From Euryarchaeota archaeon (lineage in GTDB: Archaea; Thermoplasmatota; SW-10-69-26; JACQPN01), in contig JACQPN010000022.1 in assembly GCA_016207515.1 (NCBI GenBank), positions 1-64,000 on the forward strand: a DNA stretch of 64,000 nucleotides, written 5' to 3'. The notes under the pieces are model-generated. The model made no database searches, was not told where the DNA came from, and saw only the letters and a list, made by a program, of their open reading frames with translations. Shown in pieces: positions 1 through 64,000 of this stretch; the first letter of the stretch is position 1, and every line of letters starts with the position of its first letter. The translations under genes were made by a program, and so were the position numbers.

Positions 1-1
1 G

Positions 2-85
2 GAGAAGGTTTTCAAGGTCCGGCGGCGATACGGTCGCCGCCGGCCAGGGGGGTCGGTTTTAGAGTTACAAGGCGGGTCGGATTAG
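2..85 (+). CDS. possible 3' tail of a truncated gene
   Basis: One frame stays open from the window edge to a TAG at 83-85 and would encode about 27 residues rich in Arg and Gly, starting EKVFKVRRRYG. Nothing identifies a family and other frames are also short, so this is only a candidate tail of a gene lying to the left. Bases 86-156 hold the leader of the next gene. Confidence 0.2.
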   Translation, partial: EKVFKVRRRYGRRRPGGSVLELQGGSD

Positions 86-156
86 CGAGTTACACGACAT
101 GTTAGGCAAGCCTGTCACACAAAGGGTTTTTGGGGAGCACCGCATCTTTGCGGCCA

Positions 157-1371
157 ATGAACCCGGTCTCCCTCAAGGACATAGAGGTCGCCGAAGGGCG
201 CATCAGGAAAGTGGTCCACCACACACCTTTGACGCGTAGCGCCACCTTGAGCAAGATAACGGGCGCGGAATTCTACCTGAAACTCGAGAACCAACAGCGC
301 ACGGGCTCCTTCAAGATCCGGGGTGCTTTCAACAAACTCCAATCGATGAGCGAGGCGGAAAGGAAGCGCGGAGTGGTGGCCGCAAGCGCCGGAAACCATG
401 CCCAAGGGGTCGCCCTCGCGGCGACGATGTCCGGGGCCAAATCGACGATCTTCATGCCGCGCGACGCCACGGTCGCAAAGGCCGAGGCGACGCGTAACTA
501 CGGCGCCGACGTCGTCCTCACGGGCAAGGACTATGCGGAGGCCTTCGAGGCGTCTCAACGGTTCGCGGCGGAGACCGGTGCGGTCGTAGTGCATGCCTTC
601 GACGACCCGGCGATAATCGCCGGCCAAGGCACGATAGGTCTAGAGATCCTCCGCGACAACCCAGACATCGACACCTTGATCTGCGGCGTGGGCGGCGGCG
701 GGCTCATCTCGGGCGTCGCCACCACCATGAAATCGATGAAACCCGGGATGCGCGTGATCGGCGTGCAACCCGAAGGATCCACCACCCTAGCCGAGAGCCT
801 GAAGAAAGGCGCCATCATCGAAAGGGCGAGCGTCAACACCATCGCCGACGGTCTAGGAGCCCGCAAGGTCGGCAAGATCCCGTTCGAGATCATGCGTGAA
901 CTCGTCGACGAGGCCCCCATCGTCTCCGACCAGGAGATAAGCTATGCGATCCTCATGTTGCTCGAACGCGCGAAGGTGGTGGCGGAGGGTGCCGCCGCCG
1001 CGGGACTTGCCGCGTGCCTTTCCGGCAAGGTCGACGTGAAGGGTCGCAAAGTCGCGTGCATCGTTTCGGGCGGGAACATCGACATCAACCTACTCGACCA
1101 GATAATCAACATGGGCCTCATCATGGAGGGGCGCATCTTCCGCTTCTCCGTCATCATCCCGGACAAGCCGGGAAGCCTCCGCCAACTCATCGCGGTCATC
1201 GCGGAGGAGCGGGCGAACATCCGCACGGTGAACCACGATAGGCACAGGGCCGGCATCACCATCACGGACGCGGAAGTCTCCTTCGAGCTTGAGACGCGCG
1301 GCGCCGACCACATCGAGAGATTGGCGGACCGGCTGAAGAAAGAGGGCTACGAGATCAGGATAAGAAACTAA
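157..1371 (+). CDS. ilvA: Threonine ammonia-lyase (dehydratase) with ACT domain
   Basis: PLP enzyme expected to deaminate threonine to 2-oxobutyrate, feeding isoleucine synthesis, or to act catabolically. About 404 aa from the ATG at 157. The PLP-lysine motif SFKIRGA lies near residue 50, the cofactor-phosphate loop GVGGGGLISG near residue 185, and GNHAQGVA near residue 78. A single C-terminal ACT domain (about residues 325-404, starting FRFSVIIPDKPGSLRQL) is typical of the short TdcB/archaeal type rather than long biosynthetic IlvA with two ACT-like repeats. In-frame TTG codons at 130 and 148 are alternative starts; GGGGAGC at 132-138 would suit 148. The 3' end overlaps the convergent membrane-protein gene by a few bases. 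Family assignment is secure; biosynthetic versus catabolic role is not. Confidence 0.92.
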   Translation: MNPVSLKDIEVAEGRIRKVVHHTPLTRSATLSKITGAEFYLKLENQQRTGSFKIRGAFNKLQSMSEAERKRGVVAASAGNHAQGVALAATMSGAKSTIFMPRDATVAKAEATRNYGADVVLTGKDYAEAFEASQRFAAETGAVVVHAFDDPAIIAGQGTIGLEILRDNPDIDTLICGVGGGGLISGVATTMKSMKPGMRVIGVQPEGSTTLAESLKKGAIIERASVNTIADGLGARKVGKIPFEIMRELVDEAPIVSDQEISYAILMLLERAKVVAEGAAAAGLAACLSGKVDVKGRKVACIVSGGNIDINLLDQIINMGLIMEGRIFRFSVIIPDKPGSLRQLIAVIAEERANIRTVNHDRHRAGITITDAEVSFELETRGADHIERLADRLKKEGYEIRIRN

Positions 1372-2027
1372 CGGGGCGTCCCCGGCACAAAAGCGCCTTT
1401 TGGGCCGCCATCGGTCACGGACTTTCGCATCGACCGGTCGTGGACGAATCCGAGGACAAGTCCGGAGACGACGGTCGTCCCGAGCATCACGGCCCACATC
1501 TTGCCTGCCCTGAAGTTCGCGGCTATGGGATAGATGTTGTGACCGAGCGAGAACGCGAATATGAGGGCCGCGACCCCGGTCGCGATCGTCGCCCGCTTGT
1601 TTCGCGTCAGGATCCAACCTGCCAGGAGTCCGGGAGGAAGCGCCAGAACCACCGGGGCCACGAGCGGCACGGGGTCGATCTTGGAAAAATCGCTCGTCGA
1701 GAGGAGCTGCCCGATGTCCGGAGGGAAAAACATCCCGTAGATCTGTATCGGGACGAACGTGGCAAGAAGCACCAGCGAGAACACGACAGCCGGGAGATTG
1801 AGTGGTCCAAGTCCCCCTCGCGAATGGACCTCGTAGTACGCCCAGCCGATCACGGCCCCGACGATTGGGCCAAACAGAAAACCTGTGGCTAGCGGATTCC
1901 AGGTGGGAGCGAGGACGAAGTAGTGGGCGATGCCGAAGAAGAGGATGCCGATGGTGCCGGCGACGGCACCTGCCAGCACCGAGTTACGAAATGTATCCCC
2001 CATGCGGGCGGATTCGTCTTCCCGCAC
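1368..2027 (-). CDS. Polytopic membrane protein, unknown function
   Basis: A 219-aa hydrophobic protein with about six transmembrane segments (roughly residues 17-37, 45-65, 80-100, 125-145, 150-172, 180-200). No catalytic motif or family was recognised. Its GTG start overlaps the stop codon of the upstream 3-hydroxyacyl-CoA dehydrogenase gene as TAGTG, so the two are probably translationally coupled and it is the last gene of the boxB-like operon. A second start (ATG, residue 9) is possible. It converges on ilvA with a small 3' overlap. A role in transport of an aromatic acid or in membrane anchoring would be guesswork. Confidence 0.75.
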   Translation of the reverse strand: MREDESARMGDTFRNSVLAGAVAGTIGILFFGIAHYFVLAPTWNPLATGFLFGPIVGAVIGWAYYEVHSRGGLGPLNLPAVVFSLVLLATFVPIQIYGMFFPPDIGQLLSTSDFSKIDPVPLVAPVVLALPPGLLAGWILTRNKRATIATGVAALIFAFSLGHNIYPIAANFRAGKMWAVMLGTTVVSGLVLGFVHDRSMRKSVTDGGPKGAFVPGTPR

Positions 2028-2884
2028 TAATCCTTGTAGAACCCTTCCCCGCTCTTCTTTCCGAGCTTTCCCTCGCGGACCAAGCGCTTCAAGATCTCCG
2101 GCGGCGCGTACCTGTCGTTCTTGAACCTCTGGTGTAGGTTCACCGCGATCGCGAGCCTCACGTCAAGCCCGACGAGGTCGCTGAGTTCGAGCGGGCCCAT
2201 CGGGTGGTTGTAGCCGAGCCGCATCGCCTTGTCGATGTCGGCGGCCGACGCAACACCCTCTTCGAGCATGCGCATCGCTTCGAGCCCGATGACGACGCCG
2301 AGACGCGAAGTGGCGAATCCCGGCGAGTCCTTCACGATTATCGCGTCCTTGCCTAGGCTACCGGCGAACTCGACGGCTAAAGAGATCGTCTCCTTCGAGG
2401 TCTTCGCCCCGTACACCACCTCGACGAGCTTCATCGCCCGCACGGGGTTGAAGAAGTGGATGCCGACGAAGCGGTCGGGGCGCGAGACGCCGGTCGCGAG
2501 TTCGTTGATGCTAAGGCTACTCGTGTTCGTGCCGAGCATCGCGTGCGGTTGGAGGAACGGCGCCATCTCGCGGTACGTCGAATGCTTCAACGGAACGTCC
2601 TCGGGCACGGCCTCGATGACGAGGTCGGCCTGTCTCGCCGCCTCCTCAAGCGATAGCGTCGGCGTCATGTTGCAAGTCACGCGCTTGCGGTCCTCGTCGG
2701 TGATCTTTCCAAGTAGGACCCCCTTGTCGAGGTCCGCCTTCACGGCCGCGAGGCCGCGGTCAAGAAACTCCTGCTTCACGTCCCGTATGAGGACAGCGTA
2801 ACCCGACTGGGCCGCGACGTGCGCGATGCCGCGCCCCATCGTGCCGGCGCCGAGGACCGCGACTATCCTGATCTTGTCCTGCAC
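2027..2884 (-). CDS. hbd: 3-hydroxyacyl-CoA (3-hydroxybutyryl-CoA) dehydrogenase
   Basis: NAD-dependent oxidation of (S)-3-hydroxyacyl-CoA to 3-ketoacyl-CoA. The 285-aa length fits the monofunctional Hbd/PaaH family. An N-terminal Rossmann motif (VLGAGTMGRGIAHVAA, residues 9-24) binds NAD. The catalytic elements are present: NTSSLSINEL, then GIHFFNPVRAMKLVEVV with the catalytic His, and the C-terminal dimerisation domain with NHPMGPLELSDLVGLD. The start is GTG at 2884, six bases after the stop of the upstream unknown gene, and the gene is followed by an overlapping membrane-protein gene. Its place behind a BoxB-like epoxidase suggests the beta-oxidation-like lower part of benzoyl-CoA or a related aryl-CoA pathway; that role is inferred from context. 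Confidence 0.95.
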   Translation of the reverse strand: MQDKIRIVAVLGAGTMGRGIAHVAAQSGYAVLIRDVKQEFLDRGLAAVKADLDKGVLLGKITDEDRKRVTCNMTPTLSLEEAARQADLVIEAVPEDVPLKHSTYREMAPFLQPHAMLGTNTSSLSINELATGVSRPDRFVGIHFFNPVRAMKLVEVVYGAKTSKETISLAVEFAGSLGKDAIIVKDSPGFATSRLGVVIGLEAMRMLEEGVASAADIDKAMRLGYNHPMGPLELSDLVGLDVRLAIAVNLHQRFKNDRYAPPEILKRLVREGKLGKKSGEGFYKD

Positions 2885-2890
2885 GCGTGC

Positions 2891-3460
2891 TCACTCCCGC
2901 GAGTACGCCGCGAGTGCTGCTTCCATGATGCGTGTCAGGAAATAGTAGGTCTCGGGGACTTGCATGAAAGTCGCTGCGTCCTTGAGGCGTTGCAGTTCCC
3001 TGACATAGGAGTCATAGGCCGTGAGCCCGGTAGGATCGAGGGAATCCACGCGGTCCACCTTCCTGCCGAGGCGCCGAAGCCCCTCGACGGATCCCTCGAG
3101 GTAGGCCGGATACGACGGCGTGCAGAAGTGCATCAGCGCTGCGGCCGCCGGGAGGGTGGCCCCGGGGACTTTTGAGAGCTCGAGAAGTTGCCTCGTCTCT
3201 GGAAAGATGGCCGACGTGAAAGACTGGCTCCACGGGGCCGGCCCGCTCTTGCGGTCCGCCTCGACGCCGGCGAAGCGGAACACCTTTGACGCGTAATCGA
3301 GGGTTATCGGCCGTTGGAACGCGTAGATGAGCGAATCGTATGCCGGGCGCACTTTCTCTTGTTCCTTGGAGAACAGGGGCGCAAGCCTCGCAAGGAAGCG
3401 CTCCTCGTCGCTCGTGAGATCGGACGGGGGGACGCGGATCGGCGGCGGTGCCTCGTCCAC
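2891..3460 (-). CDS. Unknown protein co-transcribed with BoxB-like epoxidase
   Basis: About 189 aa from a GTG at 3460, preceded by GAGGGGCG and lying ten bases after the boxB stop; this start was chosen over longer versions because upstream residues in this frame are an out-of-frame copy of the boxB 3' end. The protein is mostly helical and soluble, with a conserved-looking core including LIYAFQRPITLDYASKVF and ALMHFCTPSYPAYLEGSVEG. I do not recognise the family. Tight linkage to the diiron epoxidase and the hydroxyacyl-CoA dehydrogenase suggests an accessory or assembly role in the same pathway. It is clearly not the iron-sulfur reductase BoxA, as it has no cysteine cluster. Confidence 0.8.
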   Translation of the reverse strand: MDEAPPPIRVPPSDLTSDEERFLARLAPLFSKEQEKVRPAYDSLIYAFQRPITLDYASKVFRFAGVEADRKSGPAPWSQSFTSAIFPETRQLLELSKVPGATLPAAAALMHFCTPSYPAYLEGSVEGLRRLGRKVDRVDSLDPTGLTAYDSYVRELQRLKDAATFMQVPETYYFLTRIMEAALAAYSRE

Positions 3461-3470
3461 GATTCGCCCC

Positions 3471-4577
3471 TCAACCGCCCTTCGGGGCGATCCAGTCGTC
3501 GGACTTGAAGATCTCCGCGAGCTTGCGCTCGTCCTCGTCGCTTGGCAACACTTCCATGAGATGCTGCTCGTACTCCTTCTCCGAGAGCCTCTCGCCGGTG
3601 ACGCTCCAGGTCTCCGTCTTGTGCCGGCCGATCTTCCGGTGGAACTTGATGTCGGGGATGGACAATCGCCGCTCCCCGGGTTTGACAAGCGCGTTGATCT
3701 TCTCCATCAATTCCACGATCTCCTGGCGGTAGAGTCGGCGCGCCGTGTCGTTGAGCTCGTCCTTCTTGGCCTCTTCGGCGGCCTCGGTCTCGTTGTAGCG
3801 GCCCTTTATCCCCCACACGTACGCCCAATGCGCCGAGCCCGAGTTGTCGGTGCCGAAGAGGTCGAATGCCGTCGGCACCCACTTGTTGAGGTACTTCTGC
3901 AAGAGCGGCGTCGGGATCTTCCCGGCCTTCACGACGCGCGTTATCCCTTGGTTTCCCGTGCCGAGGTGGAAGGCCTCCTCCTTGAGCATCGGTCCCATAG
4001 ATTGGGCGAGAGGAGCGAAGCCGCTACGCGACAGCATCTTCAATTGGTACTTCCCGTCGCGGTCGACGAACTGCGTGTAGACGAAGAAGTCGAGCCAGTG
4101 GTTCACGGGCTCGTTGAACGAACCGAGAAGGCGCTCGTTCTTGTAAGCCCGGCGTTCCAATTGTTTTGCGGCCTCGATCTTCCCCGTCTCCCCGAAGTGG
4201 TTCATCAGAAGATAGCACATCTGCCAACCGTGCCGCATCTCCTCGCCCATGATGCGAACCGCGCTTTTCAGGTCGTAGTCTGAGGGTGCCGTCTTAAGGA
4301 GGTGCCGCTGCTGCTCGACGGACGCGAATTCCGTGTCCGCTTGGAAAACTATGAGGTTGAGGAGAGCGTCGCGGATCTGTTGCTGCGGGATCTGGAGCGT
4401 CGACGTCCACTTCGCGTTTCCCTTGTAGTCCCCGAACTCGATCTTCTCGGATTCGAGGTCCGCGAACTTCGTCTCGAGTTTGAAATCCCCGAGGAGCGCC
4501 GTGTCGAATCCGATGTCGGCCTGCCAATCGTGGAAATATGACACCCAATCATCGAACGTGGCGAGTCGCTTCGTCAT
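3471..4577 (-). CDS. boxB: BoxB-like benzoyl-CoA 2,3-epoxidase oxygenase component
   Basis: Ferritin-like diiron oxygenase of the PaaA/BoxB superfamily. BoxB inserts one oxygen atom into benzoyl-CoA to give the 2,3-epoxide in aerobic benzoate degradation. The 368-aa sequence follows BoxB rather than PaaA through several blocks: SVEQQRHLLKTAPSDYDLK, EEMRHGWQMCYLL, LGSFNEPVNHWLDFFVYTQ, FVDRDGKYQLKML, EEAFHLGTGNQGI, ALDLFGTDNSGSAHWA-like and LSIPDIKFHRKIG. The two ExxH-type motifs (EEMRH, EEAFH) supply diiron ligands. It is about 100 residues shorter than the bacterial enzymes of about 470 aa. The ATG at 4577 sits about 31 nt from a TATA box (4606-4615), so the mRNA is probably leaderless. No BoxA or BoxC lies in the window. 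Substrate is inferred from similarity recalled, not tested. Confidence 0.8.
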   Translation of the reverse strand: MTKRLATFDDWVSYFHDWQADIGFDTALLGDFKLETKFADLESEKIEFGDYKGNAKWTSTLQIPQQQIRDALLNLIVFQADTEFASVEQQRHLLKTAPSDYDLKSAVRIMGEEMRHGWQMCYLLMNHFGETGKIEAAKQLERRAYKNERLLGSFNEPVNHWLDFFVYTQFVDRDGKYQLKMLSRSGFAPLAQSMGPMLKEEAFHLGTGNQGITRVVKAGKIPTPLLQKYLNKWVPTAFDLFGTDNSGSAHWAYVWGIKGRYNETEAAEEAKKDELNDTARRLYRQEIVELMEKINALVKPGERRLSIPDIKFHRKIGRHKTETWSVTGERLSEKEYEQHLMEVLPSDEDERKLAEIFKSDDWIAPKGG

Positions 4578-4605
4578 GCTACCGGTCTGAGATATCTTTG
4601 GTCTT

Positions 4606-4616
4606 GGTAATAAAGG
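4606..4616 (-). promoter_or_regulatory. TATA box for the boxB operon
   Basis: On the minus strand this reads CCTTTATTACC, about 31 nt before the boxB ATG, the spacing expected for an archaeal leaderless transcript. It lies back to back with the lipoprotein promoter at 4653-4661. Confidence 0.6.
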
Positions 4617-4652
4617 TCTGGTGGCGGTTTTTAGGGCGGCATGCACCAACAA

Positions 4653-4661
4653 GGTTTAAGA
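4653..4661 (+). promoter_or_regulatory. TATA box for the lipoprotein gene
   Basis: GGTTTAAGA is centred about 30 nt before the ATG at 4687 with no Shine-Dalgarno sequence between them, consistent with leaderless transcription. Confidence 0.55.
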
Positions 4662-4686
4662 TGGAAGTCGAAGTGTAGAATGCTTG

Positions 4687-5640
4687 ATGTTGGCGCGTTC
4701 CGTCCTCGTACTCGCTGCGCTTGTCGTTTCAGGTTGCGTCACGGGACCTCCGGCAGAGAAAGACGACGTCGTTTCGCCTCCCGCGATCCTGCCGGCGGTC
4801 GTGCCATGGTGGGAGGTTGGAGACTGGTGGCTCGTCGACATCACGAATTCGACCGGCGCCACGTACACTTCTAGGCTCGTGAACTTCTGGAACGACACCG
4901 AGACCGCGCACTTTTGGCTCGGGGTCCAGGATCGGGACGAGGCGATGGAGCACGCGCTCTTCGACACGAACCCGCTTCTTGGACGGATCCACCACGCAAT
5001 ACTCACTCCCCACGAGAAGGGGATGCATGCGTCGATGTACCGTTTCCCGATCGTGGACAACGAGACGTGGGAAGGTTTCTCCTTCGGGGCCCAGTGGAGC
5101 TACAAGGCGAGAGCCGTTCCGGACATCGCAACGCCTCTCGGCGTCAAAGAGGGTTACCGGATCACCGGGTTCCAGCCGAACGGGGCGCGGATAGATTACG
5201 ATTACGTCCCGGCGCTCAAGTGGTTCTCCTCGCTCGTGCAGCGCGATTCGGCGGGCCGCGAAGTCCTCGAACTTGTGGTGAAGGGCCATGGCTCAGGCTC
5301 GACCGGGACCTACGTGTTCTTGCAGGGGCGCGACTTTTTCAAGGGGCCGACATCCGCCGACGCGACCCACGACGAGACTTTCGAGGTGAAGGAAGACACG
5401 ACGTTCATGGCAGTGAAAGTGGACGTCCGATCGGAGAGGCCGTGGCGCCTCGACCTCGTCGATCCCACCGGTACGACCCGGGCGACGTTCAGCGTGCTCG
5501 CCGCGAACGGCGGGCAGTGGCAGGAATTGAAGGAGGTCCCGGCGATGCAGGGCGTCTGGACGTGGAAGTACATCTCTGCCGCACCTTGGGCGGGCAAGGC
5601 GCTCGCGACCGGGATAAACGAATTTACGAAGACGATATAG
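4687..5640 (+). CDS. Secreted lipoprotein, unknown function
   Basis: A 317-aa protein with an N-terminal hydrophobic signal and lipobox (VVSGC, Cys near residue 17), so it is expected to be lipid-anchored outside the membrane. The rest is a soluble beta-rich domain with many Trp and aromatic residues (PWWEVGDWWLVDI, WEGFSFGAQWSY) and a C-terminal half resembling pre-peptidase or Ig-like modules (WRLDLVDPTGTT, WTWKYISA). No enzyme motif was seen. The ATG at 4687 was preferred to the TTG three bases earlier because of the TATA box spacing. It diverges from the boxB operon, which may be coincidental. Confidence 0.85.
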   Translation: MLARSVLVLAALVVSGCVTGPPAEKDDVVSPPAILPAVVPWWEVGDWWLVDITNSTGATYTSRLVNFWNDTETAHFWLGVQDRDEAMEHALFDTNPLLGRIHHAILTPHEKGMHASMYRFPIVDNETWEGFSFGAQWSYKARAVPDIATPLGVKEGYRITGFQPNGARIDYDYVPALKWFSSLVQRDSAGREVLELVVKGHGSGSTGTYVFLQGRDFFKGPTSADATHDETFEVKEDTTFMAVKVDVRSERPWRLDLVDPTGTTRATFSVLAANGGQWQELKEVPAMQGVWTWKYISAAPWAGKALATGINEFTKTI

Positions 5641-6172
5641 ATTCTGTTTGTCCTAGGAAGGCCCGGTTTTTCTGTGTATGCATAAGTACGTACTCAGCCG
5701 GAGCGGCGCTCGTGGTCGCAAGAAAAGGGTCGGGGGCCTTGAGAGAGCCCCCGGAAAACCGCGCGAACCGCGTAGGCAACAACGCATGCGCGTCCCTTTT
5801 TGATATACCTTTGCCAAAACGCGTTCGTGCCAAACGGGACAAAGCGAATGGCCCTCGCAGGTCGCGTTCAAGTGGGCGCCCCATGCGGGGGTATCGTACC
5901 TTGGTAACGAGCACTTCGGAGGACTCGCTTCTCTCGTCCTCCTCGCTCGGGATTCTTCCGAATCCCTCGGGCTTGAGGACCGCGTGAACCGCGTTGGCCG
6001 CTGGGTGAAGCGAGGCTTCACCCGCGCGCGGGTCAGAGATCGTGGGGGTGCCGTAAAATGGGCTGTCGGCGCGTTGCGAATTTTGTTCTCAGAATCGCAG
6101 GCGTCTGGTGGCCATCGTCACAACCACGCCTTTTGCCGGGGGGATAGCGGCCGTCTGTGGGAAACGTCTGGC
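5641..6172. other. Hairpin-rich intergenic region without a convincing gene
   Basis: No frame in these 530 bases looks coding. It holds four clear inverted repeats: 5731-5753 (CGGGGGC arms, 9-nt loop), 5918-5942 (GGAGGAC arms around TCGCTTCTCTC), 5949-5966 (GGGATTC arms, 4-nt loop) and 6003-6023 (GGGTGAAGC arms, 3-nt loop). A T-run at about 5800 follows the lipoprotein gene and could help terminate it. The stems could belong to a non-coding RNA or be palindromic repeats; I saw no RNase P or SRP RNA signature. Confidence 0.6.
5918..6023. repeat. Cluster of three perfect palindromes
   Basis: Three adjacent perfect hairpins with arms of 7, 7 and 9 bp at 5918-5942, 5949-5966 and 6003-6023. The first has the same layout (7-bp GC-rich arm, TCGCTTCTCTC-type loop, complementary arm) as hairpins at 46371-46395, 46482-46506 and 46594-46618, so it belongs to a dispersed family. 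Confidence 0.65.
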
Positions 6173-6346
6173 TCAAACCGATCTCTCTTCCATCCTGCCG
6201 AAGTGGCAGCTTGCGCACATGGTTGACACATTGCAATATTGGCAGGCGCTGTGGCCGCACTTGTCACAGATCTTTACCTTCCAAGTTGTCCGATCGCATT
6301 GCTGGCACTCAACGGGCAAGTATGGTCCTCTGCGGATGCCATTCAC
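6173..6346 (-). CDS. Small zinc-ribbon protein (candidate)
   Basis: A short frame of about 57 aa from a GTG at 6346, too short to be found by length alone. It carries four CxxC/CxxCH-type pairs: ECQQC, CDKCGH, CQYC and MCASCH. That is enough for two zinc-binding ribbons or knuckles, and this density of regularly spaced cysteines is unlikely by chance. Upstream residues in the same frame include FKCEPVNG, which could add another Cys if a longer start is used, but no ATG is available. It could be an intact small regulator or the remnant of a larger zinc protein. It lies antisense to and just before the glycosylase-like gene, between two sets of palindromes. Confidence 0.45.
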   Translation of the reverse strand: MNGIRRGPYLPVECQQCDRTTWKVKICDKCGHSACQYCNVSTMCASCHFGRMEERSV

Positions 6347-6483
6347 AGGTTCACACTTAAAGATTCCCCCACGCGGATCCGGAAGGGACCGTGAGGTGTG
6401 TCCCGAGGTTGTGTGCCGGACCGCATGTGGCTGGACTTGGAAATCGCGGCGATCGCGGACGAGGCTTACGAAAAGGCAAAGAG

Positions 6484-7128
6484 GTGGAGCGTGTTCATGC
6501 CACCGTGGATGAAGATGGCCTCCAGCAGTTGTTCCATGCCGCTTTGGAGTACGTCAAACGCGCGCGACCCGACGAATGGGCTGATTTACAAAGGAGGTAT
6601 GAGAGGGCCTTCGAAAGCTGGACCGTGGACGAATTCCTCGAAGATTACGCGTGGGTGGTGTACGCCGCAGGATTCAAGGAAAGCACGATAGAAAAGCTCT
6701 GGCCCCGGCTCAAGGCCGCTTGGCACGACTTTTCACTTGAGGAGGTCGCATCGATGGACGACCTTTCTGGTGTACTGGCCGTCTTCAATCGCGTGCCGAA
6801 AGCCGAAGCGGTTCGGCGCGGGGCAAGGCTAATCAAGTCCCGTGGTTTCAATGCCCTAAGGGCTGCCTGGAAAGTCCAAGGTCCCGAAGGCCTGATGATA
6901 TTGCCCGGCATTGGTGTGGTCACTAAGGACCATTTGGCGCGAAACGTCCGACTAGCGGACGTGGCAAAGAATGATTTGTGGCTTCGTCGCGTTGTGAGGG
7001 CCTATGGCGCCGAATCACATACTCAAATCGTGGATTTTCTTGCCGGGAAAACAGGCGTCGCGCCGGGAGTAGTGGACATGGTGATTTGGCGATATTGTGC
7101 GGATGAACAGTGGACCGCGTCTCCTTAG
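6484..7128 (+). CDS. HhH-GPD DNA glycosylase-like protein
   Basis: About 214 aa. The central stretch LPGIGVVTKDHLARNVR resembles the helix-hairpin-helix DNA-binding motif of base-excision glycosylases, and the all-helical surroundings (VVYAAGFKESTIEKLWPRL, NDLWLRRVVRAYG) fit that fold. The usual catalytic Lys/Asp pair cannot be assigned with confidence; the D in NDLWL is a candidate. The start is uncertain: GTG 6484 and GTG 6505 are in frame, while the more natural-looking N-terminal peptide MWLDLEIAAIADEAYEKAKR lies in another frame from ATG 6425, suggesting a frameshift or a start misread. The gene lies in a hairpin-flanked island, so recent acquisition is possible. Confidence 0.6.
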   Translation: MERVHATVDEDGLQQLFHAALEYVKRARPDEWADLQRRYERAFESWTVDEFLEDYAWVVYAAGFKESTIEKLWPRLKAAWHDFSLEEVASMDDLSGVLAVFNRVPKAEAVRRGARLIKSRGFNALRAAWKVQGPEGLMILPGIGVVTKDHLARNVRLADVAKNDLWLRRVVRAYGAESHTQIVDFLAGKTGVAPGVVDMVIWRYCADEQWTASP

Positions 7129-7293
7129 CGCAAGTGCGCTTGACAGTTGTTGAGGCCGAGAAATCGCCTCCGGCCTCCATCGAAACCGCCCGCTCCAAGC
7201 CATCGCGACGCCTGGTCCGCAACGGGCACGCCTAAAGCGAGTCCGCTTGGCCCGAATCCCTCGGGGTTACCGCCCCTTGAACTTCGCGCTCGT

Positions 7294-7359
7294 GGAACAC
7301 TCGCTTCGCTCGCGTTCCCCGGCGCCAAATTCGTCGGGCCTACCGGCCCTCGAATTTGG
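7294..7359. terminator. Palindromes at the 3' end of the enoyl-CoA hydratase gene
   Basis: Two adjacent inverted repeats. At 7294-7318, GGAAC and GTTCC arms flank CTCGCTTCGCTCG. At 7325-7359 there is a strong nested hairpin: CCAAATTCG pairs with CGAATTTGG, and inside it GGGCC pairs with GGCCC around TACC. The second overlaps the last codons of the minus-strand hydratase gene, so it may stabilise or terminate that transcript. Confidence 0.5.
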
Positions 7360-8152
7360 GCGTCCTCTTCTCGACATGCGCCGAGATGCCTTCCTTAGCA
7401 TCCTCGCTTTGGAAGAGTAGTTGCTGCAGTTCGCGCTCGATCGACAAGGCGCTCTCGAACGGCACTTCTGCGCCGCTTTGCACTGCGCGCTTGATGTTGC
7501 CGACCGCCTTCGAGGCTTTGTTCGGCGGGCAATACTGCTCGGCGAACGTGATGACCTGTTCCATGAAGTTTTTCGACTCGTAGATCGTGTTCACGATGCC
7601 GAGGTCGTGGGCTTCCTCGAACGTCATGAGGTTCCCGGTCGTCATGAGCTCGATGGCCTTCGACTTGCCCACGATGCGTACAAGGCGCTGCGTGCCGCCG
7701 GTGCCCGGTAGGACGCCGAGGTTGATCTCCGGCAGGCCGATCTTGCCCGAATCCTTCCTCGCGATTCGGATGTCCGCCGCCATCGCGATCTCGAGCCCGC
7801 CACCGACGCAGTGGCCGTTTATCGCGGCGATGATGAGCTTCGGCGTGTGCTCGAAGCGGTTCAACGTCTCGTTCGCGTGGAGGCAGAATTGGTACTTGAA
7901 CGCGGGTGTCACCGAGTTCAGCATGTTGATGTTGGCCCCGGCGCTGAAGAACTTCTCCCCGTGGCCGGTGAGGACCATCACGTGCTGTTCGGTGTTGAAT
8001 CGGAAGTCGAGGATCGCCTCGTCGAGTTGGCGCATCATCTCGTGCGTGTACGTGTTCGCCGGCGGGTCGTTCATCTCGACGACGGTGATGCCGCCCTTGT
8101 TGTACGTGGTGATGAGTTCCTTGTCGCTTTTCGGTCGGGGCGATGTCGCCAT
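7340..8152 (-). CDS. Enoyl-CoA hydratase/isomerase (crotonase family)
   Basis: A 270-aa single-domain crotonase that hydrates trans-2-enoyl-CoA to 3-hydroxyacyl-CoA. The oxyanion-hole segments are present (FSAGANINML and GHCVGGGLEIAMAADIRIA), and both glutamates expected in true hydratases can be placed, in GGGLEIA and in GLPEINLGVLPGTGGTQRL. The ATG at 8152 is preferred because it lies about 28 nt from an AT-rich TATA element (8174-8189); residues further upstream in this frame look non-coding. It is separately transcribed from the boxB-like operon 3.5 kb away but could supply the preceding step for the dehydrogenase there. It is too short to be BoxC, which is about 550 aa. Confidence 0.93.
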   Translation of the reverse strand: MATSPRPKSDKELITTYNKGGITVVEMNDPPANTYTHEMMRQLDEAILDFRFNTEQHVMVLTGHGEKFFSAGANINMLNSVTPAFKYQFCLHANETLNRFEHTPKLIIAAINGHCVGGGLEIAMAADIRIARKDSGKIGLPEINLGVLPGTGGTQRLVRIVGKSKAIELMTTGNLMTFEEAHDLGIVNTIYESKNFMEQVITFAEQYCPPNKASKAVGNIKRAVQSGAEVPFESALSIERELQQLLFQSEDAKEGISAHVEKRTPKFEGR

Positions 8153-8173
8153 GGGCCGCGAATCCGATTTGCT

Positions 8174-8189
8174 GCTTATAATCTTATAG
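8174..8189 (-). promoter_or_regulatory. TATA element of the enoyl-CoA hydratase gene
   Basis: On the minus strand CTATAAGATTATAAGC holds two overlapping TATA-like cores about 25-35 nt before the ATG at 8152. Confidence 0.55.
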
Positions 8190-8283
8190 TGGGTCGATGA
8201 CGCCGTCAAACGACCCACCAGTTCTCGGGGGAAATGGTTGGGTTGTCGAGGCGCCCGGGGATTGACATCTGGCGATGTGAATA

Positions 8284-8296
8284 CCTTTATGTATTC
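8284..8296 (+). promoter_or_regulatory. TATA box of the vapBC operon
   Basis: CCTTTATGTATTC lies about 29 nt before the GTG at 8317 that starts the antitoxin gene; no Shine-Dalgarno sequence intervenes. Confidence 0.5.
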
Positions 8297-8316
8297 TGAA
8301 AGCGTATACATTGTGT

Positions 8317-8529
8317 GTGACAGACCGTGTCCAGTTCCGCGAGGATGCAGAGACGGTGGCCTTCGTCGAAGGCCTTGGCATCAACCCGAACGAGCTCGCG
8401 CGCGATCTTTTCGAGGCGGAGGTCCGCCGATTGAAAGCGAACGCGTGGCTCGAAGGCGTGCGCAAGTTGAAGGTCCGCCTCGGGGGAAACGCCGCCGATA
8501 TCGTCCGTGAGGACCGCGATGCCCGGTGA
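8317..8529 (+). CDS. vapB: VapB-type antitoxin (candidate)
   Basis: About 70 aa from a GTG at 8317; a TTG at 8311 is also in frame. It is a small charged protein with a short N-terminal part (VQFREDAETVAFVEGL) and a helical, acidic-basic C-terminus, the usual layout of an antitoxin that wraps a PIN toxin. No clear AbrB or ribbon-helix-helix signature was confirmed. Identification rests mainly on its 11-nt overlap with the PIN-domain gene and its leaderless promoter, which is the gene order of vapBC modules. It is expected to bind VapC and repress its own promoter. Confidence 0.7.
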   Translation: MTDRVQFREDAETVAFVEGLGINPNELARDLFEAEVRRLKANAWLEGVRKLKVRLGGNAADIVREDRDAR

Positions 8530-8959
8530 CCCGGCGTCTGTCGTCGTGGATTCGAGCGCGCTCATCGATTCCGTCGATTCGGAGAAACCGGGCCTCGACG
8601 AGGCGTTCGCGTTGATCGCCGCGGAGCACGAGCTCTTGGCCCCGGTGCTCTTGGCGTCCGAGTGCGGGAATGTGGTGCATCGGAAGCGCGCGGCCAGGTT
8701 CGGCCGGGACGCGATGGAACGAGCGGGGGCGCTGGAACTGCTGCTTGGCCAAGTGACGCTTGTCCTTCTCGACGCCGAAGACCGACGGCGCGCGGGATCG
8801 CTCGTCGAAGAAGCCGGCGTCACATACTACGACGCCGAGTTCTTGGCCCTCGCCGACGCCCGCGGCGCAGCACTCCTGTCGCAGGATTCGCGGCTCCGCG
8901 ACGCGGCGCGAAAGATCCTGGGACCAGAGCGCGTTTTGGATGTCCGTGGACGAGTGTAG
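8519..8959 (+). CDS. vapC: VapC-type PIN-domain ribonuclease toxin
   Basis: A 146-aa PIN domain expected to cleave RNA when released from its antitoxin. The acidic active-site positions are visible: D in VVVDSSALID (about residue 11), E in LASECGNVV (about 48), D in GVTYYDAEFLALA (about 109) and D in LLSQDSRLRDAA (about 126). This is the full quartet, so the enzyme should be active. The ATG at 8519 overlaps the antitoxin stop, giving translational coupling; a GTG four codons earlier is the alternative. The target RNA cannot be deduced. Confidence 0.9.
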   Translation: MPGDPASVVVDSSALIDSVDSEKPGLDEAFALIAAEHELLAPVLLASECGNVVHRKRAARFGRDAMERAGALELLLGQVTLVLLDAEDRRRAGSLVEEAGVTYYDAEFLALADARGAALLSQDSRLRDAARKILGPERVLDVRGRV

Positions 8960-9063
8960 GCACTTTCGCCCCTCCCGACGAGGGGGCGCTTGCCGCGCGT
9001 TTTTTAGGCCGCCCGATGGGCCCCGGCGATAAGATCGGAGATTCGGGGCGGGTCCCGATCAAA

Positions 9064-9150
9064 TTTATGCGCACATATTTGGCTTTTTATGCGCAATTTT
9101 ATGCGCCATCCAAAGCCTTTTATGCGCAAAAGTGGTCTTGATTATGCGCA
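9064..9150 (+). promoter_or_regulatory. Five direct repeats (TTTATGCGCA) forming the fic operator/promoter
   Basis: Copies of (T/A)TTATGCGC(A/C) start at 9064, 9086, 9098, 9119 and 9141, the last abutting the fic start codon. Start-to-start spacings of 22, 12, 21 and 22 bp keep them close to one face of the helix (one or two turns), as for a regulator binding cooperatively. The AT-rich parts (TTTTAT) may double as TATA elements. No other copy was noticed in the window. The rest of 8960-9063 shows no gene. Confidence 0.75.
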
Positions 9151-10269
9151 ATGGCGACTTCTGAATTCGCCCCTTACAGGATCACCAAGGAGACGGTCCG
9201 CCGTCCCCGCCGCGACAGGTTCGCCCCACACTACGAAGTGGACCAGGAAATCCACGACGCGCTCAGGAACATCGAGCGCAACGACCAGGAACTCCGACGC
9301 TTCGGGCTCGACGACGTCGAATCGCGAAGGCTTTGGCGCCAAGCCATAGTGCGAAACGCGTTCGGGACCGCTAGCATCGAGGGAAACCCGCTCACCCTCG
9401 AGGACGTCGAGAGCCTGCTCGTCGCCTCGCCACGCCCCGCGGAGATCACGGAGCCCGACGAGCGGGAGATCTTGAACAACGCGGCGATGATGCAACGCCT
9501 ACCCACTCTCAAGGTCCCGCGTTCCTTGCATGAAGTCTCCGCGCTACACGCGGAGCTCTGCAAAGGTGTCATGGCGGACGCCGGGGAATTCAAGAACCAG
9601 CGTAATTTCATCGGCCGCCGCCAGGACCGTAGCGTGATCTACGTCCCGAGCGAGCCCGCGCGCGTCGGACCCGAACTCCAAAACGCCCTCGATTGGCTCC
9701 ACGACGCATCGGAGCACCCGCTGGTCCGCGTGATCATCTTCTTCCACGAGTACCAGGCGATCCACCCCTTCAGGGACGGCAACGGAAGGAGCGGGCGGCT
9801 TCTTTCGACGATCGCCACGTACCACTTCGGGTATCCCGGTATCCGTTACGCCCTTGTCGACTACTCGTTCAACGCCGATCGCGACGGTTATTACGGGGCG
9901 CTCGCAGCGACTCAAAAGAGCGCCTGGGACTACACACCGTGGCTACGCTACATGACCCGTGTCCTCGACACGACGTTTCGCGAAGCCCTCGACCGGTTCC
10001 TGTTCAGCGGCGACCTTCCAAAGGGCCTCAACAATCGCCAGATCCGCGTCGCAGAGTGGTTTGCGGGCGCGTCGAAGGGCCACGAAGACCGCCTCGTGAA
10101 ATTCAATGACGTCCATCAAGCGTTTCCCGACACGCCTCGGCGCACGCTGCAGCTCGACCTCGCCACCCTCGCGGAAGCCGGCGTGATAGAAAAGAGGGGC
10201 GAACGGAAGGGCACGACCTACCGCTTTGAAAAGCGGCCGCGTGGAGCGAAGAAGGAGGGGTCTGCCTAG
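9151..10269 (+). CDS. fic: Fic-domain AMPylase-type protein with C-terminal winged helix
   Basis: A 372-aa Fic protein. The active-site motif HPFRDGNGRSGR (residues 205-216) is complete, so it should transfer AMP or another nucleotide moiety to a hydroxyl of a target protein. An N-terminal auto-inhibitory motif TASIEGN (residues 73-79) fits class II Fic enzymes, whose Glu blocks ATP binding until relieved. Residues about 300-360 (VKFNDVHQAFPDTPRRTLQ, LATLAEAGVIEKRGERKGTTYRF) form a winged-helix domain, so it may bind the five repeats in its own promoter. Its stop codon overlaps the first array gene as TAGTG, so Fic heads the membrane-protein array transcript. The target protein is unknown. 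Confidence 0.93.
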   Translation: MATSEFAPYRITKETVRRPRRDRFAPHYEVDQEIHDALRNIERNDQELRRFGLDDVESRRLWRQAIVRNAFGTASIEGNPLTLEDVESLLVASPRPAEITEPDEREILNNAAMMQRLPTLKVPRSLHEVSALHAELCKGVMADAGEFKNQRNFIGRRQDRSVIYVPSEPARVGPELQNALDWLHDASEHPLVRVIIFFHEYQAIHPFRDGNGRSGRLLSTIATYHFGYPGIRYALVDYSFNADRDGYYGALAATQKSAWDYTPWLRYMTRVLDTTFREALDRFLFSGDLPKGLNNRQIRVAEWFAGASKGHEDRLVKFNDVHQAFPDTPRRTLQLDLATLAEAGVIEKRGERKGTTYRFEKRPRGAKKEGSA

Positions 10270-10670
10270 TGGCCCTCAACCTCGCGCTCCCCGCCCTCAT
10301 CAACGCCGCGAGCGGCGCCCTTCTAGTGCTCCCCGGGCTTTTCGTCGCGAGCCGGACCAAGGGAGGCCGTGTGAACCTTGCGTCCGGCGTGTCCGCGATA
10401 GCGCCGGTGTCGCGGCTTGCCGACCGCATCGCGGGGAAGGCCGTGCCAGCTGCGGGGGCGCAGCCGCATGCGGCGAGTAACCAGCCAGCGTCGGAGCGCC
10501 AGATTTCCTACCGGCACGCCGTAGAACTGGCGTTACGGGACCGTCGGCTCTCGCGCGAGGAGGAGCCGCGGCTCTTTCAACTCGCCCATCACCTCAGTAT
10601 CTCGCCCGCGCGGGCCGTCGAGATCCAGGATGCCGTCGAGGCCGGAGTCTCACCAGGAGGCGATTCGTGA
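10269..10670 (+). CDS. Array member 1: truncated paralog, one TM segment plus C-terminal helical domain
   Basis: A 133-aa protein starting at a GTG that overlaps the fic stop. It has one hydrophobic N-terminal segment (residues 5-27), then jumps to the part of the family just after the last membrane helix (SAIAPVSRLADRIAGKAVP) and the C-terminal domain (YRHAVELALRDRRLSREEEPRL-like, residues 80-130). It is closest to the C-terminus of array member 2, next to it. Relative to full members it lacks the multi-helix N-terminal domain and the WTIKQST linker. It may be a remnant of a deletion, or a deliberate small partner retaining only the cytoplasmic module. Its end overlaps member 2 by four bases. 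Confidence 0.75.
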   Translation: MALNLALPALINAASGALLVLPGLFVASRTKGGRVNLASGVSAIAPVSRLADRIAGKAVPAAGAQPHAASNQPASERQISYRHAVELALRDRRLSREEEPRLFQLAHHLSISPARAVEIQDAVEAGVSPGGDS

Positions 10671-11968
10671 TGCGATTTGATACGGATCTTCCCGACATCC
10701 TGAACGCGCTCGGCGCGACCCTCGTCTTGGCGCTTGGCGTCTGGATCGCCCTCCACAAGCCGCGTTCCCGGGCGAGCGCCGCGCTCGCCGCGTTCACCAT
10801 CGGGTTCGGCGCCTTCGTCATCCCGAACTACGCGCTGGCCGATCTCTCACATGGGGAGGAGGCCGCGCACTCTGCCTTCCGGTCCCTGGCCGAAGCGCTT
10901 GCCTTCGTGAGTCTCGTCGCGCTCCTGCGTGTCTTTCCGCGGCCGCTGACCCGCGCCGACCGCCCAGGGATCGCCGCCGCGTGCTTCGTCTTCGCGGTGG
11001 GGTCTGCCGCGAGCCTCGCGGCCCGTTTGATGAGGCCGGGGGGTTGGCAACCCGCAGCCTACGTCCAGGACAACGCCCTGTACTTCGCCATCAACGCCGC
11101 GGACTACGTCGCCAACATTTTCCTCTTCGCCGCGCTCCCGGCGGTCGCCGCCCTCCTCACGCTGCGCTACCGAGGCCTGAAGGACCCGAACCCCCGCACG
11201 CAGGCGGCGCTCATGGCCGCCGCGTTGCTTCTATACGTAGGCTTCATCGCGGGCGCGGGCGGTTCGGAAGGCAGGGACCCCATCCACGACCCCCTTGACC
11301 TCATGGCGAACGCCGGCTTCGCCCTGGCCTGCCTCGTGGCCGGCATTGCCTGGCTGCACGCGACCACGTGGAGCGACAAGTCCGCACGCGCCCGCAACCT
11401 CGCGCTCCTCTCATTCGGCATGCCCCTCGTTGGCCTGCTCTACGCGACGACCGAGAAGGGCTTCGGAGGATACGGGGTCATTCGCACCGTTTTCGTTCTC
11501 TTCCTCGCTTACGCGATCCTGCGAGGGCAACTCCTCGGCCTCGACGTGAAGATCCGCTTCGCCATCAGCAAGTCCACCCTCGCGGCCGTCTTCATCGCGG
11601 TGTTCTTCGTCGCAAGCGAAGCGGCGCAGCAGTTCTTCGGCGAAGCGTTCCAATCGAGCTACGTGGGAATCCTGGCGGCGGGTGCCCTCGTGTTCGCCGT
11701 AGCGCCGTTGTCTCGCATTGCGGACCGCATCGCGGAGAAGGCGGTCCCCCTCGCGACCGAGAGCAAGGGCGTGGCCGCGTCGGATCCCACACGTCGCGAA
11801 GACGCCTACCTCAACGCCGTCCGCCTCGCCCTACGCGACCGGAGACTGACGCGCGACGAGGAATCCCAACTCCACCGCCTGGCGGAAGAGCTCGGCATCG
11901 GGGCGGGGCGCGCCCACGAACTACTCGTCCAAGCGGAGAGCGAGGAGAGCGGCAGGGGGGCGGGCTAG
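10667..11968 (+). CDS. Array member 2: polytopic membrane protein
   Basis: A 433-aa protein with about nine N-terminal hydrophobic segments, longer than the other members, followed by the family core: an amphipathic linker (LDVKIRFAISKSTLAAVFIA) entering a membrane helix, a second helix (YVGILAAGALVFAVAPL) and the post-membrane motif SRIADRIAEKAVP. The C-terminal 65 residues (YLNAVRLALRDRRLTRDEES, then LHRLAEELGIGAGRAHELL) form the helical domain shared by all members. No kinase, cyclase or transporter motif was seen. Start GTG 10667 overlaps the stop of member 1. This member and member 1 form the most divergent branch of the array. Function unknown; a membrane sensor or receptor is the working idea. 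Confidence 0.85.
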   Translation: MMRFDTDLPDILNALGATLVLALGVWIALHKPRSRASAALAAFTIGFGAFVIPNYALADLSHGEEAAHSAFRSLAEALAFVSLVALLRVFPRPLTRADRPGIAAACFVFAVGSAASLAARLMRPGGWQPAAYVQDNALYFAINAADYVANIFLFAALPAVAALLTLRYRGLKDPNPRTQAALMAAALLLYVGFIAGAGGSEGRDPIHDPLDLMANAGFALACLVAGIAWLHATTWSDKSARARNLALLSFGMPLVGLLYATTEKGFGGYGVIRTVFVLFLAYAILRGQLLGLDVKIRFAISKSTLAAVFIAVFFVASEAAQQFFGEAFQSSYVGILAAGALVFAVAPLSRIADRIAEKAVPLATESKGVAASDPTRREDAYLNAVRLALRDRRLTRDEESQLHRLAEELGIGAGRAHELLVQAESEESGRGAG

Positions 11969-13126
11969 ATGGCGTTCGTCTGGAACGACGTCGGGGCCTT
12001 CGCCTCCGGTGTAGCGATCATCATGTGGCCGCTGGCCGCGCTCATACTTTTCCGCCGGCCCGACCGCGCGCAGAACAGGCTCTTGGCAGTAGCCATCGTG
12101 TTCGAAAGCATTGCGCTCGCGGGTGGAGCGGGGCTTCTTTTCCTCACGGACGATCCGCGCACGGCCTACGCGTGGCAGCGGCTCAACACTTTCGCCCTGC
12201 CCGCGTTCAGCGGCGTCTATCTGCTCTTTCTCGGTACACTTCCCTCTCCCCTCTCGGCGCCGTTCCGTACGCGGCGTGGCAGCGCGGTGGTAGTGCTGGG
12301 GATAGGCGCCGCATGGGCAGCCGCGCTCCTTTGGCCCGCGGCGTTCGTTCCGGGAGTGCAGCGCGTCTCGTACGCGACGTGGGATGGTGTGTCGGGTCCC
12401 TATCAGCCGGTCCTCACGAACATGATCCTCGCGGCGTACACGTATGGTTTCGTCGTGTCCTTGGACGCCTGGCGAAGGGCTAGCGCAGGAACGCTTCAGA
12501 AAACGCAGATGGGGCTTTTCCTTCTTGCATTCGGCGTCCGGGATTTCTTCGGTGCCTACGCCTTCGGTTATCGCCTCGTGAACAGTGCTCTCGGCACACA
12601 GCTCCCGTCGCTAAACCAACTTGTGGGGGTCCCGAACTACGTCCAATTCCCCGCATACATCCTGCTCTTCCTTCTCCTCGTCTCGTACGCGATGCTCAAA
12701 GTACAGCTCTTCGACGTGGATCTCCGCGTGAAATGGACCATCCGCCAGTCCACCGTCGCGGCCGCCTTCGTCGCGGTCTTCTTCGTGGTGAGCCAACTCG
12801 CCCAGACGGTCCTTCAATCAAGCCTCGGGCCGATTGCGGGGGTGCTCGCGGCAGGTGCTCTCGTCTTCGTCCTCGCTCCCCTCAACCGTCTCGCCCAGCG
12901 CGTGTCCGACGCCGCGATGCCGAACGTGAAAGAGACGGAAGGTTACAAGACCGTGAGAAAACGCGAGGTCTATCGCGCTGCGTTTCTGGAGGCCGCGGCC
13001 GACGGAGAGCTCACTGAAAAGGACAGGAACGTCTTGGCGACGCTTGCGGACCAGTTGGGATTGTCGAACATGGATGCGAGAGAGGTGGAGAAGGAAGCGG
13101 CGGCGAGGTCAATGGAGGTGACATGA
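11969..13126 (+). CDS. Array member 3: 7TM-plus-2TM membrane protein
   Basis: A 385-aa protein starting directly after the stop of member 2. The N-terminus (MAFVWND) matches the conserved start of members 4-7. Seven hydrophobic segments lie at about 9-29, 37-58, 70-90, 104-124, 148-168, 180-205 and 228-250, a layout like the 7TM sensor modules attached to some histidine kinases. Then come the signature linker FDVDLRVKWTIRQSTVAAAF, two more helices, and the C-terminal domain (YKTVRKREVYRAAF, DGELTEKDRNVLATLADQL). That domain resembles TerB-like helical modules in its DGxxTxxE pattern; this is an impression to be tested. No output enzyme is attached. Confidence 0.88.
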   Translation: MAFVWNDVGAFASGVAIIMWPLAALILFRRPDRAQNRLLAVAIVFESIALAGGAGLLFLTDDPRTAYAWQRLNTFALPAFSGVYLLFLGTLPSPLSAPFRTRRGSAVVVLGIGAAWAAALLWPAAFVPGVQRVSYATWDGVSGPYQPVLTNMILAAYTYGFVVSLDAWRRASAGTLQKTQMGLFLLAFGVRDFFGAYAFGYRLVNSALGTQLPSLNQLVGVPNYVQFPAYILLFLLLVSYAMLKVQLFDVDLRVKWTIRQSTVAAAFVAVFFVVSQLAQTVLQSSLGPIAGVLAAGALVFVLAPLNRLAQRVSDAAMPNVKETEGYKTVRKREVYRAAFLEAAADGELTEKDRNVLATLADQLGLSNMDAREVEKEAAARSMEVT

Positions 13127-13137
13127 GTGGAGGCCGC

Positions 13138-13482
13138 TCAGGGACCCTTTTTCTCCAAGATCCCTTCCAACTCGCGCACGAGGGTCGGCAACTCTTCCGC
13201 TACGGTACGCCACACGACGTCGAGATCCACCTCGAAGTACGCGTGGATGAGCTTGTCTCGCATTCCGGCGATCTTCCGCCACGGTACGCCCGGCAGGGTA
13301 TTGCGCGTCGGTTCGCCCACATGCTTGGCGGCTTCACCCACGACCTCAAGGAGACGCGTAAGGGACAACGCAAGGGTGCGATCCTCGTCCAGGTCCCCGC
13401 GGCTTCGCCCACTGGACAGGGCCACCGCCTCACGGGCCGCATCAAGGACGTCAAGAAGACGGTCGCGCTCACGCCTCTCCAT
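13138..13482 (-). CDS. hepT: HepT-like toxin (HEPN RNase) of an MNT/HepT pair
   Basis: A 114-aa all-helical HEPN protein. The motif RDKLIHAY matches the R-x4-H-x-Y active site of HepT RNases, in which the Tyr is also the residue AMPylated by the partner nucleotidyltransferase. The ATG at 13482 overlaps the MNT gene by 14 bases. It lies on the minus strand inside the plus-strand membrane-protein array, with its stop only 11 bases from the stop of array member 3. The pair therefore either arrived as a unit or was enclosed when the array expanded. The longer frame upstream of this ATG is an out-of-frame copy of the MNT gene. Confidence 0.9.
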   Translation of the reverse strand: MERRERDRLLDVLDAAREAVALSSGRSRGDLDEDRTLALSLTRLLEVVGEAAKHVGEPTRNTLPGVPWRKIAGMRDKLIHAYFEVDLDVVWRTVAEELPTLVRELEGILEKKGP

Positions 13483-13774
13483 ACTGGACCTCGGCCGACG
13501 CCAGCACCTCGTCGCGGAAATGCCTACTGAGATCATTGGGCGTGTGGAGATCGACTTCCCGGACCCCCAAGATCTGGGCGAGTTCGTCCTGGAGGCCGAT
13601 GAGCGCGAAATACCCGGGCACGTGGCCGTCCTCGAACTCGACAAGTACGTCGACGTCGCTCGCCGGTCCGAATTGTTCCGTGAGCACGGACCCGAAGAGG
13701 GAAAGCCGTCGGACGTGGTGCCGGCGGCAGAAATGGCTGACTGCTTGCCTGTCAACGCGAATCCTTGCGGCCAT
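13469..13774 (-). CDS. mntA: MntA-like minimal nucleotidyltransferase antitoxin
   Basis: A 101-aa minimal nucleotidyltransferase. The sequence GSVLTEQFGPASDVDVLVEF contains GS, ten residues, then DVD, exactly the GS-x10-DxD motif of enzymes that AMPylate and neutralise HepT toxins. A third acidic residue is likely in REVDLHT. The first gene of the pair, it starts at ATG 13774, and its product is expected to modify the HepT Tyr. Its promoter would overlap the start region of array member 4 on the other strand (13775-13850), so transcription of the two could interfere. Confidence 0.92.
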   Translation of the reverse strand: MAARIRVDRQAVSHFCRRHHVRRLSLFGSVLTEQFGPASDVDVLVEFEDGHVPGYFALIGLQDELAQILGVREVDLHTPNDLSRHFRDEVLASAEVQYGEA

Positions 13775-13830
13775 GCTCCTCGACGGCGAAACGTCAAACC
13801 ACCTCTTGAGCGCTTCGGAAGGGGCACTCC

Positions 13831-13835
13831 GGAGG
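13831..13835 (+). promoter_or_regulatory. Shine-Dalgarno sequence of array member 4
   Basis: GGAGG nine bases before the ATG at 13844. It contrasts with the other array genes, which rely on stop/start overlap or leaderless starts. Confidence 0.6.
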
Positions 13836-13843
13836 CGACCTGA

Positions 13844-14980
13844 ATGGGCCTCTACTGGAATCCGATAGGCGCCGTCGGGCTCGCCGTCACGGCCACGACG
13901 TGGCTCATCGCCGCGGTCATCTATTTCGCTCGTCCTGGGAGATCGCAGAACCGGCGGCTCGCGACTCTCCTCGCGGTCGAAGGCTTCGGCTGGTCCGGCG
14001 GCGCGGGACTCATCTACGTCGTCGACGATCCGGCTCAAGCCTACGCAGCGCAGGCAATCACGACCGTCGTGCTCGCGGCGATTCCCTTTCTCTATGTGGC
14101 CTTCATCGCGACGCTGGAAACGCCGCTCGTCCGACCATTACGGAATCCGTATGTCTCCTGGGCCCTCTGGGCGGGTGCGATGCTCGCCAGCGCGTTCGTT
14201 CTCGTGAACATGTCACATTTCGTCGCTGGCGTTGCGCCGGTCCCATACTCGAAATGGGAATCCGTGAGCGGTGATTGGGGGGCGTACGGCGTCGTTGGTT
14301 ACGCTTTGGTGGCCACCTCTCTCTTGGGCCTCATCGCGGCGCTTGCCACCTGGCGCGGGGCCGCGCAAGGCTCCGCCACGCGGGCGCGGGCCGCCGCCTA
14401 CGCCGTGGCGTTCGGGATCCGCGACTTCAACTTCGGAATAACGTTCTCCGGAATCCAGGATCTGCTTTTCCCCGAGATCGTCCCAGGTTTCGGTCAGGCG
14501 ATGTTCGAGGTGGTCGCCCTCCTGTCGTTCCTGGTCCTCGGGTACGCAATCGTGAGACACCAGCTTTTCGACGTGGACCTCAAGTTGAAGTGGACGATCA
14601 AACAGTCAACGGTCGCCACCGCCTTCATCGCCGTCTTCTTTGTCGTCAGCGAGGTCGCGCAATCAGTGTTCCAATCAAGTCTGGGTTCAATAGCAGGAAT
14701 CATTGCGGCGGGGGCACTGGTTTTCGCGCTCGCCCCGCTACAACGCGCCGCCGACCGCGTCGCGAGTGCTGCGATGCCAGGCGTCAAGGACACGTCGGAG
14801 TACTTGGCTTACAGGAAGGTGGAGGTGTATCGGGCGACCGTCGAGGAGATACTCGTGGATCGGGCGATCACGGAGAAGGAGCGCTCCATCTTGAATCGTC
14901 TGCGCGATAAGCTGGAACTTGGCGACGACGTGGCGAAAGCCATCGAGCGCGACGCGGCGGCCGCGAAGGGGGCCGCCTAG
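13844..14980 (+). CDS. Array member 4: 7TM-plus-2TM membrane protein
   Basis: A 378-aa paralog of member 3 with the same order: N-terminus MGLYWNPIG, seven hydrophobic segments, linker FDVDLKLKWTIKQSTVATAF, two further helices, then the C-terminal domain (YLAYRKVEVYRATVEEILVD, ITEKERSILNRLRDKLEL). A GGAGG at 13831-13835 suits the ATG at 13844, so this gene restarts translation after the antisense MNT/HepT pair. It is closest to member 5 in the C-terminal domain. Function unknown. Confidence 0.88.
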   Translation: MGLYWNPIGAVGLAVTATTWLIAAVIYFARPGRSQNRRLATLLAVEGFGWSGGAGLIYVVDDPAQAYAAQAITTVVLAAIPFLYVAFIATLETPLVRPLRNPYVSWALWAGAMLASAFVLVNMSHFVAGVAPVPYSKWESVSGDWGAYGVVGYALVATSLLGLIAALATWRGAAQGSATRARAAAYAVAFGIRDFNFGITFSGIQDLLFPEIVPGFGQAMFEVVALLSFLVLGYAIVRHQLFDVDLKLKWTIKQSTVATAFIAVFFVVSEVAQSVFQSSLGSIAGIIAAGALVFALAPLQRAADRVASAAMPGVKDTSEYLAYRKVEVYRATVEEILVDRAITEKERSILNRLRDKLELGDDVAKAIERDAAAAKGAA

Positions 14981-16123
14981 ATTGGGCTCGTCTGGAACTC
15001 CTTGGGTGTTCTTGGCCTCGTGGCCGTGGCGTTCTTACTCGTGATGGCGGCGGTGGTCTACAAGGCCGGTCCACGGCGCGGGGTCAACCGTGTACTGGCC
15101 TTGACGCTCTTCGTGGAGGCCATCCTGATATCCGCGTGCGATGACGGTATAAGCATCTTCCTCACCGATCCTCGCGATTATTACGGGAGCCAAGTCATCC
15201 ATTCCATCACTCATCTTGCGTTGCCGTTCCTCTACCTGGTATTCATCGGCGCCGCCATCGACACGCGCCTCGTGCGTCCGCTTCGGCACCCGGCCGCCCC
15301 GGTGATCATCGTTTCACTTCTTTTCGTCGCCCAGGTCCTCAGGTTCGTGTACCGAGACCAAGTCATCGTGGGCCTCGATCGCCCGTGGTTTGCCACTGGG
15401 GGCTTCGTCCCGGGGCCGGGCTTCGCCCTGATACTGCAGTTCTCCGCCATCGTTTCCCTGTTCGGCCTCGTTGTGACAGTCGATGCCTGGCGGAGAGCGG
15501 CCTCCGAAGCGGCAAAGCGGCGAGCCCGGGCGTACGCCATCGCGTTCGCTGCGCGAGACCTCTATTGGGCCGTTCTTCTCCTCCTCGTCCTTCCGTTTGG
15601 GGATCCGTATCACGACGTGTTCTGGGGGATCGTCTTTACGCAGTCGATGCCCTTGGCGAGCATAGTGTTCGTCTCGCTTCTCGGTTACGGGATATTGAAG
15701 ACCCAACTCTTCGAGATAGACCTCAAGATCAAGTGGACCATCCGGAGAGGGACCGTCGTCGGGGCTTTCCTCTTGGTCTTCTTGACGGTCGCGGAGGTCG
15801 TGCAGATCCTGGTGTCCGACGCGTTCGGGATCGCGGCGGGGCTCGCTGCCGTGGGGTCGCTGTTCTTCGTCCGCCAAAGGTTACAAAAGGCCGCTGATGG
15901 TCTGGCCGACACGGTGATGCCTTCGGTGGGGGAGAATGAGGAGTACCCGACGTCGCGCAAAGCGGATGTGTATCGAGCGACCGTCGAAGAGATACTAGGG
16001 GATCGGGCGGTCACCGAGAAGGAACGCTCCATCCTGAACCGGCTTCGCGAGAAACTCGAACTCGGGGATGAAACGGCGGCCGCCATCGAACGCGAGGCAC
16101 TCTCTGCAAGGGGCGTGGCTTGA
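14981..16123 (+). CDS. Array member 5: 7TM-plus-2TM membrane protein with probable ATT start
   Basis: A paralog of about 380 aa. The frame opens right after an in-frame TAG (14978-14980), and its first codons read ATT-GGG-CTC-GTC-TGG-AAC, giving the residues GLVWN that open members 6 and 7. No ATG, GTG or TTG precedes this, so the conserved N-terminus can be made only if translation starts at ATT 14981; a TTG at 15002 would cut seven residues at the first membrane helix. The rest is standard: seven segments, linker FEIDLKIKWTIRRGTVVGAF, two helices and the C-terminal YPTSRKADVYRATVEEILGD, VTEKERSILNRLREKLEL. Member 4 ends immediately before it. Confidence 0.82.
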   Translation: MGLVWNSLGVLGLVAVAFLLVMAAVVYKAGPRRGVNRVLALTLFVEAILISACDDGISIFLTDPRDYYGSQVIHSITHLALPFLYLVFIGAAIDTRLVRPLRHPAAPVIIVSLLFVAQVLRFVYRDQVIVGLDRPWFATGGFVPGPGFALILQFSAIVSLFGLVVTVDAWRRAASEAAKRRARAYAIAFAARDLYWAVLLLLVLPFGDPYHDVFWGIVFTQSMPLASIVFVSLLGYGILKTQLFEIDLKIKWTIRRGTVVGAFLLVFLTVAEVVQILVSDAFGIAAGLAAVGSLFFVRQRLQKAADGLADTVMPSVGENEEYPTSRKADVYRATVEEILGDRAVTEKERSILNRLREKLELGDETAAAIEREALSARGVA

Positions 16124-17272
16124 GTGGGTCTCGTCTGGGAGCCGCTTGGTATCCCCGGGATCGTCGTAGGAGTGCTAGACGTCTTTCTCGCGTGGCTGGT
16201 TTTCACGTCCCGGCCCGATCGGAAGCAGAACCGGCTCTTGGCCCTGCTCTTCTTCCTTAGTGTTTTCATCATGGGTGGCAGGTACGGCCTGCGCCTCCTC
16301 TTCGACGACCCAGCATCGGCGTTCGCCGTCTACATGGTCGGGGAGATGGCAATCCCGCTTTGGGGATTGACGTACGTCGCCTTCCTTTCTACGCTTGATT
16401 CTCCCATCTCCAGGTTCCTGCGCCGCAAGAGCGTCCAAGTCGGTGTGGCGTTCCTCTTCGCGGCGAGGGGGATTTATGGCGTGGCGCTCACCGGCCCTGC
16501 GAACCGCTCGGTATCGCCCCTCGCCCATTTTCGCGGCTGGACGGTCGGCGGAGGGGCGCTCTTGCTCGGTGACTACGATCAGTATCTTTTCTACATCCTG
16601 TGGATCCTTGGCATCGTGACCGCGTTTTCGGCATTGATGACGGCCCGTCCGGGGCCGCACAAAGACCAGATGCGTTGGTACACCGTGGCATTCGTCGCCC
16701 AGGACGCCGTGCTTTTCTCTTGGCTCGCGTATCTCGATTTCCTGGCCCCGGCGACGTTCACGGCCTCCGACGAAGCCATCCTATTCCTCGGGCCGCCGTT
16801 GGCAGGGCTGCTCCTCGACGTCTTCCTCGCGTACGGGATGCTCCGGACGCAACTCTTCGATGTCGACGTCAGGATAAAGTGGACGATCAAGCAATCGACT
16901 GTGGCCGCGGCATTCATCGCCGTCTTCTTCATCGCCAGCGAGGCCGCCCAGCAGTTCTTCGCGTCCAGTCTCGGCTCCTATGCGGGGATAGTGGCCGCTG
17001 GGTTACTCGTCTTCGCCATCGCGCCCCTCCAAAGGGCCGCCGACAAAGTAGCGGACGCCGCCATGCCGCGCGTGAACGACACCTCCGAGTACTTGTCGTT
17101 CCGAAAACTCGAAGTCTACCGCGCTGCGCTCGAAGGGGCCGTGGCGGACGGCGTTGTCACGGAGCGTGAACGCGAGATACTCTCGCGCTTGAGGGACAAG
17201 CTCGGTATCACCGACCGGGATGCGGCGGCCATGGAGTCCGACGTGATGGCCGCGGCGAGGGGGGCCGCGTAG
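16124..17272 (+). CDS. Array member 6: 7TM-plus-2TM membrane protein
   Basis: A 382-aa paralog starting with GTG immediately after the stop of member 5. N-terminus GLVWEPLG, seven hydrophobic segments, linker FDVDVRIKWTIKQSTVAAAF, two helices (second: YAGIVAAGLLVFAIAPL), then DKVADAAMP and the C-terminal domain (YLSFRKLEVYRAALEGAVAD, VTEREREILSRLRDKLGI). A stretch of 25 residues across the linker is identical in protein to member 7 yet differs at about 11 synonymous positions, showing purifying selection rather than recent copying. Function unknown. Confidence 0.88.
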   Translation: MGLVWEPLGIPGIVVGVLDVFLAWLVFTSRPDRKQNRLLALLFFLSVFIMGGRYGLRLLFDDPASAFAVYMVGEMAIPLWGLTYVAFLSTLDSPISRFLRRKSVQVGVAFLFAARGIYGVALTGPANRSVSPLAHFRGWTVGGGALLLGDYDQYLFYILWILGIVTAFSALMTARPGPHKDQMRWYTVAFVAQDAVLFSWLAYLDFLAPATFTASDEAILFLGPPLAGLLLDVFLAYGMLRTQLFDVDVRIKWTIKQSTVAAAFIAVFFIASEAAQQFFASSLGSYAGIVAAGLLVFAIAPLQRAADKVADAAMPRVNDTSEYLSFRKLEVYRAALEGAVADGVVTEREREILSRLRDKLGITDRDAAAMESDVMAAARGAA

Positions 17273-18420
17273 ATGGGCCTCGTCTGGAATGATCATGCGA
17301 TCCCCTCCATTGTCGCGTGGCTTCTCGCGTGGGGCCTTGCCGCCGTCATCTATTCCGCGGCGCCGCGAAGGCTACAGAACCCACTATTGGCTTTGATGCT
17401 CTTCACGGACGGCGCAGCCATCACGGCCGGGACGGGCATTATCTACCTCCTCGACGACCCGGCCCAAGTCTACGGGATGCAGATGGTGAACGTGACCTGC
17501 GGGATCTTTGGTCTGGCACTCTACCCGCTTTTCCTGTCCACGTTGGACACCGCCATCGTCCGGCCGCTAAAGCACCGGCTCGTGCGAGGAACGACTCTTG
17601 TGGCCGTGGCGGCCCTCCAGACCTACCGTTTCATCAATCCCGACTACTTCGTCGTCGGCGTCCAACGCGTGAGCTACGCGCCGTACGACGCCATCTTGAA
17701 TCCCGACTACACAAACACCATCTTCTGGGTGGTCGCCGCGTTGCTCCTGTTTGGCGCGCTCGCCGCGTTCGCCGCCTACCGCGCCGCGCCACGGGCAAGC
17801 GCCGAGCGAGCGCGCGCCCAAGCGTTCGCCACCGCATTCGTCACCAGGGACGTCTTGAGCGTGACCCTTTTCATGGCCTTCGTGCTCACGCAAGCGGCCG
17901 CGCAAGAGAACCCATTCACGAGCGTCCTAAACTACATCTCCGCCTTCCCCCTGATCCTCTTCGTGCTTCTCGTGTCCTATGGGATCGTGCGGACCCACCT
18001 GTTCGACGTCGACCTCAAGATCAAGTGGACCATCAAACAATCCACGGTCGCCGCCGCCTTCATCGCAGTCTTCTTCATCGCGAGCGAAGCGGCCCAGGCG
18101 TTCTTCGCCGGAAGCCTCGGCCCGTATGTCGGGATCGTGGCGGCGGGCGCCCTCGTCTTCGCCCTCGCTCCACTGCAGCGCGCAGCGGATCGCGTCGCGA
18201 ACGCCGCGATGCCCCAGTGAATCCGACGGCCGAGTACCTGACCTACAAGAAGCTCGAGGTCTACCGTGCGACCATCGAGGGTGCGCTCGAGGACGGCGAA
18301 ATAACTGAACGTGAGCGTACCATGCTCATGCGGCTGCGCGACAAGCTAGGAATTGCCGAGGCGGACGCGCGGGCATTGGAGCTGGAACTGGTCGGCAAGG
18401 CGAGCCGGGCCACCACCTGA
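17273..18420 (+). pseudogene. Array member 7: paralog with a one-base frameshift before its C-terminal domain
   Basis: The membrane part runs from ATG 17273 to a TGA at 18218-18220. Immediately afterwards the missing C-terminal domain continues in another frame (VNPTAEYLTYKKLEVYRA, then ITERERTMLMRLRDKLGI) to a TGA at 18418-18420. Aligning with member 6 (AAMPRVNDTSEYL) shows that one base is missing between 18211 and 18217. The downstream part is still well conserved, so the lesion is recent, a sequencing error, or a site of recoding. If real, the product would be a receptor-like membrane domain without the cytoplasmic module, the mirror image of member 1. There is no homopolymer longer than CCCC at the site. 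Confidence 0.8.
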
Positions 18421-18435
18421 CGACCCGGCCAGCAA

Positions 18436-18444
18436 CATTTATCT
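18436..18444 (+). promoter_or_regulatory. TATA box of array member 8
   Basis: CATTTATCT is centred 27 nt before the GTG at 18467, suggesting a leaderless transcript independent of members 1-7. Confidence 0.55.
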
Positions 18445-18466
18445 CGGGTCGGACCCGTCAGTTGCC

Positions 18467-19795
18467 GTGGCCTTTCCGCTTCCACCGCTCGATGCCGGCT
18501 CCGTGCTCTACCTTCTCGCCGGGGCTGGAATGCTCTTCACGGCGCTCGTCCTCCTGTACTTCGACTTCAGGAGCCGCGTGAACCAGACATTCGCGCTCTT
18601 CCTCACTGTGCGGGGGATAGGGAACGCTCTCAATCCGTGGTTTCTCATACCCGAAACGACGGATCTTGCGGGTCGCCTCCAGCCATACTTCTGGATTGCA
18701 GTGCCCTTCGCCACGGCGCTCTTCTACCTGGCTTTCCGAGCCCGATATGCGGGCCGTCCAGCAGGGCGCATGCTTCCCGTTCTGATCGTCGTCACGGCTC
18801 TTGTCGCCGAGGGGCTCTATGCCTCCGACCATTCCCTCTTCGCCGCGTCCACGTCCACTGCTCTCGTGCCGGGGGACCCAGGCCCCCTGTTCGTGCTGTT
18901 CTTCCTTGTGCCGACGAGTTACGCGGCGGTCGCCGCCCTACTTTCGCGCGAGCTCCGGGGCGGGAAGCCAGGGCCGCGGTCCCAGTCGCTCCTCATCGTC
19001 GCCGCCGGTTTTGCACTGGACGCGGCGTTCCTCGTTGGATTCATCCCCACGGGCTACTTGTTGACCCTCTTCGATCCGACCGTCCAAGCGCTCCTCGATC
19101 TCCCGGCGGCGACAAGCCCCATCGGGATCGCCGGGCTCGTGACCATAGTCCTCACCGCCGTTTTCCTGGCCATCGCCTGGCGTAACGTAGGATCAAACCC
19201 TGAGGCGACGAGCAGGGCCGCGGTCTCCCGCTACGGTGTGGCGATGACGGCTGCGCTTGCTTCTGGCATCTTCACGAGCGCAGTCTTGGCACTGCGCTTC
19301 GATCCGGCTGGGTTTTGGGTGGGCGGAGTCGACGCCTTCTGGACCCTCGCCCTCCCCGTTCTCGTCGGGTATGCCCTTCTCAAGCACCAGCTCTTCGACA
19401 TCGACGTGCGCGCCAAGTGGACCATCAAACGTGGGACACTCGCCGCAATGTTCCTCGCGGTCTTCTTCGTCGTCGCCCAGCTTGCCCAGAATTTCCTCTC
19501 CGATGAATATGGGCTAGTCGTCGGCGGGGTCGCGGCAGGGCTAATGCTCTTCGCCCTGTCGCCGCTACAACGCGTCGCCGAGGACGTCGCGAACGCCGCC
19601 ATGCCAGGCGTCAAATCCTTCAACGAGATGAGCCACCCCGAGAGGCTCGCAGCGTACCTACGCTCCGCGAAGATCGCCTGGGCCGACGGGGCCATCGACA
19701 GGAGCGAACGGGCGATGCTCGATGGCCTGCGCGAGACGCTCGGCCTTTCCACCGATGAGGCGACGCGCCTTGAATCGGAGGCGTCGCGGGCCTAG
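18467..19795 (+). CDS. Array member 8: larger polytopic membrane protein, second subfamily
   Basis: A 442-aa protein; the GTG at 18467 was chosen from the TATA box spacing, because earlier residues in the frame copy the end of member 7 in another frame. The N-terminus (VLYLLAGAGMLFTALVLLYF) differs from members 3-7 and resembles member 9. About eight hydrophobic segments precede the linker FDIDVRAKWTIKRGTLAAMF, then two helices around the loop LSDEYGLVVGGVAAG and the C-terminal domain (RLAAYLRSAKIAWADGAIDR, SERAMLDGLRETLGL). The DGAIDRSERAML pattern is the clearest TerB-like version of that domain. Function unknown. Confidence 0.88.
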   Translation: MAFPLPPLDAGSVLYLLAGAGMLFTALVLLYFDFRSRVNQTFALFLTVRGIGNALNPWFLIPETTDLAGRLQPYFWIAVPFATALFYLAFRARYAGRPAGRMLPVLIVVTALVAEGLYASDHSLFAASTSTALVPGDPGPLFVLFFLVPTSYAAVAALLSRELRGGKPGPRSQSLLIVAAGFALDAAFLVGFIPTGYLLTLFDPTVQALLDLPAATSPIGIAGLVTIVLTAVFLAIAWRNVGSNPEATSRAAVSRYGVAMTAALASGIFTSAVLALRFDPAGFWVGGVDAFWTLALPVLVGYALLKHQLFDIDVRAKWTIKRGTLAAMFLAVFFVVAQLAQNFLSDEYGLVVGGVAAGLMLFALSPLQRVAEDVANAAMPGVKSFNEMSHPERLAAYLRSAKIAWADGAIDRSERAMLDGLRETLGLSTDEATRLESEASRA

Positions 19796-19808
19796 GGACA
19801 CACGGTCA

Positions 19809-19820
19809 GGTTTATCTTTT
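19809..19820 (+). promoter_or_regulatory. TATA box of array member 9
   Basis: GGTTTATCTTTT is centred 27 nt before the GTG at 19840, the same spacing as for member 8. Confidence 0.55.
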
Positions 19821-19839
19821 CCGAAGTCGTGGTTCGACC

Positions 19840-21174
19840 GTGGCGTGGCCTCCGCCCCTTACCATCGAGATCGTCCTGAGCATCGTAGCCGGCGGAGGGA
19901 TGGTCGTCCTCGCGCTCGCGCTCCTTTACCTGGATTTCAACAGCCTTCTGAGCCGTGCGTTCGGCGTCTTCCTCCTGGCCCGCGCTTACACGAACCTGAT
20001 GCCGGTCTTTCTCGAGATCGGGCCCGACCTCGCGGGCCGTCTCTACCCGTACGCGGCGATCGTGGTGGCGCCTGCTGCCATATATTTCCTCCTTGTCTAC
20101 CGCGAAAGATACTCGAGCGCCTCTCCTAGGCCAAGGCTCCGCCTCGCGCTCCTCGTCGCCACGTTGGCTCTCCAAGCGGCCTACCTCCTCGACCATTCGC
20201 TCTTCGGCGCCTACACGGTCTCGTCCGACGGGTCGGTCTCGGACATGGCCGGGCCGCTGCGGACGGTGGACGACGCGGCGCCGCTCGCGTATGCCCTCGT
20301 CGCGCTGGTATTGGCGAAGGATTGCGCTGGCAGCCGCACGGGTCCGCGCTCGCAGGCCCTCAAACTCGCTTCCCTGGGTTTCGCCCTCGATGCGACGTTT
20401 CTCATCGTGACCCAGGTCACTGGCCTTCTCTCCCTCGTCGCTGTGCCGCTGCGGCCCGGCGAACAGGTGCCGGGCGTGAACGCGGGCGGGATGTGGGCTA
20501 CCATCGGTCTAGCGATGCGCCTCGCGGGTCTCCTTCCATTGGCGCTTCTTGCCATAGGCCCGCTACGAAAGGCACCCGAGGGCGCCGACCCGCGGCGATG
20601 GTGGGCCCGTTACTCGGTGCTCGTCGCGGCCGCCGCCGGGTCGGCGGTGCTCACGGTCGTAGGTGGCGTCTACGGGTGGTTCGACGCGTTCTTGGGCTAC
20701 CTCATCGTGGACCGCGTCTGGACGGTTCTGTTCCCGCTCTTCATCATGTACGCGCTCGTACGGCACCGTCTATTCGAGGTGGACGTCAAGATAAAGTGGA
20801 CGATCAGCCGCGGCACGATGGCCGCCGCGTTCCTCGCCGTGTTCTTCGTCGTTGCCCAACTCGCCCAGGCGTACTTGACGAGCGAGTATGGGCTGCTCCT
20901 TGGCGGAGTGTCGGCGGGCCTGCTCCTTTTCGTGCTCTCGCCGTTGCAACGGCTTGCCGAGCGCGTCGCGGAGACCGCGATGCCCGGCGTGAAGCCCGCC
21001 TCCGCCATGGACCAGTCGGAGCGGCTCCGGGCCTACCTCGAAAGCGCCCGCGTCGCCTGGGCGGACGGGGTCCTCGACAAAAGTGAGCGCGCGATGCTCG
21101 AACGGTTGAGGGAGACCCTAGGCCTCTCGCTCGAGGACGCGAGCCGCCTCGAACGCGAAGCGGCGGCGGCCTAG
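19840..21174 (+). CDS. Array member 9: larger polytopic membrane protein, second subfamily
   Basis: A 444-aa protein most similar to member 8: N-terminus LSIVAGGGMVVLALALLYLD, about eight hydrophobic segments, linker FEVDVKIKWTISRGTMAAAF, loop LTSEYGLLLGGVSAG, and C-terminal domain RLRAYLESARVAWADGVLDK, SERAMLERLRETLGL. It ends the array; the next gene converges on it after about 100 bases. Members 8 and 9 each have their own leaderless promoter, so they can be expressed separately from the coupled block of members 1-7. Function unknown. Confidence 0.88.
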   Translation: MAWPPPLTIEIVLSIVAGGGMVVLALALLYLDFNSLLSRAFGVFLLARAYTNLMPVFLEIGPDLAGRLYPYAAIVVAPAAIYFLLVYRERYSSASPRPRLRLALLVATLALQAAYLLDHSLFGAYTVSSDGSVSDMAGPLRTVDDAAPLAYALVALVLAKDCAGSRTGPRSQALKLASLGFALDATFLIVTQVTGLLSLVAVPLRPGEQVPGVNAGGMWATIGLAMRLAGLLPLALLAIGPLRKAPEGADPRRWWARYSVLVAAAAGSAVLTVVGGVYGWFDAFLGYLIVDRVWTVLFPLFIMYALVRHRLFEVDVKIKWTISRGTMAAAFLAVFFVVAQLAQAYLTSEYGLLLGGVSAGLLLFVLSPLQRLAERVAETAMPGVKPASAMDQSERLRAYLESARVAWADGVLDKSERAMLERLRETLGLSLEDASRLEREAAAA

Positions 21175-21278
21175 GAGTAGTCGTGACGCCCGCGATGGGC
21201 GCGTTCCGCCCGCGCCGTGCGGCATCCGCTGTGAAAAACCCCCTCGTATGTTCCCGCCGCCACGTTCTGGAATGCGCC

Positions 21279-23900
21279 CTAGATCCAGCCCACCGGCAGG
21301 TTCGAGCACCACGCGTTCCACGCCATCGTGAGATGGTCGACGGTCGGATTGAACGCCGGGTCGCTGCCTTGCCAATAGCCGCCGTTCCAGCTTCCCGTCA
21401 GGTGCTGCCTGCACTTCGAATCGATCACGAACCACTTGGCCTCGCCTGCGGGACGCGGAAGGGTCGCATTCGTGCCCGTGGCCGCGTTCACCATCTGTTC
21501 TAGTTGAGCCCGGTAGGGGCCTACACCATCGATGAGGCCGAAGACCACGCCGTGCCCCTGGTACATGTGGTTGTACGGGGAGTTGGGCCAAGTGGTGCTT
21601 CCCACGGTAAGGCCGGTGTCCGGGACGACGTTGTGATAGACCAGGTCTCGTAGCTCCGAGCGTGTGAGGACGCCGTCCCCGAGTGCGCACGCTGTGGCCG
21701 CGCTTCCGCACGCGACCGGTGCTCCGGATGCGATCACTCCAGCCCCCTCGGGGCCCGGTGTAGTGTCCTCCAGGAGTTCCCGGGCTTCCTGGAGCACCTG
21801 GGCTATCATGCCTGCCGTCACCGGGGCGGCATTGCTCGTCCCGCTGTGCGTGCCCATGCCCGTCGCCGTGGTGCCGCCGGTACTCGGATAAGAACTGCCG
21901 ATGCTACTCACGTCGACCGGTTTGGTCGAGCCGCTGTACGACTGCTTTGCGCCCGGGTCGACCGCGCCCACTTTCACGATCCAATCCGTCCCCTTCTGGC
22001 TGTTGAGGTAACCGAATTGCGGAGTGATGAAAGCGTTCTCCAATCCATTGCCGGCCGCGAACACCACGAACTTGCCTGCTTCGCTCGCAGTCCGCCACGT
22101 TGCGGGCGCCGGGCCCGTTGCAAGACCGTTTCGGACGGTGCAAGACACCGCGCACGATTCCCAACTGTTGGAGATCACGTCGATCCATGGTTGGCTCGCG
22201 GCCCACGTGACACCGTTGTTGCCAAGGCCCTGTACGAGGACGACGAGGCATTCGGGGCAGGTCCCGTGGATGTTGCCGACGGCGCTCGCCGCGCTACGTG
22301 TCCCGTGGTTGCTGTTCGTCCCCGCAAAACTCGCGCCGTAGCGCACGGCGCCGATGATCTTGGTTCCGGGGAGCCAATGGAGTTTGACGCCCGTTCCCGA
22401 CCCCGTCGACACCTCGAACTCCGCCCACGCCGCCGCATCGGCCGCGAGAAGCGACGCAACATTGGTGTCAGCCGTCTGCGGGATCGATATGTCGATCGCC
22501 TTCGCGCCCGGGTAGCCTGCGATGTACGTCGAAGGGTCGGTCGTGAAATCAAAATCGTTCGTCGCATCCGAGTCGAGGTTCCAAGGGTGCTGGTGCCCCA
22601 CGAAATCGTAGTGGTAGGGCGAGAAACCATCATCCACCACGGCGACGACGGTCACGGGCCGCGGTTCCACCGGGGTGGGGCCGGAGAGGGTCGTGTTGGA
22701 CGCTTGTGCCGATAGGACGCCCTCGTTGCCGCCGGCGTCGAACGCGGACACGGCGTAATAGTAGGTGGTCAAGGCATCGAGTCCCGTGTCGATGAACGCG
22801 GTCGGTGTTGCGATGCCGATTTGCGACAGCGCCTCGGGCGCGGTTCCCCGGTAGACGTTGTACCCGGCGACACCCAAGTCGTCGGACGCCGCGGTCCACA
22901 CGAGGCCGATGCTGTGATCGTCACGGGCGGTGGCGAGAAGGCCGGTCACTTGCCCGGGCGGCGTCGTGTCGATGACGCTCGGGCCGATCGTCAGGGCGGA
23001 GGGGAATCCCGTCGAGTCGTACAGTATCCCATGCACTCCAGCCGAATCCGCGAACCCCGCGTCGATGCGGATCACGAGTTCGTTTCCCTCGGCGGTGAGG
23101 TCGCCGAGATCCACCGTCTGGAGGACGATCCCGCTAGGAGTGATGGCGGGCCCACGCGCCGTTAACGCTCGGGCCTCGACGCCGTCAACGTAGAGATAGA
23201 ATTGCATCGTCGCCCCGCTCGCGGCACTACTTCCCGCCGCGGTGAACCAGAACGTCAAGGACACCGGCGCGGTCGAGAGGTCGAACCCGCCGTCGGGCGT
23301 CCAACGCCAATCAGCGTCGTATTCGCTCGAAGGGGGTGTCCCGTCGGCGGCGAAAGAGTCGTGCGCAACACTTGGCGTCGGCTTCGTGGGAGCCGCCTCG
23401 CTCAAGACGTCGCCGTCGAGGTCCATGTCCACGGGACCAAGGCCTGTGGGCCCGCTTCGAAGGTAGAGCGTTACGTCTCCCGTGCGCACCGGGGCGTCGA
23501 CCATCCGGGCCCGAAGCGAGATGGTGCCGGGGGCCCCCGAGTAGAAAGTTATCTCCGCGGTCGTCGTCCCAACCGGAATCACGCCGGCCTCCCCCGCGAG
23601 GCTTGCATAGGAGCGCAGCGTGGCCGATCCATCCTTGTAAGTCACGTCGATGTCGTCGCCCGGGTGCTCCCCACGCGCCGTGAAAGGAGCCCCGCCGCAC
23701 GAGGCGGGGATCGCGTCGACGAAAAAGTTCTCGCCCGCGAGTTGCACTTCGCCGCCAGTCGCAAGAGTTCCGGCGTGCGTTAGCAGGAGGTCGCAAACGA
23801 CCGGGTAGTCGGCCGCGGCGGGGGTAACCGCGAGCGCCGGAAGGATCAGGAGAGTCGCCACAACGAGAGCTGTCGGGTTCGCACGTCTTGGTTCACACAT
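21279..23900 (-). CDS. Secreted subtilisin-like (S8) serine protease with fibronectin type III domain
   Basis: An 873-aa precursor with a Sec signal (ALVVATLLILPALAVTPAAA, about residues 11-30). Residues 30-320 form a beta-rich N-terminal region with P-domain or lectin-like features. A fibronectin type III domain follows (about 325-415, from PGQVTGLLATARDD). The S8 catalytic triad is then visible: Asp in VVAVVDDGFSPYHYDF, His in NSNHGTRSAASAVGN and Ser in HSGTSNAAPVTAGMIAQ. The ATG at 23900 was chosen because GAGGAGG sits nine bases upstream and the signal peptide then starts at residue 1. No C-terminal PGF-CTERM anchor is present, so it is probably released for extracellular protein degradation. 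It converges on the array. Confidence 0.92.
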   Translation of the reverse strand: MCEPRRANPTALVVATLLILPALAVTPAAADYPVVCDLLLTHAGTLATGGEVQLAGENFFVDAIPASCGGAPFTARGEHPGDDIDVTYKDGSATLRSYASLAGEAGVIPVGTTTAEITFYSGAPGTISLRARMVDAPVRTGDVTLYLRSGPTGLGPVDMDLDGDVLSEAAPTKPTPSVAHDSFAADGTPPSSEYDADWRWTPDGGFDLSTAPVSLTFWFTAAGSSAASGATMQFYLYVDGVEARALTARGPAITPSGIVLQTVDLGDLTAEGNELVIRIDAGFADSAGVHGILYDSTGFPSALTIGPSVIDTTPPGQVTGLLATARDDHSIGLVWTAASDDLGVAGYNVYRGTAPEALSQIGIATPTAFIDTGLDALTTYYYAVSAFDAGGNEGVLSAQASNTTLSGPTPVEPRPVTVVAVVDDGFSPYHYDFVGHQHPWNLDSDATNDFDFTTDPSTYIAGYPGAKAIDISIPQTADTNVASLLAADAAAWAEFEVSTGSGTGVKLHWLPGTKIIGAVRYGASFAGTNSNHGTRSAASAVGNIHGTCPECLVVLVQGLGNNGVTWAASQPWIDVISNSWESCAVSCTVRNGLATGPAPATWRTASEAGKFVVFAAGNGLENAFITPQFGYLNSQKGTDWIVKVGAVDPGAKQSYSGSTKPVDVSSIGSSYPSTGGTTATGMGTHSGTSNAAPVTAGMIAQVLQEARELLEDTTPGPEGAGVIASGAPVACGSAATACALGDGVLTRSELRDLVYHNVVPDTGLTVGSTTWPNSPYNHMYQGHGVVFGLIDGVGPYRAQLEQMVNAATGTNATLPRPAGEAKWFVIDSKCRQHLTGSWNGGYWQGSDPAFNPTVDHLTMAWNAWCSNLPVGWI

Positions 23901-24027
23901 CAGTCCAGCCTCCTCTTGAAAGGACTTGGACACACCACGGGATAGGTCACGATAAGCCTTTCTCCGGTGCAAAGCCGCCATCACATGGCGATACGGTCAG
24001 CGCGGTCCCCGCGACGCGCGACTTGAC

Positions 24028-24525
24028 TTATCGCGTCGGTGGCCTCTGGCGTCGTGCCATCCATCGTCGAAGCAGGCCCTGGTCGTCTTCGCCGACGATG
24101 AACCCTCGACACTTCTTCGCGCCGCAGCGGCAGCGCACGGGTTCGTCGTCGAAGTCGAAGTTGTAGTCGTACGTGATCTCTTCACCGCGCGCAATGTCTT
24201 GCAGCGCGATTATCCAGATGTGGCCGCGGATCACGTCGCTTTCGCAGTTCGGGTCGCAGCTGTGGTTGGCGAAGCGGGCGATGTTCCGGCGCACCGACCC
24301 GTCGATGTCATGCCGGGCGTTGAGTTCGAAAATGTAGTGCCGGCGCCTTTTGGCCTGTTCTTCCTGCCGGCGAGCGCCCTCAGCCTTCGTGACCCTCTCG
24401 CCCACGTACTCGATCACTCGTTCCCCTTTGCCGATCGGCCTCCCGGCCACGAGGCCTCGCCCGTGGATGCCGGATCTCACGAGGCGGACACTCGCACTAG
24501 CGCGGTTCTTCGTCTTCGCCGGCAT
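24028..24525 (-). CDS. SET-domain protein lysine methyltransferase with post-SET cysteines
   Basis: A 165-aa stand-alone SET domain that would transfer a methyl group from S-adenosylmethionine to lysine. The start of SET reads RLVRSGIHGRGLVA, the cofactor/active-site motif is RFANHSCDPNCESD, followed by GEEITYDYNFDFDD with the catalytic Tyr, and a post-SET zinc motif CRCGAKKCRG. This organisation is best known from eukaryotic histone methyltransferases. The target here is unknown; candidates are archaeal chromatin proteins or ribosomal proteins. The ATG at 24525 lies two bases after the upstream stop, so it is co-translated with the membrane-anchored protein before it. The tail after the post-SET motif (RRWMARRQRPPTR) is basic. 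Confidence 0.93.
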   Translation of the reverse strand: MPAKTKNRASASVRLVRSGIHGRGLVAGRPIGKGERVIEYVGERVTKAEGARRQEEQAKRRRHYIFELNARHDIDGSVRRNIARFANHSCDPNCESDVIRGHIWIIALQDIARGEEITYDYNFDFDDEPVRCRCGAKKCRGFIVGEDDQGLLRRWMARRQRPPTR

Positions 24526-24527
24526 CG

Positions 24528-25328
24528 CTACTCGACACTCATCCCGAAAACGACCGTGGCCTTCCTTTCCTCCGACTCGTCGCCGGGCCGCCAATCGATG
24601 ACGATGAACAGGTGATAGATCCCGGGCTCGACGCGTGTCCCATCGGTCGCCGTCTGGTCCCAGATGGCCGTGAAATCGCCCCACTCCCCGTTATCCACTG
24701 GGATGTACTCGGAGAAGTACACCAGGTTCTCCTCGGAGTAGTTGCACGTCGTCTCGAAGGGGCATTTGTGGACGAGAAGGCTGAAGTTCCCACGCCAATC
24801 GTAGGCAAGGGCGCTACGCGACGAGACGCGCACGTCCTCCCCGGCCGATACGCGCGTCTTTTCAAGGAACAACGTGGAGGCGGGGTCGGGGGCCCCTAGA
24901 TAGTTGACCGTGACGACCTCTTCGACGGGCCCGAAGAGGACGCGGACACCGAAGGAGACGTTCCTGTAAGCTACCTCGTAGTCGCCTGCCACCACGCTCC
25001 AACTCATGACGGCGTTGGCCCTACCCGCGGCAGGCGCCTTGACCGGGACGCTTTCCGAACCGCCGGCCGCGAGTTCGACGCCGTCTCTACTCACGACGAG
25101 GAAGTGCGCCTGCCCGTTCAGGGCACAGTCGGAGGCGTTGTCGACGCGGAAGTTGGCGCCCTTTCCGAAGGCGGACCTCTCCTCCGGCATGACCTTCACG
25201 AGGCCCGGGTCTTTCACGTCGCACGGAAGAAGCGCGATCCCGTACTGGCCCGCCACATACACGGCGGCACCCGCGCCGATGATCACGAGTCCCGCGAGGA
25301 TGGTCGATGTCGCTACCCGGCCTGCCAT
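24528..25328 (-). CDS. Membrane-anchored extracytoplasmic protein, unknown
   Basis: About 266 aa with one N-terminal membrane helix (TSTILAGLVIIGAGAAVYVAG) and an extracellular beta-rich part containing Ig-like stretches and paired cysteines (KCPFETTCNYSE). A C-terminal segment, GIYHLFIVIDWRPGDE, resembles the end of an Ig-like or BsuPI-type domain. No enzyme motif was recognised. The ATG at 25328 was chosen over a TTG four codons upstream. It heads a two-gene operon with the SET-domain methyltransferase, an unexpected pairing of an exported protein with a cytoplasmic modifier. Confidence 0.8.
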   Translation of the reverse strand: MAGRVATSTILAGLVIIGAGAAVYVAGQYGIALLPCDVKDPGLVKVMPEERSAFGKGANFRVDNASDCALNGQAHFLVVSRDGVELAAGGSESVPVKAPAAGRANAVMSWSVVAGDYEVAYRNVSFGVRVLFGPVEEVVTVNYLGAPDPASTLFLEKTRVSAGEDVRVSSRSALAYDWRGNFSLLVHKCPFETTCNYSEENLVYFSEYIPVDNGEWGDFTAIWDQTATDGTRVEPGIYHLFIVIDWRPGDESEERKATVVFGMSVE

Positions 25329-25340
25329 TCGTCGCGACAA

Positions 25341-25733
25341 CGGTCATGCCCCCAAAAAGGGGGCGTGTGCCTGGAACATCGACGACCGCTCGAACCTGCA
25401 CATCGTCTTTCGCAGGAGAATCAAACGCGCCATCGGCAAGACCCTTCAAGCCCACCGGCATTGTTTAATATCGAGTTGGTGAAATATCACCTCAAGTGTT
25501 GTTCATTCCTGGTTGGACGCCGCCGCGGACGCCGCGTCCGTCGCGCCCCGCAGCCTTACATGTTAAGGTTTGTTGCGAAAAGGGGTTGCTGTCATCCACC
25601 GTGCGCCCGCGCTTCCGCAAGCCGATTGCAGGCCGTGTTGCCATCTCCGCATGAGATTCAACGGGGGCCTTACAGGCCGCGCGGCCCGTCGTTTGGTCAC
25701 CCGTTGGCCGGCGGGCCACATCCACGCAGCGGG
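25341..25733. other. Intergenic region, no convincing gene
   Basis: About 390 bases in which no frame looks coding. It contains AT-rich TATA-like stretches (TTTAATATC near 25466; GTTAAGG near 25563) and small inverted repeats: GGTGA/TCACC around AATA near 25480, and GGACGC/GCGTCC near 25527. These may be promoters or operators at the border between the SET operon and the defence-like island. Confidence 0.5.
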
Positions 25734-26228
25734 CTATTTCGTTACCTTCCCCTTCCTGGACGCGCCCATTGCGAGGGCGAACAGGGCGACCAAAACCACG
25801 CCGATCAACAGCGCCACGATAGCCAGCCTCTTACGGTCGTCCGCGATTCGCTTGACGAAATTCGCCGCGTCGTTAATCATGGGCTGGGGATTGAAGCGGT
25901 CAAAGTGAATACCCTCCAATCCGTATAGGAACATCGTAGGTTTCGTGCCGTTCTCGATCAAGGGGACAACGAGCTTCCCTGCCTTGACGGCATACCCAAC
26001 CTCCTGATTAACGGCCGCGGAATCCGTTCCTTCCTTTGTCAAGAGCGCGATGAAAACGTCGCTCCGGTCCAATTCCTCCTGGACCTTTACCGTAACCGGC
26101 GTTCCGGGTTGACGGAAGTATTCGGCCACGAACACGCGAAGCCCGAGGCCTTCGAGCGAAGCATACAGCGCGTGTACGAGGTCGGCATTCGATTCGTCCT
26201 GCTTATGCGAGAGAAACACGTTCACCAT
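25734..26228 (-). CDS. TIR-domain protein with C-terminal transmembrane anchor
   Basis: A 164-aa protein. Residues 1-125 are a TIR domain: the opening MVNVFLSHKQDES matches the first strand and loop, SDVFIALLTKEG the fourth strand region, and the Glu in AAVNQEVGYA (about residue 76) sits where the catalytic Glu of NAD-cleaving TIR domains lies. A single hydrophobic helix (about 135-154, LAIVALLIGVVLVALFALAM) followed by a basic tail anchors it with the TIR domain in the cytoplasm. Prokaryotic TIR proteins commonly act as phage-defence effectors that deplete NAD or make signalling nucleotides. A TATA-like element (26256-26267) lies upstream, and the gene diverges from an operon led by an HTH regulator. 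Confidence 0.88.
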   Translation of the reverse strand: MVNVFLSHKQDESNADLVHALYASLEGLGLRVFVAEYFRQPGTPVTVKVQEELDRSDVFIALLTKEGTDSAAVNQEVGYAVKAGKLVVPLIENGTKPTMFLYGLEGIHFDRFNPQPMINDAANFVKRIADDRKRLAIVALLIGVVLVALFALAMGASRKGKVTK

Positions 26229-26255
26229 GTTATCGGTTATTCCTCGGAGGCCTAA

Positions 26256-26267
26256 CCTAATAAAGCC
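26256..26267 (-). promoter_or_regulatory. TATA box of the TIR gene
   Basis: On the minus strand GGCTTTATTAGG lies about 33 nt before the TIR ATG; a GAGG at about 26240 could serve as a weak ribosome binding site. Confidence 0.5.
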
Positions 26268-26429
26268 GATGCCCCTCGCGCGGCAACGCGCCCCTCTCTG
26301 CACGCATTCGCCATCGATTCGAAACCCCCTTCCGAGCTGTTCCTACGCGGTGAGGCACATCCCAAACAGTTACCATCTGCTCACCGGTTGGCGGTGAAAT
26401 GATACTTTCAGGGCACCTATTACAATAAG

Positions 26430-26438
26430 TTTATACAT
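26430..26438 (+). promoter_or_regulatory. TATA box of the HTH operon
   Basis: TTTATACAT lies 29-30 nt before the GTG at 26463 in an AT-rich stretch (26400-26460) that contrasts with the GC-rich surroundings; leaderless start expected. Confidence 0.6.
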
Positions 26439-26462
26439 GATGAGCTACTATTGCGCGAGTAG

Positions 26463-27014
26463 GTGATTGCGTTGGTTCGATTTGATTCATTATCTCCACA
26501 CGACTTCTTGCCGCGCCAAGGTGGATTTTCGAAGCCTCAAACAGCCGAGAAAACACCCGGTTTTCAGGAGGACTCCAGTGAAAGGATTCAGTTGATTCTT
26601 AATCTCGTCAAAGGGCACCCTGACGGTGTCTCGGCATCCGACATTGCCGACGCGCTCGGCATTGCTTCCAATACTGTGCTGAAAGTACTGCGCGAACTTG
26701 AACGAGAGCGTGAAGTGTACTCACGCACTCACAGCCGCGGACGCTCACAGGTGTGGTACCCGAATGGTCGTCTCATTCACCCGTACCTTGAACTTTTCAA
26801 GGAAATCCGCGGCAAGCCCTATCGAATATCGGTGCAAGAATCTCGGACAGGACCACTTGTCCAAGTCCAAGAGCGGTCGTTCTCGCTCCTGCATGGGGAG
26901 CGTGTGGAGGGCGCGATCTTCGTCGAATACGAAGCACTCGACCAACTCATTGACGGTCTCAACGAGATGAAAACACGATACGAGTCCCATGAGCGCTTGA
27001 AGGTGAAACAATGA
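26463..27014 (+). CDS. Winged helix-turn-helix transcriptional regulator
   Basis: A 183-aa protein. Residues 40-100 form a MarR/IclR-like winged HTH (RIQLILNLVKGHPDGVSASD, DALGIASNTVLKVLREL, then the wing REVYSRTHSRGRSQVWYP). The C-terminal 80 residues are a separate alpha/beta region with no recognised ligand motif. The GTG at 26463 is fixed by the TATA box. The gene overlaps the next one as ATGA, so the regulator is co-translated with the protein it accompanies, a common layout for autoregulated accessory or defence operons. It could also control the divergent TIR gene. Confidence 0.85.
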   Translation: MIALVRFDSLSPHDFLPRQGGFSKPQTAEKTPGFQEDSSERIQLILNLVKGHPDGVSASDIADALGIASNTVLKVLRELEREREVYSRTHSRGRSQVWYPNGRLIHPYLELFKEIRGKPYRISVQESRTGPLVQVQERSFSLLHGERVEGAIFVEYEALDQLIDGLNEMKTRYESHERLKVKQ

Positions 27015-28330
27015 TGATAAGAACCCTCGAAGTCAAGGAAGTCGTCGGAGAAAGTCTCGTCGGCAGCGCCCGGGTCGGTGCGCGCCACCCCCCCGTCGAA
27101 ATCGGAAAGATGGCCCCGATGTTTCGCAAGAGCGAAGAGCCAGACGGCCTCGTTCGGGCCTCCTTCCTCGACCCGACCGTCCCCATTGAGATCAACCTGC
27201 TGCACTGGCCCTTGATCCGAAGAGCCCTCCAGAGGCTCGCCGTCCAGGCTCCGACACACGCGGATTGGCTCAACCCGAGCGATCTGATCCGTGGACGCCC
27301 GGCGATTGGATACGTTCCCCCCGACGCCCTCACCGAGGTGTATCCCGCGGGCATCAAGGCGCTAACAACCAGCGGCCCGGTTGGTCGGCAGATCAGTGCT
27401 CTACGAGCGGGCCATCCCGACGCAAATTTTTGGGCTGCCGTGGCCGACACGGGACTGTACGTCCCCTGGTTACAAGAACTCCGGGCCTTCGTCGATGCGA
27501 TGGGCGCAAGTCTCCTTGCCCCCCCAGTGCCGGTTGTGCAAGGCGATCTGGCTACGAGCCCAGATGGCCAGTACGCCGTCAATCTTGCCGCGGCCAACTA
27601 CTGGCGCGAAATGGTCACACAAGACGCGGGAGGCGCGCCGACCCTCATAGAGGCGTACCTTCGCCAGCGTCAAATCGGCCTCCTGTACGCCCTGCCCGTG
27701 CACCCTACCGCCTTCCGAAACAAGGTGCTCCTGGAAAAGACCCTGCGCTATCTCGATATGGCTCTTGCCTCAGGAGATAATCCCTATTGGGGCGTTCACC
27801 TCCATCTTTTCGACATGGGACTCGCCTCCCGCCAAGGGCGCCCGGCAGCAGTAAAGGAGTTTGTTCGAGAGGTGGCGCGGATCGCGACAAATGCAAACGT
27901 CCTAACCTGGGTGAGCGACGCCGGCGCCGTGGGTCCGGCCCTTCTCGACCTTGGAGTGTCGTTCACTTCCTACCATAGCGGAATGACGCCCGGCCGCGTC
28001 TACGGTGACGGTGGAGGCCCGGGCGAGAAGGAACTTCAATACGGCAAGATAATCGAGCTTTGGAAGTACAACCTCTGTGACCGAGCCTATGTTGAATCCA
28101 GGAACTGGACGCTCGAAGATACGGGTTTGTTCAATAGCGTGGTCCCAATGTCGCTCCGTAACACGACGCCCCCCAAGTGGCGAATCGGGTTTTCGCGGCC
28201 ACACAACACAGCGGTCGCGGAAAAAATCAACCAGCTACGGGAACAAGAGCTGCGGAAGGGCAACGTCGCGCCGGGACGATCTCACATTGGGAAGTCCAAT
28301 GACGATCGGATTGCCCCTTGGGCCGCGTAG
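27011..28330 (+). CDS. Unknown protein, possible TIM-barrel enzyme
   Basis: A 439-aa soluble protein whose start overlaps the regulator's stop codon. Alternating strand/helix pattern and loops with conserved-type polar residues (GVHLHLFDMGLASRQG, LTWVSDAGAVGPALLDLG, SFTSYHSGMTPGR) suggest a TIM barrel. The order of segments is reminiscent of tRNA-guanine transglycosylase-like DNA-modification proteins such as DpdA, but I could not find their defining residues and do not assign it. The C-terminal 40 residues are charged and possibly extended. It is the largest member of a four-gene operon facing a TIR gene and would be the catalytic component if the operon is a defence system. Confidence 0.8.
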   Translation: MMIRTLEVKEVVGESLVGSARVGARHPPVEIGKMAPMFRKSEEPDGLVRASFLDPTVPIEINLLHWPLIRRALQRLAVQAPTHADWLNPSDLIRGRPAIGYVPPDALTEVYPAGIKALTTSGPVGRQISALRAGHPDANFWAAVADTGLYVPWLQELRAFVDAMGASLLAPPVPVVQGDLATSPDGQYAVNLAAANYWREMVTQDAGGAPTLIEAYLRQRQIGLLYALPVHPTAFRNKVLLEKTLRYLDMALASGDNPYWGVHLHLFDMGLASRQGRPAAVKEFVREVARIATNANVLTWVSDAGAVGPALLDLGVSFTSYHSGMTPGRVYGDGGGPGEKELQYGKIIELWKYNLCDRAYVESRNWTLEDTGLFNSVVPMSLRNTTPPKWRIGFSRPHNTAVAEKINQLREQELRKGNVAPGRSHIGKSNDDRIAPWAA

Positions 28331-28345
28331 GCTCGGTGAGCGCCG

Positions 28346-28873
28346 GTGGCCGTTACTTTGTTCGAAGCCTTGACGGTGGCGGCTGCCGTCATTACCGTGG
28401 TCGGTGTAGTCTTCGGACAGGATTTGATGGGACGTAGTTGGCGTTTCCTGAATCGGACACGCCCGCTGCTTCAAGTCTCCATCTTGCCAGAACCGGACGG
28501 TTCGTGGATCGTTCGGGCCGTCGTGAGCATTCCCCTGGGCAAACCCCCGCTGCAACTCTACACCATCAGGGGCACGATTGAACCAACGGACAAGGCGAGC
28601 GGATTCATCCGGCGGCCGGTTCTACTTGAGAATGGACCGGGACCGACCCCCGTGGTTGTAGAACAATACCAGTACGCGGTTAGGCATCTGCCGCTGCCGC
28701 CGCGCGGGAAACCATACAATATGACTATTAACCTTGTAGCCGTCGGCGTGAATCTAACGCACAGTTACGAAATCATCCACGACGGCGGCTGGAGGCGGAG
28801 GAAGAACTGGTTTGCCCAACAGGTTCAAGATTGGCGGGCGCGGCGATTCTTCAAACGTGCCCGCATCGTGTAG
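28346..28873 (+). CDS. Membrane-anchored protein, unknown
   Basis: A 175-aa protein starting with GTG 15 bases after the previous stop. One N-terminal membrane helix (TLFEALTVAAAVITVVGVVF) is followed by a beta-rich domain (PLLQVSILPEPDGSWIVRAV, YNMTINLVAVGVNLTHSYEI) and a very basic C-terminus (GGWRRRKNWFAQQ, RRFFKRARIV). If the helix is the first membrane crossing, the basic tail probably stays in the cytoplasm. No family was recognised. It is third in the HTH-led operon. Confidence 0.75.
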   Translation: MAVTLFEALTVAAAVITVVGVVFGQDLMGRSWRFLNRTRPLLQVSILPEPDGSWIVRAVVSIPLGKPPLQLYTIRGTIEPTDKASGFIRRPVLLENGPGPTPVVVEQYQYAVRHLPLPPRGKPYNMTINLVAVGVNLTHSYEIIHDGGWRRRKNWFAQQVQDWRARRFFKRARIV

Positions 28874-28998
28874 GCTGGAGCGCCGGCTCGTTTCAGTGCG
28901 CGGCCCGCGGCCCCACGCGGTTAGCGGTGCAAGTCCTCCTTTGCATACGAACCTGCCGGCGGCAACAGGGTTAAGTCGGGAGACGGAAGTAACAACGC

Positions 28999-29490
28999 GT
29001 GGCCAAGCAACTTCCTGGCGTCCACCGAACCTATGAATTCTATTCGATGAGAACACAGCCGGACAAACTGACGAAAGTCCCAGACAGTGATCTCTTTCTC
29101 CCGGGTGAGGCAGAGTGGACATACGAGGTAACGCATTTCAAGAGGACTCGCCTAAATGGATTGGCGAAAGACGAGGATACGGGAGTCGCATCGAAGGTGC
29201 AAGCAATCCTTGACCACCGTTTTAGGTTGCTTGAAGTATCGACGGATGGCGATCTCGAACCATTCTGGGCCATGCTTGACCTATACGAAGACTGCAAAAT
29301 GATTCTCCAGAACTTCCCCCCCTTCAAACCGACGGGGCCGCTTGACGGAATCATGCAGGCCACTGTTAGCGACATGGATCAAACCCTTGGGTATCTGCAC
29401 CGCGCCAAACAAAAGGGAATTCTTCGTTTGGATCTCACGGGGCCTTCGATGCCTCCAGAGTTGGAGAAACCACGACTTCGCGTTGGGTAG
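28999..29490 (+). CDS. Unknown small soluble protein
   Basis: A 163-aa protein from GTG 28999, 125 bases after the previous gene on the same strand. It is helical and acidic-basic, with no cysteine or catalytic motif recognised. It could be the fourth gene of the HTH-led operon or have its own promoter. It converges tail to tail with the large restriction-methylation gene, leaving a seven-base gap. The GC content of this gene (AT-rich third positions) is lower than the window average, supporting foreign origin. Confidence 0.7.
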   Translation: MAKQLPGVHRTYEFYSMRTQPDKLTKVPDSDLFLPGEAEWTYEVTHFKRTRLNGLAKDEDTGVASKVQAILDHRFRLLEVSTDGDLEPFWAMLDLYEDCKMILQNFPPFKPTGPLDGIMQATVSDMDQTLGYLHRAKQKGILRLDLTGPSMPPELEKPRLRVG

Positions 29491-29497
29491 ATTTTGC

Positions 29498-32400
29498 TTA
29501 TTCGGCCGCGCCAGAATCGCTACCGACCGCGGACACAATAATTGCCGTCTTTCTCTCTGGCGGCCGAGGTCGCTCAATCGGGAACAAATCTTGCATCGCT
29601 TGATGGTATCCAACGAGGCCCAACTGGCCCTGGATATGTGCCTTGTCTTGGGGATTGAGCCCAAAGAGCGACTGGATTGCCCGCTCGATGGCATAGTCGT
29701 CAGCGAGACGATGGGTAGCCATGATCTTATCCACATTCTCAAGTATCTGAGCGTATGCTTTCCGCCCGGCCGCCGTATGAAGCGGACGGAGTGGAATCGG
29801 GAGGCTCCGTATCTTGTCATGAGTGAGCTTTGCGAATGCCTGGGCGGCGTCCAATTCACCGAAGCGTTTGAAAACGTAATATTGGAACGTGCGCGAATTC
29901 AGGAGCGCAAGAAGGAACCGGTGATCGAGGTCTTTTGGCGCGTCGGCAGGCAATTTGGTGGGATCCATCCACGCTCCGGGGGGCCGGTCCCTTGTAATGG
30001 CGCGCGTCACCTCGTCGCTCGTCCGACGGAAGCGGTAGACGTACACGCTCTGTGGACAGTACGCGCCCGTGCCATCCAACGCAACCGTGAGACCAACACC
30101 CGCCTGGCGAATGAGCACCTTCTCCCCATCATAGAGTTCGGGCGGCTTGTACGCGATCCCCTCGAAACCAAGCGTGATTCCTCGATAGGCCAGTGGCCTA
30201 TAGCGGCCCTTGAAAGAGTCGCCATCCACGAACGGCTGGTCTCCAGAAAGCGCGGGTTCGTGGATGAGGTGATCTTGAGCAAGTGCCTGGGTCATCACGT
30301 ACTTGTGGTCGCAATGTTTGCATTTTTTCTCCTTGAATTTCCCGCCACGCTCTTGCCCGGGTGGAGCATCCCATTTTGCGCAGTTCGGGCAGCGAATCAC
30401 ATGGCCATCCTTCCCGAGTTCCACGCCGCGGCCCGAATCGCAAACCGCGCCAAGGGGCAGGGACTCTCCCTCCATTTTCGCCATAATGGCGTCATCGTCT
30501 ACGTACCGGAATAGCTCCACTTCGCCTGTGGCGCGACATCGAGATTGTGGTACGGCAAACGCGTAGGATTCTTCCATTAGAGCGAGGTTGGTTTCGCCTC
30601 TGACGGCCCTTCGACGATCCTCTTCTACGAGGACCATGCTCCGAAAACCCGAAGTGTCGTTCGGTTGTTCCAACGAGGCTTGCAGTACGGTAGTGTTAAA
30701 TCGGATCGCTGGCCCGAACCAATCCGCACCAAGATTGTGATACCTATTGATGGTCGTGTTTTCGAGGAGGTATTTCCTAACGGCAGTATGCTCACGGAGT
30801 AGGAGCGTATGTGGTAGGACGTAGGCGAGTACGCCGCCGGGACGCAGGTACTTCAAAGCCGTGAGAATGAAGAGCTCGTACGAATCCAGTGCCTCGGCGT
30901 CGATGGTGGGGTAGATGGACTTGACATAGCTTCGCGACTCGGGACGTACCTCGGCCCCCCATGGCGGGTTACCAATGACCAAGTCGAACTTCGGGAATCC
31001 GTCGGTCGCTTTCGGGATCCCGGGGAATTGGAGAATGTCGGCCAATGCATCTCGAGCCAAGAAATTCTTCTCCAATCCTTCAAGGCGCGTGTTTTTGCGG
31101 GCAGAGCCGAGCCACAGAGAAAGTTTTGCGACCTCAACGCTTTCAGGGAGAATGTCGTTTCCGTGGATGCACGCGCGCAATGCGTCTGCCTCAATTCCAT
31201 GATAGTCAGCGAGAGTCACTTGCCCGCCGCGGAGGCTGTCAAGCTTCGCGACAACCCGGTTGATTTCTCGCAGAATGGTTCGATAGCTTGAAACCAGGAA
31301 CGCCCCAGACCCGCAGGAAATGTCCGCCACGCGGATTGCAAGTATTCGTTGGAGGTATGACCGGAAAAACGCCTCTTGTTGCGTCTTCGTCGGCTGTGCG
31401 GGGGCTTGAGTTCCCCATACCGCCCTCATAGTCTCAGAGGCAAGATCGGTAAAAATCGTCTCAAACGCTTTTTGCGCGAGGAAATTCGTAAGGCCTTCCC
31501 TGGTGTAATAAAGGCCGAATTTTTCCCTTGTCAGCGCCGCTTCGACAGTCGCGGCGGTCGTTGAGGACTTGTGTACTGCTTCCAAGTCGCCGACGCTTTC
31601 CTCGAAGATTCGTCCCAGAAGGTGCTCGTTGAAGTCCGTGTAGAAATCGAATTTTCTGAAACCAAATATACCATGTACTTTTTCATCCCCCACCTTATAG
31701 TCCTTGAGGAAGAGGCCGTCTGGAATTCGAACGCCATCGAGGATGGCGTGAGCTTGGAACAGTCCGCCGTTATATCCATACACTCGGGTGGCTGACGTCG
31801 CCGCCGTCCCGACGTCGATGGCCCGGAAGAGATCCTTGACATCCTCGTAGATTCTGTCACTCGAAACACTTGGGCGCGAGGCTGCTGATTCAATGACTCT
31901 GCCGAGGAGTCCGTGGGGCAGCAGTTCCGCCGGGTGGTCCGAGAAGAAGCAGGTCATGAGCCCCCTGTGGATCAACTGCTGGCTCGCTTTGACGAGGTCA
32001 ATACGGCCTTGTTCGGTGTGCGCCAATTCCGGTTTAGCCCGCGAGAGCGCGGAATAGGAATCCCTAACGATCTGCCGGTAATAGGCGTAGAACTCGTCGG
32101 TCAGACGTAGCCGGGCAGAAAGGCTGTTTTGGAGCAGGTTCTCGAGCTGGGAAGGCTCTGGGTACCCGATGAGATGGTCGCGGTGGAGAAGGTAGTACAT
32201 TTGCCAAAAATGGTCGGTCAGAGTGCCGTTCGCGACGAAGTCGGGAATCCACCAGCGTTCGAAGTGATCTATGGCGCTGTGGTGGTAGACGCGCACTTCT
32301 TTCATGTTGGAGACGAGGACCCACTTTACGTGGAGTCCGTTTCGGACCGCGTATTCGAACGCCTGTTCGACGGGGCTCTTGAGCCTCCCAGGATCGACTT

Positions 32401-32785
32401 TATCAAGATCAACGGAAGGCCCTTTCAATTCACCAACGGCAAGGCGGATGTCATCTTTCACGGACCCGTCGGCGTCAATCTGAAATTGCCCCAAGAGGAA
32501 GTCCGGAAACATGTCGGCGCCGGTGGCTTTGGTTTTCGGTAGGATCTGGAATCGATTCTGTTTGCCCGGGGGCTGAGCATAGCCAAGGATGTCCACGAAG
32601 AACAGTTGGTTGAAGGCCTGCTCCAAATTACTTTCGTTGAGATCGGCTCCACTGGCGATCATCGATGTCCAGGAAGAAAGGCGCTGCACGACGGGGTCGT
32701 TGCCTCCAGGAAGCGACTTTGGGAACTGGGCGAGATATGCGGAAAGGAGTTCCTTGCGGAAGAGTGGGTATCGTTCCATTTTCAT
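29498..32785 (-). CDS. Type IIG-like restriction-modification enzyme (Eco57I family DNA methyltransferase/endonuclease)
   Basis: A 1095-aa single-chain enzyme. The N-terminal third has a PD-(D/E)xK nuclease-like stretch (FPDFLLGQFQID, then DDIRLAVGELKGP, about residues 70-110). The central part is a gamma-class N6-adenine methyltransferase: SAM motif DISCGSGAFLVSSYR (about residue 500) and catalytic motif FDLVIGNPPWGAEV (about 605). Next comes a zinc-ribbon insert, CPNCAKWDA...CKHCDHKY (about 790-830), and a C-terminal region that would recognise the target site. It would cut unmethylated foreign DNA and protect its own. ATG 32785 or 32779 are both possible. It neighbours the TIR/HTH operon and a transposase, a typical defence-island position. 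Site specificity cannot be read. Confidence 0.9.
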   Translation of the reverse strand: MKMERYPLFRKELLSAYLAQFPKSLPGGNDPVVQRLSSWTSMIASGADLNESNLEQAFNQLFFVDILGYAQPPGKQNRFQILPKTKATGADMFPDFLLGQFQIDADGSVKDDIRLAVGELKGPSVDLDKVDPGRLKSPVEQAFEYAVRNGLHVKWVLVSNMKEVRVYHHSAIDHFERWWIPDFVANGTLTDHFWQMYYLLHRDHLIGYPEPSQLENLLQNSLSARLRLTDEFYAYYRQIVRDSYSALSRAKPELAHTEQGRIDLVKASQQLIHRGLMTCFFSDHPAELLPHGLLGRVIESAASRPSVSSDRIYEDVKDLFRAIDVGTAATSATRVYGYNGGLFQAHAILDGVRIPDGLFLKDYKVGDEKVHGIFGFRKFDFYTDFNEHLLGRIFEESVGDLEAVHKSSTTAATVEAALTREKFGLYYTREGLTNFLAQKAFETIFTDLASETMRAVWGTQAPAQPTKTQQEAFFRSYLQRILAIRVADISCGSGAFLVSSYRTILREINRVVAKLDSLRGGQVTLADYHGIEADALRACIHGNDILPESVEVAKLSLWLGSARKNTRLEGLEKNFLARDALADILQFPGIPKATDGFPKFDLVIGNPPWGAEVRPESRSYVKSIYPTIDAEALDSYELFILTALKYLRPGGVLAYVLPHTLLLREHTAVRKYLLENTTINRYHNLGADWFGPAIRFNTTVLQASLEQPNDTSGFRSMVLVEEDRRRAVRGETNLALMEESYAFAVPQSRCRATGEVELFRYVDDDAIMAKMEGESLPLGAVCDSGRGVELGKDGHVIRCPNCAKWDAPPGQERGGKFKEKKCKHCDHKYVMTQALAQDHLIHEPALSGDQPFVDGDSFKGRYRPLAYRGITLGFEGIAYKPPELYDGEKVLIRQAGVGLTVALDGTGAYCPQSVYVYRFRRTSDEVTRAITRDRPPGAWMDPTKLPADAPKDLDHRFLLALLNSRTFQYYVFKRFGELDAAQAFAKLTHDKIRSLPIPLRPLHTAAGRKAYAQILENVDKIMATHRLADDYAIERAIQSLFGLNPQDKAHIQGQLGLVGYHQAMQDLFPIERPRPPERKTAIIVSAVGSDSGAAE

Positions 32786-33047
32786 GCGCCCGGGCCTTGC
32801 CTCTTGACGACGCGACGGGAAGTGGCGTTCGGTTCTTAAGACGATGCGGTTCGGTCGCCGGCCGCGCAGCGGTTTTCAGGAACTCCGCCGCGCATTCCGG
32901 ACACGGCCGAACGACGGCGTATGGCGACGAAGGTGCGCACCCGATGGTAGCAGCTTGCCCCCTTGTGTATGAAGATGTTGCGCCGCAAGTAGCGCATGGT
33001 CCGGTTCCAGTCAGTCCAATCGCGTTTGACGCGTGACCGCTGGCCAC
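32628..33047 (-). CDS. Possible zinc-ribbon ORF between transposase and restriction enzyme
   Basis: A frame of 139 aa from GTG 33047. Only its first part (about residues 1-80) looks coding: GPCATCGATSS and VRPCPECAAEFLKTA give a CxxC...CxxC zinc-ribbon pattern. The last 50 residues run through the start of the restriction-enzyme gene in another frame, and the start overlaps the transposase 3' end. It could be a small protein whose original end was lost, or a chance pattern. It occupies the only noncoding gap between the two larger genes. Confidence 0.3.
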   Translation of the reverse strand: MASGHASNAIGLTGTGPCATCGATSSYTRGQAATIGCAPSSPYAVVRPCPECAAEFLKTAARPATEPHRLKNRTPLPVASSRGKARAHENGTIPTLPQGTPFRISRPVPKVASWRQRPRRAAPFFLDIDDRQWSRSQRK

Positions 33048-34258
33048 CCAAAGTCTTCGGCCATCGCCGGAGTCGGAGCCGACTTTTCTGGCCGCAAGGC
33101 CTCTCGCATAAGGGCACCCCATCGATTCTTCCAGCCGCTTCGGGAGATTAGGCCGGCGGCCTCCGCCGGTGTTTGGCCGGCCAACGCCTGATGCGGTCTC
33201 ACGAAATTCAGCCACACGGCTTGACCGGCGGTGAGCGGTCCTCCGGGACTTTGGAGCGTTCTGGCCGCGCGCTGCCTCCCTCTCACCGTATTGTTGACGC
33301 GTTCCACCATGTTGTTGTTCCGCGCATGGTCCGTAATGTGAATTTCGCGAAGGTGCCGACGTTCTCGTTTCTTGCCCGTGCCGAAGACGCGCTTGGCCGC
33401 GTCAAGGTAGGCCGGCAATCCGTCGGTCACAATCGTGGATGGCATTTCGCCAGCCGCTTGCCGTTTGGCCAACGCGAAGACCATGGTGGCGTCGGAGGTC
33501 TCGCGGCCCTCAGAGATCCTGCTTACCAAGATGAATCGCGTTTTTCGATCCACGACGTGCCAGAGCCATTTCCATTCGCCGGCGTACTTGACTTTCATCT
33601 CGTCCGCGTGCCATCGGGTCGTGCCGACCTTAGGCCGAAGGTCCTCCGCGTAGTCATTGAGGAGTCGCACATAGCGCGACAGCCAATTGTAGACGGTCAC
33701 GTGCCCGACCTTAACGCCGAAAAACTGCTCAAGAGTGTCGGCAATTCCTCTGAGGCTTACGCCTTTGAAGTACAGGTCGAGCACAAGGCAAATCACCTTT
33801 GCATCGCCCTTGAGGCGTTTGAAGCCGTCGTCCTGCACAAACTTCCGCTTGCACTTCTTGCACCAGTAAGCTTGGCGGCGGCCGCATCGGCCGTACTTGG
33901 TCAAGTCTTCCCCCTGGCAATATTTGCATACGATCCTTGGGCTCATTTCCGGTTCTTCGGCGATGACTTCAACAGGCTCCGGGACAATCGGTGGTTCCTC
34001 AGTGATTACGGAAAGAAGGATCCGTACGGCCCAGATGTGCTTGCACGGAATAGTCGTGTCGCGAAAGTCCGCGCAAGTGCATCGCCAATGCTTTCTCTTC
34101 CCGCCGCCACCACCTGGAACCTTGACCCGGTACCGCAACCCTGGCTCCCGTGCACTCGGGATCCGGTACTCGTACATGTGCACCCGGTGAATCGAGTCCG
34201 CGGCCTTCGCGACGATGGCCGCGCCTCGCTGTTGTCGGGCGTCCACGATAGCCTGCAT
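33011..34258 (-). mobile_element. DDE transposase with SWIM and zinc-ribbon domains (IS6-like)
   Basis: A 415-aa transposase. The N-terminal SWIM zinc finger (HWRCTCADFRDTTIPCKHIW, residues about 55-75) is followed by a zinc ribbon (CKYCQGEDLTKYGRCG and CKKCKRKF) and a DDE integrase core. Acidic residues are in RWHADEMKVKYAG, IVTDGLPAY and NNMVERVNNTVRGRQ, and the DE spacing and HADE motif resemble IS6/IS240-type transposases. All key residues are present, so it may be active. I found no convincing terminal inverted repeats or target duplication, so the element's limits are unknown. Its promoter overlaps that of the divergent RHH gene in a palindrome at 34268-34303. Confidence 0.85.
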
Positions 34259-34267
34259 ATCTATCGC

Positions 34268-34303
34268 AATCTATAGGAATACATCGACGGCTTCTTATAG
34301 ATT
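34268..34303. promoter_or_regulatory. Palindromic divergent promoter between transposase and RHH gene
   Basis: AATCTATA (34268-34275) and TATAGATT (34296-34303) form a perfect inverted repeat separated by 20 bp. Each arm reads as a TATA-like element towards one of the two divergent genes, so one dimeric regulator could bind and control both. Confidence 0.55.
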
Positions 34304-34333
34304 CCGGTGGCTACCCCGTTTCGAGGTGGTTGG

Positions 34334-34474
34334 ATGGCGATGAAAAAGGTGATGGTCGCTATGACTCCTGAGATGTACACTGCACTCGAAAGAATGCGCC
34401 GGGCACGCAAGCTGGGAACGGTCCCGGAACTCATTCGTCAACTTCTTAGTACCGCCCTGACTTCTGACGTCTGA
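34334..34474 (+). CDS. Small ribbon-helix-helix (CopG/Arc-type) protein
   Basis: A 46-aa protein missed by length cutoffs. The sequence KKVMVAMTPEMYTALERMRR then KLGTVPELIRQLL has the strand-helix-helix pattern of RHH DNA-binding dimers. The ATG at 34334 is about 35 nt from the TATA element at 34295-34303; ATG 34340 is the alternative. It is followed with no gap (TGAATGG) by a membrane-protein gene. It probably binds the palindrome in its own promoter. Confidence 0.7.
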   Translation: MAMKKVMVAMTPEMYTALERMRRARKLGTVPELIRQLLSTALTSDV

Positions 34475-35059
34475 ATGGCCATGCGACTTTGGGAGCGGCT
34501 CGACGAGGATCAGAAAAAGTTGGTGTTGGTCGCCGTCGCCCTTGCCATTCTTGTTTTCGCGGTCGCCATATATCAAACAGAAATAGTTGCGGCCATCAAT
34601 GGGGTGCTTGCCGAAGCCGGGCGCCTACTGGATGTGGCCTTCACGACGACGCTTGGGTTCATATTTTCAGCACTCGCGTGGCTATGTATTTTCTTCTTGG
34701 ACTCGTGCATCGCCCAAGCAGTCATTCGGCAGACGGTCACGATTACCGGCGGCCGCGTTCAACTCAAAACGAACGGGCGCAGGCCGTACCTGCCCGATTG
34801 GTTTTACGCGCTCATCGTATGGGGCGTGGGAATTGCCATTGCGGCTGTCGAATATTATGAATTCGGAACCATCTTTGCCATGCTGCGAGGCCACAAACTC
34901 GCCTTGGCGTGGCTTCTTTTGACTCTCGTGGCCGCGAACTATTACGTCATGCAACTGGACGACCTGGGCCGACCAAAGCACGGAAAGGGAGCCAGGAACG
35001 CATTGTGGCTGGGCGGCTTGTCAGGGGCAGTTTTCTTAGGCACGCTTCTGCCAAGATAA
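34475..35059 (+). CDS. Polytopic membrane protein, unknown
   Basis: A 194-aa protein with an acidic-basic N-terminus (LWERLDEDQKKLV) and five to six hydrophobic segments (about 17-37, 50-82, 108-128, 140-160, 172-190). It starts immediately after the RHH stop codon, so it is translationally coupled. An RHH-membrane protein pair could be a toxin-antitoxin-like or phage-exclusion unit, but no homology supports this. Its 3' end overlaps the minus-strand small membrane-protein frame by 24 bases. Confidence 0.75.
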   Translation: MAMRLWERLDEDQKKLVLVAVALAILVFAVAIYQTEIVAAINGVLAEAGRLLDVAFTTTLGFIFSALAWLCIFFLDSCIAQAVIRQTVTITGGRVQLKTNGRRPYLPDWFYALIVWGVGIAIAAVEYYEFGTIFAMLRGHKLALAWLLLTLVAANYYVMQLDDLGRPKHGKGARNALWLGGLSGAVFLGTLLPR

Positions 35060-35272
35060 TAGAAGAATCAGCAAGGCGCAGAGCAAGATTCCTGCTGAAA
35101 TGTAGAGCATTCGCCTGCTTGTGACGTGGACAATGCCCACCCGCACACCCACGACGAAAAGAAGCTCAAGCCACACCGCGGACCAACCAAGAGTGAACAG
35201 GGGCGCCCAAAGGGCCTGATCAGGGTTCAACCAACCACCCCCTGAACAATGCCAAGCCCACCTAACGTTCAT
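35036..35272 (-). CDS. Small membrane protein (candidate)
   Basis: A frame of about 78 aa from an ATG at 35272, or 87 aa from 35299. Two clear hydrophobic helices are present (LGWSAVWLELLFVVGVRVG and LYISAGILLCALLILLLSW) with a basic end. The upstream part overlaps the thermosome promoter, so the shorter start is more likely. There is no family match. Confidence 0.45.
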   Translation of the reverse strand: MNVRWAWHCSGGGWLNPDQALWAPLFTLGWSAVWLELLFVVGVRVGIVHVTSRRMLYISAGILLCALLILLLSWQKRA

Positions 35273-35276
35273 ATAG
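35268..35276 (+). promoter_or_regulatory. TATA box of the thermosome gene
   Basis: TTCATATAG lies about 55 nt before the ATG. With initiation about 25 nt downstream, this gives a short 5' leader containing a GGTGG site at 35314-35318, so this highly expressed gene is probably not leaderless, unlike its neighbours. Confidence 0.55.
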
Positions 35277-35325
35277 AAGTTTCCCTTTACATGGTCCACC
35301 CAACCTCAAGAAAGGTGGTATCTCA

Positions 35326-36975
35326 ATGATGGGCTCGAACCAACCGATAATCATCCTGAAGGAAGGCACAAACCGCGAAAAGGGCAAGGGCGCGCAGGCG
35401 AACAACATCATGGCCGCGCGAGCGATCGCCGACGCGGTGCGCACCACGCTTGGCCCCAGGGGCATGGACAAGATGCTCGTCGACTCGATGGGCGACGTCG
35501 TCATCACCAACGACGGCGCGACCATACTCAAGGAGATCGACGTGGAGCACCCGGCCGCGAAGATGCTCATCGAGATCTCGAAGACCCAGGACGAGGAGTG
35601 CGGCGACGGGACCACGACGGCCGTTGTCCTCGCGGGCGAGCTCCTGAAGCGCGCCGAGTACCTCGTCGAGAACGTCCACCCGACGCTCATCACGAAAGGG
35701 TACCGGCTGGCAGCCGACAAGGCGGTCGAGATCCTCACCAAGTACGCGATCAAGGTCGACCCCGAGGACGAGAAGGAACTCACGCGCGTAGCGACGACGT
35801 CGATGTTCAGCAAGGCGGCCGCGTTCGACCGCGAGCATCTCGCGGAACTCTCGGTACGCGCCGTCACGGCCATCGCCGAGAAGCAGAACGGCAAGTGGAC
35901 GGCCGACAATGACCACATCCAGATCGTGAAAAAGCACGGTGGCGCGGTCACCGACACCGAACTCATCGAAGGCATCATCGTCGACAAGGAGCGCGTCCAC
36001 GGCGGGATGCCGACGAGCGTCAAGAACGCGAAGATAGCGTTGCTCAACGTCGCCCTCGAGGTCAAGAAGACCGAGGTCGACGCGCACATCGAGATCCGCG
36101 ACCCGACGAAGCTCCAGGCCTTCCTCGACGAGGAGGAACGGTACCTCCGCGGTCAGGTCGAGAAAGTCAAGAAGAGCGGTGCCACGGTGGTTTTCTGCCA
36201 GAAAGGCATCGATGACCTCGCTCAGCACTTCCTCGCAAAGGAAGGCATCTACGCGGTGCGCAGGGCCAAGAAGAGCGACCTCGAGAAGCTCGAACGCGCC
36301 ACGGGTGCTCGCATCGTGAACAAACTCGACGACCTGCGCGCGGACGACCTCGGGAAGGCCGCCCTAGTCGAGGAACGGAAGATCGCCGACGAGGAGATGA
36401 CGTTCGTCACCGGCTGCACGGGCGCCAAGAGCGTCAGCATCCTCATCCGCGGCGGCACCGACCACGTCATTGACGAGATGGAGCGCACGCTCCACGACTC
36501 GTTGGGCGTCGTATCGACGACCATCGAGAACGGGCACATCGTCCCGGGCGGCGGAGCACCGGAAGTGGAGACGGCTTTGCTTCTACGCGACTACGCGACG
36601 ACCGTGGGCGGCAGGGAGCAGCTCGCGATCGAAGCGTTCGCCGAAGCGCTCGAGATCATCCCGCGCACCCTCGCGGAGAACGGCGGCCACGATGCGATAA
36701 ACGCGCTCGTCGACCTTCGCTCAGCGCACGAGAAGGGCAACAAGTACGCCGGGTTCAACGTCTTCACGGGAAAGGTCGTCGACATGAGGAAAGAGAACAT
36801 CGTCGACCCCCTCAGGGTGAAGACGCAGGCCATCCAGAGCGCAACGGAGGTCGCGACGATGATCCTCCGCATCGACGACGTCATCGCGTCCAAGAAGGGC
36901 GCGGGTGGCGCAGGCGGCCCACCGGGCGGCCCAGGCGGGATGCCGGGCGGCATGGGCGGCGGCGACTTCGAGTAG
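35326..36975 (+). CDS. thsA: Thermosome subunit (group II chaperonin)
   Basis: A 549-aa group II chaperonin that folds proteins in a double-ring ATP-driven cage with built-in lids. The family motifs are present: TTLGPRGMDKMLVDSMGD, ITNDGATILKEIDVEHPAAK, CGDGTTTAVVLAGELL and GGGAPEVETALLLRDYA. The C-terminus is the typical Gly/Met-rich tail (GGPGGMPGGMGGG). Tandem ATGs at 35326 and 35329 are equivalent starts behind GGTGG. It is monocistronic with a pyrimidine-rich terminator. The subunit type (alpha or beta) is not resolved and a second subunit may lie elsewhere. Confidence 0.97.
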   Translation: MMGSNQPIIILKEGTNREKGKGAQANNIMAARAIADAVRTTLGPRGMDKMLVDSMGDVVITNDGATILKEIDVEHPAAKMLIEISKTQDEECGDGTTTAVVLAGELLKRAEYLVENVHPTLITKGYRLAADKAVEILTKYAIKVDPEDEKELTRVATTSMFSKAAAFDREHLAELSVRAVTAIAEKQNGKWTADNDHIQIVKKHGGAVTDTELIEGIIVDKERVHGGMPTSVKNAKIALLNVALEVKKTEVDAHIEIRDPTKLQAFLDEEERYLRGQVEKVKKSGATVVFCQKGIDDLAQHFLAKEGIYAVRRAKKSDLEKLERATGARIVNKLDDLRADDLGKAALVEERKIADEEMTFVTGCTGAKSVSILIRGGTDHVIDEMERTLHDSLGVVSTTIENGHIVPGGGAPEVETALLLRDYATTVGGREQLAIEAFAEALEIIPRTLAENGGHDAINALVDLRSAHEKGNKYAGFNVFTGKVVDMRKENIVDPLRVKTQAIQSATEVATMILRIDDVIASKKGAGGAGGPPGGPGGMPGGMGGGDFE

Positions 36976-37012
36976 GCGGTCGAACGTCGTCAAGTGGGGC
37001 GGCAAGGCGTCG

Positions 37013-37086
37013 CCCCTATCCCTTCTTCGCCCCTTTCTCCTCTTCTTATTTTCATCCCCCCTGCTCCTCTTTTTCTCTTCATCCCT
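37013..37086 (+). terminator. Pyrimidine/T-rich transcription terminator after the thermosome gene
   Basis: A run of more than 70 bases that is almost entirely C and T, with several T-runs (CTTATTTTC, CTTTTTCTC), about 40 bases after the stop codon. This is the usual archaeal terminator type, which needs no hairpin. Confidence 0.6.
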
Positions 37087-37178
37087 TCCGACGGTCGCAA
37101 GGCCCTTGATCATCTCCAGTCGACCGACCGCCCCACGGGCCACAAGCCTTAACCGCCGCCGTCTGGTTTTTGGATGAC

Positions 37179-38390
37179 ATGCCGGCTGAGAAAAAACGTT
37201 CCTTTGACACTAGGGCCGTCCACGGGTCGCAGCGGAAAGGCCACGCGCCTCTTGCCGAGGCCATTTTCCCGACCACCACGTGGCGCCTCGACGACGCCAA
37301 GCAGGGCGCAAGGTTCGCGCAGGCGATCCACCCGCAGCAATTCTACACGCGATGGGGAAACCCCAACCTCCAAACGCTCGAAGAGACGGTCGCTTCTTTG
37401 GAGGGCGGCGAGACGGCGCTTGCGGTCGGTTCGGGGATGGCCGCGATCTCAACGGCCGTGATCACGGCGCTCGACGGCGGAAAACGGATCGCCGCCCAAA
37501 GAGCGCTGTACTCGGCCACGATGGAGATGTTCACCGGTCACCTCAAGGCCGCCAATATCGAAACGACCTTTTTCCTCAAGCAATACGGCGTCGAGACGAC
37601 TTTCTTCGACCCGACGAAAACCGGAGACGTGGATAGGGCATTGACGCCGGGGACGAAGATCGTCTACATCGAGACGCCCGCGAACCCGACGATGGAGATC
37701 ACGGACATCGCACAGGTAGCCCGGGTGGCCCACAAGGCGGGGGCGATCGTCATCGCCGACAACACGTTCGCCACACCGTACAACCAGCGACCCCTCGAAT
37801 TCGGGGTCGACGTCGTCGTCCACTCGATGACGAAAGGCATCTCCGGGCACAGCGACGTGACCGGTGGCATCATCGTCGGTAAGCGGTCATTCATCGAGAA
37901 GGCCTGGTTGAACTACAAGATCCTTGGACAGACGCTGGGGCCCATCGACGCGTGGCTTGCCAGCCGCGGCCTGAAGACGTTGCACCTCCGGGCTGAACGC
38001 CAGAACCGCAACGCCGCCCGGCTCGCCGAACTTCTCGCGAACCACCCGAAGGTCCAGAAAACGAACTACCCGGGCCTCAAATCGCACCCCCAGCACGCGC
38101 TTGCGGCAAAACAGATGACGGGGTTCGGTGGCATGCTCTCGTTTGAGATCAAGGGCGGCTACGAGGCGGGAAAGCGCTTCGCCGAATCGGTGGAGGTCGC
38201 GACGCTTGCCGTGAGCCTCGGCGGCGTCGAGACATTGGTGCAACACCCGGCGTCGATGACGCACGGGCCCGTCTCGGCCGAGGACCGTCAGCGGGCCGGG
38301 ATCAACGATTCGCTCATCCGCGTATCGTGCGGGATAGAGGCAACCGAGGATCTTGTGGCGGATTTCGAACAAGCCCTTGCCAAGGCGTGA
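37179..38390 (+). CDS. Cys/Met-metabolism PLP enzyme (cystathionine gamma-synthase / O-acyl-homoserine sulfhydrylase family)
   Basis: A 403-aa fold-type I PLP enzyme. Family landmarks: YTRWGNPNLQTLEE (phosphate-binding Tyr/Arg), GSGMAAISTAVI (PLP phosphate loop), DNTFATPYNQRPLEFG with the cofactor-contacting Asp, and VVHSMTKGISGHSDVTGG with the PLP lysine. It would act in transsulfuration or direct sulfhydrylation of an activated homoserine to make homocysteine; sequence alone does not separate gamma-synthase, gamma-lyase and sulfhydrylase activity. The ATG at 37179 lies about 29 nt from CCTTAAC (37147-37153), a plausible TATA element; a TTG three codons earlier is in frame. Confidence 0.92.
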   Translation: MPAEKKRSFDTRAVHGSQRKGHAPLAEAIFPTTTWRLDDAKQGARFAQAIHPQQFYTRWGNPNLQTLEETVASLEGGETALAVGSGMAAISTAVITALDGGKRIAAQRALYSATMEMFTGHLKAANIETTFFLKQYGVETTFFDPTKTGDVDRALTPGTKIVYIETPANPTMEITDIAQVARVAHKAGAIVIADNTFATPYNQRPLEFGVDVVVHSMTKGISGHSDVTGGIIVGKRSFIEKAWLNYKILGQTLGPIDAWLASRGLKTLHLRAERQNRNAARLAELLANHPKVQKTNYPGLKSHPQHALAAKQMTGFGGMLSFEIKGGYEAGKRFAESVEVATLAVSLGGVETLVQHPASMTHGPVSAEDRQRAGINDSLIRVSCGIEATEDLVADFEQALAKA

Positions 38391-38569
38391 GCATAGGCCA
38401 GCACGGGCCCCCGCCCGGATCCCTGCCCGGCATAGGCGCCGCCGTACGATTCGGCCCGCATCCCGCGCCACGGGGCGACAGGCATCATCGACGGATCTCC
38501 GGATAGGCCGCTGACGAAGCGCCCGCATTCCAAGCTCCACTTTGCTCCTATAAGCGACCAATCCACAAT
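38391..38569. other. Intergenic region with an upstream TATA-like element
   Basis: No gene is visible. CTATAAGCG at 38549-38557 is a TATA-like element 20 bases before the better-placed one of the next gene, so two start sites may exist. Confidence 0.4.
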
Positions 38570-38577
38570 CTATATGG
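38570..38577 (+). promoter_or_regulatory. TATA box of the PKD-like lipoprotein gene
   Basis: CTATATGG is centred about 29 nt before the ATG at 38602, supporting a leaderless start. Confidence 0.55.
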
Positions 38578-38601
38578 GCCGCACTATTGAATCCGGGTCC
38601 A

Positions 38602-39489
38602 ATGGCAAAAAGCAGATCCAACGTAATCGGAATCGCGGTACTTTTCATGGGTGTGGCGTTTGCGGGCTGCACTTCGTCAACGCCGCCGGCGACGAACGGC
38701 GGCGTCGATTTCGGGGACGGGACAGATTCCGGCGACGGCTCCACGGGTAACGGCACGGGCACGGGCGGCGACACCGGCACCGGCAACCAGACCGGCGGAG
38801 GGACCGATGGTGGGAACGAGACCGGCGACGACGGCAACACCACCGTTCCCCGCTTCGAACTCACGGCACCGACGATCGGGGTCGTCGATGCCACCGGCAA
38901 CACCACGAACTCGGTCGCCGTACGGGAAGACGTGAACATCAGCGCGACCTTCGCCGACGCGAACATCTCCGCCCACATCGTCAACTATGTCTGGCGTCTA
39001 GGCGATGGGAACGTGAAGAACGGTTCGAACATCATGCATTCGTACCTTTCCCCCGGGCGCCGCGTCGTGAACCTCACGGTGGAGGACGCCTTCGGGAGGA
39101 ACGCAAGTTCGGAGGCGGTCATCGGCGTTCGCCACGAGGAGACCTTCACGGGCACCCTCACCATCGCTTACGTGCAGGGCGGAGACGCCGAGAACGGGAG
39201 GTCGTACCGCCGGCACTCGTTCAACGTCACCGACGGCGCCGTCGTCGCCGAGATCAGGCTTTCCTACGAGCCCGGCGTGACCACGACGGAGAACCTCGAC
39301 CTGTTCATCTTCGCCCCGAACCAGACGGATGAGGCGGTGGCGAGCGGAGCGAAGCCGGCGGGCCAGCCGGAATCCCTGACGCTCGACTCGTCGATCCTAC
39401 TTTCCACCGGCCAATATGCGGCGGAGGTGCGCCTCGTCGCCGGCGCGGCGGTCGATTACACGTTGCGCGTAACCATCGAATACGTCTAA
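38602..39489 (+). CDS. Secreted lipoprotein with Gly/Thr linker and PKD-like domain
   Basis: A 295-aa lipoprotein: signal helix and lipobox (GVAFAGC), then a low-complexity linker of about 60 residues made of G, T, D and N (such as GTGTGGDTGTGNQTGGG), then a PKD-like domain (VNYVWRLGDGNVKNGS, HSYLSPGRRVVNLTVEDAFG) and a C-terminal beta domain. Many NxT/NxS sequons fit N-glycosylation by the AglB enzyme encoded at the end of the window. It is a surface binding or scaffold protein; no enzyme motif is present. The ATG at 38602 was preferred to the TTG at 38587 from the TATA spacing. Confidence 0.88.
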   Translation: MAKSRSNVIGIAVLFMGVAFAGCTSSTPPATNGGVDFGDGTDSGDGSTGNGTGTGGDTGTGNQTGGGTDGGNETGDDGNTTVPRFELTAPTIGVVDATGNTTNSVAVREDVNISATFADANISAHIVNYVWRLGDGNVKNGSNIMHSYLSPGRRVVNLTVEDAFGRNASSEAVIGVRHEETFTGTLTIAYVQGGDAENGRSYRRHSFNVTDGAVVAEIRLSYEPGVTTTENLDLFIFAPNQTDEAVASGAKPAGQPESLTLDSSILLSTGQYAAEVRLVAGAAVDYTLRVTIEYV

Positions 39490-39722
39490 GGCCACCGATC
39501 GGTCGAACGTAGCACGCTCCCAAGACGCGCAGCCACGGGGCCAAGCGGTGGCTGGGTGAGGATGGCCCTTGCGACGATGCGTTGGACTCCGGGGCGACCA
39601 CGCCCAAAGCCAACCGCGCCCCCACGGCGGATCAGGTGCTTTCTCCTTGGAGGTTTATATATGGCGGGGAAGAGTCGTGCAGTAAAGGCTAATACCGGCC
39701 GGGGGAAGTCTAACGCGTCAAA
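39490..39722 (+). promoter_or_regulatory. Leader region with strong TATA box (39650-39661)
   Basis: The only clear signal is GGTTTATATATG at 39650-39661, the best TATA match in the area. Initiation about 25 nt downstream gives a 5' leader of about 40 nt for the gene at 39723, unusual for this genome. An open frame across it (39556-39747) has no coding features. Confidence 0.5.
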
Positions 39723-40766
39723 ATGGTTGCCGCGAGACCCTCCATAGCATTAGTCGCCACGGGACTCGTCGTCCTCGCGTTTTCGGGCTGCGTGAGCCCC
39801 CCGTCGGACCCTGGCGCCGAAAAACGGATAGCCACCGCCGAGACGACCGTCGAACTTGGCGGCGTCGAAGGCATCGTGGTCGACCCTTCGTACTCGCCGC
39901 TAGTGGGCGCGACCGTCACCATCCGCGAACTTGAGACGGCCACCCAGGCCCTCGAGGACGGGAGCTTCGCTTTCAGCAAGGTGACGCCCGGCACCTACGC
40001 GTTTGTCGCCGTCTACGAGGGGTATGCGTCGAGCGTGAAGACTTTGAGCGTCTCCGGCGCGAAGATCGAGAAACTCGAATTCATGCTCGATCCACTCGGG
40101 ACGACCGCGCCATTCATCGACAAGATGGAGTTCGCCGGGTTCCAGGAGTGCGCCGCCTCTTGGGGCTACAAAGTTTCGACTCCGGGCGGCGAAGTCCCCA
40201 ATCCGCCAATCCGGGGCGTTTCGGCGTGCTCAGTGGGAAACATCGTGAGCCAGGACATCCTCGAACAGGGAAACGTCACCAACGACCACTTCATGGACCG
40301 CTTCTTCATCGGCAAGGACGTGAAGTCGATCGTGGTCGAACTCGTCTGGGACCAGAGCGGTGTTACGGGAAGAGGCGCGAGCGTCATCGTCGAGCCCGAC
40401 CTCATCTCGAACGATCCCCGCACCGAATATGGGCGCGCCGACGGAAAGAGCCCGCTGCGCGTCGAGATCGACGTGGCCCGGATGCTGGAGGTCGACGATA
40501 ACATGACTAAGGTCTGCGCCGGCGAATACCCGCCCGACGACATCATCGCCCCGGAGGAGTACTGCTCGCGGGAGGGCGACGGGAACGAGGGCCGCAATAT
40601 AACGATGAAGGGCGGCGCCCTGCAGTGGCGGGTGTTTCCATGGTGGGCCGGAAGCCCCGATGAAAAGGCGGGCGCCTCGGCCTCGATACAACAAAGGTTT
40701 TCCGTATATGTGAGCGTATTCTACCACGAACCGGCCCCGTCCGGCTACTCGATCTCGCGGAGATGA
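39723..40766 (+). CDS. Secreted lipoprotein with carboxypeptidase regulatory-like domain
   Basis: A 347-aa lipoprotein with lipobox AFSGC (Cys near residue 23). Residues about 47-115 are a carboxypeptidase-regulatory-like beta sandwich (GVEGIVVDPSYSPLVGATVT, GSFAFSKVTPGTYAFVAVYE), a common adhesion or presentation module. The remaining 230 residues, with six cysteines, are unrecognised. Four bases separate it from the next gene, which encodes a PGF-CTERM-like anchored protein, so the two are one operon and may form a surface complex. Confidence 0.87.
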   Translation: MVAARPSIALVATGLVVLAFSGCVSPPSDPGAEKRIATAETTVELGGVEGIVVDPSYSPLVGATVTIRELETATQALEDGSFAFSKVTPGTYAFVAVYEGYASSVKTLSVSGAKIEKLEFMLDPLGTTAPFIDKMEFAGFQECAASWGYKVSTPGGEVPNPPIRGVSACSVGNIVSQDILEQGNVTNDHFMDRFFIGKDVKSIVVELVWDQSGVTGRGASVIVEPDLISNDPRTEYGRADGKSPLRVEIDVARMLEVDDNMTKVCAGEYPPDDIIAPEEYCSREGDGNEGRNITMKGGALQWRVFPWWAGSPDEKAGASASIQQRFSVYVSVFYHEPAPSGYSISRR

Positions 40767-40770
40767 ACAG

Positions 40771-42054
40771 GTGACAAGGCGAACAGGGACAGGCATCCTC
40801 TTGGCAACCCTCATGGCCGTAGCCTTCTTCCTCGCTCCCGTTGCATCCGCCGCGACCAACACCGGCTACACGGGCCCCTCCGTCGAAGTGAAACTCTACG
40901 GACACGTGTTCGACCTGTTGAACAAGGTGCCGATAAATACCGAGGTCCCCCCCGCTAGCGACTTGGGACGCAACTTTGGGACCCCGACATTGAGGACCGG
41001 CGTTCAGGATCTTGACACTCAAAACTATCTTTACTTTTACTCGACCCCCGGCCCCGTGCACTACAATGTGACCGAGACCGTTGGGGGCGTCGTCGGGCCC
41101 CGTTTGCACCCGGAGCGCGGCATCGCAATGGACATGGAGTTGGAGCCAGGCAAGGATATTGTCGCCTACTGGTACATGTCCGCAGACTCGGTATCGACCA
41201 GGACAGTCGGTTTTGCCCCGGGCGTTGACCTTGGTGTGCTCGCGCAACTCAAGGTCCGAGCCACGATTCGTTTGGGCGATGACATCGGTCAGGATCTGGA
41301 CAAGCAACCGATAGTTGCGCAAGGCGAGGCTCTTGTGGACATGATCGTCACCCCCAGTGATCCCAAGGTCTATGAAATCGTGATCAACCTCGGCAAGCCT
41401 CAACGCGAGGTGATCAAGGCAGACGAGGACTTCAACATCAAGTTCGAATGGTACCAGGTAAAAGATGAGGCTTCTGGCGCCGAATTCGTCCAGCGTGACT
41501 GGGAACTGCACACGGGGAAAGATTACCCGAACCGCGTTCATCTTTGGGTCAGGAATCCGGTCGTGCTCCAGGACATCCACCCGCAATTTGTGGGCGACAA
41601 ACTGGTCATCCACAATTACCTGAATTCGCCCCTTGGAAACTACGATGTTGACGCGTCATCAACGACGGTGACGATCCAGGGCCCCTCGGAGGCGAAGAGC
41701 CTTTCCCAACCAGTCGTCGTACAACGGACTTGGGAGCACAACCACCACTTCGACGCAGTGACCGTCACCTACCTTTGGGATTACCGCGATGACGATGCCG
41801 TGCCGGGAGAATATAAAGTCACGACATCCGCCTGGAACCTCCAACACACCGCCATGGCCGAGAAGACAGCACATTTCTACATCGACGAGGGCGGGAAGGC
41901 CGGCAAGGCGATCGCGGCGAGCGGCGACGAGATCAAGCCGTTCGACCTTGAGGACGTCGAAAAAGGCCCGAAGAACGCCCCGGGATTCGAGGGGTTGTTC
42001 GTGATTGCGGCCCTTGCCGCGGTGGCCTTCGGTAGACGGAAGAAACGGCGTTAA
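40771..42054 (+). CDS. Surface protein with signal peptide and PGF-CTERM-like anchor
   Basis: A 427-aa protein with an N-terminal signal (GILLATLMAVAFFLAPVASA) and a C-terminal tripartite sorting signal: NAPGFEGLFVIAALAAVAFG then RRKKRR. PGF plus hydrophobic helix plus basic tail is the substrate signature of archaeosortase A, which cleaves and replaces the helix with a lipid. The body is beta-rich with no known enzyme motif. Start GTG 40771 has a GGAGATG stretch eight bases upstream and follows the previous lipoprotein gene by four bases. It is probably a cell-surface partner of that lipoprotein. Confidence 0.88.
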   Translation: MTRRTGTGILLATLMAVAFFLAPVASAATNTGYTGPSVEVKLYGHVFDLLNKVPINTEVPPASDLGRNFGTPTLRTGVQDLDTQNYLYFYSTPGPVHYNVTETVGGVVGPRLHPERGIAMDMELEPGKDIVAYWYMSADSVSTRTVGFAPGVDLGVLAQLKVRATIRLGDDIGQDLDKQPIVAQGEALVDMIVTPSDPKVYEIVINLGKPQREVIKADEDFNIKFEWYQVKDEASGAEFVQRDWELHTGKDYPNRVHLWVRNPVVLQDIHPQFVGDKLVIHNYLNSPLGNYDVDASSTTVTIQGPSEAKSLSQPVVVQRTWEHNHHFDAVTVTYLWDYRDDDAVPGEYKVTTSAWNLQHTAMAEKTAHFYIDEGGKAGKAIAASGDEIKPFDLEDVEKGPKNAPGFEGLFVIAALAAVAFGRRKKRR

Positions 42055-42072
42055 GCGACGCGCTTTCGCAGT

Positions 42073-42654
42073 TCACATCTTAACGGGTCGGTCTTGGCCT
42101 ATCCTTGACGCTTCCGGCCCCATCTGGCCTTGGTACTTGCTGCCTCGCGCCGCTCCGTATGGCTTCTCGGCAGGGCTCAAGAGTTGATGGATGACTATCT
42201 GCGAGACTCGCGTCCGTGGCCGCAGCGCCACAGGCACTTTGCCCAGGTTTGAGAGTTCGAGCGTTATCTTGCCCTCGAAACCTGGGTCTATGAAACCCGC
42301 CGTGGCATGGACGACGATGGCAAGCCTTCCGAAGCTCGACCTGCCTTCGACGCGGGCGACTAGGTCGTTCGGGATCTTCACGCGCTCCAACGTGGTCCCA
42401 AGCGCGAACTCGCCGGGGTGCATGATGAACGCGTCACCGTCCTTCACATGCATCTCCTCTGTGTACTCCTTCGCGACCGTCGTGTCGCCTGGGTCGATGA
42501 ACGGGATGTGCGGTGTCTTGAAGACGCGGAACTCGTTGCCGAGCCGCAAATCGATGGATGCAGGCTGGATCTGGAGGTCGGGGTCATCTAGCGGGTCGAC
42601 GACGAGGTCGCCCTTCTTGAGCCGTGCCTTGATGTCCAGGTCGCTGAAGATCAT
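42073..42654 (-). CDS. dcd: dCTP deaminase
   Basis: A 193-aa member of the Dcd/Dut family that deaminates dCTP to dUTP for dTTP synthesis; some archaeal forms also hydrolyse dUTP. The active-site block [20 protein letters not shown] followed by [15 protein letters not shown] contains the catalytic Glu and the Ser/Arg that hold the substrate. The C-terminal QMGPEAS lid segment is present. The ATG at 42654 lies 27 nt from the TATA box GGGGTTTTAGG (minus strand, 42676-42686). The 5' region overlaps the downstream end of the antiporter transcript unit only in non-coding sequence. Confidence 0.94.
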
Positions 42655-42712
42655 CGCCGGGAAAGCGGCGTCCCGCCTAAAACCCCTTGCCTGCGTCGAC
42701 CACCGGCATGCC

Positions 42713-43942
42713 TCAAAAGGATGGCGCGATGTGACTTTCGTCCCTTGGTAACCCGCGGGCAAGGCGCGTCAGGAGGAACGGTGTGACCAAAGTGGTGAGA
42801 AGCGACATGACGACCACGGCGGAGTAGAGGTCCCGAGAGACACCGGGGATGCCCAAGGCGATCAGGGCGACGATGATGCCGACCTCGCCGCGTGGGATCA
42901 TCCCCACGCCGACGAAGAGCGCGGATCTTGCGCCGAGCGACATCGAGGCGACGTAGCAGGCGACGAGCTTCGTCGCGATCGCCACGACCACGACCGAAGC
43001 GATGAAAAACGCCGAACCCGAAACGGCGCCGAGCTGGACCTGCGCACCGACGAAGACGAAGAAGAACGGCGCGAGGAACTCCTTGAGCGAGACGAAGGCG
43101 TGATCGAGCTGGTAGGATTCGCGTAAGCCCGCGAAGGCCATCCCGGCAAGAAACGCACCGATGATGGCTGCAAGGCCGAAAGTCGCCGCAAGCGCCGAAA
43201 GCCCGAGGCACGCCGCGATGGCCGCCCCACGCACCATGCGCATGCTCGGCTCCTTGCCGACCCAACCGGGCGCCTTTTGGATGGCGCGGTTCACGAGGCG
43301 CTCGCCGAAAAGCGCGAACACGAGGACGAAGCCAAGCGAGGCCATGATCGCGAGGCCGGCGGAGAACACCGAGGCCCCGCCGCCGACGGCCACCGATTGC
43401 ACCACCGTGAGCACTGCTAGCCCCAAGACGTCGTCGATGACGGCGGCCGCCATGATCACCCGGGACTCGCGTCTCCCGATTATCCCAAGGTTCCCAAGCA
43501 CCGCCGCGGTTATTCCCACCGACGTGGCGACCAGCGCCGCGCCAAGGAAAAGGGATTCCACCTGCGACAGCGTGTTGTAGACGCCGAGGGCGTAGCCGGC
43601 CGCGAAAGGGACGGCGACGCCGCTCAACGCCACGAGCGTTCCAAGGCGGCCGACCTTGCGAAGCTCCGACAGGGGGGTTTCGAGTCCGACCTCGAAGATG
43701 AGAAAGATCACGCCCAACTCGGCGAAGAGGCGCAGGACCTCCGCCGACGTCGCCGGGAACACGAAGTCCTTGAGGAACGTGTTCCCGAGGATGAGGCCCG
43801 CCGAGATCTCGCCTATTATCGTCGGCACGTGGACGCGGGAGACCAGGACACCAAGCACCTTCGCGGCGAGGAATATGGCGAAGAGCTCGAAGATGACATA
43901 ATCGCTCCCGCTTACCACGTCCGCGAAACAGGGTGGAAACAC
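42713..43942 (-). CDS. CPA2-type Na+(K+)/H+ antiporter membrane protein
   Basis: A 409-aa cation:proton antiporter with about 12 membrane helices. CPA2 features: [15 protein letters not shown] (helix 2-3), [18 protein letters not shown] (helix 4), the conserved acidic pair in [15 protein letters not shown] that carries cations, and [33 protein letters not shown] near the C-terminus. It has no RCK/TrkA-N regulatory domain, so it is a bare NapA/GerN-like transporter for sodium or pH control. GTG 43942 is the longest start; GTG 43918 is better placed relative to the AT-rich element near 43950. Confidence 0.93.
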
Positions 43943-44043
43943 GGATAATTGTTGTGATACGGCTCCGACCGGCCGTCGGTCAGAGCGTTTCGCGCCTACC
44001 CTTTCGACGGGCTCGCCTCAAAGCGAAATCGGGTCTCGAGCGA

Positions 44044-44056
44044 CAATCAAATAGCC
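44044..44056 (+). promoter_or_regulatory. TATA box of the HIT gene
   Basis: CAATCAAATAGCC is centred about 27 nt before GTG 44077, with no ribosome binding site in between. Confidence 0.5.
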
Positions 44057-44076
44057 GTCCTCGCCGCTTTCCGGGC

Positions 44077-44505
44077 GTGACGGACGCTTGCGTCTTCTGC
44101 GCAATAATCGTCGGACAGAGGCCCGGGATCATCGTGTTCGACGACGGGACGCACGTCGCGATAATGGACAAACATCCGATCACGCACGGCCACACGCTTG
44201 TCATGCCAAAGGCCCACGCTCGTGACATGTTCCACATGGCCCCCGCGGACGTGGGACGTCTGTACCAGGTCGCCGCGCGGGTCGCCCGGGCCGTCAAGAA
44301 AGCAACCGGCGCCGACGGACTCAACGTCGGCCAGAACAACGGCGCCTCGGCCCGCCAGATCGTTTTCCACGTGCACGTCCACTTGATCCCACGCAGGCCC
44401 GGAGACACCACACATCATTTCCCGGACCGGCTCGAGGAACCGCCGGAGGAGACCCTGAAAGTCGCCGAAGCCATCAGAAAATGCTTGAAAGAGGAGGCGT
44501 CATGA
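44077..44505 (+). CDS. HIT-family nucleotide hydrolase
   Basis: A 142-aa histidine-triad protein that hydrolyses nucleoside phosphoramidates or dinucleotides. The HIT motif VFHVHVHLIPR holds three alternating His. The N-terminal CVFCAI pair and a His upstream (HPITHGHTLVMPKAHA) are the typical zinc-binding set of the Hint-type branch. GTG 44077 is chosen from the promoter spacing and because residues further upstream are Arg/Pro-rich noncoding sequence. It overlaps the next gene as ATGA. Confidence 0.93.
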   Translation: MTDACVFCAIIVGQRPGIIVFDDGTHVAIMDKHPITHGHTLVMPKAHARDMFHMAPADVGRLYQVAARVARAVKKATGADGLNVGQNNGASARQIVFHVHVHLIPRRPGDTTHHFPDRLEEPPEETLKVAEAIRKCLKEEAS

Positions 44506-44837
44506 AAGTGATAGCCGGCGTCGACGACATCATGTTCACCTCCAAGATCCAGATCGCGGCCCGCGCCAGCGGACAGGAAGTCGAGTTCGCGACCAACCGG
44601 GAGACGCTTCTTGGCGCCGCTTCGGACGGCGGCTTGGTGCTTCTCGACCTCGACGCCCCCGCCTTCGACCCGTTGAACCTCATTCCCGAGTTGACGGCGC
44701 GGGAAAGTTGCCGCGTGATAGCGTTCGTCTCCCACGTCGAGGCCGATGTGGCGAGAAGAGCACGGGAGGCGGGAGCGCACCAGGTGCTTTCCCGTTCGAG
44801 GTTCTTCGAAGCGCTGCCAGGGATCCTTCGCCCATAG
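44502..44837 (+). CDS. Response-regulator receiver-like protein
   Basis: A 111-aa protein with receiver-domain order: KVIAGVDDIMFTSKIQIAA, LVLLDLDAPAFDPLNL, CRVIAFVSHVEADVARRA. The Asp in LLDLDAP sits where the phosphoacceptor would be and an acidic pair (VDD) occurs near the N-terminus, but the conserved Lys of the last loop is not evident, so it may be a pseudo-receiver. The GAGGAGG site and ATGA overlap couple it to the HIT gene. No histidine kinase lies in the window. Confidence 0.75.
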   Translation: MKVIAGVDDIMFTSKIQIAARASGQEVEFATNRETLLGAASDGGLVLLDLDAPAFDPLNLIPELTARESCRVIAFVSHVEADVARRAREAGAHQVLSRSRFFEALPGILRP

Positions 44838-44862
44838 ACCGCGACACCTTTCCTCGCCAGGC

Positions 44863-45633
44863 CTACTCGGGCGGAACGGTCGTCTTGTCCTTTGCCAGCC
44901 ACGCGAGGAGTCGCTCCGAAAGCGCGCTCCCGCTGAAGAGCGCCACGCCATGCGCGCTTCCCTCCAGGAGCTCGAGGTCCCGCACCGATTTCGCATGGTC
45001 GTAGGCGTAGCGCGCGGCCGAAGCGCTGTTTGTGTCGCCCTTGGACGCGGCGGCGAACAAGGCGCCTCCGTACGTCTCCATGGGCGGCTTGAGATCCATT
45101 ACGGCCGTGTCGATCGCGGGTGAGATGAGCGCGATGGAGCCGATTCTCGTGTCGTTCGCAGCGTAGGTCACCGCCGCGTTCGCGCCGACGGAGGCCCCCA
45201 CCAGTTCGAACCCGTCAAACGATCTATGCTTGTCGACCGAGAGGAAGGATACGGCGGCCCCCACATCGAGCGGGAGCATGGCGACGTCCTCGGCAGTGAA
45301 GTTCCTGAACGACGCCTTCGTGCCGTTCTTCTCATCGCTTTCGCCGTGACCACGGAAATCGAACGCGAGCACGGCAAACCCCGCCTCGGAAAGCGTGGCG
45401 GGGAAATTCCCCCAATCCGCGCGCGACGTGCCGTACGGGTGCAAGAGCACGATCGTCTTGGACGAGTTCCCGCCAACGGGCGGAGGCGCGTGGTAGACCC
45501 CCTTGAGGCCGAAGCCGTCCGGGGTCACGAACGCGACCCTTTCCCCCTTGTCCACAATGGGGATGTCCTGGCCGACGCAACCCGCGAGCAGGGCGACCAC
45601 GATGAGCGCAGGGAGAAGGGGGTCACGATCCAC
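44863..45633 (-). CDS. Alpha/beta hydrolase, probably a membrane-anchored lipoprotein
   Basis: A 256-aa protein with a signal and lipobox (LIVVALLAGC) and an alpha/beta-hydrolase domain outside the cell: oxyanion region VLLHPYGTSRADW, FDFRGHGESD, nucleophile elbow GASVGANAA (Ser), and late His in EGSAHGVALFSG. The catalytic Asp is probably in the strand before AAASKGDTN. Esterase or peptidase substrate unknown. Start GTG 45633 gives a normal signal peptide; the longer frame adds a non-signal N-terminus. Confidence 0.88.
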   Translation of the reverse strand: MDRDPLLPALIVVALLAGCVGQDIPIVDKGERVAFVTPDGFGLKGVYHAPPPVGGNSSKTIVLLHPYGTSRADWGNFPATLSEAGFAVLAFDFRGHGESDEKNGTKASFRNFTAEDVAMLPLDVGAAVSFLSVDKHRSFDGFELVGASVGANAAVTYAANDTRIGSIALISPAIDTAVMDLKPPMETYGGALFAAASKGDTNSASAARYAYDHAKSVRDLELLEGSAHGVALFSGSALSERLLAWLAKDKTTVPPE

Positions 45634-45756
45634 GGCGGAGAAGCAGCGCTCCTTCGTAAACGGTTTGCGGGAAAAGGGGGAACACCCGACCCCAGAACGC
45701 CTGGAGCCGGGGACTTGCCGCCATGACGCGGCAATCAATGACGGGGCCGATGCCCC

Positions 45757-45951
45757 TTAGGCCTTCTTCAGGTAGGGGAGGCCGGTCCGCTTGTTGACGC
45801 CGACCTTGTATTCCTCCGGCTTGTCGCAGGGCTTGCCGCTCTTGGGCTTGTTCCCTGTCTTCGCGAAGAAGTAGATGGTCTGCTTTCGGCCGCCGTTCAA
45901 CGTTACTTGCCTTGTGTGTAGGGTGTAGCCTTTGTGCTCGAATGGCACCAT
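45757..45951 (-). CDS. Small conserved-looking basic protein
   Basis: A 64-aa protein from ATG 45951. It is basic, with aromatic-rich strands (GYTLHTRQVTLNGGRKQTIY) and a C-terminal VGVNKRTGLPYLKK. The sequence looks like a short globular protein under selection; similar short proteins occur in many archaeal genomes without assigned function. A TATA-like element (minus strand CCTTAAGATAG, 45979-45989) lies about 33 nt upstream of the start. Confidence 0.7.
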   Translation of the reverse strand: MVPFEHKGYTLHTRQVTLNGGRKQTIYFFAKTGNKPKSGKPCDKPEEYKVGVNKRTGLPYLKKA

Positions 45952-45989
45952 AGTCACCAAGGAGAAAACGGCCAATCCCTATCTTAAGG

Positions 45990-46308
45990 TTTGCATTTTG
46001 ATGCGAATCCTCTCCTTAGAAATACCCCCACGAGATTCCCGACTCCTGAATTTCCAAGGAGAGCGCGTGGGTTTCGTGAGATTTCTTGGACAGTGACGCT
46101 CCCAAGTATGCGCCTTTTGCTCCTTAGAAACACCGAGTCCGCGAACAACGTAACTCGGTGAAAGTGAACATATTCTGTCCATTCTCCGGTCGTTCCCTCC
46201 TTGGCATTCGATGTGAACGTGGCGGCCTTGCACGCCGGGGCGTGAAGATCGTGGGTGCGCTCGTCGGTGGTCAAGTACCGCGTGTGGTCGAAGACTTGCG
46301 TAGGCTTT
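45990..46308. other. Intergenic region with a short direct repeat
   Basis: No convincing gene is seen. CTCCTTAGAAATACC at 46012-46026 recurs as CTCCTTAGAAACACC at 46120-46134, 108 bp apart, close to the period of the tandem units that follow. This may be a decayed earlier unit of that array. Confidence 0.45.
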
Positions 46309-46680
46309 CGGGGTCCGCGCTACTAGGGGCGGTTTGGGAAGGTGAACGCCGAGGCGGAGATTCGAACTTCGGCGGACTCCTTCCAGTCGTCCGCCTCGTT
46401 CTAATCTCCTCCTAGACCTTTTGGGTCCGCATCCACTTGGGGACTGTATGGGGTGGTGGACGCGGAGGAGATTCGAACTCCGGAGGCCTCCCTTCGGTCG
46501 GCCTCCTCGTTCTCATCTCCTCCTAGCCTGTTGGGGTCCGCGCTCCTTGGGGACATTCGGGGAAGGGAGCGCGGAGGAGGAGATTCGAACTCCGCCGGAC
46601 TCGCTGCGCTCGTCCGGCTCGTTCTCATCTCCTCCTAGACCTTTGGGGTCCGCGTCCACTTGGGACTGTTGGGGATGGTG
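46309..46680 (-). repeat. Three tandem ~111-bp tRNA-Ser-derived units with covarying hairpins
   Basis: Each unit carries a minus-strand tRNA T-arm (GGAGTTCGAATCTCC or close) plus a CCTCCGC-like 3' acceptor end, but no D or anticodon arm. Each also has a hairpin with 7-bp arms (46371-46395, 46482-46506, 46594-46618) whose arms differ between units yet stay complementary: GGCGGAC/GTCCGCC, GGAGGCC/GGCCTCC, GCCGGAC/GTCCGGC. A second hairpin, with 10-11 bp arms, lies at 46426-46466 (one mismatch) and 46537-46575, and a perfect one at 46649-46688 overlaps the tRNA 3' end. Unit spacing is 111-113 bp. The leftmost unit is the most decayed. Confidence 0.8.
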
Positions 46681-46683
46681 GAC

Positions 46684-46766
46684 GCGGAGGAGGAGATTCG
46701 AACTCCTGAGGACTTTCGCCCACCGGTTTTCAAGACCGGCGCCGTAGGCCGCTTGGCTACCTCCGC
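46684..46766 (-). tRNA. tRNA-Ser (anticodon UGA)
   Basis: An 83-nt class II tRNA. Acceptor GCGGAGG pairs with CCTCCGC; the D-arm is GCC...GGC; the anticodon stem CCGGT/ACCGG encloses CTTGAAA, giving anticodon TGA. A variable arm GGGC-GAAA-GTCC marks it as serine-type, and the T-arm AGGAG-TTCGAAT-CTCCT is perfect. CCA is not encoded and no intron is present. Its 3' end forms the right arm of a hairpin (46649-46688) belonging to the downstream tandem repeats. Confidence 0.96.
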
Positions 46767-46876
46767 AATTGGACGTGGGCGGCAAGAAGCTGGAGGGTAA
46801 TTAACTGAACGTCAGAATGACCAAAAAACGGATGGGCGGCGGCAAACGCCGCCGCCACTCACGAAACCTGGGAGTT

Positions 46877-47263
46877 TCAGGCCGCCGCGGTCTTTGGCGC
46901 GGCAAAGCCCGTCCAAAGGCCCCAGACGCCGACGAGGACATGCACTACGTTTCCGCCGAGGGCGGGTTGGCCCGCGGTGAAGACGCCGAGGCTCTCAAGG
47001 ATCGTGGGCGAAGCAAAGCCGATGACGGCCAGCAGCACGTAGACGACCCCGAAGACCTGCGCGTACATCGTCATCATCTTCGTCTCAGTGTTCATGAAGC
47101 CCACGTAGAGGCCGATGAGGCCTAGAACGACGTGGACGATGCTGTGCGTTGTGCTCACGTGCAGGAAGCCGGGAACGATCGTCGGCATGACGAATCCGAT
47201 GATACCGACCAGTAGGAATACTATCCCGGTCACCTGCGCGTACAGTTTTGTCATGTTCTCCAT
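46877..47263 (-). CDS. DUF4383-like four-helix membrane protein
   Basis: A 128-aa protein with four membrane helices arranged as two similar halves: LYAQVTGIVFLLVGIIGFVM...HSIVHVVLGLIGLYVGF and MYAQVFGVVYVLLAVIGFAS...NVVHVLVGVWGLWTGFA. The paired YAQVxGxVxxLxxxIGF and VHVxxGxxGLxxGF motifs resemble the DUF4383 family; function unknown. Start ATG 47263 is supported by AGGTGA nine bases upstream. Confidence 0.85.
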   Translation of the reverse strand: MENMTKLYAQVTGIVFLLVGIIGFVMPTIVPGFLHVSTTHSIVHVVLGLIGLYVGFMNTETKMMTMYAQVFGVVYVLLAVIGFASPTILESLGVFTAGQPALGGNVVHVLVGVWGLWTGFAAPKTAAA

Positions 47264-47581
47264 GTTCTTTCACCTAGCCGGCTGACCCGACTGCGCCTCC
47301 ATTAAATGGCCGGTAAATAAGGGTTTTCAAAGTGATTTACGAAATTCGTGATGAAAGATGGCGGTCGGCGAAAAGGTTTAGTTTAGGTGGGGGGCGAAAT
47401 TGGCCCAAATTTTGGCAAACCGCGCCTTGAATTCGGTCCGTTCTTTAACGTGTCGGTTTTGCAGCGTGGCCCGGACGGCCAGAAAGGGACAGGCGTGCCC
47501 GGAACCGCCCTCCCGCGGCTCGACCACCCGTTCCGGACCTCTCCGCCAGACATTGAAATAACGCCGTGCGCTTTGCCGAGC
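47264..47581. promoter_or_regulatory. Divergent upstream region of uvrB
   Basis: No gene assigned. AAGGTTTAGTTTAG (47373-47386) is TATA-like. CCAAATTTTGG (47405-47415) is a short palindrome within a repeated TTGGC context (47400-47418) that could be an operator. GAAATAAC (47554-47561) sits 25 nt before the preferred uvrB start. The uvrB frame is open back to 47387, but its extra 65 residues look non-coding. Confidence 0.45.
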
Positions 47582-49621
47582 GTGTCGGGTTTCAAGCTCG
47601 CGGCAGGGCTGCAACCAAAGGGCGACCAGCCGGAGGCGATCGAGAAGCTCAGCAAAGGGCTTAGAGAAGGCCTTCGCCGCCAGACGCTTCTTGGCGTCAC
47701 CGGTTCGGGCAAGACCTTCACAATGGCCAACGTCATAATGAGGGCCGGCCGTCCTACACTGGTCATCAGCCACAACAAGACGCTCGCCGCGCAGCCCTAC
47801 GAGGAGTTTAGCGAATTCTTCCCGGAAAACGCCGTCGAGTACTTCGTCTCTTATTACGACTATTACCAACCCGAAGCCTACGTCCCCCAGACCGACACCT
47901 ACATCGGCAAGGAAACGAGCATCAACGAGCAGATCGAGCGGCTCCGCCACAGTGCCACTCAATCGTTGATGGTGCGAAACGACGTCATCGTCGTCGCCTC
48001 GGTGTCGTGCATCTACGGCTTGGGCGACCCCCGCGAATACCGGGACCTCCACCTCGTGATCGAGAAGGGAAGGCAGGTCAAGCGGCAGGAGATGCTCCGG
48101 AAGCTCGTGGACATCCAGTACCAGCGAAACGACATGGACCTCAAGCCCGGCACGTTCCGGGCCCGCGGCGACGTCATAGACGTCTTTCTTCCGGACGGGG
48201 AGACCGTCTACCGGATAGGGCTATTCGGCGACGACGTCGAATCGATCGCCCGCATCGACCCTCTGCTCCCCGAGAAGAAGGCGGAACTGGAACGCGCCAT
48301 CATCTACCCGGCAAAGCACTTCGTGACGCCGCCGGATCGGATGGAGGAAGTCTGCAAGTCCATCGAAGCCGAGGCCGACGTGAGGATTACCGAGCTCAAA
48401 CGCCTGGGGAAGGTCCTTGAGGCCGCCCGGCTGGAACAGCGGACCCGATTCGACCTTGAGATGCTTCGCCAGGTCGGCTACTGCCACGGCATCGAGAATT
48501 ACTCACGCCATTTCACCGGAAGGAAGACCGGCGAACCCCCCTACTCCCTTCTCGATTACTTTCCCGAGGGGTTCCTCACCTTCATCGATGAGTCGCACGT
48601 CACGATGCCGCAGGTGCGAGGCATGTACGAAGGGGACAGGGCGCGAAAGGCAACACTGGTCGAATACGGCTTCCGGCTTCCCTCAGCGCTTGACAACCGG
48701 CCTCTCAAGTTCCCGGAATTTGAAAAACGGGTGGGACAGATCGTCTACGTGTCGGCCACGCCGAGTCCATACGAGCGCGAGACCTCGGACCAGGTGGTCG
48801 AGCAACTCGTGCGGCCCACGGGCCTCGTCGACCCCGTGCTGGTCGTGCGACCCATCAAAGGGCAGGTCGACGACCTATTGGGCGAGATCCGCTCAAGGGC
48901 GAAACGCGGCGAGCGCGTCCTGGTGACCACGCTCACGAAACGCATGGCGGAGGACCTCACCGATTACTATACGTCCCTCAACGTGAAGGTGCGCTACCTT
49001 CACGCCGATGTCGACACGTTGGACCGGATCGACATCCTTACAGGGCTCCGCCGTGGCGACTTCGACACTTTGGTCGGGATCAACCTGTTGCGGGAAGGAC
49101 TCGACCTTCCGGAAGTGTCATTGGTGGCGATCCTCGACGCCGACAAGGAGGGGTTCCTTCGCGGCGAGACCGCCCTCGTCCAGACGATCGGCCGCGCCGC
49201 CCGCAACGTGAACGGCTCCGTGATAATGTACGCGGACAAGGTCACGGATTCCATGAGAAAGGCGATCGATGAGACGGACAGGCGCCGCGCGGTACAGGTG
49301 GCCTACAACGAGTCCCACGGGATCACGCCAAAGACGATCGAGAAGGCGATCCGCGAAATGAAAGGCATCGCGAAGAAACCGGAGGTCACGGTCCAGGTCC
49401 CGAAAGGCGTCCTTTCACAGGACGAGACGCTCGTCATCATCGGCGAGTTAGAGGCGTCCATGCTCCTCGCCGCAAAGCGCTTGGATTTCGAGAAGGCCGC
49501 CGCCATGAGGGACAAGATACGAGAGCTTCGCGGGCTTGCGGGGATAGTGCAGGAAGGCGGCGTGGAAGCGGGTCCAGAACGGCCGAAGGGGCGAGGGCGA
49601 TGGGGCGCGAGGGCCCGGTAA
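47582..49621 (+). CDS. uvrB: Excinuclease ABC subunit B
   Basis: About 679 aa, the normal UvrB length. It is the DNA-damage verification helicase-like subunit that is loaded by UvrA and recruits UvrC. Walker A is [12 protein letters not shown], the beta-hairpin that probes the strand is [20 protein letters not shown], the DESH box is [11 protein letters not shown], helicase motif VI includes [12 protein letters not shown], and the C-terminal UVR domain is [23 protein letters not shown] 47582 ([19 protein letters not shown]) matches the family start; TTG 47573 is an alternative. Archaea with UvrABC generally acquired it from bacteria. UvrA is 4 kb downstream; UvrC is not in the window. Confidence 0.97.
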
Positions 49622-49638
49622 GGGCTTCCACGGAAAAT

Positions 49639-49648
49639 CCTTTATGAG
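49639..49648 (+). promoter_or_regulatory. TATA box of the BNR-like lipoprotein gene
   Basis: CCTTTATGAG is centred 30 nt before ATG 49673, supporting that start over the upstream ATG at 49658. Confidence 0.55.
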
Positions 49649-49672
49649 TCGGAAGTCATGGAGGGCCGTCCG

Positions 49673-51229
49673 ATGTCGCCGAAACCGCTCATCGTGGGAT
49701 TGATGCTCATTTCGCTCGTCCTGTCGGGCTGTACGCAGCGCTCTGACCAAGGCGACGGGGCGAACGGCTCCGGCGCTGCCGGCGGAACGGGAGCCACTGG
49801 CGGGGGAGGACGCGCCCCGGGCGAGCCCAACGTGCCGCCGGGCACGCCGATCGTCCAGTACCGCGTCGATTGTGCGATCGCCGTCCAGCCGGATTGGCCG
49901 GAGAGATGCCTCGCCCGCGCGAGCGTCACGCCTGAATCGAAGACGGAATACGACCTCATGGTCAACCCGAAGGACCCGAACAACGTGATCATCGGTACGA
50001 AGGACCTTGACCGCAACGCCTCGGGATGCGTTTGGTCGGTGCCGCTCGTCACGAAGGACGGGGGAAAGACGTGGCAGACTGTCTACATCGGCGGGAAGAA
50101 CGGTACGAGGCAACCCACGGACCCGCTCTACGGTTGGCAATGCATCACGGACCCGATAATGGTCTTCGACGGGGACGGCATCGCCTACTATGCTCTGCAA
50201 GCGTACGATTACTCGACCTTGAAAAGCGTCCCTGACCAACCCGAGTCACCGGTCCCCCCGCCCGTCGAGCCGCCGGTCCCGACTTGTGGCCGCCACGACG
50301 GTAGCGCATTCTACCTTGCCATGAGTTCCGACGGCGGCCTCACGTGGCCCCGCATCCTCACGATGGACGCGGGCGACGCCGGGTGCGTGTTCCACGACTA
50401 CCCGCGCATGACCTGGAATCCGATGACGGGGTCCGTGTACGCGACTTGGAACGCCATCACGCCCGAGGGGAGCGTCGCGGTGGTCTCAGGCACCAGGGAC
50501 GGCGGCATGACCGTGGACCCGCCGACGCATGTTGCGTCCACGAACCCCGATCTGAGGGGGAAGTTGGGGATCACCGGTTTCACCGCGGCGAACGACGGCA
50601 CCGTCTATCTAGCACTCACCGACGGTGGAGACGTCTACCTTTCGACGAGCACGGACGACGCCAAGACGTTCTCGGAACCCCGGAAGGTCTTCAACATGAC
50701 GCCGATCGATTCGCCGTTGCCGAACACGCGGTTCAGGGCGTTCAGCGCGATCGAACTCGCCGTCGACCGCTCCCCGGCCGGGTCCCAAGGGGCGCTCTAC
50801 GCCGTCTGGGCCGACAACCGCACTGGGGATTCGGATATCTTGGCCTCCGTTTCGAAGGACAAGGGCGCAAGTTGGAGCTCGCCCGCGCGCGTGAACGAAT
50901 ACTCGAAGAACTACCAGTTCATGGTTCGCCCAACGGTGAGCGCGGACGGTGTGCTCCACATCGTGTACATGGACCGGTCGTACGACGCCGGCGACCGCCT
51001 TCTTGACGCCACTTACGCGTACTCGACTGACGGCGGGGCTTCGTTCACGAACATCCGGCTCACGGACCACGGTTTCGACGGCGACCTCGGCGTCCACCAG
51101 AACGGTTTCCCGTTCATCGGCGATTACATCGCGATCGGGACGTCGGGAGACGTCGTCTACGTTTCCTTCCCCACGACCGTGACCGGGGGGGCCCAGGCCG
51201 CGGTCGGGCGCATCGTGAGGGCGGTGTAG
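49673..51229 (+). CDS. Secreted lipoprotein with BNR/sialidase-like beta-propeller
   Basis: A 518-aa protein with lipobox LVLSGC, a Gly/Ala-rich linker (residues 28-55) and a beta-propeller with several Asp-box/BNR motifs: TKDGGKTWQTVYIG, SSDGGLTWPRIL, STDDAKTFSEPRKV, SKDKGASWSSPARV and STDGGASFTNIRL. Asp boxes define sialidase-like propellers. Sialidase activity itself is unsupported because the arginine triad was not traced. It may bind surface glycans or peptides. Confidence 0.9.
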   Translation: MSPKPLIVGLMLISLVLSGCTQRSDQGDGANGSGAAGGTGATGGGGRAPGEPNVPPGTPIVQYRVDCAIAVQPDWPERCLARASVTPESKTEYDLMVNPKDPNNVIIGTKDLDRNASGCVWSVPLVTKDGGKTWQTVYIGGKNGTRQPTDPLYGWQCITDPIMVFDGDGIAYYALQAYDYSTLKSVPDQPESPVPPPVEPPVPTCGRHDGSAFYLAMSSDGGLTWPRILTMDAGDAGCVFHDYPRMTWNPMTGSVYATWNAITPEGSVAVVSGTRDGGMTVDPPTHVASTNPDLRGKLGITGFTAANDGTVYLALTDGGDVYLSTSTDDAKTFSEPRKVFNMTPIDSPLPNTRFRAFSAIELAVDRSPAGSQGALYAVWADNRTGDSDILASVSKDKGASWSSPARVNEYSKNYQFMVRPTVSADGVLHIVYMDRSYDAGDRLLDATYAYSTDGGASFTNIRLTDHGFDGDLGVHQNGFPFIGDYIAIGTSGDVVYVSFPTTVTGGAQAAVGRIVRAV

Positions 51230-51324
51230 GTCTGGACGTTGCCGGTCCCTCCGGCCCCACCCGAAGTCCCCCCGCGTCCCGCCCGCTTGGGCTGACAGAG
51301 AAGGCCGCAAGAGCCCTTGCCAGG

Positions 51325-52545
51325 ATGTCCACCGTCGTTCTTGGCCCCTCGCGGCGGATCGGCCCGCTCGTCTCGGGCGTGGGCGCTGCGGGGCTCGTCA
51401 CAGGACTGTTGCTTGTGACACCGGGCGCGATCATACTTATGAGTTCGATCGCCGGCCAGCCATTCGACATCCGAGGCGCATCTGGTTTTTCCTCCCGACG
51501 CGACGTTCTCAGCCTATTGGGCACGGTCGCTGCGGCTTTGCTGCTTCCGACGATGATGGTCCTGGGGACGTTTCGCCTCCGGGCCCGGATCCCGGGCCGA
51601 TTTCGCGTGTTGGGTCTACTGATCTTTGTCGTTGCACCCCTTCTTTGGGGGCTATCTTGTGCCGATGACGCGTCCTGTGCACGTCCGAACGTGGCCCAGT
51701 CGGTCGGCATAGGTCTCCTGGTTTCCGCTGCGTTCATCCTCCCTGCCGCTCCCCTCTTCATTCCAGGCCATCGGGTATCGGGTCTTCGAACGGCCATCGG
51801 TCTCGTCGTTCTCATGGGCGTCGTCCTGCTCTTCCTCTACGGCCTGTACGTCGCTTTCAACGTGCCGGCCGGCGCTCCGCCCCGATCTGCATTCGGGTCC
51901 ACGCATTATGAGGGCCGGACACTTGAGTTCGTGTTCGTCGCAGCACTATCGCTTGTCGCCCTATTGGGCGCGGGGCTTGTGGCGGACGGTACGTCAGGAA
52001 AGCACATCGACGAGATGGACGCGCCCGGAACACGCCGCGCCCTCGACGAAATGCTCGATGACTATTACGCGCGGGGTCTCATCCGGAGGGCGGAACTGGA
52101 ACGCTTCCGGAGCGAGTACGCCGCCCTCGTGGCCGGCGTCGTCGAGCACTCCGACAGGGCTTGGACGGAGCGCAAGCTCTCCAACCACGGGACCGTGTTG
52201 ACATTCTTCGGATTTGCCCTTCTTTCCGTCGGCGTATTCGGCGTTTTCTGGGTCGGGACTTCGTCAGTGGATTGTCGCTCGTTGATCGATTGCGGCGGCG
52301 AGGTCGCGCGGTACGTAGCGGGAAAACGCTTCGTAGTCGGTTGGCTGGGTGGCTACTTCGTCGGTTTGGGCATCACGACGCTTTTCACCGGCCTCATCGC
52401 CCTCCAGGGGTCTCGCGCGGCCACGCCGGGGAGCCCCGGCGGGATGACCGGCGTTTCCGAGGGCGTCTTACGGTTGCGAGAACGCATCGTGGAAGCTGCG
52501 CATGAGGCGTCGACGCGCCGAGGGACCTCGCGCGACCCCTCGTGA
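51325..52545 (+). CDS. Polytopic membrane protein, unknown
   Basis: A 406-aa protein with seven or eight hydrophobic segments in two blocks (residues 12-180 and 195-345) separated by a charged, helical cytoplasmic loop (RRALDEMLDDYYARGLIRRA, ELERFRSEYAALVAGVVEHS). That loop has a SHOCT-like character (DDYYARGLI...ELERFR). A charged C-terminal tail follows. No family was recognised. It follows the BNR lipoprotein on the same strand with about 95 bases between, so it may be separately expressed. Confidence 0.8.
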   Translation: MSTVVLGPSRRIGPLVSGVGAAGLVTGLLLVTPGAIILMSSIAGQPFDIRGASGFSSRRDVLSLLGTVAAALLLPTMMVLGTFRLRARIPGRFRVLGLLIFVVAPLLWGLSCADDASCARPNVAQSVGIGLLVSAAFILPAAPLFIPGHRVSGLRTAIGLVVLMGVVLLFLYGLYVAFNVPAGAPPRSAFGSTHYEGRTLEFVFVAALSLVALLGAGLVADGTSGKHIDEMDAPGTRRALDEMLDDYYARGLIRRAELERFRSEYAALVAGVVEHSDRAWTERKLSNHGTVLTFFGFALLSVGVFGVFWVGTSSVDCRSLIDCGGEVARYVAGKRFVVGWLGGYFVGLGITTLFTGLIALQGSRAATPGSPGGMTGVSEGVLRLRERIVEAAHEASTRRGTSRDPS

Positions 52546-52557
52546 CGCCGGAGCAAT

Positions 52558-52566
52558 CATCTTAAG
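52558..52566 (+). promoter_or_regulatory. TATA box of the asparaginase gene
   Basis: CATCTTAAG is centred 27 nt before ATG 52590 with no ribosome binding site, indicating a leaderless start. Confidence 0.5.
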
Positions 52567-52589
52567 CCGTAAACATTCTTCGCCGGTCG

Positions 52590-53576
52590 ATGGATTCCGT
52601 CGTGAAAGTCTGGCGCGGCGACCTCGTCGAGAGCTTGCATCGCGTGTCGGTGGCGGTCGTCGACGTGGAGGGGAACCTGGTAGCGGGTTGTGGGGACCCG
52701 GCCCTCACGACCTTCCTTCGTTCGTCCGCGAAACCGTTCCAGGCGGTCCCCTTCATCGAAAGTGGCGCGGCGAAGGCGTTCAGCGCCTCCGATGAGGAAC
52801 TCGCCATCTTGACCGGTTCGCACGGCGGGGAACCGAAACAGGTGGGGACGGTGTCGTCGCTTCTTTCCCGGGCGGGCCTCTCGGAAAAGGATCTGAAGTG
52901 CGGGCGCCACCGTCCGTACACGGATTCCGTCGCGCGGATACTCAGGGAGAACTATTCCGCCGTCCACCACAATTGCTCGGGAAAACACGCCGGGATGCTC
53001 GCCACGGCCAAGCATCTTGGCGAAGCGCTCGGATCATATCAGGACCCTTCCCACCCGGTCCAGGCGCGCTGCCGAAACGTCGTCGGCGAACTCTGCGGCG
53101 ACTCAAATGCGCCTCTTCACGAAGCCGTGGACGGTTGCGGTGTGGTCACGTTCGGGACCTCGCTCGTTGCGATGGCGCGCGGTTTCGCAACACTCGCGAA
53201 CCCCGTTGGGAGGCACAAGATCGCCCTCGAACGGGTGAGGGACGCCATGATCGCCCACCCTGACATGGTCGCCGGCGAGTCGCATTTCAACACGAAACTC
53301 ATGCGTTCCGCGCCGCGACTCGTCGCCAAGGCAGGAGCCGAGGGCCTCTTTTGCGCTGGAGTGATCGGCCGGGGGATCGGCATCGCTTTGAAAGTCGAAG
53401 ACGGGGAGAAACGAGCCGTGGCGCCTGCGATGCTTGCGACCATGCGCGCCCTGGGATTCGATGCGCCGGGGTTGGATCCCGTGGCGGCGCCCGTCGTGAA
53501 GAATTTCGCGGGATGGGTCGTGGGTCGCATCGAGGCGTCCATCACTTTGGTTCCACCCCCCACAAAGGAGAAATAG
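52590..53576 (+). CDS. L-asparaginase, Rhizobium-type (class 3)
   Basis: A 328-aa member of the asparaginase II (PF06089-type) family, unrelated to the usual E. coli enzymes; it hydrolyses asparagine to aspartate and ammonia. The tandem Ser-Lys element is seen in FLRSSAKPFQAVPF, and the zinc-binding Cys/Lys set in HHNCSGKHAGMLA and EAVDGCGVVTFG, matching the known Rhizobium etli active site. The ATG at 52590 is set by the TATA box. It is placed immediately upstream of uvrA, with no obvious functional link. Confidence 0.88.
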   Translation: MDSVVKVWRGDLVESLHRVSVAVVDVEGNLVAGCGDPALTTFLRSSAKPFQAVPFIESGAAKAFSASDEELAILTGSHGGEPKQVGTVSSLLSRAGLSEKDLKCGRHRPYTDSVARILRENYSAVHHNCSGKHAGMLATAKHLGEALGSYQDPSHPVQARCRNVVGELCGDSNAPLHEAVDGCGVVTFGTSLVAMARGFATLANPVGRHKIALERVRDAMIAHPDMVAGESHFNTKLMRSAPRLVAKAGAEGLFCAGVIGRGIGIALKVEDGEKRAVAPAMLATMRALGFDAPGLDPVAAPVVKNFAGWVVGRIEASITLVPPPTKEK

Positions 53577-53597
53577 GCGTTTCCAAGTTAGCCGAAT

Positions 53598-56465
53598 GTG
53601 GTCGTCGACTCCATCATGATCAAGGGTGCGCGTGAGCACAACCTCAAGAACATCGACCTCACGCTGCCCCGCAACAAGCTCGTCGTCGTCACGGGACTCT
53701 CCGGCTCCGGCAAATCAAGCCTCGCATTCGACACCATCTATGCGGAAGGCCAACGCCGCTACGTCGAGAGTCTCTCGGCCTACGCCCGCCAGTTCCTCGG
53801 CCAGATGGAGAAACCGGACGTCGATTCGATCGACGGCCTTTCGCCGGCGATAAGCATCGACCAGAAGGCAGCGGGGAGCAACCCGCGCTCGACCGTCGGC
53901 ACGATAACCGAGATATACGATTACCTGAGGCTCCTCTACGCCCACGTCGGCATCCCGCATTGCACGAACTGCGGCCGCGTGGTCCGTGCGCAGACGGCGC
54001 AAGAGATCGTCGAACAGGCGTTGAAGCTTCCTGCCGCCACCAAGGTCCAGGTCCTCTCGCCCGTGGTTCGGAGCCGCAAAGGCGAGTACAAGAAGGTTTT
54101 CGCCGACTACAAGGCAAAAGGCTTCGAACGTGTGCGCGTGAACGGAAAGTACGGCACCGTCGACGACGTGTGGGGGCTCGCTCGGTACGAGAAGCACACG
54201 ATAGAGATCGTGGTGGACAGGCTGGTCGTGGCGCCGGACGCGGAGGAACGGTTGAACGAAGCGGTCGAAAGCGCCATGACATTGAGCGGGAACGTCGTGA
54301 CCCTCGCCACCGACAAGGAAGACCTCACCTTCTCCGGGAATTTCGCATGTCCCGATTGCGGCGTTTCGCTTCCCGAAATCGCCCCGCGCTCCTTCTCGTT
54401 CAACAGTCCGCACGGGGCATGCCCTTCCTGCCTCGGGCTCGGCATATCAATGGAGATAGACCCCGGCGCGGTCATCAAGGACCCTTCGATGAGCCTTCGC
54501 CAGGGATGCTTTGACTGGAAGGCGACGCGGATGCACACTTGGATAATCCGGGAGATAGAGAACCTCGCCCGCCACTACAAGTTCGACCTCGACACGCCAT
54601 GGGAGAAGCTTCCCGAAAAGGCCCGGGAAATGGTCCTCTACGGAAGCGACGAGAAGTTCCATCAACGCTATGAGGGAAAGGGCGAGAAGTCGAACTTCCT
54701 TTGGGAATCCTACACGGAGTACGAAGGCCTGATACCACGCCTCGAACGCCTTTTCAAGGAGTCGGGCTCGCAAGGAGTACGTGAGGACATCTCCGAACTC
54801 ATGAGCACGAAACCATGCGGCGCCTGCCGTGGCAAGCGGCTGCGGCCCGAGATACTCGCGGTCACCATCCAGGAGAAATCCATCCACGACATGACGGCGA
54901 TGCCGGTCGAACGCCTCCTTCCGTGGTTTGAGACTGCCGAAGCGAGACTGACCGATCGGCAAAGGAAGATCGCGAAAGACATCGTGAAGGAGATACGCGA
55001 ACGCCTCCGTTTCATGGCGAACGTGGGCCTCGAATACTTGACACTCGACCGGGCCTCCGGGACACTCTCCGGTGGGGAGGCACAACGGATCCGCCTGGCG
55101 ACCCAAGTGGGGTCCGGCCTCGTCGGCGTCCTGTACATCCTCGACGAACCCTCGATCGGCCTCCATCAACGCGACAACGAACGCCTCATCGGGACCCTGA
55201 AGGGGCTACGCGACCTAGGCAACACGCTCATCGTCGTAGAACATGACGAGGGGATGATCCGCGCCGCGGATTACGTGGTCGACCTGGGCCCCGGCGCGGG
55301 CGAGCAAGGCGGTCACGTCGTCGCCCAAGGGACGCCAAAGCAGGTCGAAGCGGCGAAACAGTCGCTCACGGGGCGTTACCTGAGCGGCCGGGAAAGCGTC
55401 CCGGTCCCCGAGCGACGTAGAAAAGGCAACGGCAGGCGGCTCACGGTCAAGAGAGCGTCGGAGAACAACCTGAAGAAAGTGACCGTCACGTTCCCCCTCG
55501 GATTGTTCAATTGCGTCACCGGTGTCTCAGGGTCCGGGAAGTCCACGTTGGTGACGGAGGTGCTCTACAAGGCGCTCGCGCGCAGGCTCAACCTCGGCCA
55601 CGAGAAGCCCGGCGAGCACGCTGGGCTAGACGGCGTGGAACACGTGGACAAGGTCATCATCATCGACCAGTCGCCGATCGGCCGCACGCCGCGAAGCAAC
55701 CCCGCGACCTACACGGGGGCCTTCACGCCGATCCGTGATCTTCTGGCGGCCGTCCCGGAGTCCCGAAAGCGCGGCTTCAAGCCTGGCCGCTTCAGCTTCA
55801 ACGTCCAAGGCGGTCGGTGCGAAGCTTGCGAAGGCGGCGGAATGGTGAAGATCGAGATGCATTTCCTCGCCGACGTCTACGTCCACTGCGATGTCTGCAA
55901 GGGCGCGCGGTACAACAGGGAGACGCTGGAGATCAAGTACAAGGGGAAGAACATCAAGGAGATCCTCGACATGAGCGTCTCGGAGGCTTTGCCGTTCTTC
56001 GCAGCCATCGCGTCGATCCGGAACAAACTCCAGACGCTGGAGGACGTGGGGCTCGGTTACATAAAGCTCGGCCAACCGGCGCCCACACTCTCGGGCGGCG
56101 AGGCGCAGCGGATAAAACTAGCCTCGGAGCTTTCGAAGCGGGCGACGGGAAAGACCGTCTACATCCTCGACGAGCCCACTACGGGCCTCCACTTCGACGA
56201 CATCAGGAAACTACTCGGGGTCCTGAACCGGCTGGTGGACGCCGGCAACACGTTGATCGTCATCGAGCACAACCTCGACGTGATAAAGACCGCGGACTGG
56301 ATAACAGACCTCGGGCCCGATGGCGGGGAGCGTGGAGGATACGTGGTGGCGGAAGGCACGCCCGAGGAAGTGGCCGCTTCCAAGACGCACACCGCGCAGT
56401 TCCTTCAGCCGACGTTGGCGGCGGGAAAACATCGCGCGAAGGCGGCCCCGAAGGGTCCGGCTTGA
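53598..56465 (+). CDS. uvrA: Excinuclease ABC subunit A
   Basis: A 955-aa damage-recognition ATPase with two ABC modules. Walker A motifs are [15 protein letters not shown] (about residue 35) and [15 protein letters not shown] (about residue 640). Signatures are [14 protein letters not shown] and [14 protein letters not shown], and Walker B segments [14 protein letters not shown] and [14 protein letters not shown]. Zinc cysteines occur in [22 protein letters not shown] and CEACEGGG...CDVCKG. All elements are present, so it should be functional. GTG 53598 or ATG 53616 may start translation. Its stop overlaps the start of the uracil-DNA glycosylase gene, so both are made from one mRNA. Confidence 0.97.
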
Positions 56466-57244
56466 GCGCCACCGTCCGCGACTACGTCGCGCAGTGGCGC
56501 CGCGTCGCGACCCCCTGGGACGCGGAATCGAAGCGCATCCGCGAAGCGACCGGCTTCAAGGTATGGAACCCAGGCCTCTACGGCGAGAAGTGGCACACGC
56601 GGCACCTTGAGACATATCCGCCCTCGGAATCGCCCGTCTTGCTCTTCGGGCTCAATCCCGGCCCCTACGGTATGGGACAGACCGGTATCCCCTTCACGGA
56701 CGTGAGACGCATAAAGACGAAACTTCCACGCCTGCGGGACGCGCTCGTTGCCTCGGGCGAACGTTTGGAGCTCCCCGGCCTCGCTCCACCCGACCTCCAA
56801 CCGTTCCTCTCGATGACGCACGAGGCGTCGTCCGTGAGAGTCTACCTTTTCTTGGAGAAGGCTTTCGGGAACGCCGAAGAAGGTTCTTCACGCGTCTTTG
56901 TCGCAAACCCATGCCCGCTACTTTTCATGGATTCCGATGGGAAGAACCGGACTCCCGCAGATTTCAAGCGCGCGGCTAACGCGACGATCGGACGGGAAGC
57001 CGCCAGTAGACTCCTGACGCATCTTCAAGAAATCCGCGTCGAATGCGCGCTGGACGCCGCCCGGGTCGCAAGACCGCGTGCGGCCGTGCTATTGGGCAAG
57101 GAGGTGGATGCGGCGCTCGGCGAAGCCTTGAGCTCAGAGTTGGGAAAGGCCAGGGTCATCGCGTACCCGCATCCGGCGAGGGCGATTCCGGAGGCTTGGG
57201 CGAGCGGGTTGGTCTCGCAACTCAAGAAGAGAAACCAGCTGTGA
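56462..57244 (+). CDS. SMUG1-like uracil-DNA glycosylase
   Basis: A 260-aa protein of the uracil-DNA glycosylase superfamily, SMUG1 branch. The active-site motif [20 protein letters not shown] closely follows the SMUG1 pattern G(M/L)NPGPFGMAQTGVPFG, in which the Asn activates water and GM-TG shape the uracil pocket. A C-terminal motif, [12 protein letters not shown], carries the His expected in the HPSPxxx position. It removes uracil and related bases from DNA. Translation starts at a TTG overlapping the uvrA stop (TTGA), linking excision repair of bulky damage with base repair. SMUG1-type enzymes are uncommon in archaea to my knowledge. Confidence 0.87.
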
Positions 57245-57253
57245 TGAGACGGG

Positions 57254-58264
57254 TCACGGCTCTTGACTTCCGCCCGGCCCGTACATCGGCTTGAACTTCG
57301 GTGCGACGACCGGCGGGTTCTTCTCGCAAGTGTCTAGCACCTTTGCGACGATGCCGTCGAACGCCGCGGCCGCTGGCCCCTCGTGGGCGAGCATGAATGG
57401 TCTTCCCGAATCGCCGCCGGTCATGACGCGCACGTCCATCGGGATCCTTCCAAGGAATGGGACGTCGAGTTCATCCGCGAGCCGTTCGCCGCCGCCGCTT
57501 CTGAAGATGTCGGTGGTCGTGCCGCACGGGTCGCACGTGAAGCCGCTCATGTTCTCGACGACACCTAGGACTTTGAGGTTCAGCGATTTCGCGAAGTTGA
57601 GGCTCCGCTTGTTGTCGTCGATCGACACCTCCTGCGGTGTCGTGACGACTATCGTCCCGTCGATGCCGGGGATCTCCTGCGCGATCGAGAGCGGCTCGTC
57701 GCTTGTCCCCGGCGGCAAGTCGATGACGAGGTAATCCAACTCGCCCCAGACGACGTCGCCGATGAAGTTCTGGATCATCTTCTGCTTGATCGGCCCGCGC
57801 CACACGATTGGTTGGTCGGGCTCGGCCGGAAAGAGGCCCGTGGAGACAACCTTGATCGCCATGCGTTTGGTGCTATCCGGATCTGTTCCCCCGCCAGCGA
57901 CGCCGGCGACCTCGATTGGTTTCACGAGGTCGGCCTCCCCGGCGAGGCGCCGGCCCTCGATGCCGAACATCTTCGGGATGTTGGGGTTCGTCAGGTCCAC
58001 GTCCATGAGACCGACGGACTTCCCGGCCCGTTGTATCCCGATCGCGAGGTTCGCGGCCACCGTGGACTTGCCGACCCCGCCCTTCCCGCTCATCACAACG
58101 ATCTTGTGGCGAATGGCCGCCATGTTGGTGCGGATCCGGTCTAGCATCTCGACGCGCCGCGCGAAGCTCGCAGCCGCTGCCTTCGCCTGCGGCGAGTCGG
58201 GGTCCATCTGGCCGCCGTGGCCGCCGGCCCCGTGCGAGTGACCCTCGTGGCCGTCGTCCGCCAT
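57254..58264 (-). CDS. mrp: Mrp/NBP35-family Fe-S cluster carrier ATPase
   Basis: A 336-aa P-loop ATPase that carries and transfers [4Fe-4S] clusters to target proteins. The deviant Walker A reads VMSGKGGVGKSTVAANLA, the second nucleotide element VIDLPPGTSDEP, and the cluster-binding CxxC GFTCDPCGTT. The N-terminus is His/Gly-rich (GHEGHSHGAGGHGG), perhaps metal-binding, an unusual extension compared with plain ApbC. ATG 58264 is set by TATA element CTCTATAAAGAG (58286-58297). Confidence 0.95.
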   Translation of the reverse strand: MADDGHEGHSHGAGGHGGQMDPDSPQAKAAAASFARRVEMLDRIRTNMAAIRHKIVVMSGKGGVGKSTVAANLAIGIQRAGKSVGLMDVDLTNPNIPKMFGIEGRRLAGEADLVKPIEVAGVAGGGTDPDSTKRMAIKVVSTGLFPAEPDQPIVWRGPIKQKMIQNFIGDVVWGELDYLVIDLPPGTSDEPLSIAQEIPGIDGTIVVTTPQEVSIDDNKRSLNFAKSLNLKVLGVVENMSGFTCDPCGTTTDIFRSGGGERLADELDVPFLGRIPMDVRVMTGGDSGRPFMLAHEGPAAAAFDGIVAKVLDTCEKNPPVVAPKFKPMYGPGGSQEP

Positions 58265-58285
58265 GTACGCGGGTTAACGCGACGC

Positions 58286-58297
58286 TCTATAAAGAGA
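58286..58297 (-). promoter_or_regulatory. TATA box of the mrp gene
   Basis: CTCTTTATAGAG on the minus strand, a perfect palindrome, is centred about 28 nt before the ATG; it is one of the strongest promoter matches in the window. Confidence 0.65.
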
Positions 58298-58377
58298 CTA
58301 CCAGCGGTGGGGGGACAGGGGTCGGAAAAAAACCAGAAGCCGGTCTAAGCGCGGTCGGTCAGCATCTGTGGCGCCCC

Positions 58378-60366
58378 TCAGCCCGCTACGGGTCCGCGAC
58401 CGCCTTTCGTGTCCGGAAGCATCGAACTCGGCTTCGGAGCGATCTTGATGAGTTTGGCTAGAAGCCCATTCTTGGCGCTTCCCGTCTTCAAGACCTGGTC
58501 GAGGACTTCATCGAGGCTTTCAACCGGGATGATCTCGACGCGGGCCCGGTATTGCTCCTCGATAAGGACGTCCTGCATGTTCGCCTTCGGGATGATGACC
58601 TTCCTAAGACCTGCCTTTACGGCGGCCTCGATCTTCGGCGTGACCCCACCGACTGGAAGGACCTCGCCGCGTATCGAAAGCGATCCCGTCATCGCGACGC
58701 TCTGATCGACCTCTATCTCCTCCAGCGCGGATATCACGGCCGTTGCCACCGATATGGACGCGGAATCGCCTTCGACGCCCTCGTGAGCGAGGACGAACTG
58801 GATGTGCACGTCGTGGTTCGAGATGTCCGTGCCCGTGTACTTCTTTATCAACGCATGGACGTTCTGCACCGCTTCCTTCGCGATATCCCCGAGTTTCCCC
58901 GTGGCGATGACCTTGCCTTCGCTCTTCGAAAGGGCGGGAGTGACCTCGGCAGCGATGGGGAGCACTATGCCCGACGGCTCCCCGACTTCACTGCCGCCGA
59001 TGACGGCGAGGCCGTTTACGCGGCCGATGGCCCCGCCGCTCGTGAGAAACGTCTTGTAATCCTTCCTGCGCTCGATGTACTGGTCCGTGACCTGTTGTTC
59101 GAGGCTCCGGGCGATGTTCTTCGCCTTCAACACGTTCGCGGTCGTCACCGTGGGCGCCTTCTCTTCGATGGCGACGTCGCCCGCGACGCGCACGAGTCCG
59201 CCGAGCTCTCGAAGTCGAAGCGTGAGTTTCCCGCGGCGTCCGGCGCGTCTTTGCGCTTCACGGAGTATCTCGGCCACGGCGCCCATGTCGAAGTGCGGGA
59301 TCTTCCCGTCCTTCTTGACCTCCTGGGCCACGAACCGCACGAGCTTCATGCGGTTCTCCTCCGTGTCCTCCATGAAGTTGTTCATGTAGATCTCGTACCC
59401 GTAGCCGCGTATGCGGCTCCTTAGCGCCGGGTGCATTCCGGGGTGGAAGGGATCGGTCGGCTTGATCGCGTCGAGGTTCCCGGCCGCCACCAGGATGAAA
59501 TCACAAGGCACGGAATCGGTCTTGACCATCGCGCCGCTCGACCGCTCGCTTTGTCCAGTGATGTTGAAGCGCTTCTCCTGGAGCGCCGTAAGTAGCGACT
59601 GCTGGCTCTCGAGGCGCAGCATGTTTATCTCGTCGACGAACAGGACGCCCTTGTGCGCCTTGTGGATTGCGCCCGGTTCGACACGCTCGTGGGCGGGGGT
59701 CTCTAGGCCGCCGGATTGGAATGGGTCGTGGCGCACGTCGCCCAATAGGGCCCCGGCGTGAGCGCCCGTCGCGTCGATGAACGGTGGCTTGTCCGTCTGG
59801 TTGTGCGAAACGAGGAGCTTTGGGACAAGCGCCGTCTCCCGTTGCGTCATCTGCCGCATCACGAGGAACAGCATCGCCGCCGCGATGATCCCGAATATCA
59901 GGATCTCAGGGTTCGCCGGGTTGCGGATCACGTAAAGGACGGCGAAGAGGATGATGCCGGCGACGATCATGAGCTGGAACATCGCCTTCTTCTCCTGCTT
60001 CTTGGCGGCCTCGAGTTTCTGCGCCTGCACGATCTCGCGGCCCTTGCCGGCCGGGACGACGCGGATCTTCGGCGCGTGCGGGTCCTCCGGGTTCGGGTAC
60101 GCGATGAGGTCTTCGAGTTCGTCCTTTGGAAGGAGCTCCGCCATCGCCTTCGCAAGCATGGATTTCCCCGTGCCAGGGTCCCCGATGAGCATCACGTGCC
60201 GGCGCTGCTCGGCGGCCTTGCGGACCACCTCGACGCCCCGGTCTTGTCCTATGACCTGGTGGATGAGGATATCGGGGACGTCGATGTCCGAAGTCGTGTT
60301 GTAGGAAAGCTTCCGCACCCAGTCGTCGACGGGCGGGAGTTCTGTCTGTGTCTCGTTCTCGGGCAT
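58378..60366 (-). CDS. lonB: Archaeal Lon protease (LonB), membrane-anchored
   Basis: A 662-aa AAA+ protease degrading unfolded and regulatory proteins at the membrane. Domain order: AAA+ Walker A MLIGDPGTGKSMLAKA (about residue 60), two membrane helices inserted after it (QLMIVAGIILFAVLYVI and ILIFGIIAAAMLFLVM, about 128-175), Walker B GVLFVDEINMLRL, then the sensor region. The C-terminal Ser-Lys protease domain has EGDSASISVATAVISAL (catalytic Ser) and GGVTPKIEAAVKAGL (catalytic Lys). This insertion is diagnostic of archaeal LonB. The start ATG 60366 has no clear Shine-Dalgarno sequence. Confidence 0.97.
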   Translation of the reverse strand: MPENETQTELPPVDDWVRKLSYNTTSDIDVPDILIHQVIGQDRGVEVVRKAAEQRRHVMLIGDPGTGKSMLAKAMAELLPKDELEDLIAYPNPEDPHAPKIRVVPAGKGREIVQAQKLEAAKKQEKKAMFQLMIVAGIILFAVLYVIRNPANPEILIFGIIAAAMLFLVMRQMTQRETALVPKLLVSHNQTDKPPFIDATGAHAGALLGDVRHDPFQSGGLETPAHERVEPGAIHKAHKGVLFVDEINMLRLESQQSLLTALQEKRFNITGQSERSSGAMVKTDSVPCDFILVAAGNLDAIKPTDPFHPGMHPALRSRIRGYGYEIYMNNFMEDTEENRMKLVRFVAQEVKKDGKIPHFDMGAVAEILREAQRRAGRRGKLTLRLRELGGLVRVAGDVAIEEKAPTVTTANVLKAKNIARSLEQQVTDQYIERRKDYKTFLTSGGAIGRVNGLAVIGGSEVGEPSGIVLPIAAEVTPALSKSEGKVIATGKLGDIAKEAVQNVHALIKKYTGTDISNHDVHIQFVLAHEGVEGDSASISVATAVISALEEIEVDQSVAMTGSLSIRGEVLPVGGVTPKIEAAVKAGLRKVIIPKANMQDVLIEEQYRARVEIIPVESLDEVLDQVLKTGSAKNGLLAKLIKIAPKPSSMLPDTKGGRGPVAG

Positions 60367-60594
60367 AAAATCGCTTCGGAAGAAGGCGGGGCCGCGCGCC
60401 TTTTTCGTGGTTTTCCTTATAATGTCAACTAATGGGTCGGCGTATATATTGGTTGTGGAACCTCCGCTGAAATGGTTTCCAAGCGGCGCCGCCCGGGACT
60501 GCCCGATCTGGCCCAGGTGGTCTTGCTGTCCGCCGAAGCGGCCACGCCTCCGCCAAGTTATTTACCGCGCGGGATGGTTCGCGGCATAGTGAGT

Positions 60595-61440
60595 ATGATC
60601 ATCCTCGGTGGATCGAAGTCTCAAGGCCTTGCCTCCCGCCTCGCCGCCGAGACCGGCGCGTCGCTTGGCGAGCTGGAGAGGCGTCGCTTCCCCGATACCG
60701 AGGCGTACGTCCGCCTCAAAAGCGATGTCGCGGGGGAACGCGTCGTCATCGTCGCGACGACGCACCCTGATCAAGCGCTGGTGGAGTTGCTCCTCTTGGG
60801 CGACGCGGTGCGGCGCCAGAGACCGGAATCCATCACGACCATCGTGCCGTACTACGCCTACGGCCGCCAGGACCGCGTCTTCCTGGCGGGAGAGACCGTC
60901 TCGGCCGAGGTCGTGGCGAGGCTCATCCAGGGCTTCACGGACGAGTTCGTCACCGTGGACCCCCACAAGGAGCACATCCTCTCGTTCTTCAAATGCAAGG
61001 CGGGAAGCGTCACGGCGGTGCCGACGATCGCCGAGCACGTCAAGGCAAAGCACGTGGACCTGGTGCTCGCACCCGACAAGGGCGCTTTGGAGAGAGCGCA
61101 ATCGTGCGCGGCGATCATGGGGGTCGACGCGGACCATCTGGACAAGGTGCGGCTCGACGCGCACACCGTGGAACTGCGACCGAAGAACCTCTCGGTCAGG
61201 GACAAGAACGTTTTGATCCTGGACGACATAATATCCACCGGCGGCACGGTGATGAAAGCCGCGGCGGAGTTGAAGAAACAAGGAGCGCAGAAGGTCATGG
61301 CGGCCTGCACCCACGGGCTTTTCGCGGCCGAGGCGCTCGCGCACATCAGGACGGTGTGCGACGACGTCATCGCCACCGATACGGTCGAGTCGTCGGTGTC
61401 GGTCGTGTCCGTCGCGAAGTCGATCGCGAAAGCACTGTGA
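60595..61440 (+). CDS. prs: Ribose-phosphate pyrophosphokinase (PRPP synthetase)
   Basis: A 281-aa enzyme making PRPP from ribose 5-phosphate and ATP for nucleotide, His and Trp synthesis. Motifs: RRFPDTEAYVRL, PYYAYGRQDRVFLAGETVSA (ATP and flexible loop), TVDPHKEHILSFF, and the PRPP signature NVLILDDIISTGGTVMKA. The length is that of archaeal class III-like enzymes. TATA-like GTTATTTACC (60558-60567) precedes the start; GTG 60589 is in frame and equally well placed. The frame's extension to 60472 lacks coding character. Confidence 0.95.
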   Translation: MIILGGSKSQGLASRLAAETGASLGELERRRFPDTEAYVRLKSDVAGERVVIVATTHPDQALVELLLLGDAVRRQRPESITTIVPYYAYGRQDRVFLAGETVSAEVVARLIQGFTDEFVTVDPHKEHILSFFKCKAGSVTAVPTIAEHVKAKHVDLVLAPDKGALERAQSCAAIMGVDADHLDKVRLDAHTVELRPKNLSVRDKNVLILDDIISTGGTVMKAAAELKKQGAQKVMAACTHGLFAAEALAHIRTVCDDVIATDTVESSVSVVSVAKSIAKAL

Positions 61441-61484
61441 CCGGCGGGTCTTCGAGCGTCGCCGATGGCAACCTTCCAGCGCAT

Positions 61485-63572
61485 CTATTCTCTAGGTCGG
61501 CGTCGGCGCGGTAACAAGGCAGCCGCGATCGCGACGAGTCCGAACCATGCGATTCCAGGCCCCGGCACCGGGAGCCCCGTGTCGTTTCCGCCGATCGGGA
61601 ACTTCGGCAGGCCCAAGTCGCCGGGGTCGAACGGCGCGCCGCCGGAGACGCTCGCCATTAGCGTCTTCTTCACCTCGCCGCCGGGCCAAGTCCCGAGGAT
61701 CTGGAGCTCGTGGTCGCCGCCGTTGAGGGTGATCGTCAACGTGATGCGCTGTGTGGCGCGCTCCGGCATCTCAAGTTCTTCGGGCGCGTCGCGAGGCCAC
61801 AGGCGCTTGCCGTTGTCGAGGACACTCGCCGTGAGTGTCCCCGCGGTCTCCCCGCGGTTCACGAACGTGAAGTTCAACTTCATCTCCTCGCCCGCCTCCA
61901 CGGCATCGGGCGTGAGGCTCACGTTCTCAAGTATGAAGGAAGCCGGGACCAGGACCTTGAATTCGTGGGAAAGGTAGACGGCGCGAACGACATACGTGCC
62001 CGGCGACTGCGCGAGAAGCTTGAAGGGGAACGATTGGCGCTCTCCTGGGAGGACGTTCACATCGGCCGTCCCGAGCAAGGTGTCGTTCACGTTCACGGCT
62101 ATTTCCCGGATCACGGGCGACGAACCTGCGTTTGATACGGTGAGCGTGATCGTCAACTCGTCGCCGGGAAGGGCAGGCTCAGGAGAGACAGCGAGGTCCT
62201 CGAGGACGAGCGTCTGGTTGGTGTTGATCGCGACATAAGGCGGGTAATCCTGCCCGTATACGAAGGAATTGAAGAACGAGCCGAACCCGCGTTGCGTCAT
62301 GTTCTCCAGTTCCCTCCTCCCAATCTCGTTGGTGACCTTCTTCTCCGCGTACTTCTTGTTCATGACCCGCAGAAAGGCGTCGAGCGTCACCGCGCCATCG
62401 GTGTTCTCCTTGAGGATGCTGTCGAGGTAATTGAGCGTCATGGCCCCCTTGTTGTACATCACGTCCTCGAGCGCGGTCCCGTACGCGGCCTTCGTCAGAG
62501 GATAGTAAAGGCCGTTCTCGTCCTTCATCGCCTTCTTCTCCACGTCCTTGAAGTGGTCGTCGAGTTGCTTTCGCGTCCAGAAATTGGTGACGAAAAGCGA
62601 TACGGGGCCATGATAGTCGGCGTCGCCCTCATTGAGCCAGAGGGACGTCCCGTTGACGATCTCGGCGCGGCCCCAATCGAGTTCGGGGGAGCGTGGCGTC
62701 GCGTCTATCGTGAGGAACCGTTGCCAGACGTGGGCGTACTCGTGGGCGAGGGTCTTGAGCGAGACGTTGTCGTGCACGTAGAGCGAGTCTTCGCTTCCGA
62801 GTCCGCCACGGAACATCGGATCCGGCGCGTTGATGAGCAGGATGTCCTCTCCTGTCACCGGCCCGTAGACGTCGAGATAGTATGGGGTAGCCGCCTCCAC
62901 GTAATCGAAAAGCTCCTCGGACCCTCCCGCATAGCCCGCGCCAAGGACGACGTACGAGAAGGTCTTCCCGGCGCGCTCCGCCTCGACCGGCGAAAAGGGC
63001 CCTAGGGCGATGAAACCTCGCGGGTTCCCGTCATTTCCGGGCAGTTCGAAAGCGGTGATGCCGATCTTCTTCCAGGGGGCCGCGACCGTCCAACCCGTGG
63101 GAAGCGTGAACCGCACGGTGGTCTGGAACTCGGGAGGCCCGGCGGCCGTGTCAGCGTAACTGTAGCTGAAGGGCACCCCGATCGCGTCGCCCTTTAGAAC
63201 ACCCCAATCTGGGCCGAGGTAGGCGTTGTACTCGCCGGCGCGGGATGCGCCCTTGCGAGCCAGCACTTTCCAGACCACGGTCTCCGTCTCGTCGTCGACT
63301 TTCAACCGATAGCCGGCGTCGGTATCGTCGAACGTGAAGGGGTCGGACGTGGGCGATCGGACGTCGCTCACGGTGAAAGTGTGGTCCGCGGTGAGGAAAT
63401 CGATTTCGCGGAGAACGCCCGGGTTCTTGAGCGTGAGTGTGACCTCGAGGAGGCCTTTCGCGGCGTCGAGGACCTCGACCTCATACTCCGCTGCCACGGG
63501 CGCAGCGGACGCGAGGCCCGTGAGTGCCACGAGTAGCGCGCCAGCCAGAAACAAGGGGGTCCGCGAAAGCAT
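61485..63572 (-). CDS. Surface-anchored gluzincin metallopeptidase with Ig-like repeats
   Basis: A 695-aa secreted protein. Signal peptide (PLFLAGALLVALTGLASA), a beta-rich N-terminal domain, then a zinc metallopeptidase domain with TLAHEYAHVWQRF (HExxH) and WLNEGDADYHG (third zinc ligand Glu), as in M1/M61 gluzincins. After it come two CARDB-like Ig domains (about residues 470-640: LTITLTVSNAGSSPVIREI, EMKLNFTFVNRGETAGTL). The C-terminus, VPGPGIAWFGLVAIAAALL plus RRRRPRE, is a PGF-CTERM-like archaeosortase signal with PGP in place of PGF. ATG 63572 is 29 nt from TATA element 63596-63607. Confidence 0.9.
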   Translation of the reverse strand: MLSRTPLFLAGALLVALTGLASAAPVAAEYEVEVLDAAKGLLEVTLTLKNPGVLREIDFLTADHTFTVSDVRSPTSDPFTFDDTDAGYRLKVDDETETVVWKVLARKGASRAGEYNAYLGPDWGVLKGDAIGVPFSYSYADTAAGPPEFQTTVRFTLPTGWTVAAPWKKIGITAFELPGNDGNPRGFIALGPFSPVEAERAGKTFSYVVLGAGYAGGSEELFDYVEAATPYYLDVYGPVTGEDILLINAPDPMFRGGLGSEDSLYVHDNVSLKTLAHEYAHVWQRFLTIDATPRSPELDWGRAEIVNGTSLWLNEGDADYHGPVSLFVTNFWTRKQLDDHFKDVEKKAMKDENGLYYPLTKAAYGTALEDVMYNKGAMTLNYLDSILKENTDGAVTLDAFLRVMNKKYAEKKVTNEIGRRELENMTQRGFGSFFNSFVYGQDYPPYVAINTNQTLVLEDLAVSPEPALPGDELTITLTVSNAGSSPVIREIAVNVNDTLLGTADVNVLPGERQSFPFKLLAQSPGTYVVRAVYLSHEFKVLVPASFILENVSLTPDAVEAGEEMKLNFTFVNRGETAGTLTASVLDNGKRLWPRDAPEELEMPERATQRITLTITLNGGDHELQILGTWPGGEVKKTLMASVSGGAPFDPGDLGLPKFPIGGNDTGLPVPGPGIAWFGLVAIAAALLPRRRRPRE

Positions 63573-63595
63573 TAACCCGTGGTCAACAAGACGCA

Positions 63596-63607
63596 CCTAA
63601 AAACAAG
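63596..63607 (-). promoter_or_regulatory. TATA box of the gluzincin peptidase gene
   Basis: CTTGTTTTTAGG on the minus strand is centred about 29 nt before ATG 63572 and rules out the longer start at 63596. Confidence 0.55.
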
Positions 63608-63683
63608 TTTTGGTAAAGCCCACGGTGTTGCCCGGAAGTTGCGGCTCTCAGCCGCCGGATTTTCCCCTTCGACGAAGCCCGAG

Positions 63684-63837
63684 CGCTTAAATAGGGGAAA
63701 TTTGATGCCCATGAGCCCGGCTCCGCGCGTGGAAACGCTGAGGCTTCGCATGGTCCCCAGGCCGATGGATGCCGTACCGGACCCATGCAAGGCCCGCAGG
63801 CTTTCCGAGAACGCCATTCGACGGGTTGTGATTTGCT
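63684..63837 (+). promoter_or_regulatory. aglB upstream region with TATA box and possible short ORF
   Basis: CGCTTAAATAGG (63684-63695) is a strong TATA element. Initiation about 25 nt later falls near an ATG at 63711 that opens a frame (MSPAPRVETLRLRMVPRP) running into aglB in another frame past the window edge. Either this is a roughly 130-nt leader of aglB or a small leaderless gene overlaps it; only the first 40 codons could be independent. Confidence 0.4.
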
Positions 63838-64000
63838 ATGACCAACGACGCAAGCGCGACTTCCGCAAGGAAGACCAAGATGAGCTGGGCCATAATGCTC
63901 AGCGTCGCCGGCCTCGTACTCCTCGCGTTCTTCCTACGCGCGTACTTCAACGTCGGGCCCGCCACGCTCGATGGCCAAGGTTTCGTGCTTTCGGAATCTG
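63838..64000 (+). CDS. aglB: AglB/Stt3-type oligosaccharyltransferase, N-terminal fragment
   Basis: The first 54 codons, cut by the window end. The N-terminus is cytoplasmic (Ser/Thr-rich, then RKTK), followed by a membrane helix (SWAIMLSVAGLVLLAFFLRA) and the first extracellular loop YFNVGPATLDGQGFVLSES. This arrangement, with GFVLSE expected to lead into the DPYYH motif of the first catalytic loop, is typical of archaeal AglB, which transfers glycans to Asn in NxS/T sequons of exported proteins. Identification rests on this short piece. It is consistent with the many sequon-rich secreted proteins in the window. Confidence 0.75.
   Translation, partial: MTNDASATSARKTKMSWAIMLSVAGLVLLAFFLRAYFNVGPATLDGQGFVLSES

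Follow-up and report, generated by a model that had tools for sequence, protein, structure and literature searches.

Nine paralogous genes, here called m1 to m9, follow one another on the plus strand at positions 10269-21174 of the window, the 64-kb stretch of DNA analysed here, which lies on contig C22 of a 2.67-Mb genome in 25 contigs. A sequence-only reading had described a tandem array of nine paralogous membrane proteins at this place, and that description is borne out, with corrections to m1, m7, the helix counts and an insert within the array. The full plan of seven to nine transmembrane (TM) helices, a conserved linker, a two-helix hairpin (2TM) and a three-helix C-terminal domain is found in seven of the nine (m2-m6, m8 and m9). 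The shared linker, the two further helices, the AAMP-like motif and the C-terminal domain named in that reading are all present in these seven; its claim of one architecture for all nine does not extend to m1, which is a remnant, or to m7, whose frame is split. The features are as follows, with scores in bits.

10269..10670, plus strand: m1, remnant of 133 aa with one membrane helix; the module profile matches from position 62 on only
10667..11968, plus strand: m2, long type, about 9+2 helices, TerB-like C-terminus; 197 bits, module profile
11969..13126, plus strand: m3, 7+2 helices, TerB-like C-terminus; 225 bits, 9 hydrophobic segments
13138..13774, minus strand: HepT/MNT nucleotidyltransferase toxin-antitoxin pair between m3 and m4 (HepT about 13138-13482, MNT about 13469-13774)
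13844..14980, plus strand: m4, 7+2 helices, TerB-like C-terminus; 240 bits, HisKA_7TM over cut-off at residues 15-244
14981..16123, plus strand: m5, 7+2 helices, TerB-like C-terminus, probable ATT start; 219 bits, HisKA_7TM 26.0 bits
16124..17272, plus strand: m6, 7+2 helices, TerB-like C-terminus; 232 bits, AlphaFold2 mean pLDDT 82.5
16820..17080, plus strand: linker and two-helix hairpin of m6, where the family is most conserved; 44% median pairwise identity among 22 members of this genome
17273..18220, plus strand: m7 membrane part (7+2 helices), 315 aa, TGA after the hairpin; module positions 1-84 only
18217..18420, plus strand: m7 separate TerB-like domain in the next frame, 67 aa, GTG overlapping the TGA; 58% identical to the m6 C-terminus
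18467..19795, plus strand: m8, long type, about 8+2 helices, TerB-like C-terminus, start set at the GTG after TTTATC; 225 bits
19840..21174, plus strand: m9, long type, about 9+2 helices, TerB-like C-terminus; 222 bits, TerB over cut-off

As had been claimed, m2, m3, m5, m6 and m7 start on the stop codon of the preceding gene, m2 through a GTGA overlap and the others through the junctions TAG/ATG (m3), TAG/ATT (m5), TGA/GTG (m6) and TAG/ATG (m7). The start of m4 also abuts a TGA, though its upstream neighbour is now the toxin-antitoxin insert. A start of m5 at TTG 15002 was rejected because the frame opens with ATT 14981 directly on the m4 stop, and the opening IGLVWN... resembles the starts of m6 and m7. 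Both m8 and m9 are separated by a gap from the preceding gene, and about 25 bases ahead of each start lies a TTTATC box; since this hexamer is rare in the window (7 occurrences on the plus strand of 64 kb), the two genes may be under their own promoters.

The toxin-antitoxin pair is not a member of the receptor family. Its Pfam matches are to HepT-like (9.4e-21) and NTP_transf_2 (2.2e-10) domains; both starts were set at the ATG preceding each domain. A candidate target-site duplication around the insert (11 of 15 bases alike) was discarded because five window positions match equally well, and no second DNA copy of the insert was found; the one exception was 90 bases on contig C12, at 71%. Upstream of the array, a Fic-domain gene (9151-10269) overlaps the start of m1 by one base and is itself preceded closely by a PIN-domain gene (8507-8959). 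Downstream lie a large subtilase gene on the opposite strand (21279-23984) and a gene for a SET-domain protein (24028-24684). Besides one tRNA, no RNA features were found in the window.

In the m1 remnant, the first helix leads directly into the end of the hairpin, followed by the C-terminal domain; the remaining 7TM part and the linker are missing. The frame of m7 breaks at the very boundary of the hairpin and the C-terminal domain: the first part ends ATGCCCCAGTGA, its TGA directly following 'AAMPQ', and the C-terminal domain runs one frame over from GTG 18217 to 18420, the GTGA stop-start overlap lying beside a CCCC run. Judged from the DNA, this frame change may be a genuine split of the gene, the result of inactivation, or a sequencing error at the C run.

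Anatomy and conservation of the family

About seven helices precede the linker in m3-m7 and eight to nine in m2, m8 and m9. By hydropathy the totals are 9 in m3, m5 and m6, 8 in m4 and m7 at the chosen threshold, and 10-11 in m2, m8 and m9. The AlphaFold2 model of m6 has seven membrane helices, a short beta hairpin separating the fourth from the fifth, and then the two long helices of the hairpin and three C-terminal helices; confidence is low in the linker and where the TerB domain joins. The model of a bacterial homologue (pLDDT 85) has the same order of helices.

The genome holds about 24 copies of the family (24 matches, E down to 1e-76 with self excluded), a resemblance that by these E-values is more than chance. 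Among 22 members from this genome, the median identity is 17% in the sensor (7TM) part, 44% in the linker and 2TM, and 32% in TerB, so the linker and 2TM block is the real core of the family. In this block dN is 0.06-0.53 and dS ranges from 0.35 to saturation; since the protein is conserved in most pairs while synonymous sites are near saturation, the block, on these rates, is under purifying selection. Its dN/dS is well below 1, a value near 1 being what the sequence-only reading had named as counting against its proposal; over the 7TM part the ratio was left aside because synonymous sites there are near-saturated. The earlier remark that m6 and m7 derive from an old duplication under selection agrees with a block that is 83% identical in protein at a pS of 0.64.

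The block of m2 is near-identical to those of three paralogues on contig C2, with a nucleotide identity of 0.77-0.93 vs about 0.4-0.65 outside it. Among these four genes the dS of the block is 0.35-0.94, and its edges against the divergent flanks are sharp (window 10667-11968, L009:7101-11282). This likeness at the DNA level fits local gene conversion.

Relation to known families

Most members have no Pfam match at all, and profile searches matched no array member to a transporter family. Setting the array against 7TM histidine-kinase sensor and TerB profiles, as the sequence-only reading had suggested, brought m4 and m9 each just over a Pfam cut-off. For HisKA_7TM, m4 scored 28.8 bits vs a cut-off of 28.6 and m5 26.0, below it, with nearly all other members unmatched; no HisKA or HATPase domain was found by Pfam in any member. 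HisKA_7TM (PF16927) is the 7TM sensor region of histidine kinases, reported for numerous haloarchaeal kinases (PMC5847659). While m4 aligns with it over the whole 7TM region, here the 7TM part is followed by the linker, the 2TM hairpin and a TerB-like domain, and the attached kinase, where there is any, is Hanks-type.

For TerB, m9 scored 24.5 vs a cut-off of 24.4, and m8 (20.2), m6 (19.0) and m3 (14.8) all fell below. TerB is named after tellurite resistance. A profile of the C-terminal domain matched the TerB-like structure 2ou3 (COG3793; E 0.0011) and Tic110 (4bm5; E 4.6e-5) in the PDB. In contrast to TerB proper (PF05099), the array domain covers about the last half of the model, which corresponds to one three-helix unit, and it is carried by a 7TM receptor body. 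The HisKA_7TM match of the 7TM part, over the cut-off in m4, and the TerB-like C-terminus together support the earlier proposal of a receptor-like family with a small C-terminal output module.

Foldseek with the m6 model returned 23 PDB matches at E up to 1e-3, all of them GPCRs, the nearest being CaSR (1.7e-4), mGlu and CCK1R (target-normalised TM 0.54). The TM-scores against GPCRs are moderate, 0.42-0.44 when normalised by the query and about 0.5 by the target. GPCRs also dominate the top matches to the m6 model in a viral library (BFVD), and the model of the bacterial homologue gave mostly GPCR matches, but at E 0.04 and worse, which is not significant. Unlike GPCRs, to which they have no sequence match, the array proteins carry two extra helices and TerB. 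We take this predicted likeness as a lead on shape, not homology. One family member from genome G006 (L042:1213-2757) matches the Pfam family WLS-like_TM (Wntless) below threshold, at E 0.0011.

Relatives joined to a protein kinase

The earlier statement that no kinase is attached holds for the array, where Pfam finds no Pkinase domain in any member and no kinase gene lies within it. It does not hold for the family, since proteins with the same body and a Hanks-type kinase occur in the same genome and in relatives. At least seven proteins from four archaeal genomes have the order 7TM-linker-2TM-TerB and then a Hanks-type Ser/Thr kinase: L014:5180-7312 in the genome of the array (G000), L039, L113 and L114 (G003), two at L120 (G001), and L145 (G076), whose body is of the short type of m3-m7 with an LVWN start. 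Their kinase domains match Pfam Pkinase at E 1e-40 to 4e-49. HRDxKxxN is kept in all of them and the glycine loop and DFG in most (L113 has DFS, L145 DLG); in L014, L039, L114 and L120 the Pkinase domain has the K, HRD and DFG motifs on one chain. These fused paralogues resemble Hanks-type receptor Ser/Thr kinases in joining a membrane body to a kinase with catalytic motifs, and differ from them in a polytopic body (7-9 TM plus the 2TM hairpin) and a TerB-like domain before the kinase.

Of the body, at least eight further kinases, among them ones from these genomes, retain the TerB-like domain alone, directly ahead of the kinase; in two from G043 it directly follows. Five of the seven fusions in the tree form one clade, so there may have been few fusion events rather than many. 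Other long open frames (e.g. 1767 aa in G004) were judged to be chance open frames in GC-rich DNA and not counted as fusions. A histidine kinase as partner in cis was rejected for the genome of the array, as neither the linker-2TM nor the TerB profile matched any of the 11 HATPase-type stretches examined there.

Full-length Hanks kinases accompany the expanded receptors, with 2-13 per genome in the order of the host, 9 in G076 and 3 in G213; in 14 genomes sampled from other classes (G007-G020), kinase-like matches are weak and short where there are any. Several genomes, including those of family f17 and G062, have kinase-less module proteins and only weak, short kinase-like matches. Hence a Hanks kinase cannot be the partner everywhere, and the TerB-like tail, by its occurrence in these genomes, is compatible with a kinase without being tied to one. 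TerB-like three-helix units also recur elsewhere in Thermoplasmatota (L023-L027, L035, L152), fused to other proteins or placed after Hanks kinases.

Distribution in archaea and bacteria

The module profile matches 97 of 390 sampled genomes of the phylum at E 1e-6, some by TerB only, with counts limited to ten candidates per genome. Several further arrays of intact copies are present in the host genome and its relatives. A single-protein query against the genome contigs found no relative; a narrower alignment then found bacterial homologues. The family is not lineage-specific, as the sequence-only reading had supposed: full-length homologues occur across Thermoplasmatota and in bins of Pseudomonadota, Gemmatimonadota, Planctomycetota and Actinomycetota. 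The bacterial ones, about 50-57% identical in the module, come from Gammaproteobacteria and related bins, Gemmatimonadota, one Phycisphaerae and one Actinomycetes bin; all are from metagenome bins, so that single cases could be mis-binned.

Eighteen bacterial homologues form one supported clade, and the bacterial rows group with archaeal rows from G076 in a midpoint-rooted tree of few columns whose bootstrap is not settled. This grouping suggests that the family was transferred between domains, more likely from archaea. No convincing conserved gene neighbourhood was seen around the bacterial homologues, all of which are single orphan genes; a Hanks kinase adjoins the homologue in 2 of 21 loci (L077:10517-13426, L089:4655-7507).

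Discussion

Starting from the observed architecture, homology, fusions, distribution and, for the most part, catalytic motifs, we lean on balance towards the array members being kinase-less receptors or co-receptors of a 7TM receptor-kinase family, probably acting in trans. A fast-diverging sensor of 7TM (or 9TM) would sit in the membrane, and the conserved linker and two-helix hairpin would relay its state to a TerB-like three-helix domain in the cytosol. In the subset of the family with a Hanks-type kinase directly after TerB, the body would serve as the sensing half of a receptor kinase. Members of the array would work in trans, as co-receptors that share the linker, 2TM and TerB surfaces with receptor kinases or, alternatively, as receptors with a separate binding partner for their TerB domain. 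We infer sensing itself, and with it a ligand, the orientation in the membrane and the coupling in trans; a sensor role is argued by the HisKA_7TM match and by the low identity of the sensor part compared with the transmission block, and the kinase attached to the same tail in relatives suggests what that tail talks to.

A somewhat unlikely reading is that TerB is the only output, directed to cytosolic or DNA-binding partners with TerB domains, the kinases being one of several attached outputs. Proteins of the same phylum in which TerB-like repeats are fused to winged-helix-type (L023, L027), AsnC-type HTH (L035) or TM/zinc-ribbon (L024, L025) parts are consistent with it, as are the receptors of f17 and G062 that have no full-length Hanks kinase beside them, and the split of m7 could free TerB as a 67-aa protein; however, the Hanks kinase is the only added catalytic domain among the full-body fusions found. 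That these proteins with their TerB-like tail do not signal at all, and serve instead as membrane scaffolds, as transporters or in envelope stress, seems improbable to us. While no ligand or phenotype is known for the family, most members lack a Pfam match and TerB owes its name to tellurite, transporter families went unmatched, the 7TM part matches a sensor family and the same body is fused to protein kinases. The remnant m1, the split m7 and the toxin-antitoxin pair inside the array could point to duplicates mostly decaying by drift after a growth in copy number; with seven of nine members intact, the dN/dS of the linker and 2TM block well below 1 and other intact arrays in this genome and in relatives, this is very improbable.

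An extension of the receptor and co-receptor reading, which we consider unlikely as a whole, is a large combinatorial receptor system in Thermoplasmatota in which GPCR-fold 7TM receptors would feed eukaryote-type Ser/Thr kinases, in cis for some and, for the many paralogues that lack a kinase, in trans through common 2TM and TerB surfaces, and recombination would homogenise the transmission block while the sensors diverge.

To our knowledge, little is known of archaeal membrane sensing beyond two-component systems, and we found no paper in the open-licence literature that describes the 7TM-linker-2TM-TerB architecture. The family is one of receptors with a 7TM sensor and a TerB output, with receptor-kinase relatives, assembled from known parts. 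The fusions offer a testable output for an otherwise anonymous family with up to two dozen genes per genome, and the family appears to have crossed between archaea and bacteria. Should the GPCR-like fold prove true, prokaryotes would have a further 7TM receptor family, one to which eukaryote-type kinases are directly attached, which would bear on the origin of such signalling.

Follow-up and report, generated by a model that had tools for sequence, protein, structure and literature searches.

Behind the tRNA-Ser(UGA) gene of a thermoplasmatotal archaeon (lineage SW-10-69-26) lies a tandem array of short hairpin units, each of which carries an inverted and a direct copy of the 3′ tail of that tRNA gene, and copies of a tRNA gene's own tail follow roughly half of the tRNA genes of this genome. 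Here, we report an analysis of these units in the window (64,000 nt of contig JACQPN010000022.1, assembly GCA_016207515.1), across the rest of the genome and in other archaea, chiefly Halobacteria. The tail copies track the resident tRNA and end at the discriminator boundary, hairpin cores are common to many isotypes, the sense strand adopts a G.A/GNA fold and G.U pairs are not favoured. Tentatively, we favour miniature DNA elements, non-coding and tied to the 3′ ends of tRNA genes, as the identity of the units, a reading that we place just short of probable; how such elements would spread, which enzyme would move them and how conversion would maintain them are steps that we infer.

The initial annotation had described three tandem units after tRNA-Ser(UGA), and we find them on the minus strand, 109–114 nt long and at spacings of 111 and 112 (Table 1). 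In the 5′-to-3′ direction of the tRNA strand, the order within a unit is a junction hairpin, whose 5′ arm the tRNA end supplies, an inverted tail copy (which we denote X′) split by the mini-hairpin GACCCCAAAGGTC, a core hairpin and a direct tail copy (X). The pairings reported earlier can all be found: the 7-bp hairpins with compensatory changes (GCCGGAC/GTCCGGC, GGAGGCC/GGCCTCC and GGCGGAC/GTCCGCC), the second, junction hairpins, likewise with compensatory changes (TCCGCGTCCAC/GTGGACGCGGA and TCCGCGCTCC/GGAGCGCGGA), and the pairing of GGAGGAGAT with ATCTCCTCC across the first hairpin. In the core hairpins, the 7-bp stems and two inner pairs (GC/GC, CC/GG and CT/AG) vary in concert, and the triloops of units 1, 2 and 3 (GCA, GAA and GGA) sit inside a tandem G.A mismatch. 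The proposed repetition of the T-arm and acceptor 3′ end in every unit holds overall, except that the tail copy of unit 2 has lost 3 nt and that the acceptor repeat of the third copy is decayed, with CCTCGGC in place of CCTCCGC. Each of units 1–3 folds into a single long imperfect hairpin, with a fold energy that beats dinucleotide shuffles by a wide margin, whether computed for RNA (z −5.1 to −5.4) or for DNA of the tRNA strand (z −3.5 to −4.5). The first observation on this array was right, and understated.

Table 1 Features of the tRNA-Ser(UGA) array (positions in the window)
Feature	Positions	Strand	Details
tRNA-Ser(UGA), without encoded CCA	46683-46766	-	Discriminator base at 46683; ARAGORN; Rfam RF00005, 56.3 bits
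X0, tRNA gene tail (T-arm to discriminator), source of the unit copies	46683-46706	-	Sequence; copy analysis
Junction hairpin 1, TCCGCGTCCAC ... GTGGACGCGGA	46649-46688	-	5′ arm is the tRNA 3′ end; sequence
Unit 1, 113 nt	46570-46682	-	
X′ of unit 1: GCGGA + inserted mini-hairpin GACCCCAAAGGTC + AGGAGGAGATGAGAAC	46621-46653	-	Inverted tRNA-tail copy
Core hairpin of unit 1: GCCGGAC-GA-GC-GCA-GC-GA-GTCCGGC	46594-46618	-	Tandem G.A, GNA triloop
X1, direct tRNA-tail copy	46570-46593	-	23/24 positions match in ungapped comparison
Unit 2, 109 nt	46461-46569	-	X′ 46509-46541; core inner pairs CC/GG; 3-nt deletion in tail copy
Unit 3, 114 nt	46347-46460	-	X′ 46398-46430; core inner pairs CT/AG; tail copy 46347-46370 partly decayed
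Fourth unit, start only, truncated	~46297-46346	-	Decayed junction hairpin + GCGGACCCCGAAAGCCTACGC; sequence

The best genomic match to a unit lies behind tRNA-Ser(GGA), 74 kb away on the same contig, and is rebuilt to the local tRNA, with GCCGA/TCGGC for GCGGA/TCCGC and TTCAAAT for TTCGAAT. This second array (C22:120916-121268; L009 917-1269) comprises one full matched unit, one further GA hairpin and the truncated beginning of another unit, and the RNase P RNA gene (C22:122269-122702) lies roughly 1 kb beyond it. In this genome RNaseP_arch scores above its cutoff, which marks the host as an archaeon. Our genome-wide survey covered the flanks of nearly all tRNA genes (n = 50), roughly 23 of which are followed by a copy of their own tail that mostly starts 70–110 nt past the tRNA; in most of these loci the own tail is the top scorer among all tails. 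Over the first 200 nt downstream, the mean own-tail score was 23.6, versus 14.2 (s.d. 0.5) with tails permuted among loci. This excess, like that in Haloarcula rara, is larger than in all 20,000 permutations of tails among loci (p ≤ 5e-5), which rules out chance repeats. Forward own-tail copies upstream of the tRNA genes show no excess under the permutation control in this genome (mean score 13.5), nor over permuted tails in Haloarcula rara. Not every downstream copy is a full unit: behind tRNA-Phe and tRNA-Gln we find simple tandem duplications without an inverted arm. At these two loci (L069 and L076), tail and trailer are duplicated over 75 bp and roughly 110 bp, respectively, with a strong A/T-tailed hairpin and no inverted tail.

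Using an inverted T-arm pair with its arms 20–50 nt apart as the query, we scanned 84,980 species genomes. Among the matches listed (at least 80 loci), nearly all are in Halobacteria and most lie directly downstream of a tRNA in the same orientation. At least 20 of the 42 tRNAs examined in Haloarcula rara have downstream copies at an identity of at least 18/24, and own-tail copies also occur in at least dozens of other Halobacteria. The halobacterial tail copy covers 22 nt, from the T-stem GG as far as the discriminator, and its identity is 0.92–1.00 at nearly every position; identity falls to roughly 0.4–0.6 just 5′ of the copied block, and homology stops at the discriminator or one base after it. 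The copied tail, 22–24 nt with its end at the discriminator, forms a direct repeat of the tRNA 3′ end that bounds the insert. The cores belong to recurrent families, A (GTCGCA...ACCGTC), B (GTCGCGCGC...CACGTC), C and a short form, D; family A is found behind nine isotypes and family B behind ten. Complete modules of junction hairpin and core are common to Halorubrum tRNA-Asp and tRNA-Ser loci, their arms fitted to the local tRNA, and Halorubrum species differ from one another in the number and type of units. Family B cores, for example that at L101 3689-3757, have conserved C.A and T.T mismatches within otherwise covarying helices (GTCGCGCGC / GAGCACGTC).

Relatives of the present genome carry such units sporadically, behind three sampled tRNAs in one genome (G005), a single tRNA in each of two (G001 and G010) and less clearly in another (G004). 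A stringent T-arm pattern, which captures the strictest form only and misses most units even here, matched four of the 390 genomes of the phylum, this one included. A Woesearchaeota locus (L104 6376-6440) has an inverted T-arm pair behind an intron-containing tRNA-Ser, with another inner hairpin and no GA motif, hinting that the phenomenon reaches further archaea.

Covariation had been read as an argument for a structured RNA, in which the units would be transcribed as a trailer of the tRNA and would fold into hairpins or tRNA-like elements that steer tRNA 3′ processing or yield small RNAs. Several features accord with this. Folding is strand-specific, the tRNA strand giving a better RNA fold than its complement in 22 of 23 units here and in 94 of 148 in Halobacteria, with z around −5 for the units in the window; the helices contain double changes; the tail copies end at the position of the tRNase Z cut; and tRNA-like t-elements are cut by tRNase Z and RNase P in Haloferax volcanii (PMC4326828). 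Like the units, these t-elements are tRNA-derived 3′ end sequence in haloarchaea. Unlike them, the units lack an RNA-type pairing signature and are missed by the Rfam tRNA covariance model, which gave no match to them even at E ≤ 10. An Rfam 15 scan of the window and 10 archaeal loci at gathering thresholds returned the tRNAs as the sole matches, and Rfam holds no model for the unit family. A weak match to the known RNA family sX4 (E 0.018) is under the cutoff and covers tRNA-Ser itself; this candidate was rejected.

RNA helices were compared with those of the units through their wobble pairs, with G.T and A.C scored alike and isolated occurrences counted. The unit helices gave a G.T:A.C ratio of 50:80, an A.C excess that stems partly from the conserved C.A mismatch of family B and that limits the claim to G.T not being preferred. 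With the same algorithm, 30 archaeal SRP RNAs gave 50:17 (Fisher p = 1.4e-6 versus the units; SRP RNA was detected in 34 of 41 genomes searched), and the tRNA acceptor stems of the same loci gave 69:2. The signal is strong in Halobacteria; the 23 units of the present genome alone, at 3:3, are too few, and a looser threshold applied to all its trailers yields 34:39. Among 24 aligned halobacterial pairs of helix 2, there are seven perfect variants (ATCAG/CTGAT, GGAAG/CTTCC and GCCAG/CTGGC among them) and no G.U intermediates.

The inverted arm also ignores changes in its partner. At sites where the tail copy departs from the tRNA, X′ sides with the tRNA in 157 cases, with the copy in 70 and with neither in 118. 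Given that it matches the tRNA gene over the changed copy, the arm does not evolve so as to preserve pairing with its partner; instead it stems from the tRNA gene or is kept in line with it. The loops have a distinct composition: GA/GA is the tandem mismatch in 121 cases, versus 6 for the runner-up, GNA accounts for 53 of 63 triloops, and the GA/GNA motif is on the tRNA sense strand 135 times versus 8 on the opposite strand. The loops of the units are the ultra-stable, DNA-type GNA/tandem-GA mini-hairpin. As RNA, the GCGAAGC mini-hairpin is weaker than its DNA counterpart. The DNA form, d(GCGAAGC), is an extraordinarily stable hairpin with a Tm of 76.5 °C (PMC10527192). With G.U not favoured, arms that track the tRNA and loops of DNA type, the proposal that covariation argues for a structured RNA is left unsupported. 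The wobble test, on which the choice of DNA over RNA mainly rests, favours DNA, and after this test and its controls we no longer take a structured RNA for the main reading. That interpretation is weakened, and we regard it as unlikely.

The preference of the inverted arm for the tRNA over the unit copy is also what a purely local origin would leave behind. Template switching and slippage during replication at tRNA genes could have made the inverted and direct tails, with gene conversion homogenising them and neither mobility nor function involved. The order of tail, inverted tail and tail is the expected trace of fold-back and return copying, and the simple tandem duplications behind tRNA-Phe and tRNA-Gln point the same way. 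However, the same cores, their internal loops conserved, turn up behind more than one isotype and in more than one genus, and the tandem G.A and GNA motif is confined largely to one strand. On balance, we find a local origin improbable, somewhat more so than a structured RNA.

Integrase attachment sites in tRNA genes usually span the T-arm to the discriminator, and the copied block has this same extent. The tail copies might be attL/attR remnants of ordinary tRNA-integrating elements that were excised or eroded, with the hairpins as arms of the attachment sites. Integrase genes do adjoin tRNA genes in this genome, which has five tyrosine recombinase genes, at least four of them within roughly 350 bp of a tRNA gene and none of which could be linked to the units. 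Three (C5:81089, C18:3277 and C25:338297) lie within this distance of tRNA-Asn, tRNA-Gln and tRNA-Glu, in opposite orientation. These integrase-flanked tRNAs, however, are without hairpin units, and the units themselves are short, regular and present behind half of the tRNAs, which speaks against such footprints; we hold them to be very improbable. The initial annotation had offered repeated integration at the tRNA 3′ end as its alternative: repeated events at this site do fit better than RNA, but plain integration leaves the inverted copy unexplained. Elsewhere in the assembly, a bacterial-looking tRNA-Leu(tag) with an encoded CCA (C13:4507-4588; L039) adjoins an integrase gene on a 6.3-kb contig, which is possibly assembly contamination or a foreign element.

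Viral contigs were scanned for the T-arm palindrome, with 0 haloviral matches, and carriage by haloviruses was rejected; the matches were mainly bifidobacterial prophages, plus two that overlap tRNAs. In the prophages (L271, L272, L273, L274 and L276), a tyrosine integrase gene directly adjoins a near-perfect palindrome made of the T-arm and acceptor of a tRNA, a juxtaposition that agrees with integrating-element footprints and may offer a suggestive parallel to the archaeal units. Which side of the palindrome bears the full acceptor tail varies among the prophages, a hint that the attachment site can invert. One viral contig has a class-B core at its very end, next to an apparent antisense tRNA, and is uninformative.

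Other enzyme types were considered. We detected no Y1 transposase (PF01797) in this genome at 98% completeness, and a REP/RAYT system was rejected on this ground; Haloarcula rara has one such transposase. Neither genome has a Cas1 homologue, and a casposon or CRISPR-type duplication was likewise rejected. With Y1 transposase and Cas1 absent and tyrosine recombinases present, the latter are the sole tested enzyme type remaining.

The units share features with several known systems. As with tRNA-3′-end integrative elements that use tyrosine integrases, the 3′ end of the tRNA is copied in direct orientation, accretion beside the tRNA is in tandem and the tRNA gene stays intact; in contrast to these elements, the units are 75–150 bp, geneless, equipped with an inverted tail and a conserved hairpin, and found behind roughly half of tRNAs. 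Integron attC sites, which are recombined as folded single strands, are imperfect hairpins of similar length. Their R′/R″ core (GTTRRRY / RYYYAAC) differs from the T-loop arm of the units (GTTCRAA), which has C as its fourth base, and, unlike integrons, the units are without cassettes and no integron integrase was identified. REP/BIME sequences with TnpA_REP (RAYT) and other IS200/IS605-derived palindromes, among them the haloarchaeal PATEs, which are described without target duplication (PMC3119063), are, like the units, short non-coding palindromes thought to be folded single-stranded DNA. Unlike REP/BIME and PATEs, the units are tied to tRNA genes and have arms matched to the resident tRNA, in a genome that lacks the Y1 transposase. 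In Aciduliprofundum boonei, casposon insertion takes place at the tRNA-Pro 3′ end with a target duplication (PMC6614799) of 14–15 bp, compared to 22–24 in the units.

If the units are DNA elements anchored at tRNA genes, as we favour, a hairpin cassette of roughly 75–150 bp would be set immediately after the discriminator base and would end in a 22–24-bp tail copy from T-arm to discriminator, so that tail copies would part tandem cassettes as in attachment-site accretion. Folded DNA, either single-stranded or cruciform, would be the form in which the hairpin arises or is recognised. The universal T-arm sequence could serve as the bridge by which cores pass from one tRNA locus to another, with a trans-acting recombinase or homologous recombination as the means, and gene conversion with the resident tRNA gene may keep both tail copies, direct and inverted, in agreement. 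Arrays would grow through recombination between tail copies. The tyrosine recombinase genes beside tRNA genes and the T-arm palindrome of the bifidobacterial prophages also count in favour of this reading. Against it, insertion with target duplication alone yields no inverted copy, the sense strand is the better RNA fold too, and the copies behind tRNA-Phe and tRNA-Gln are plain tandem duplications.

Our literature search found no published description of these units; a subscription journal may carry an earlier one. We place the units among short palindromic, tRNA-associated mobile DNA, and there is a fair chance that they are something more distinct. A more specific proposal would make them a class of DNA hairpin cassettes, not described before, that track tRNAs in two archaeal groups and in which cores move, the direct and inverted arms are rewritten to the resident tail and the whole acts as folded DNA and not as RNA; this version we consider doubtful, if not as unlikely as the alternatives above. 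The array is also a cautionary case, in that strong covariation beside a tRNA resembles a structured RNA yet bears a DNA-type signature. Haloarcula and Halorubrum are culturable, so the question is open to direct test. In prokaryotes, mobile DNA docks mainly at tRNA genes and, if the reading is true, tiny hairpins behind roughly half of tRNA genes, copying the resident tail, would represent a new layer of mobile-DNA traffic or a new host device.
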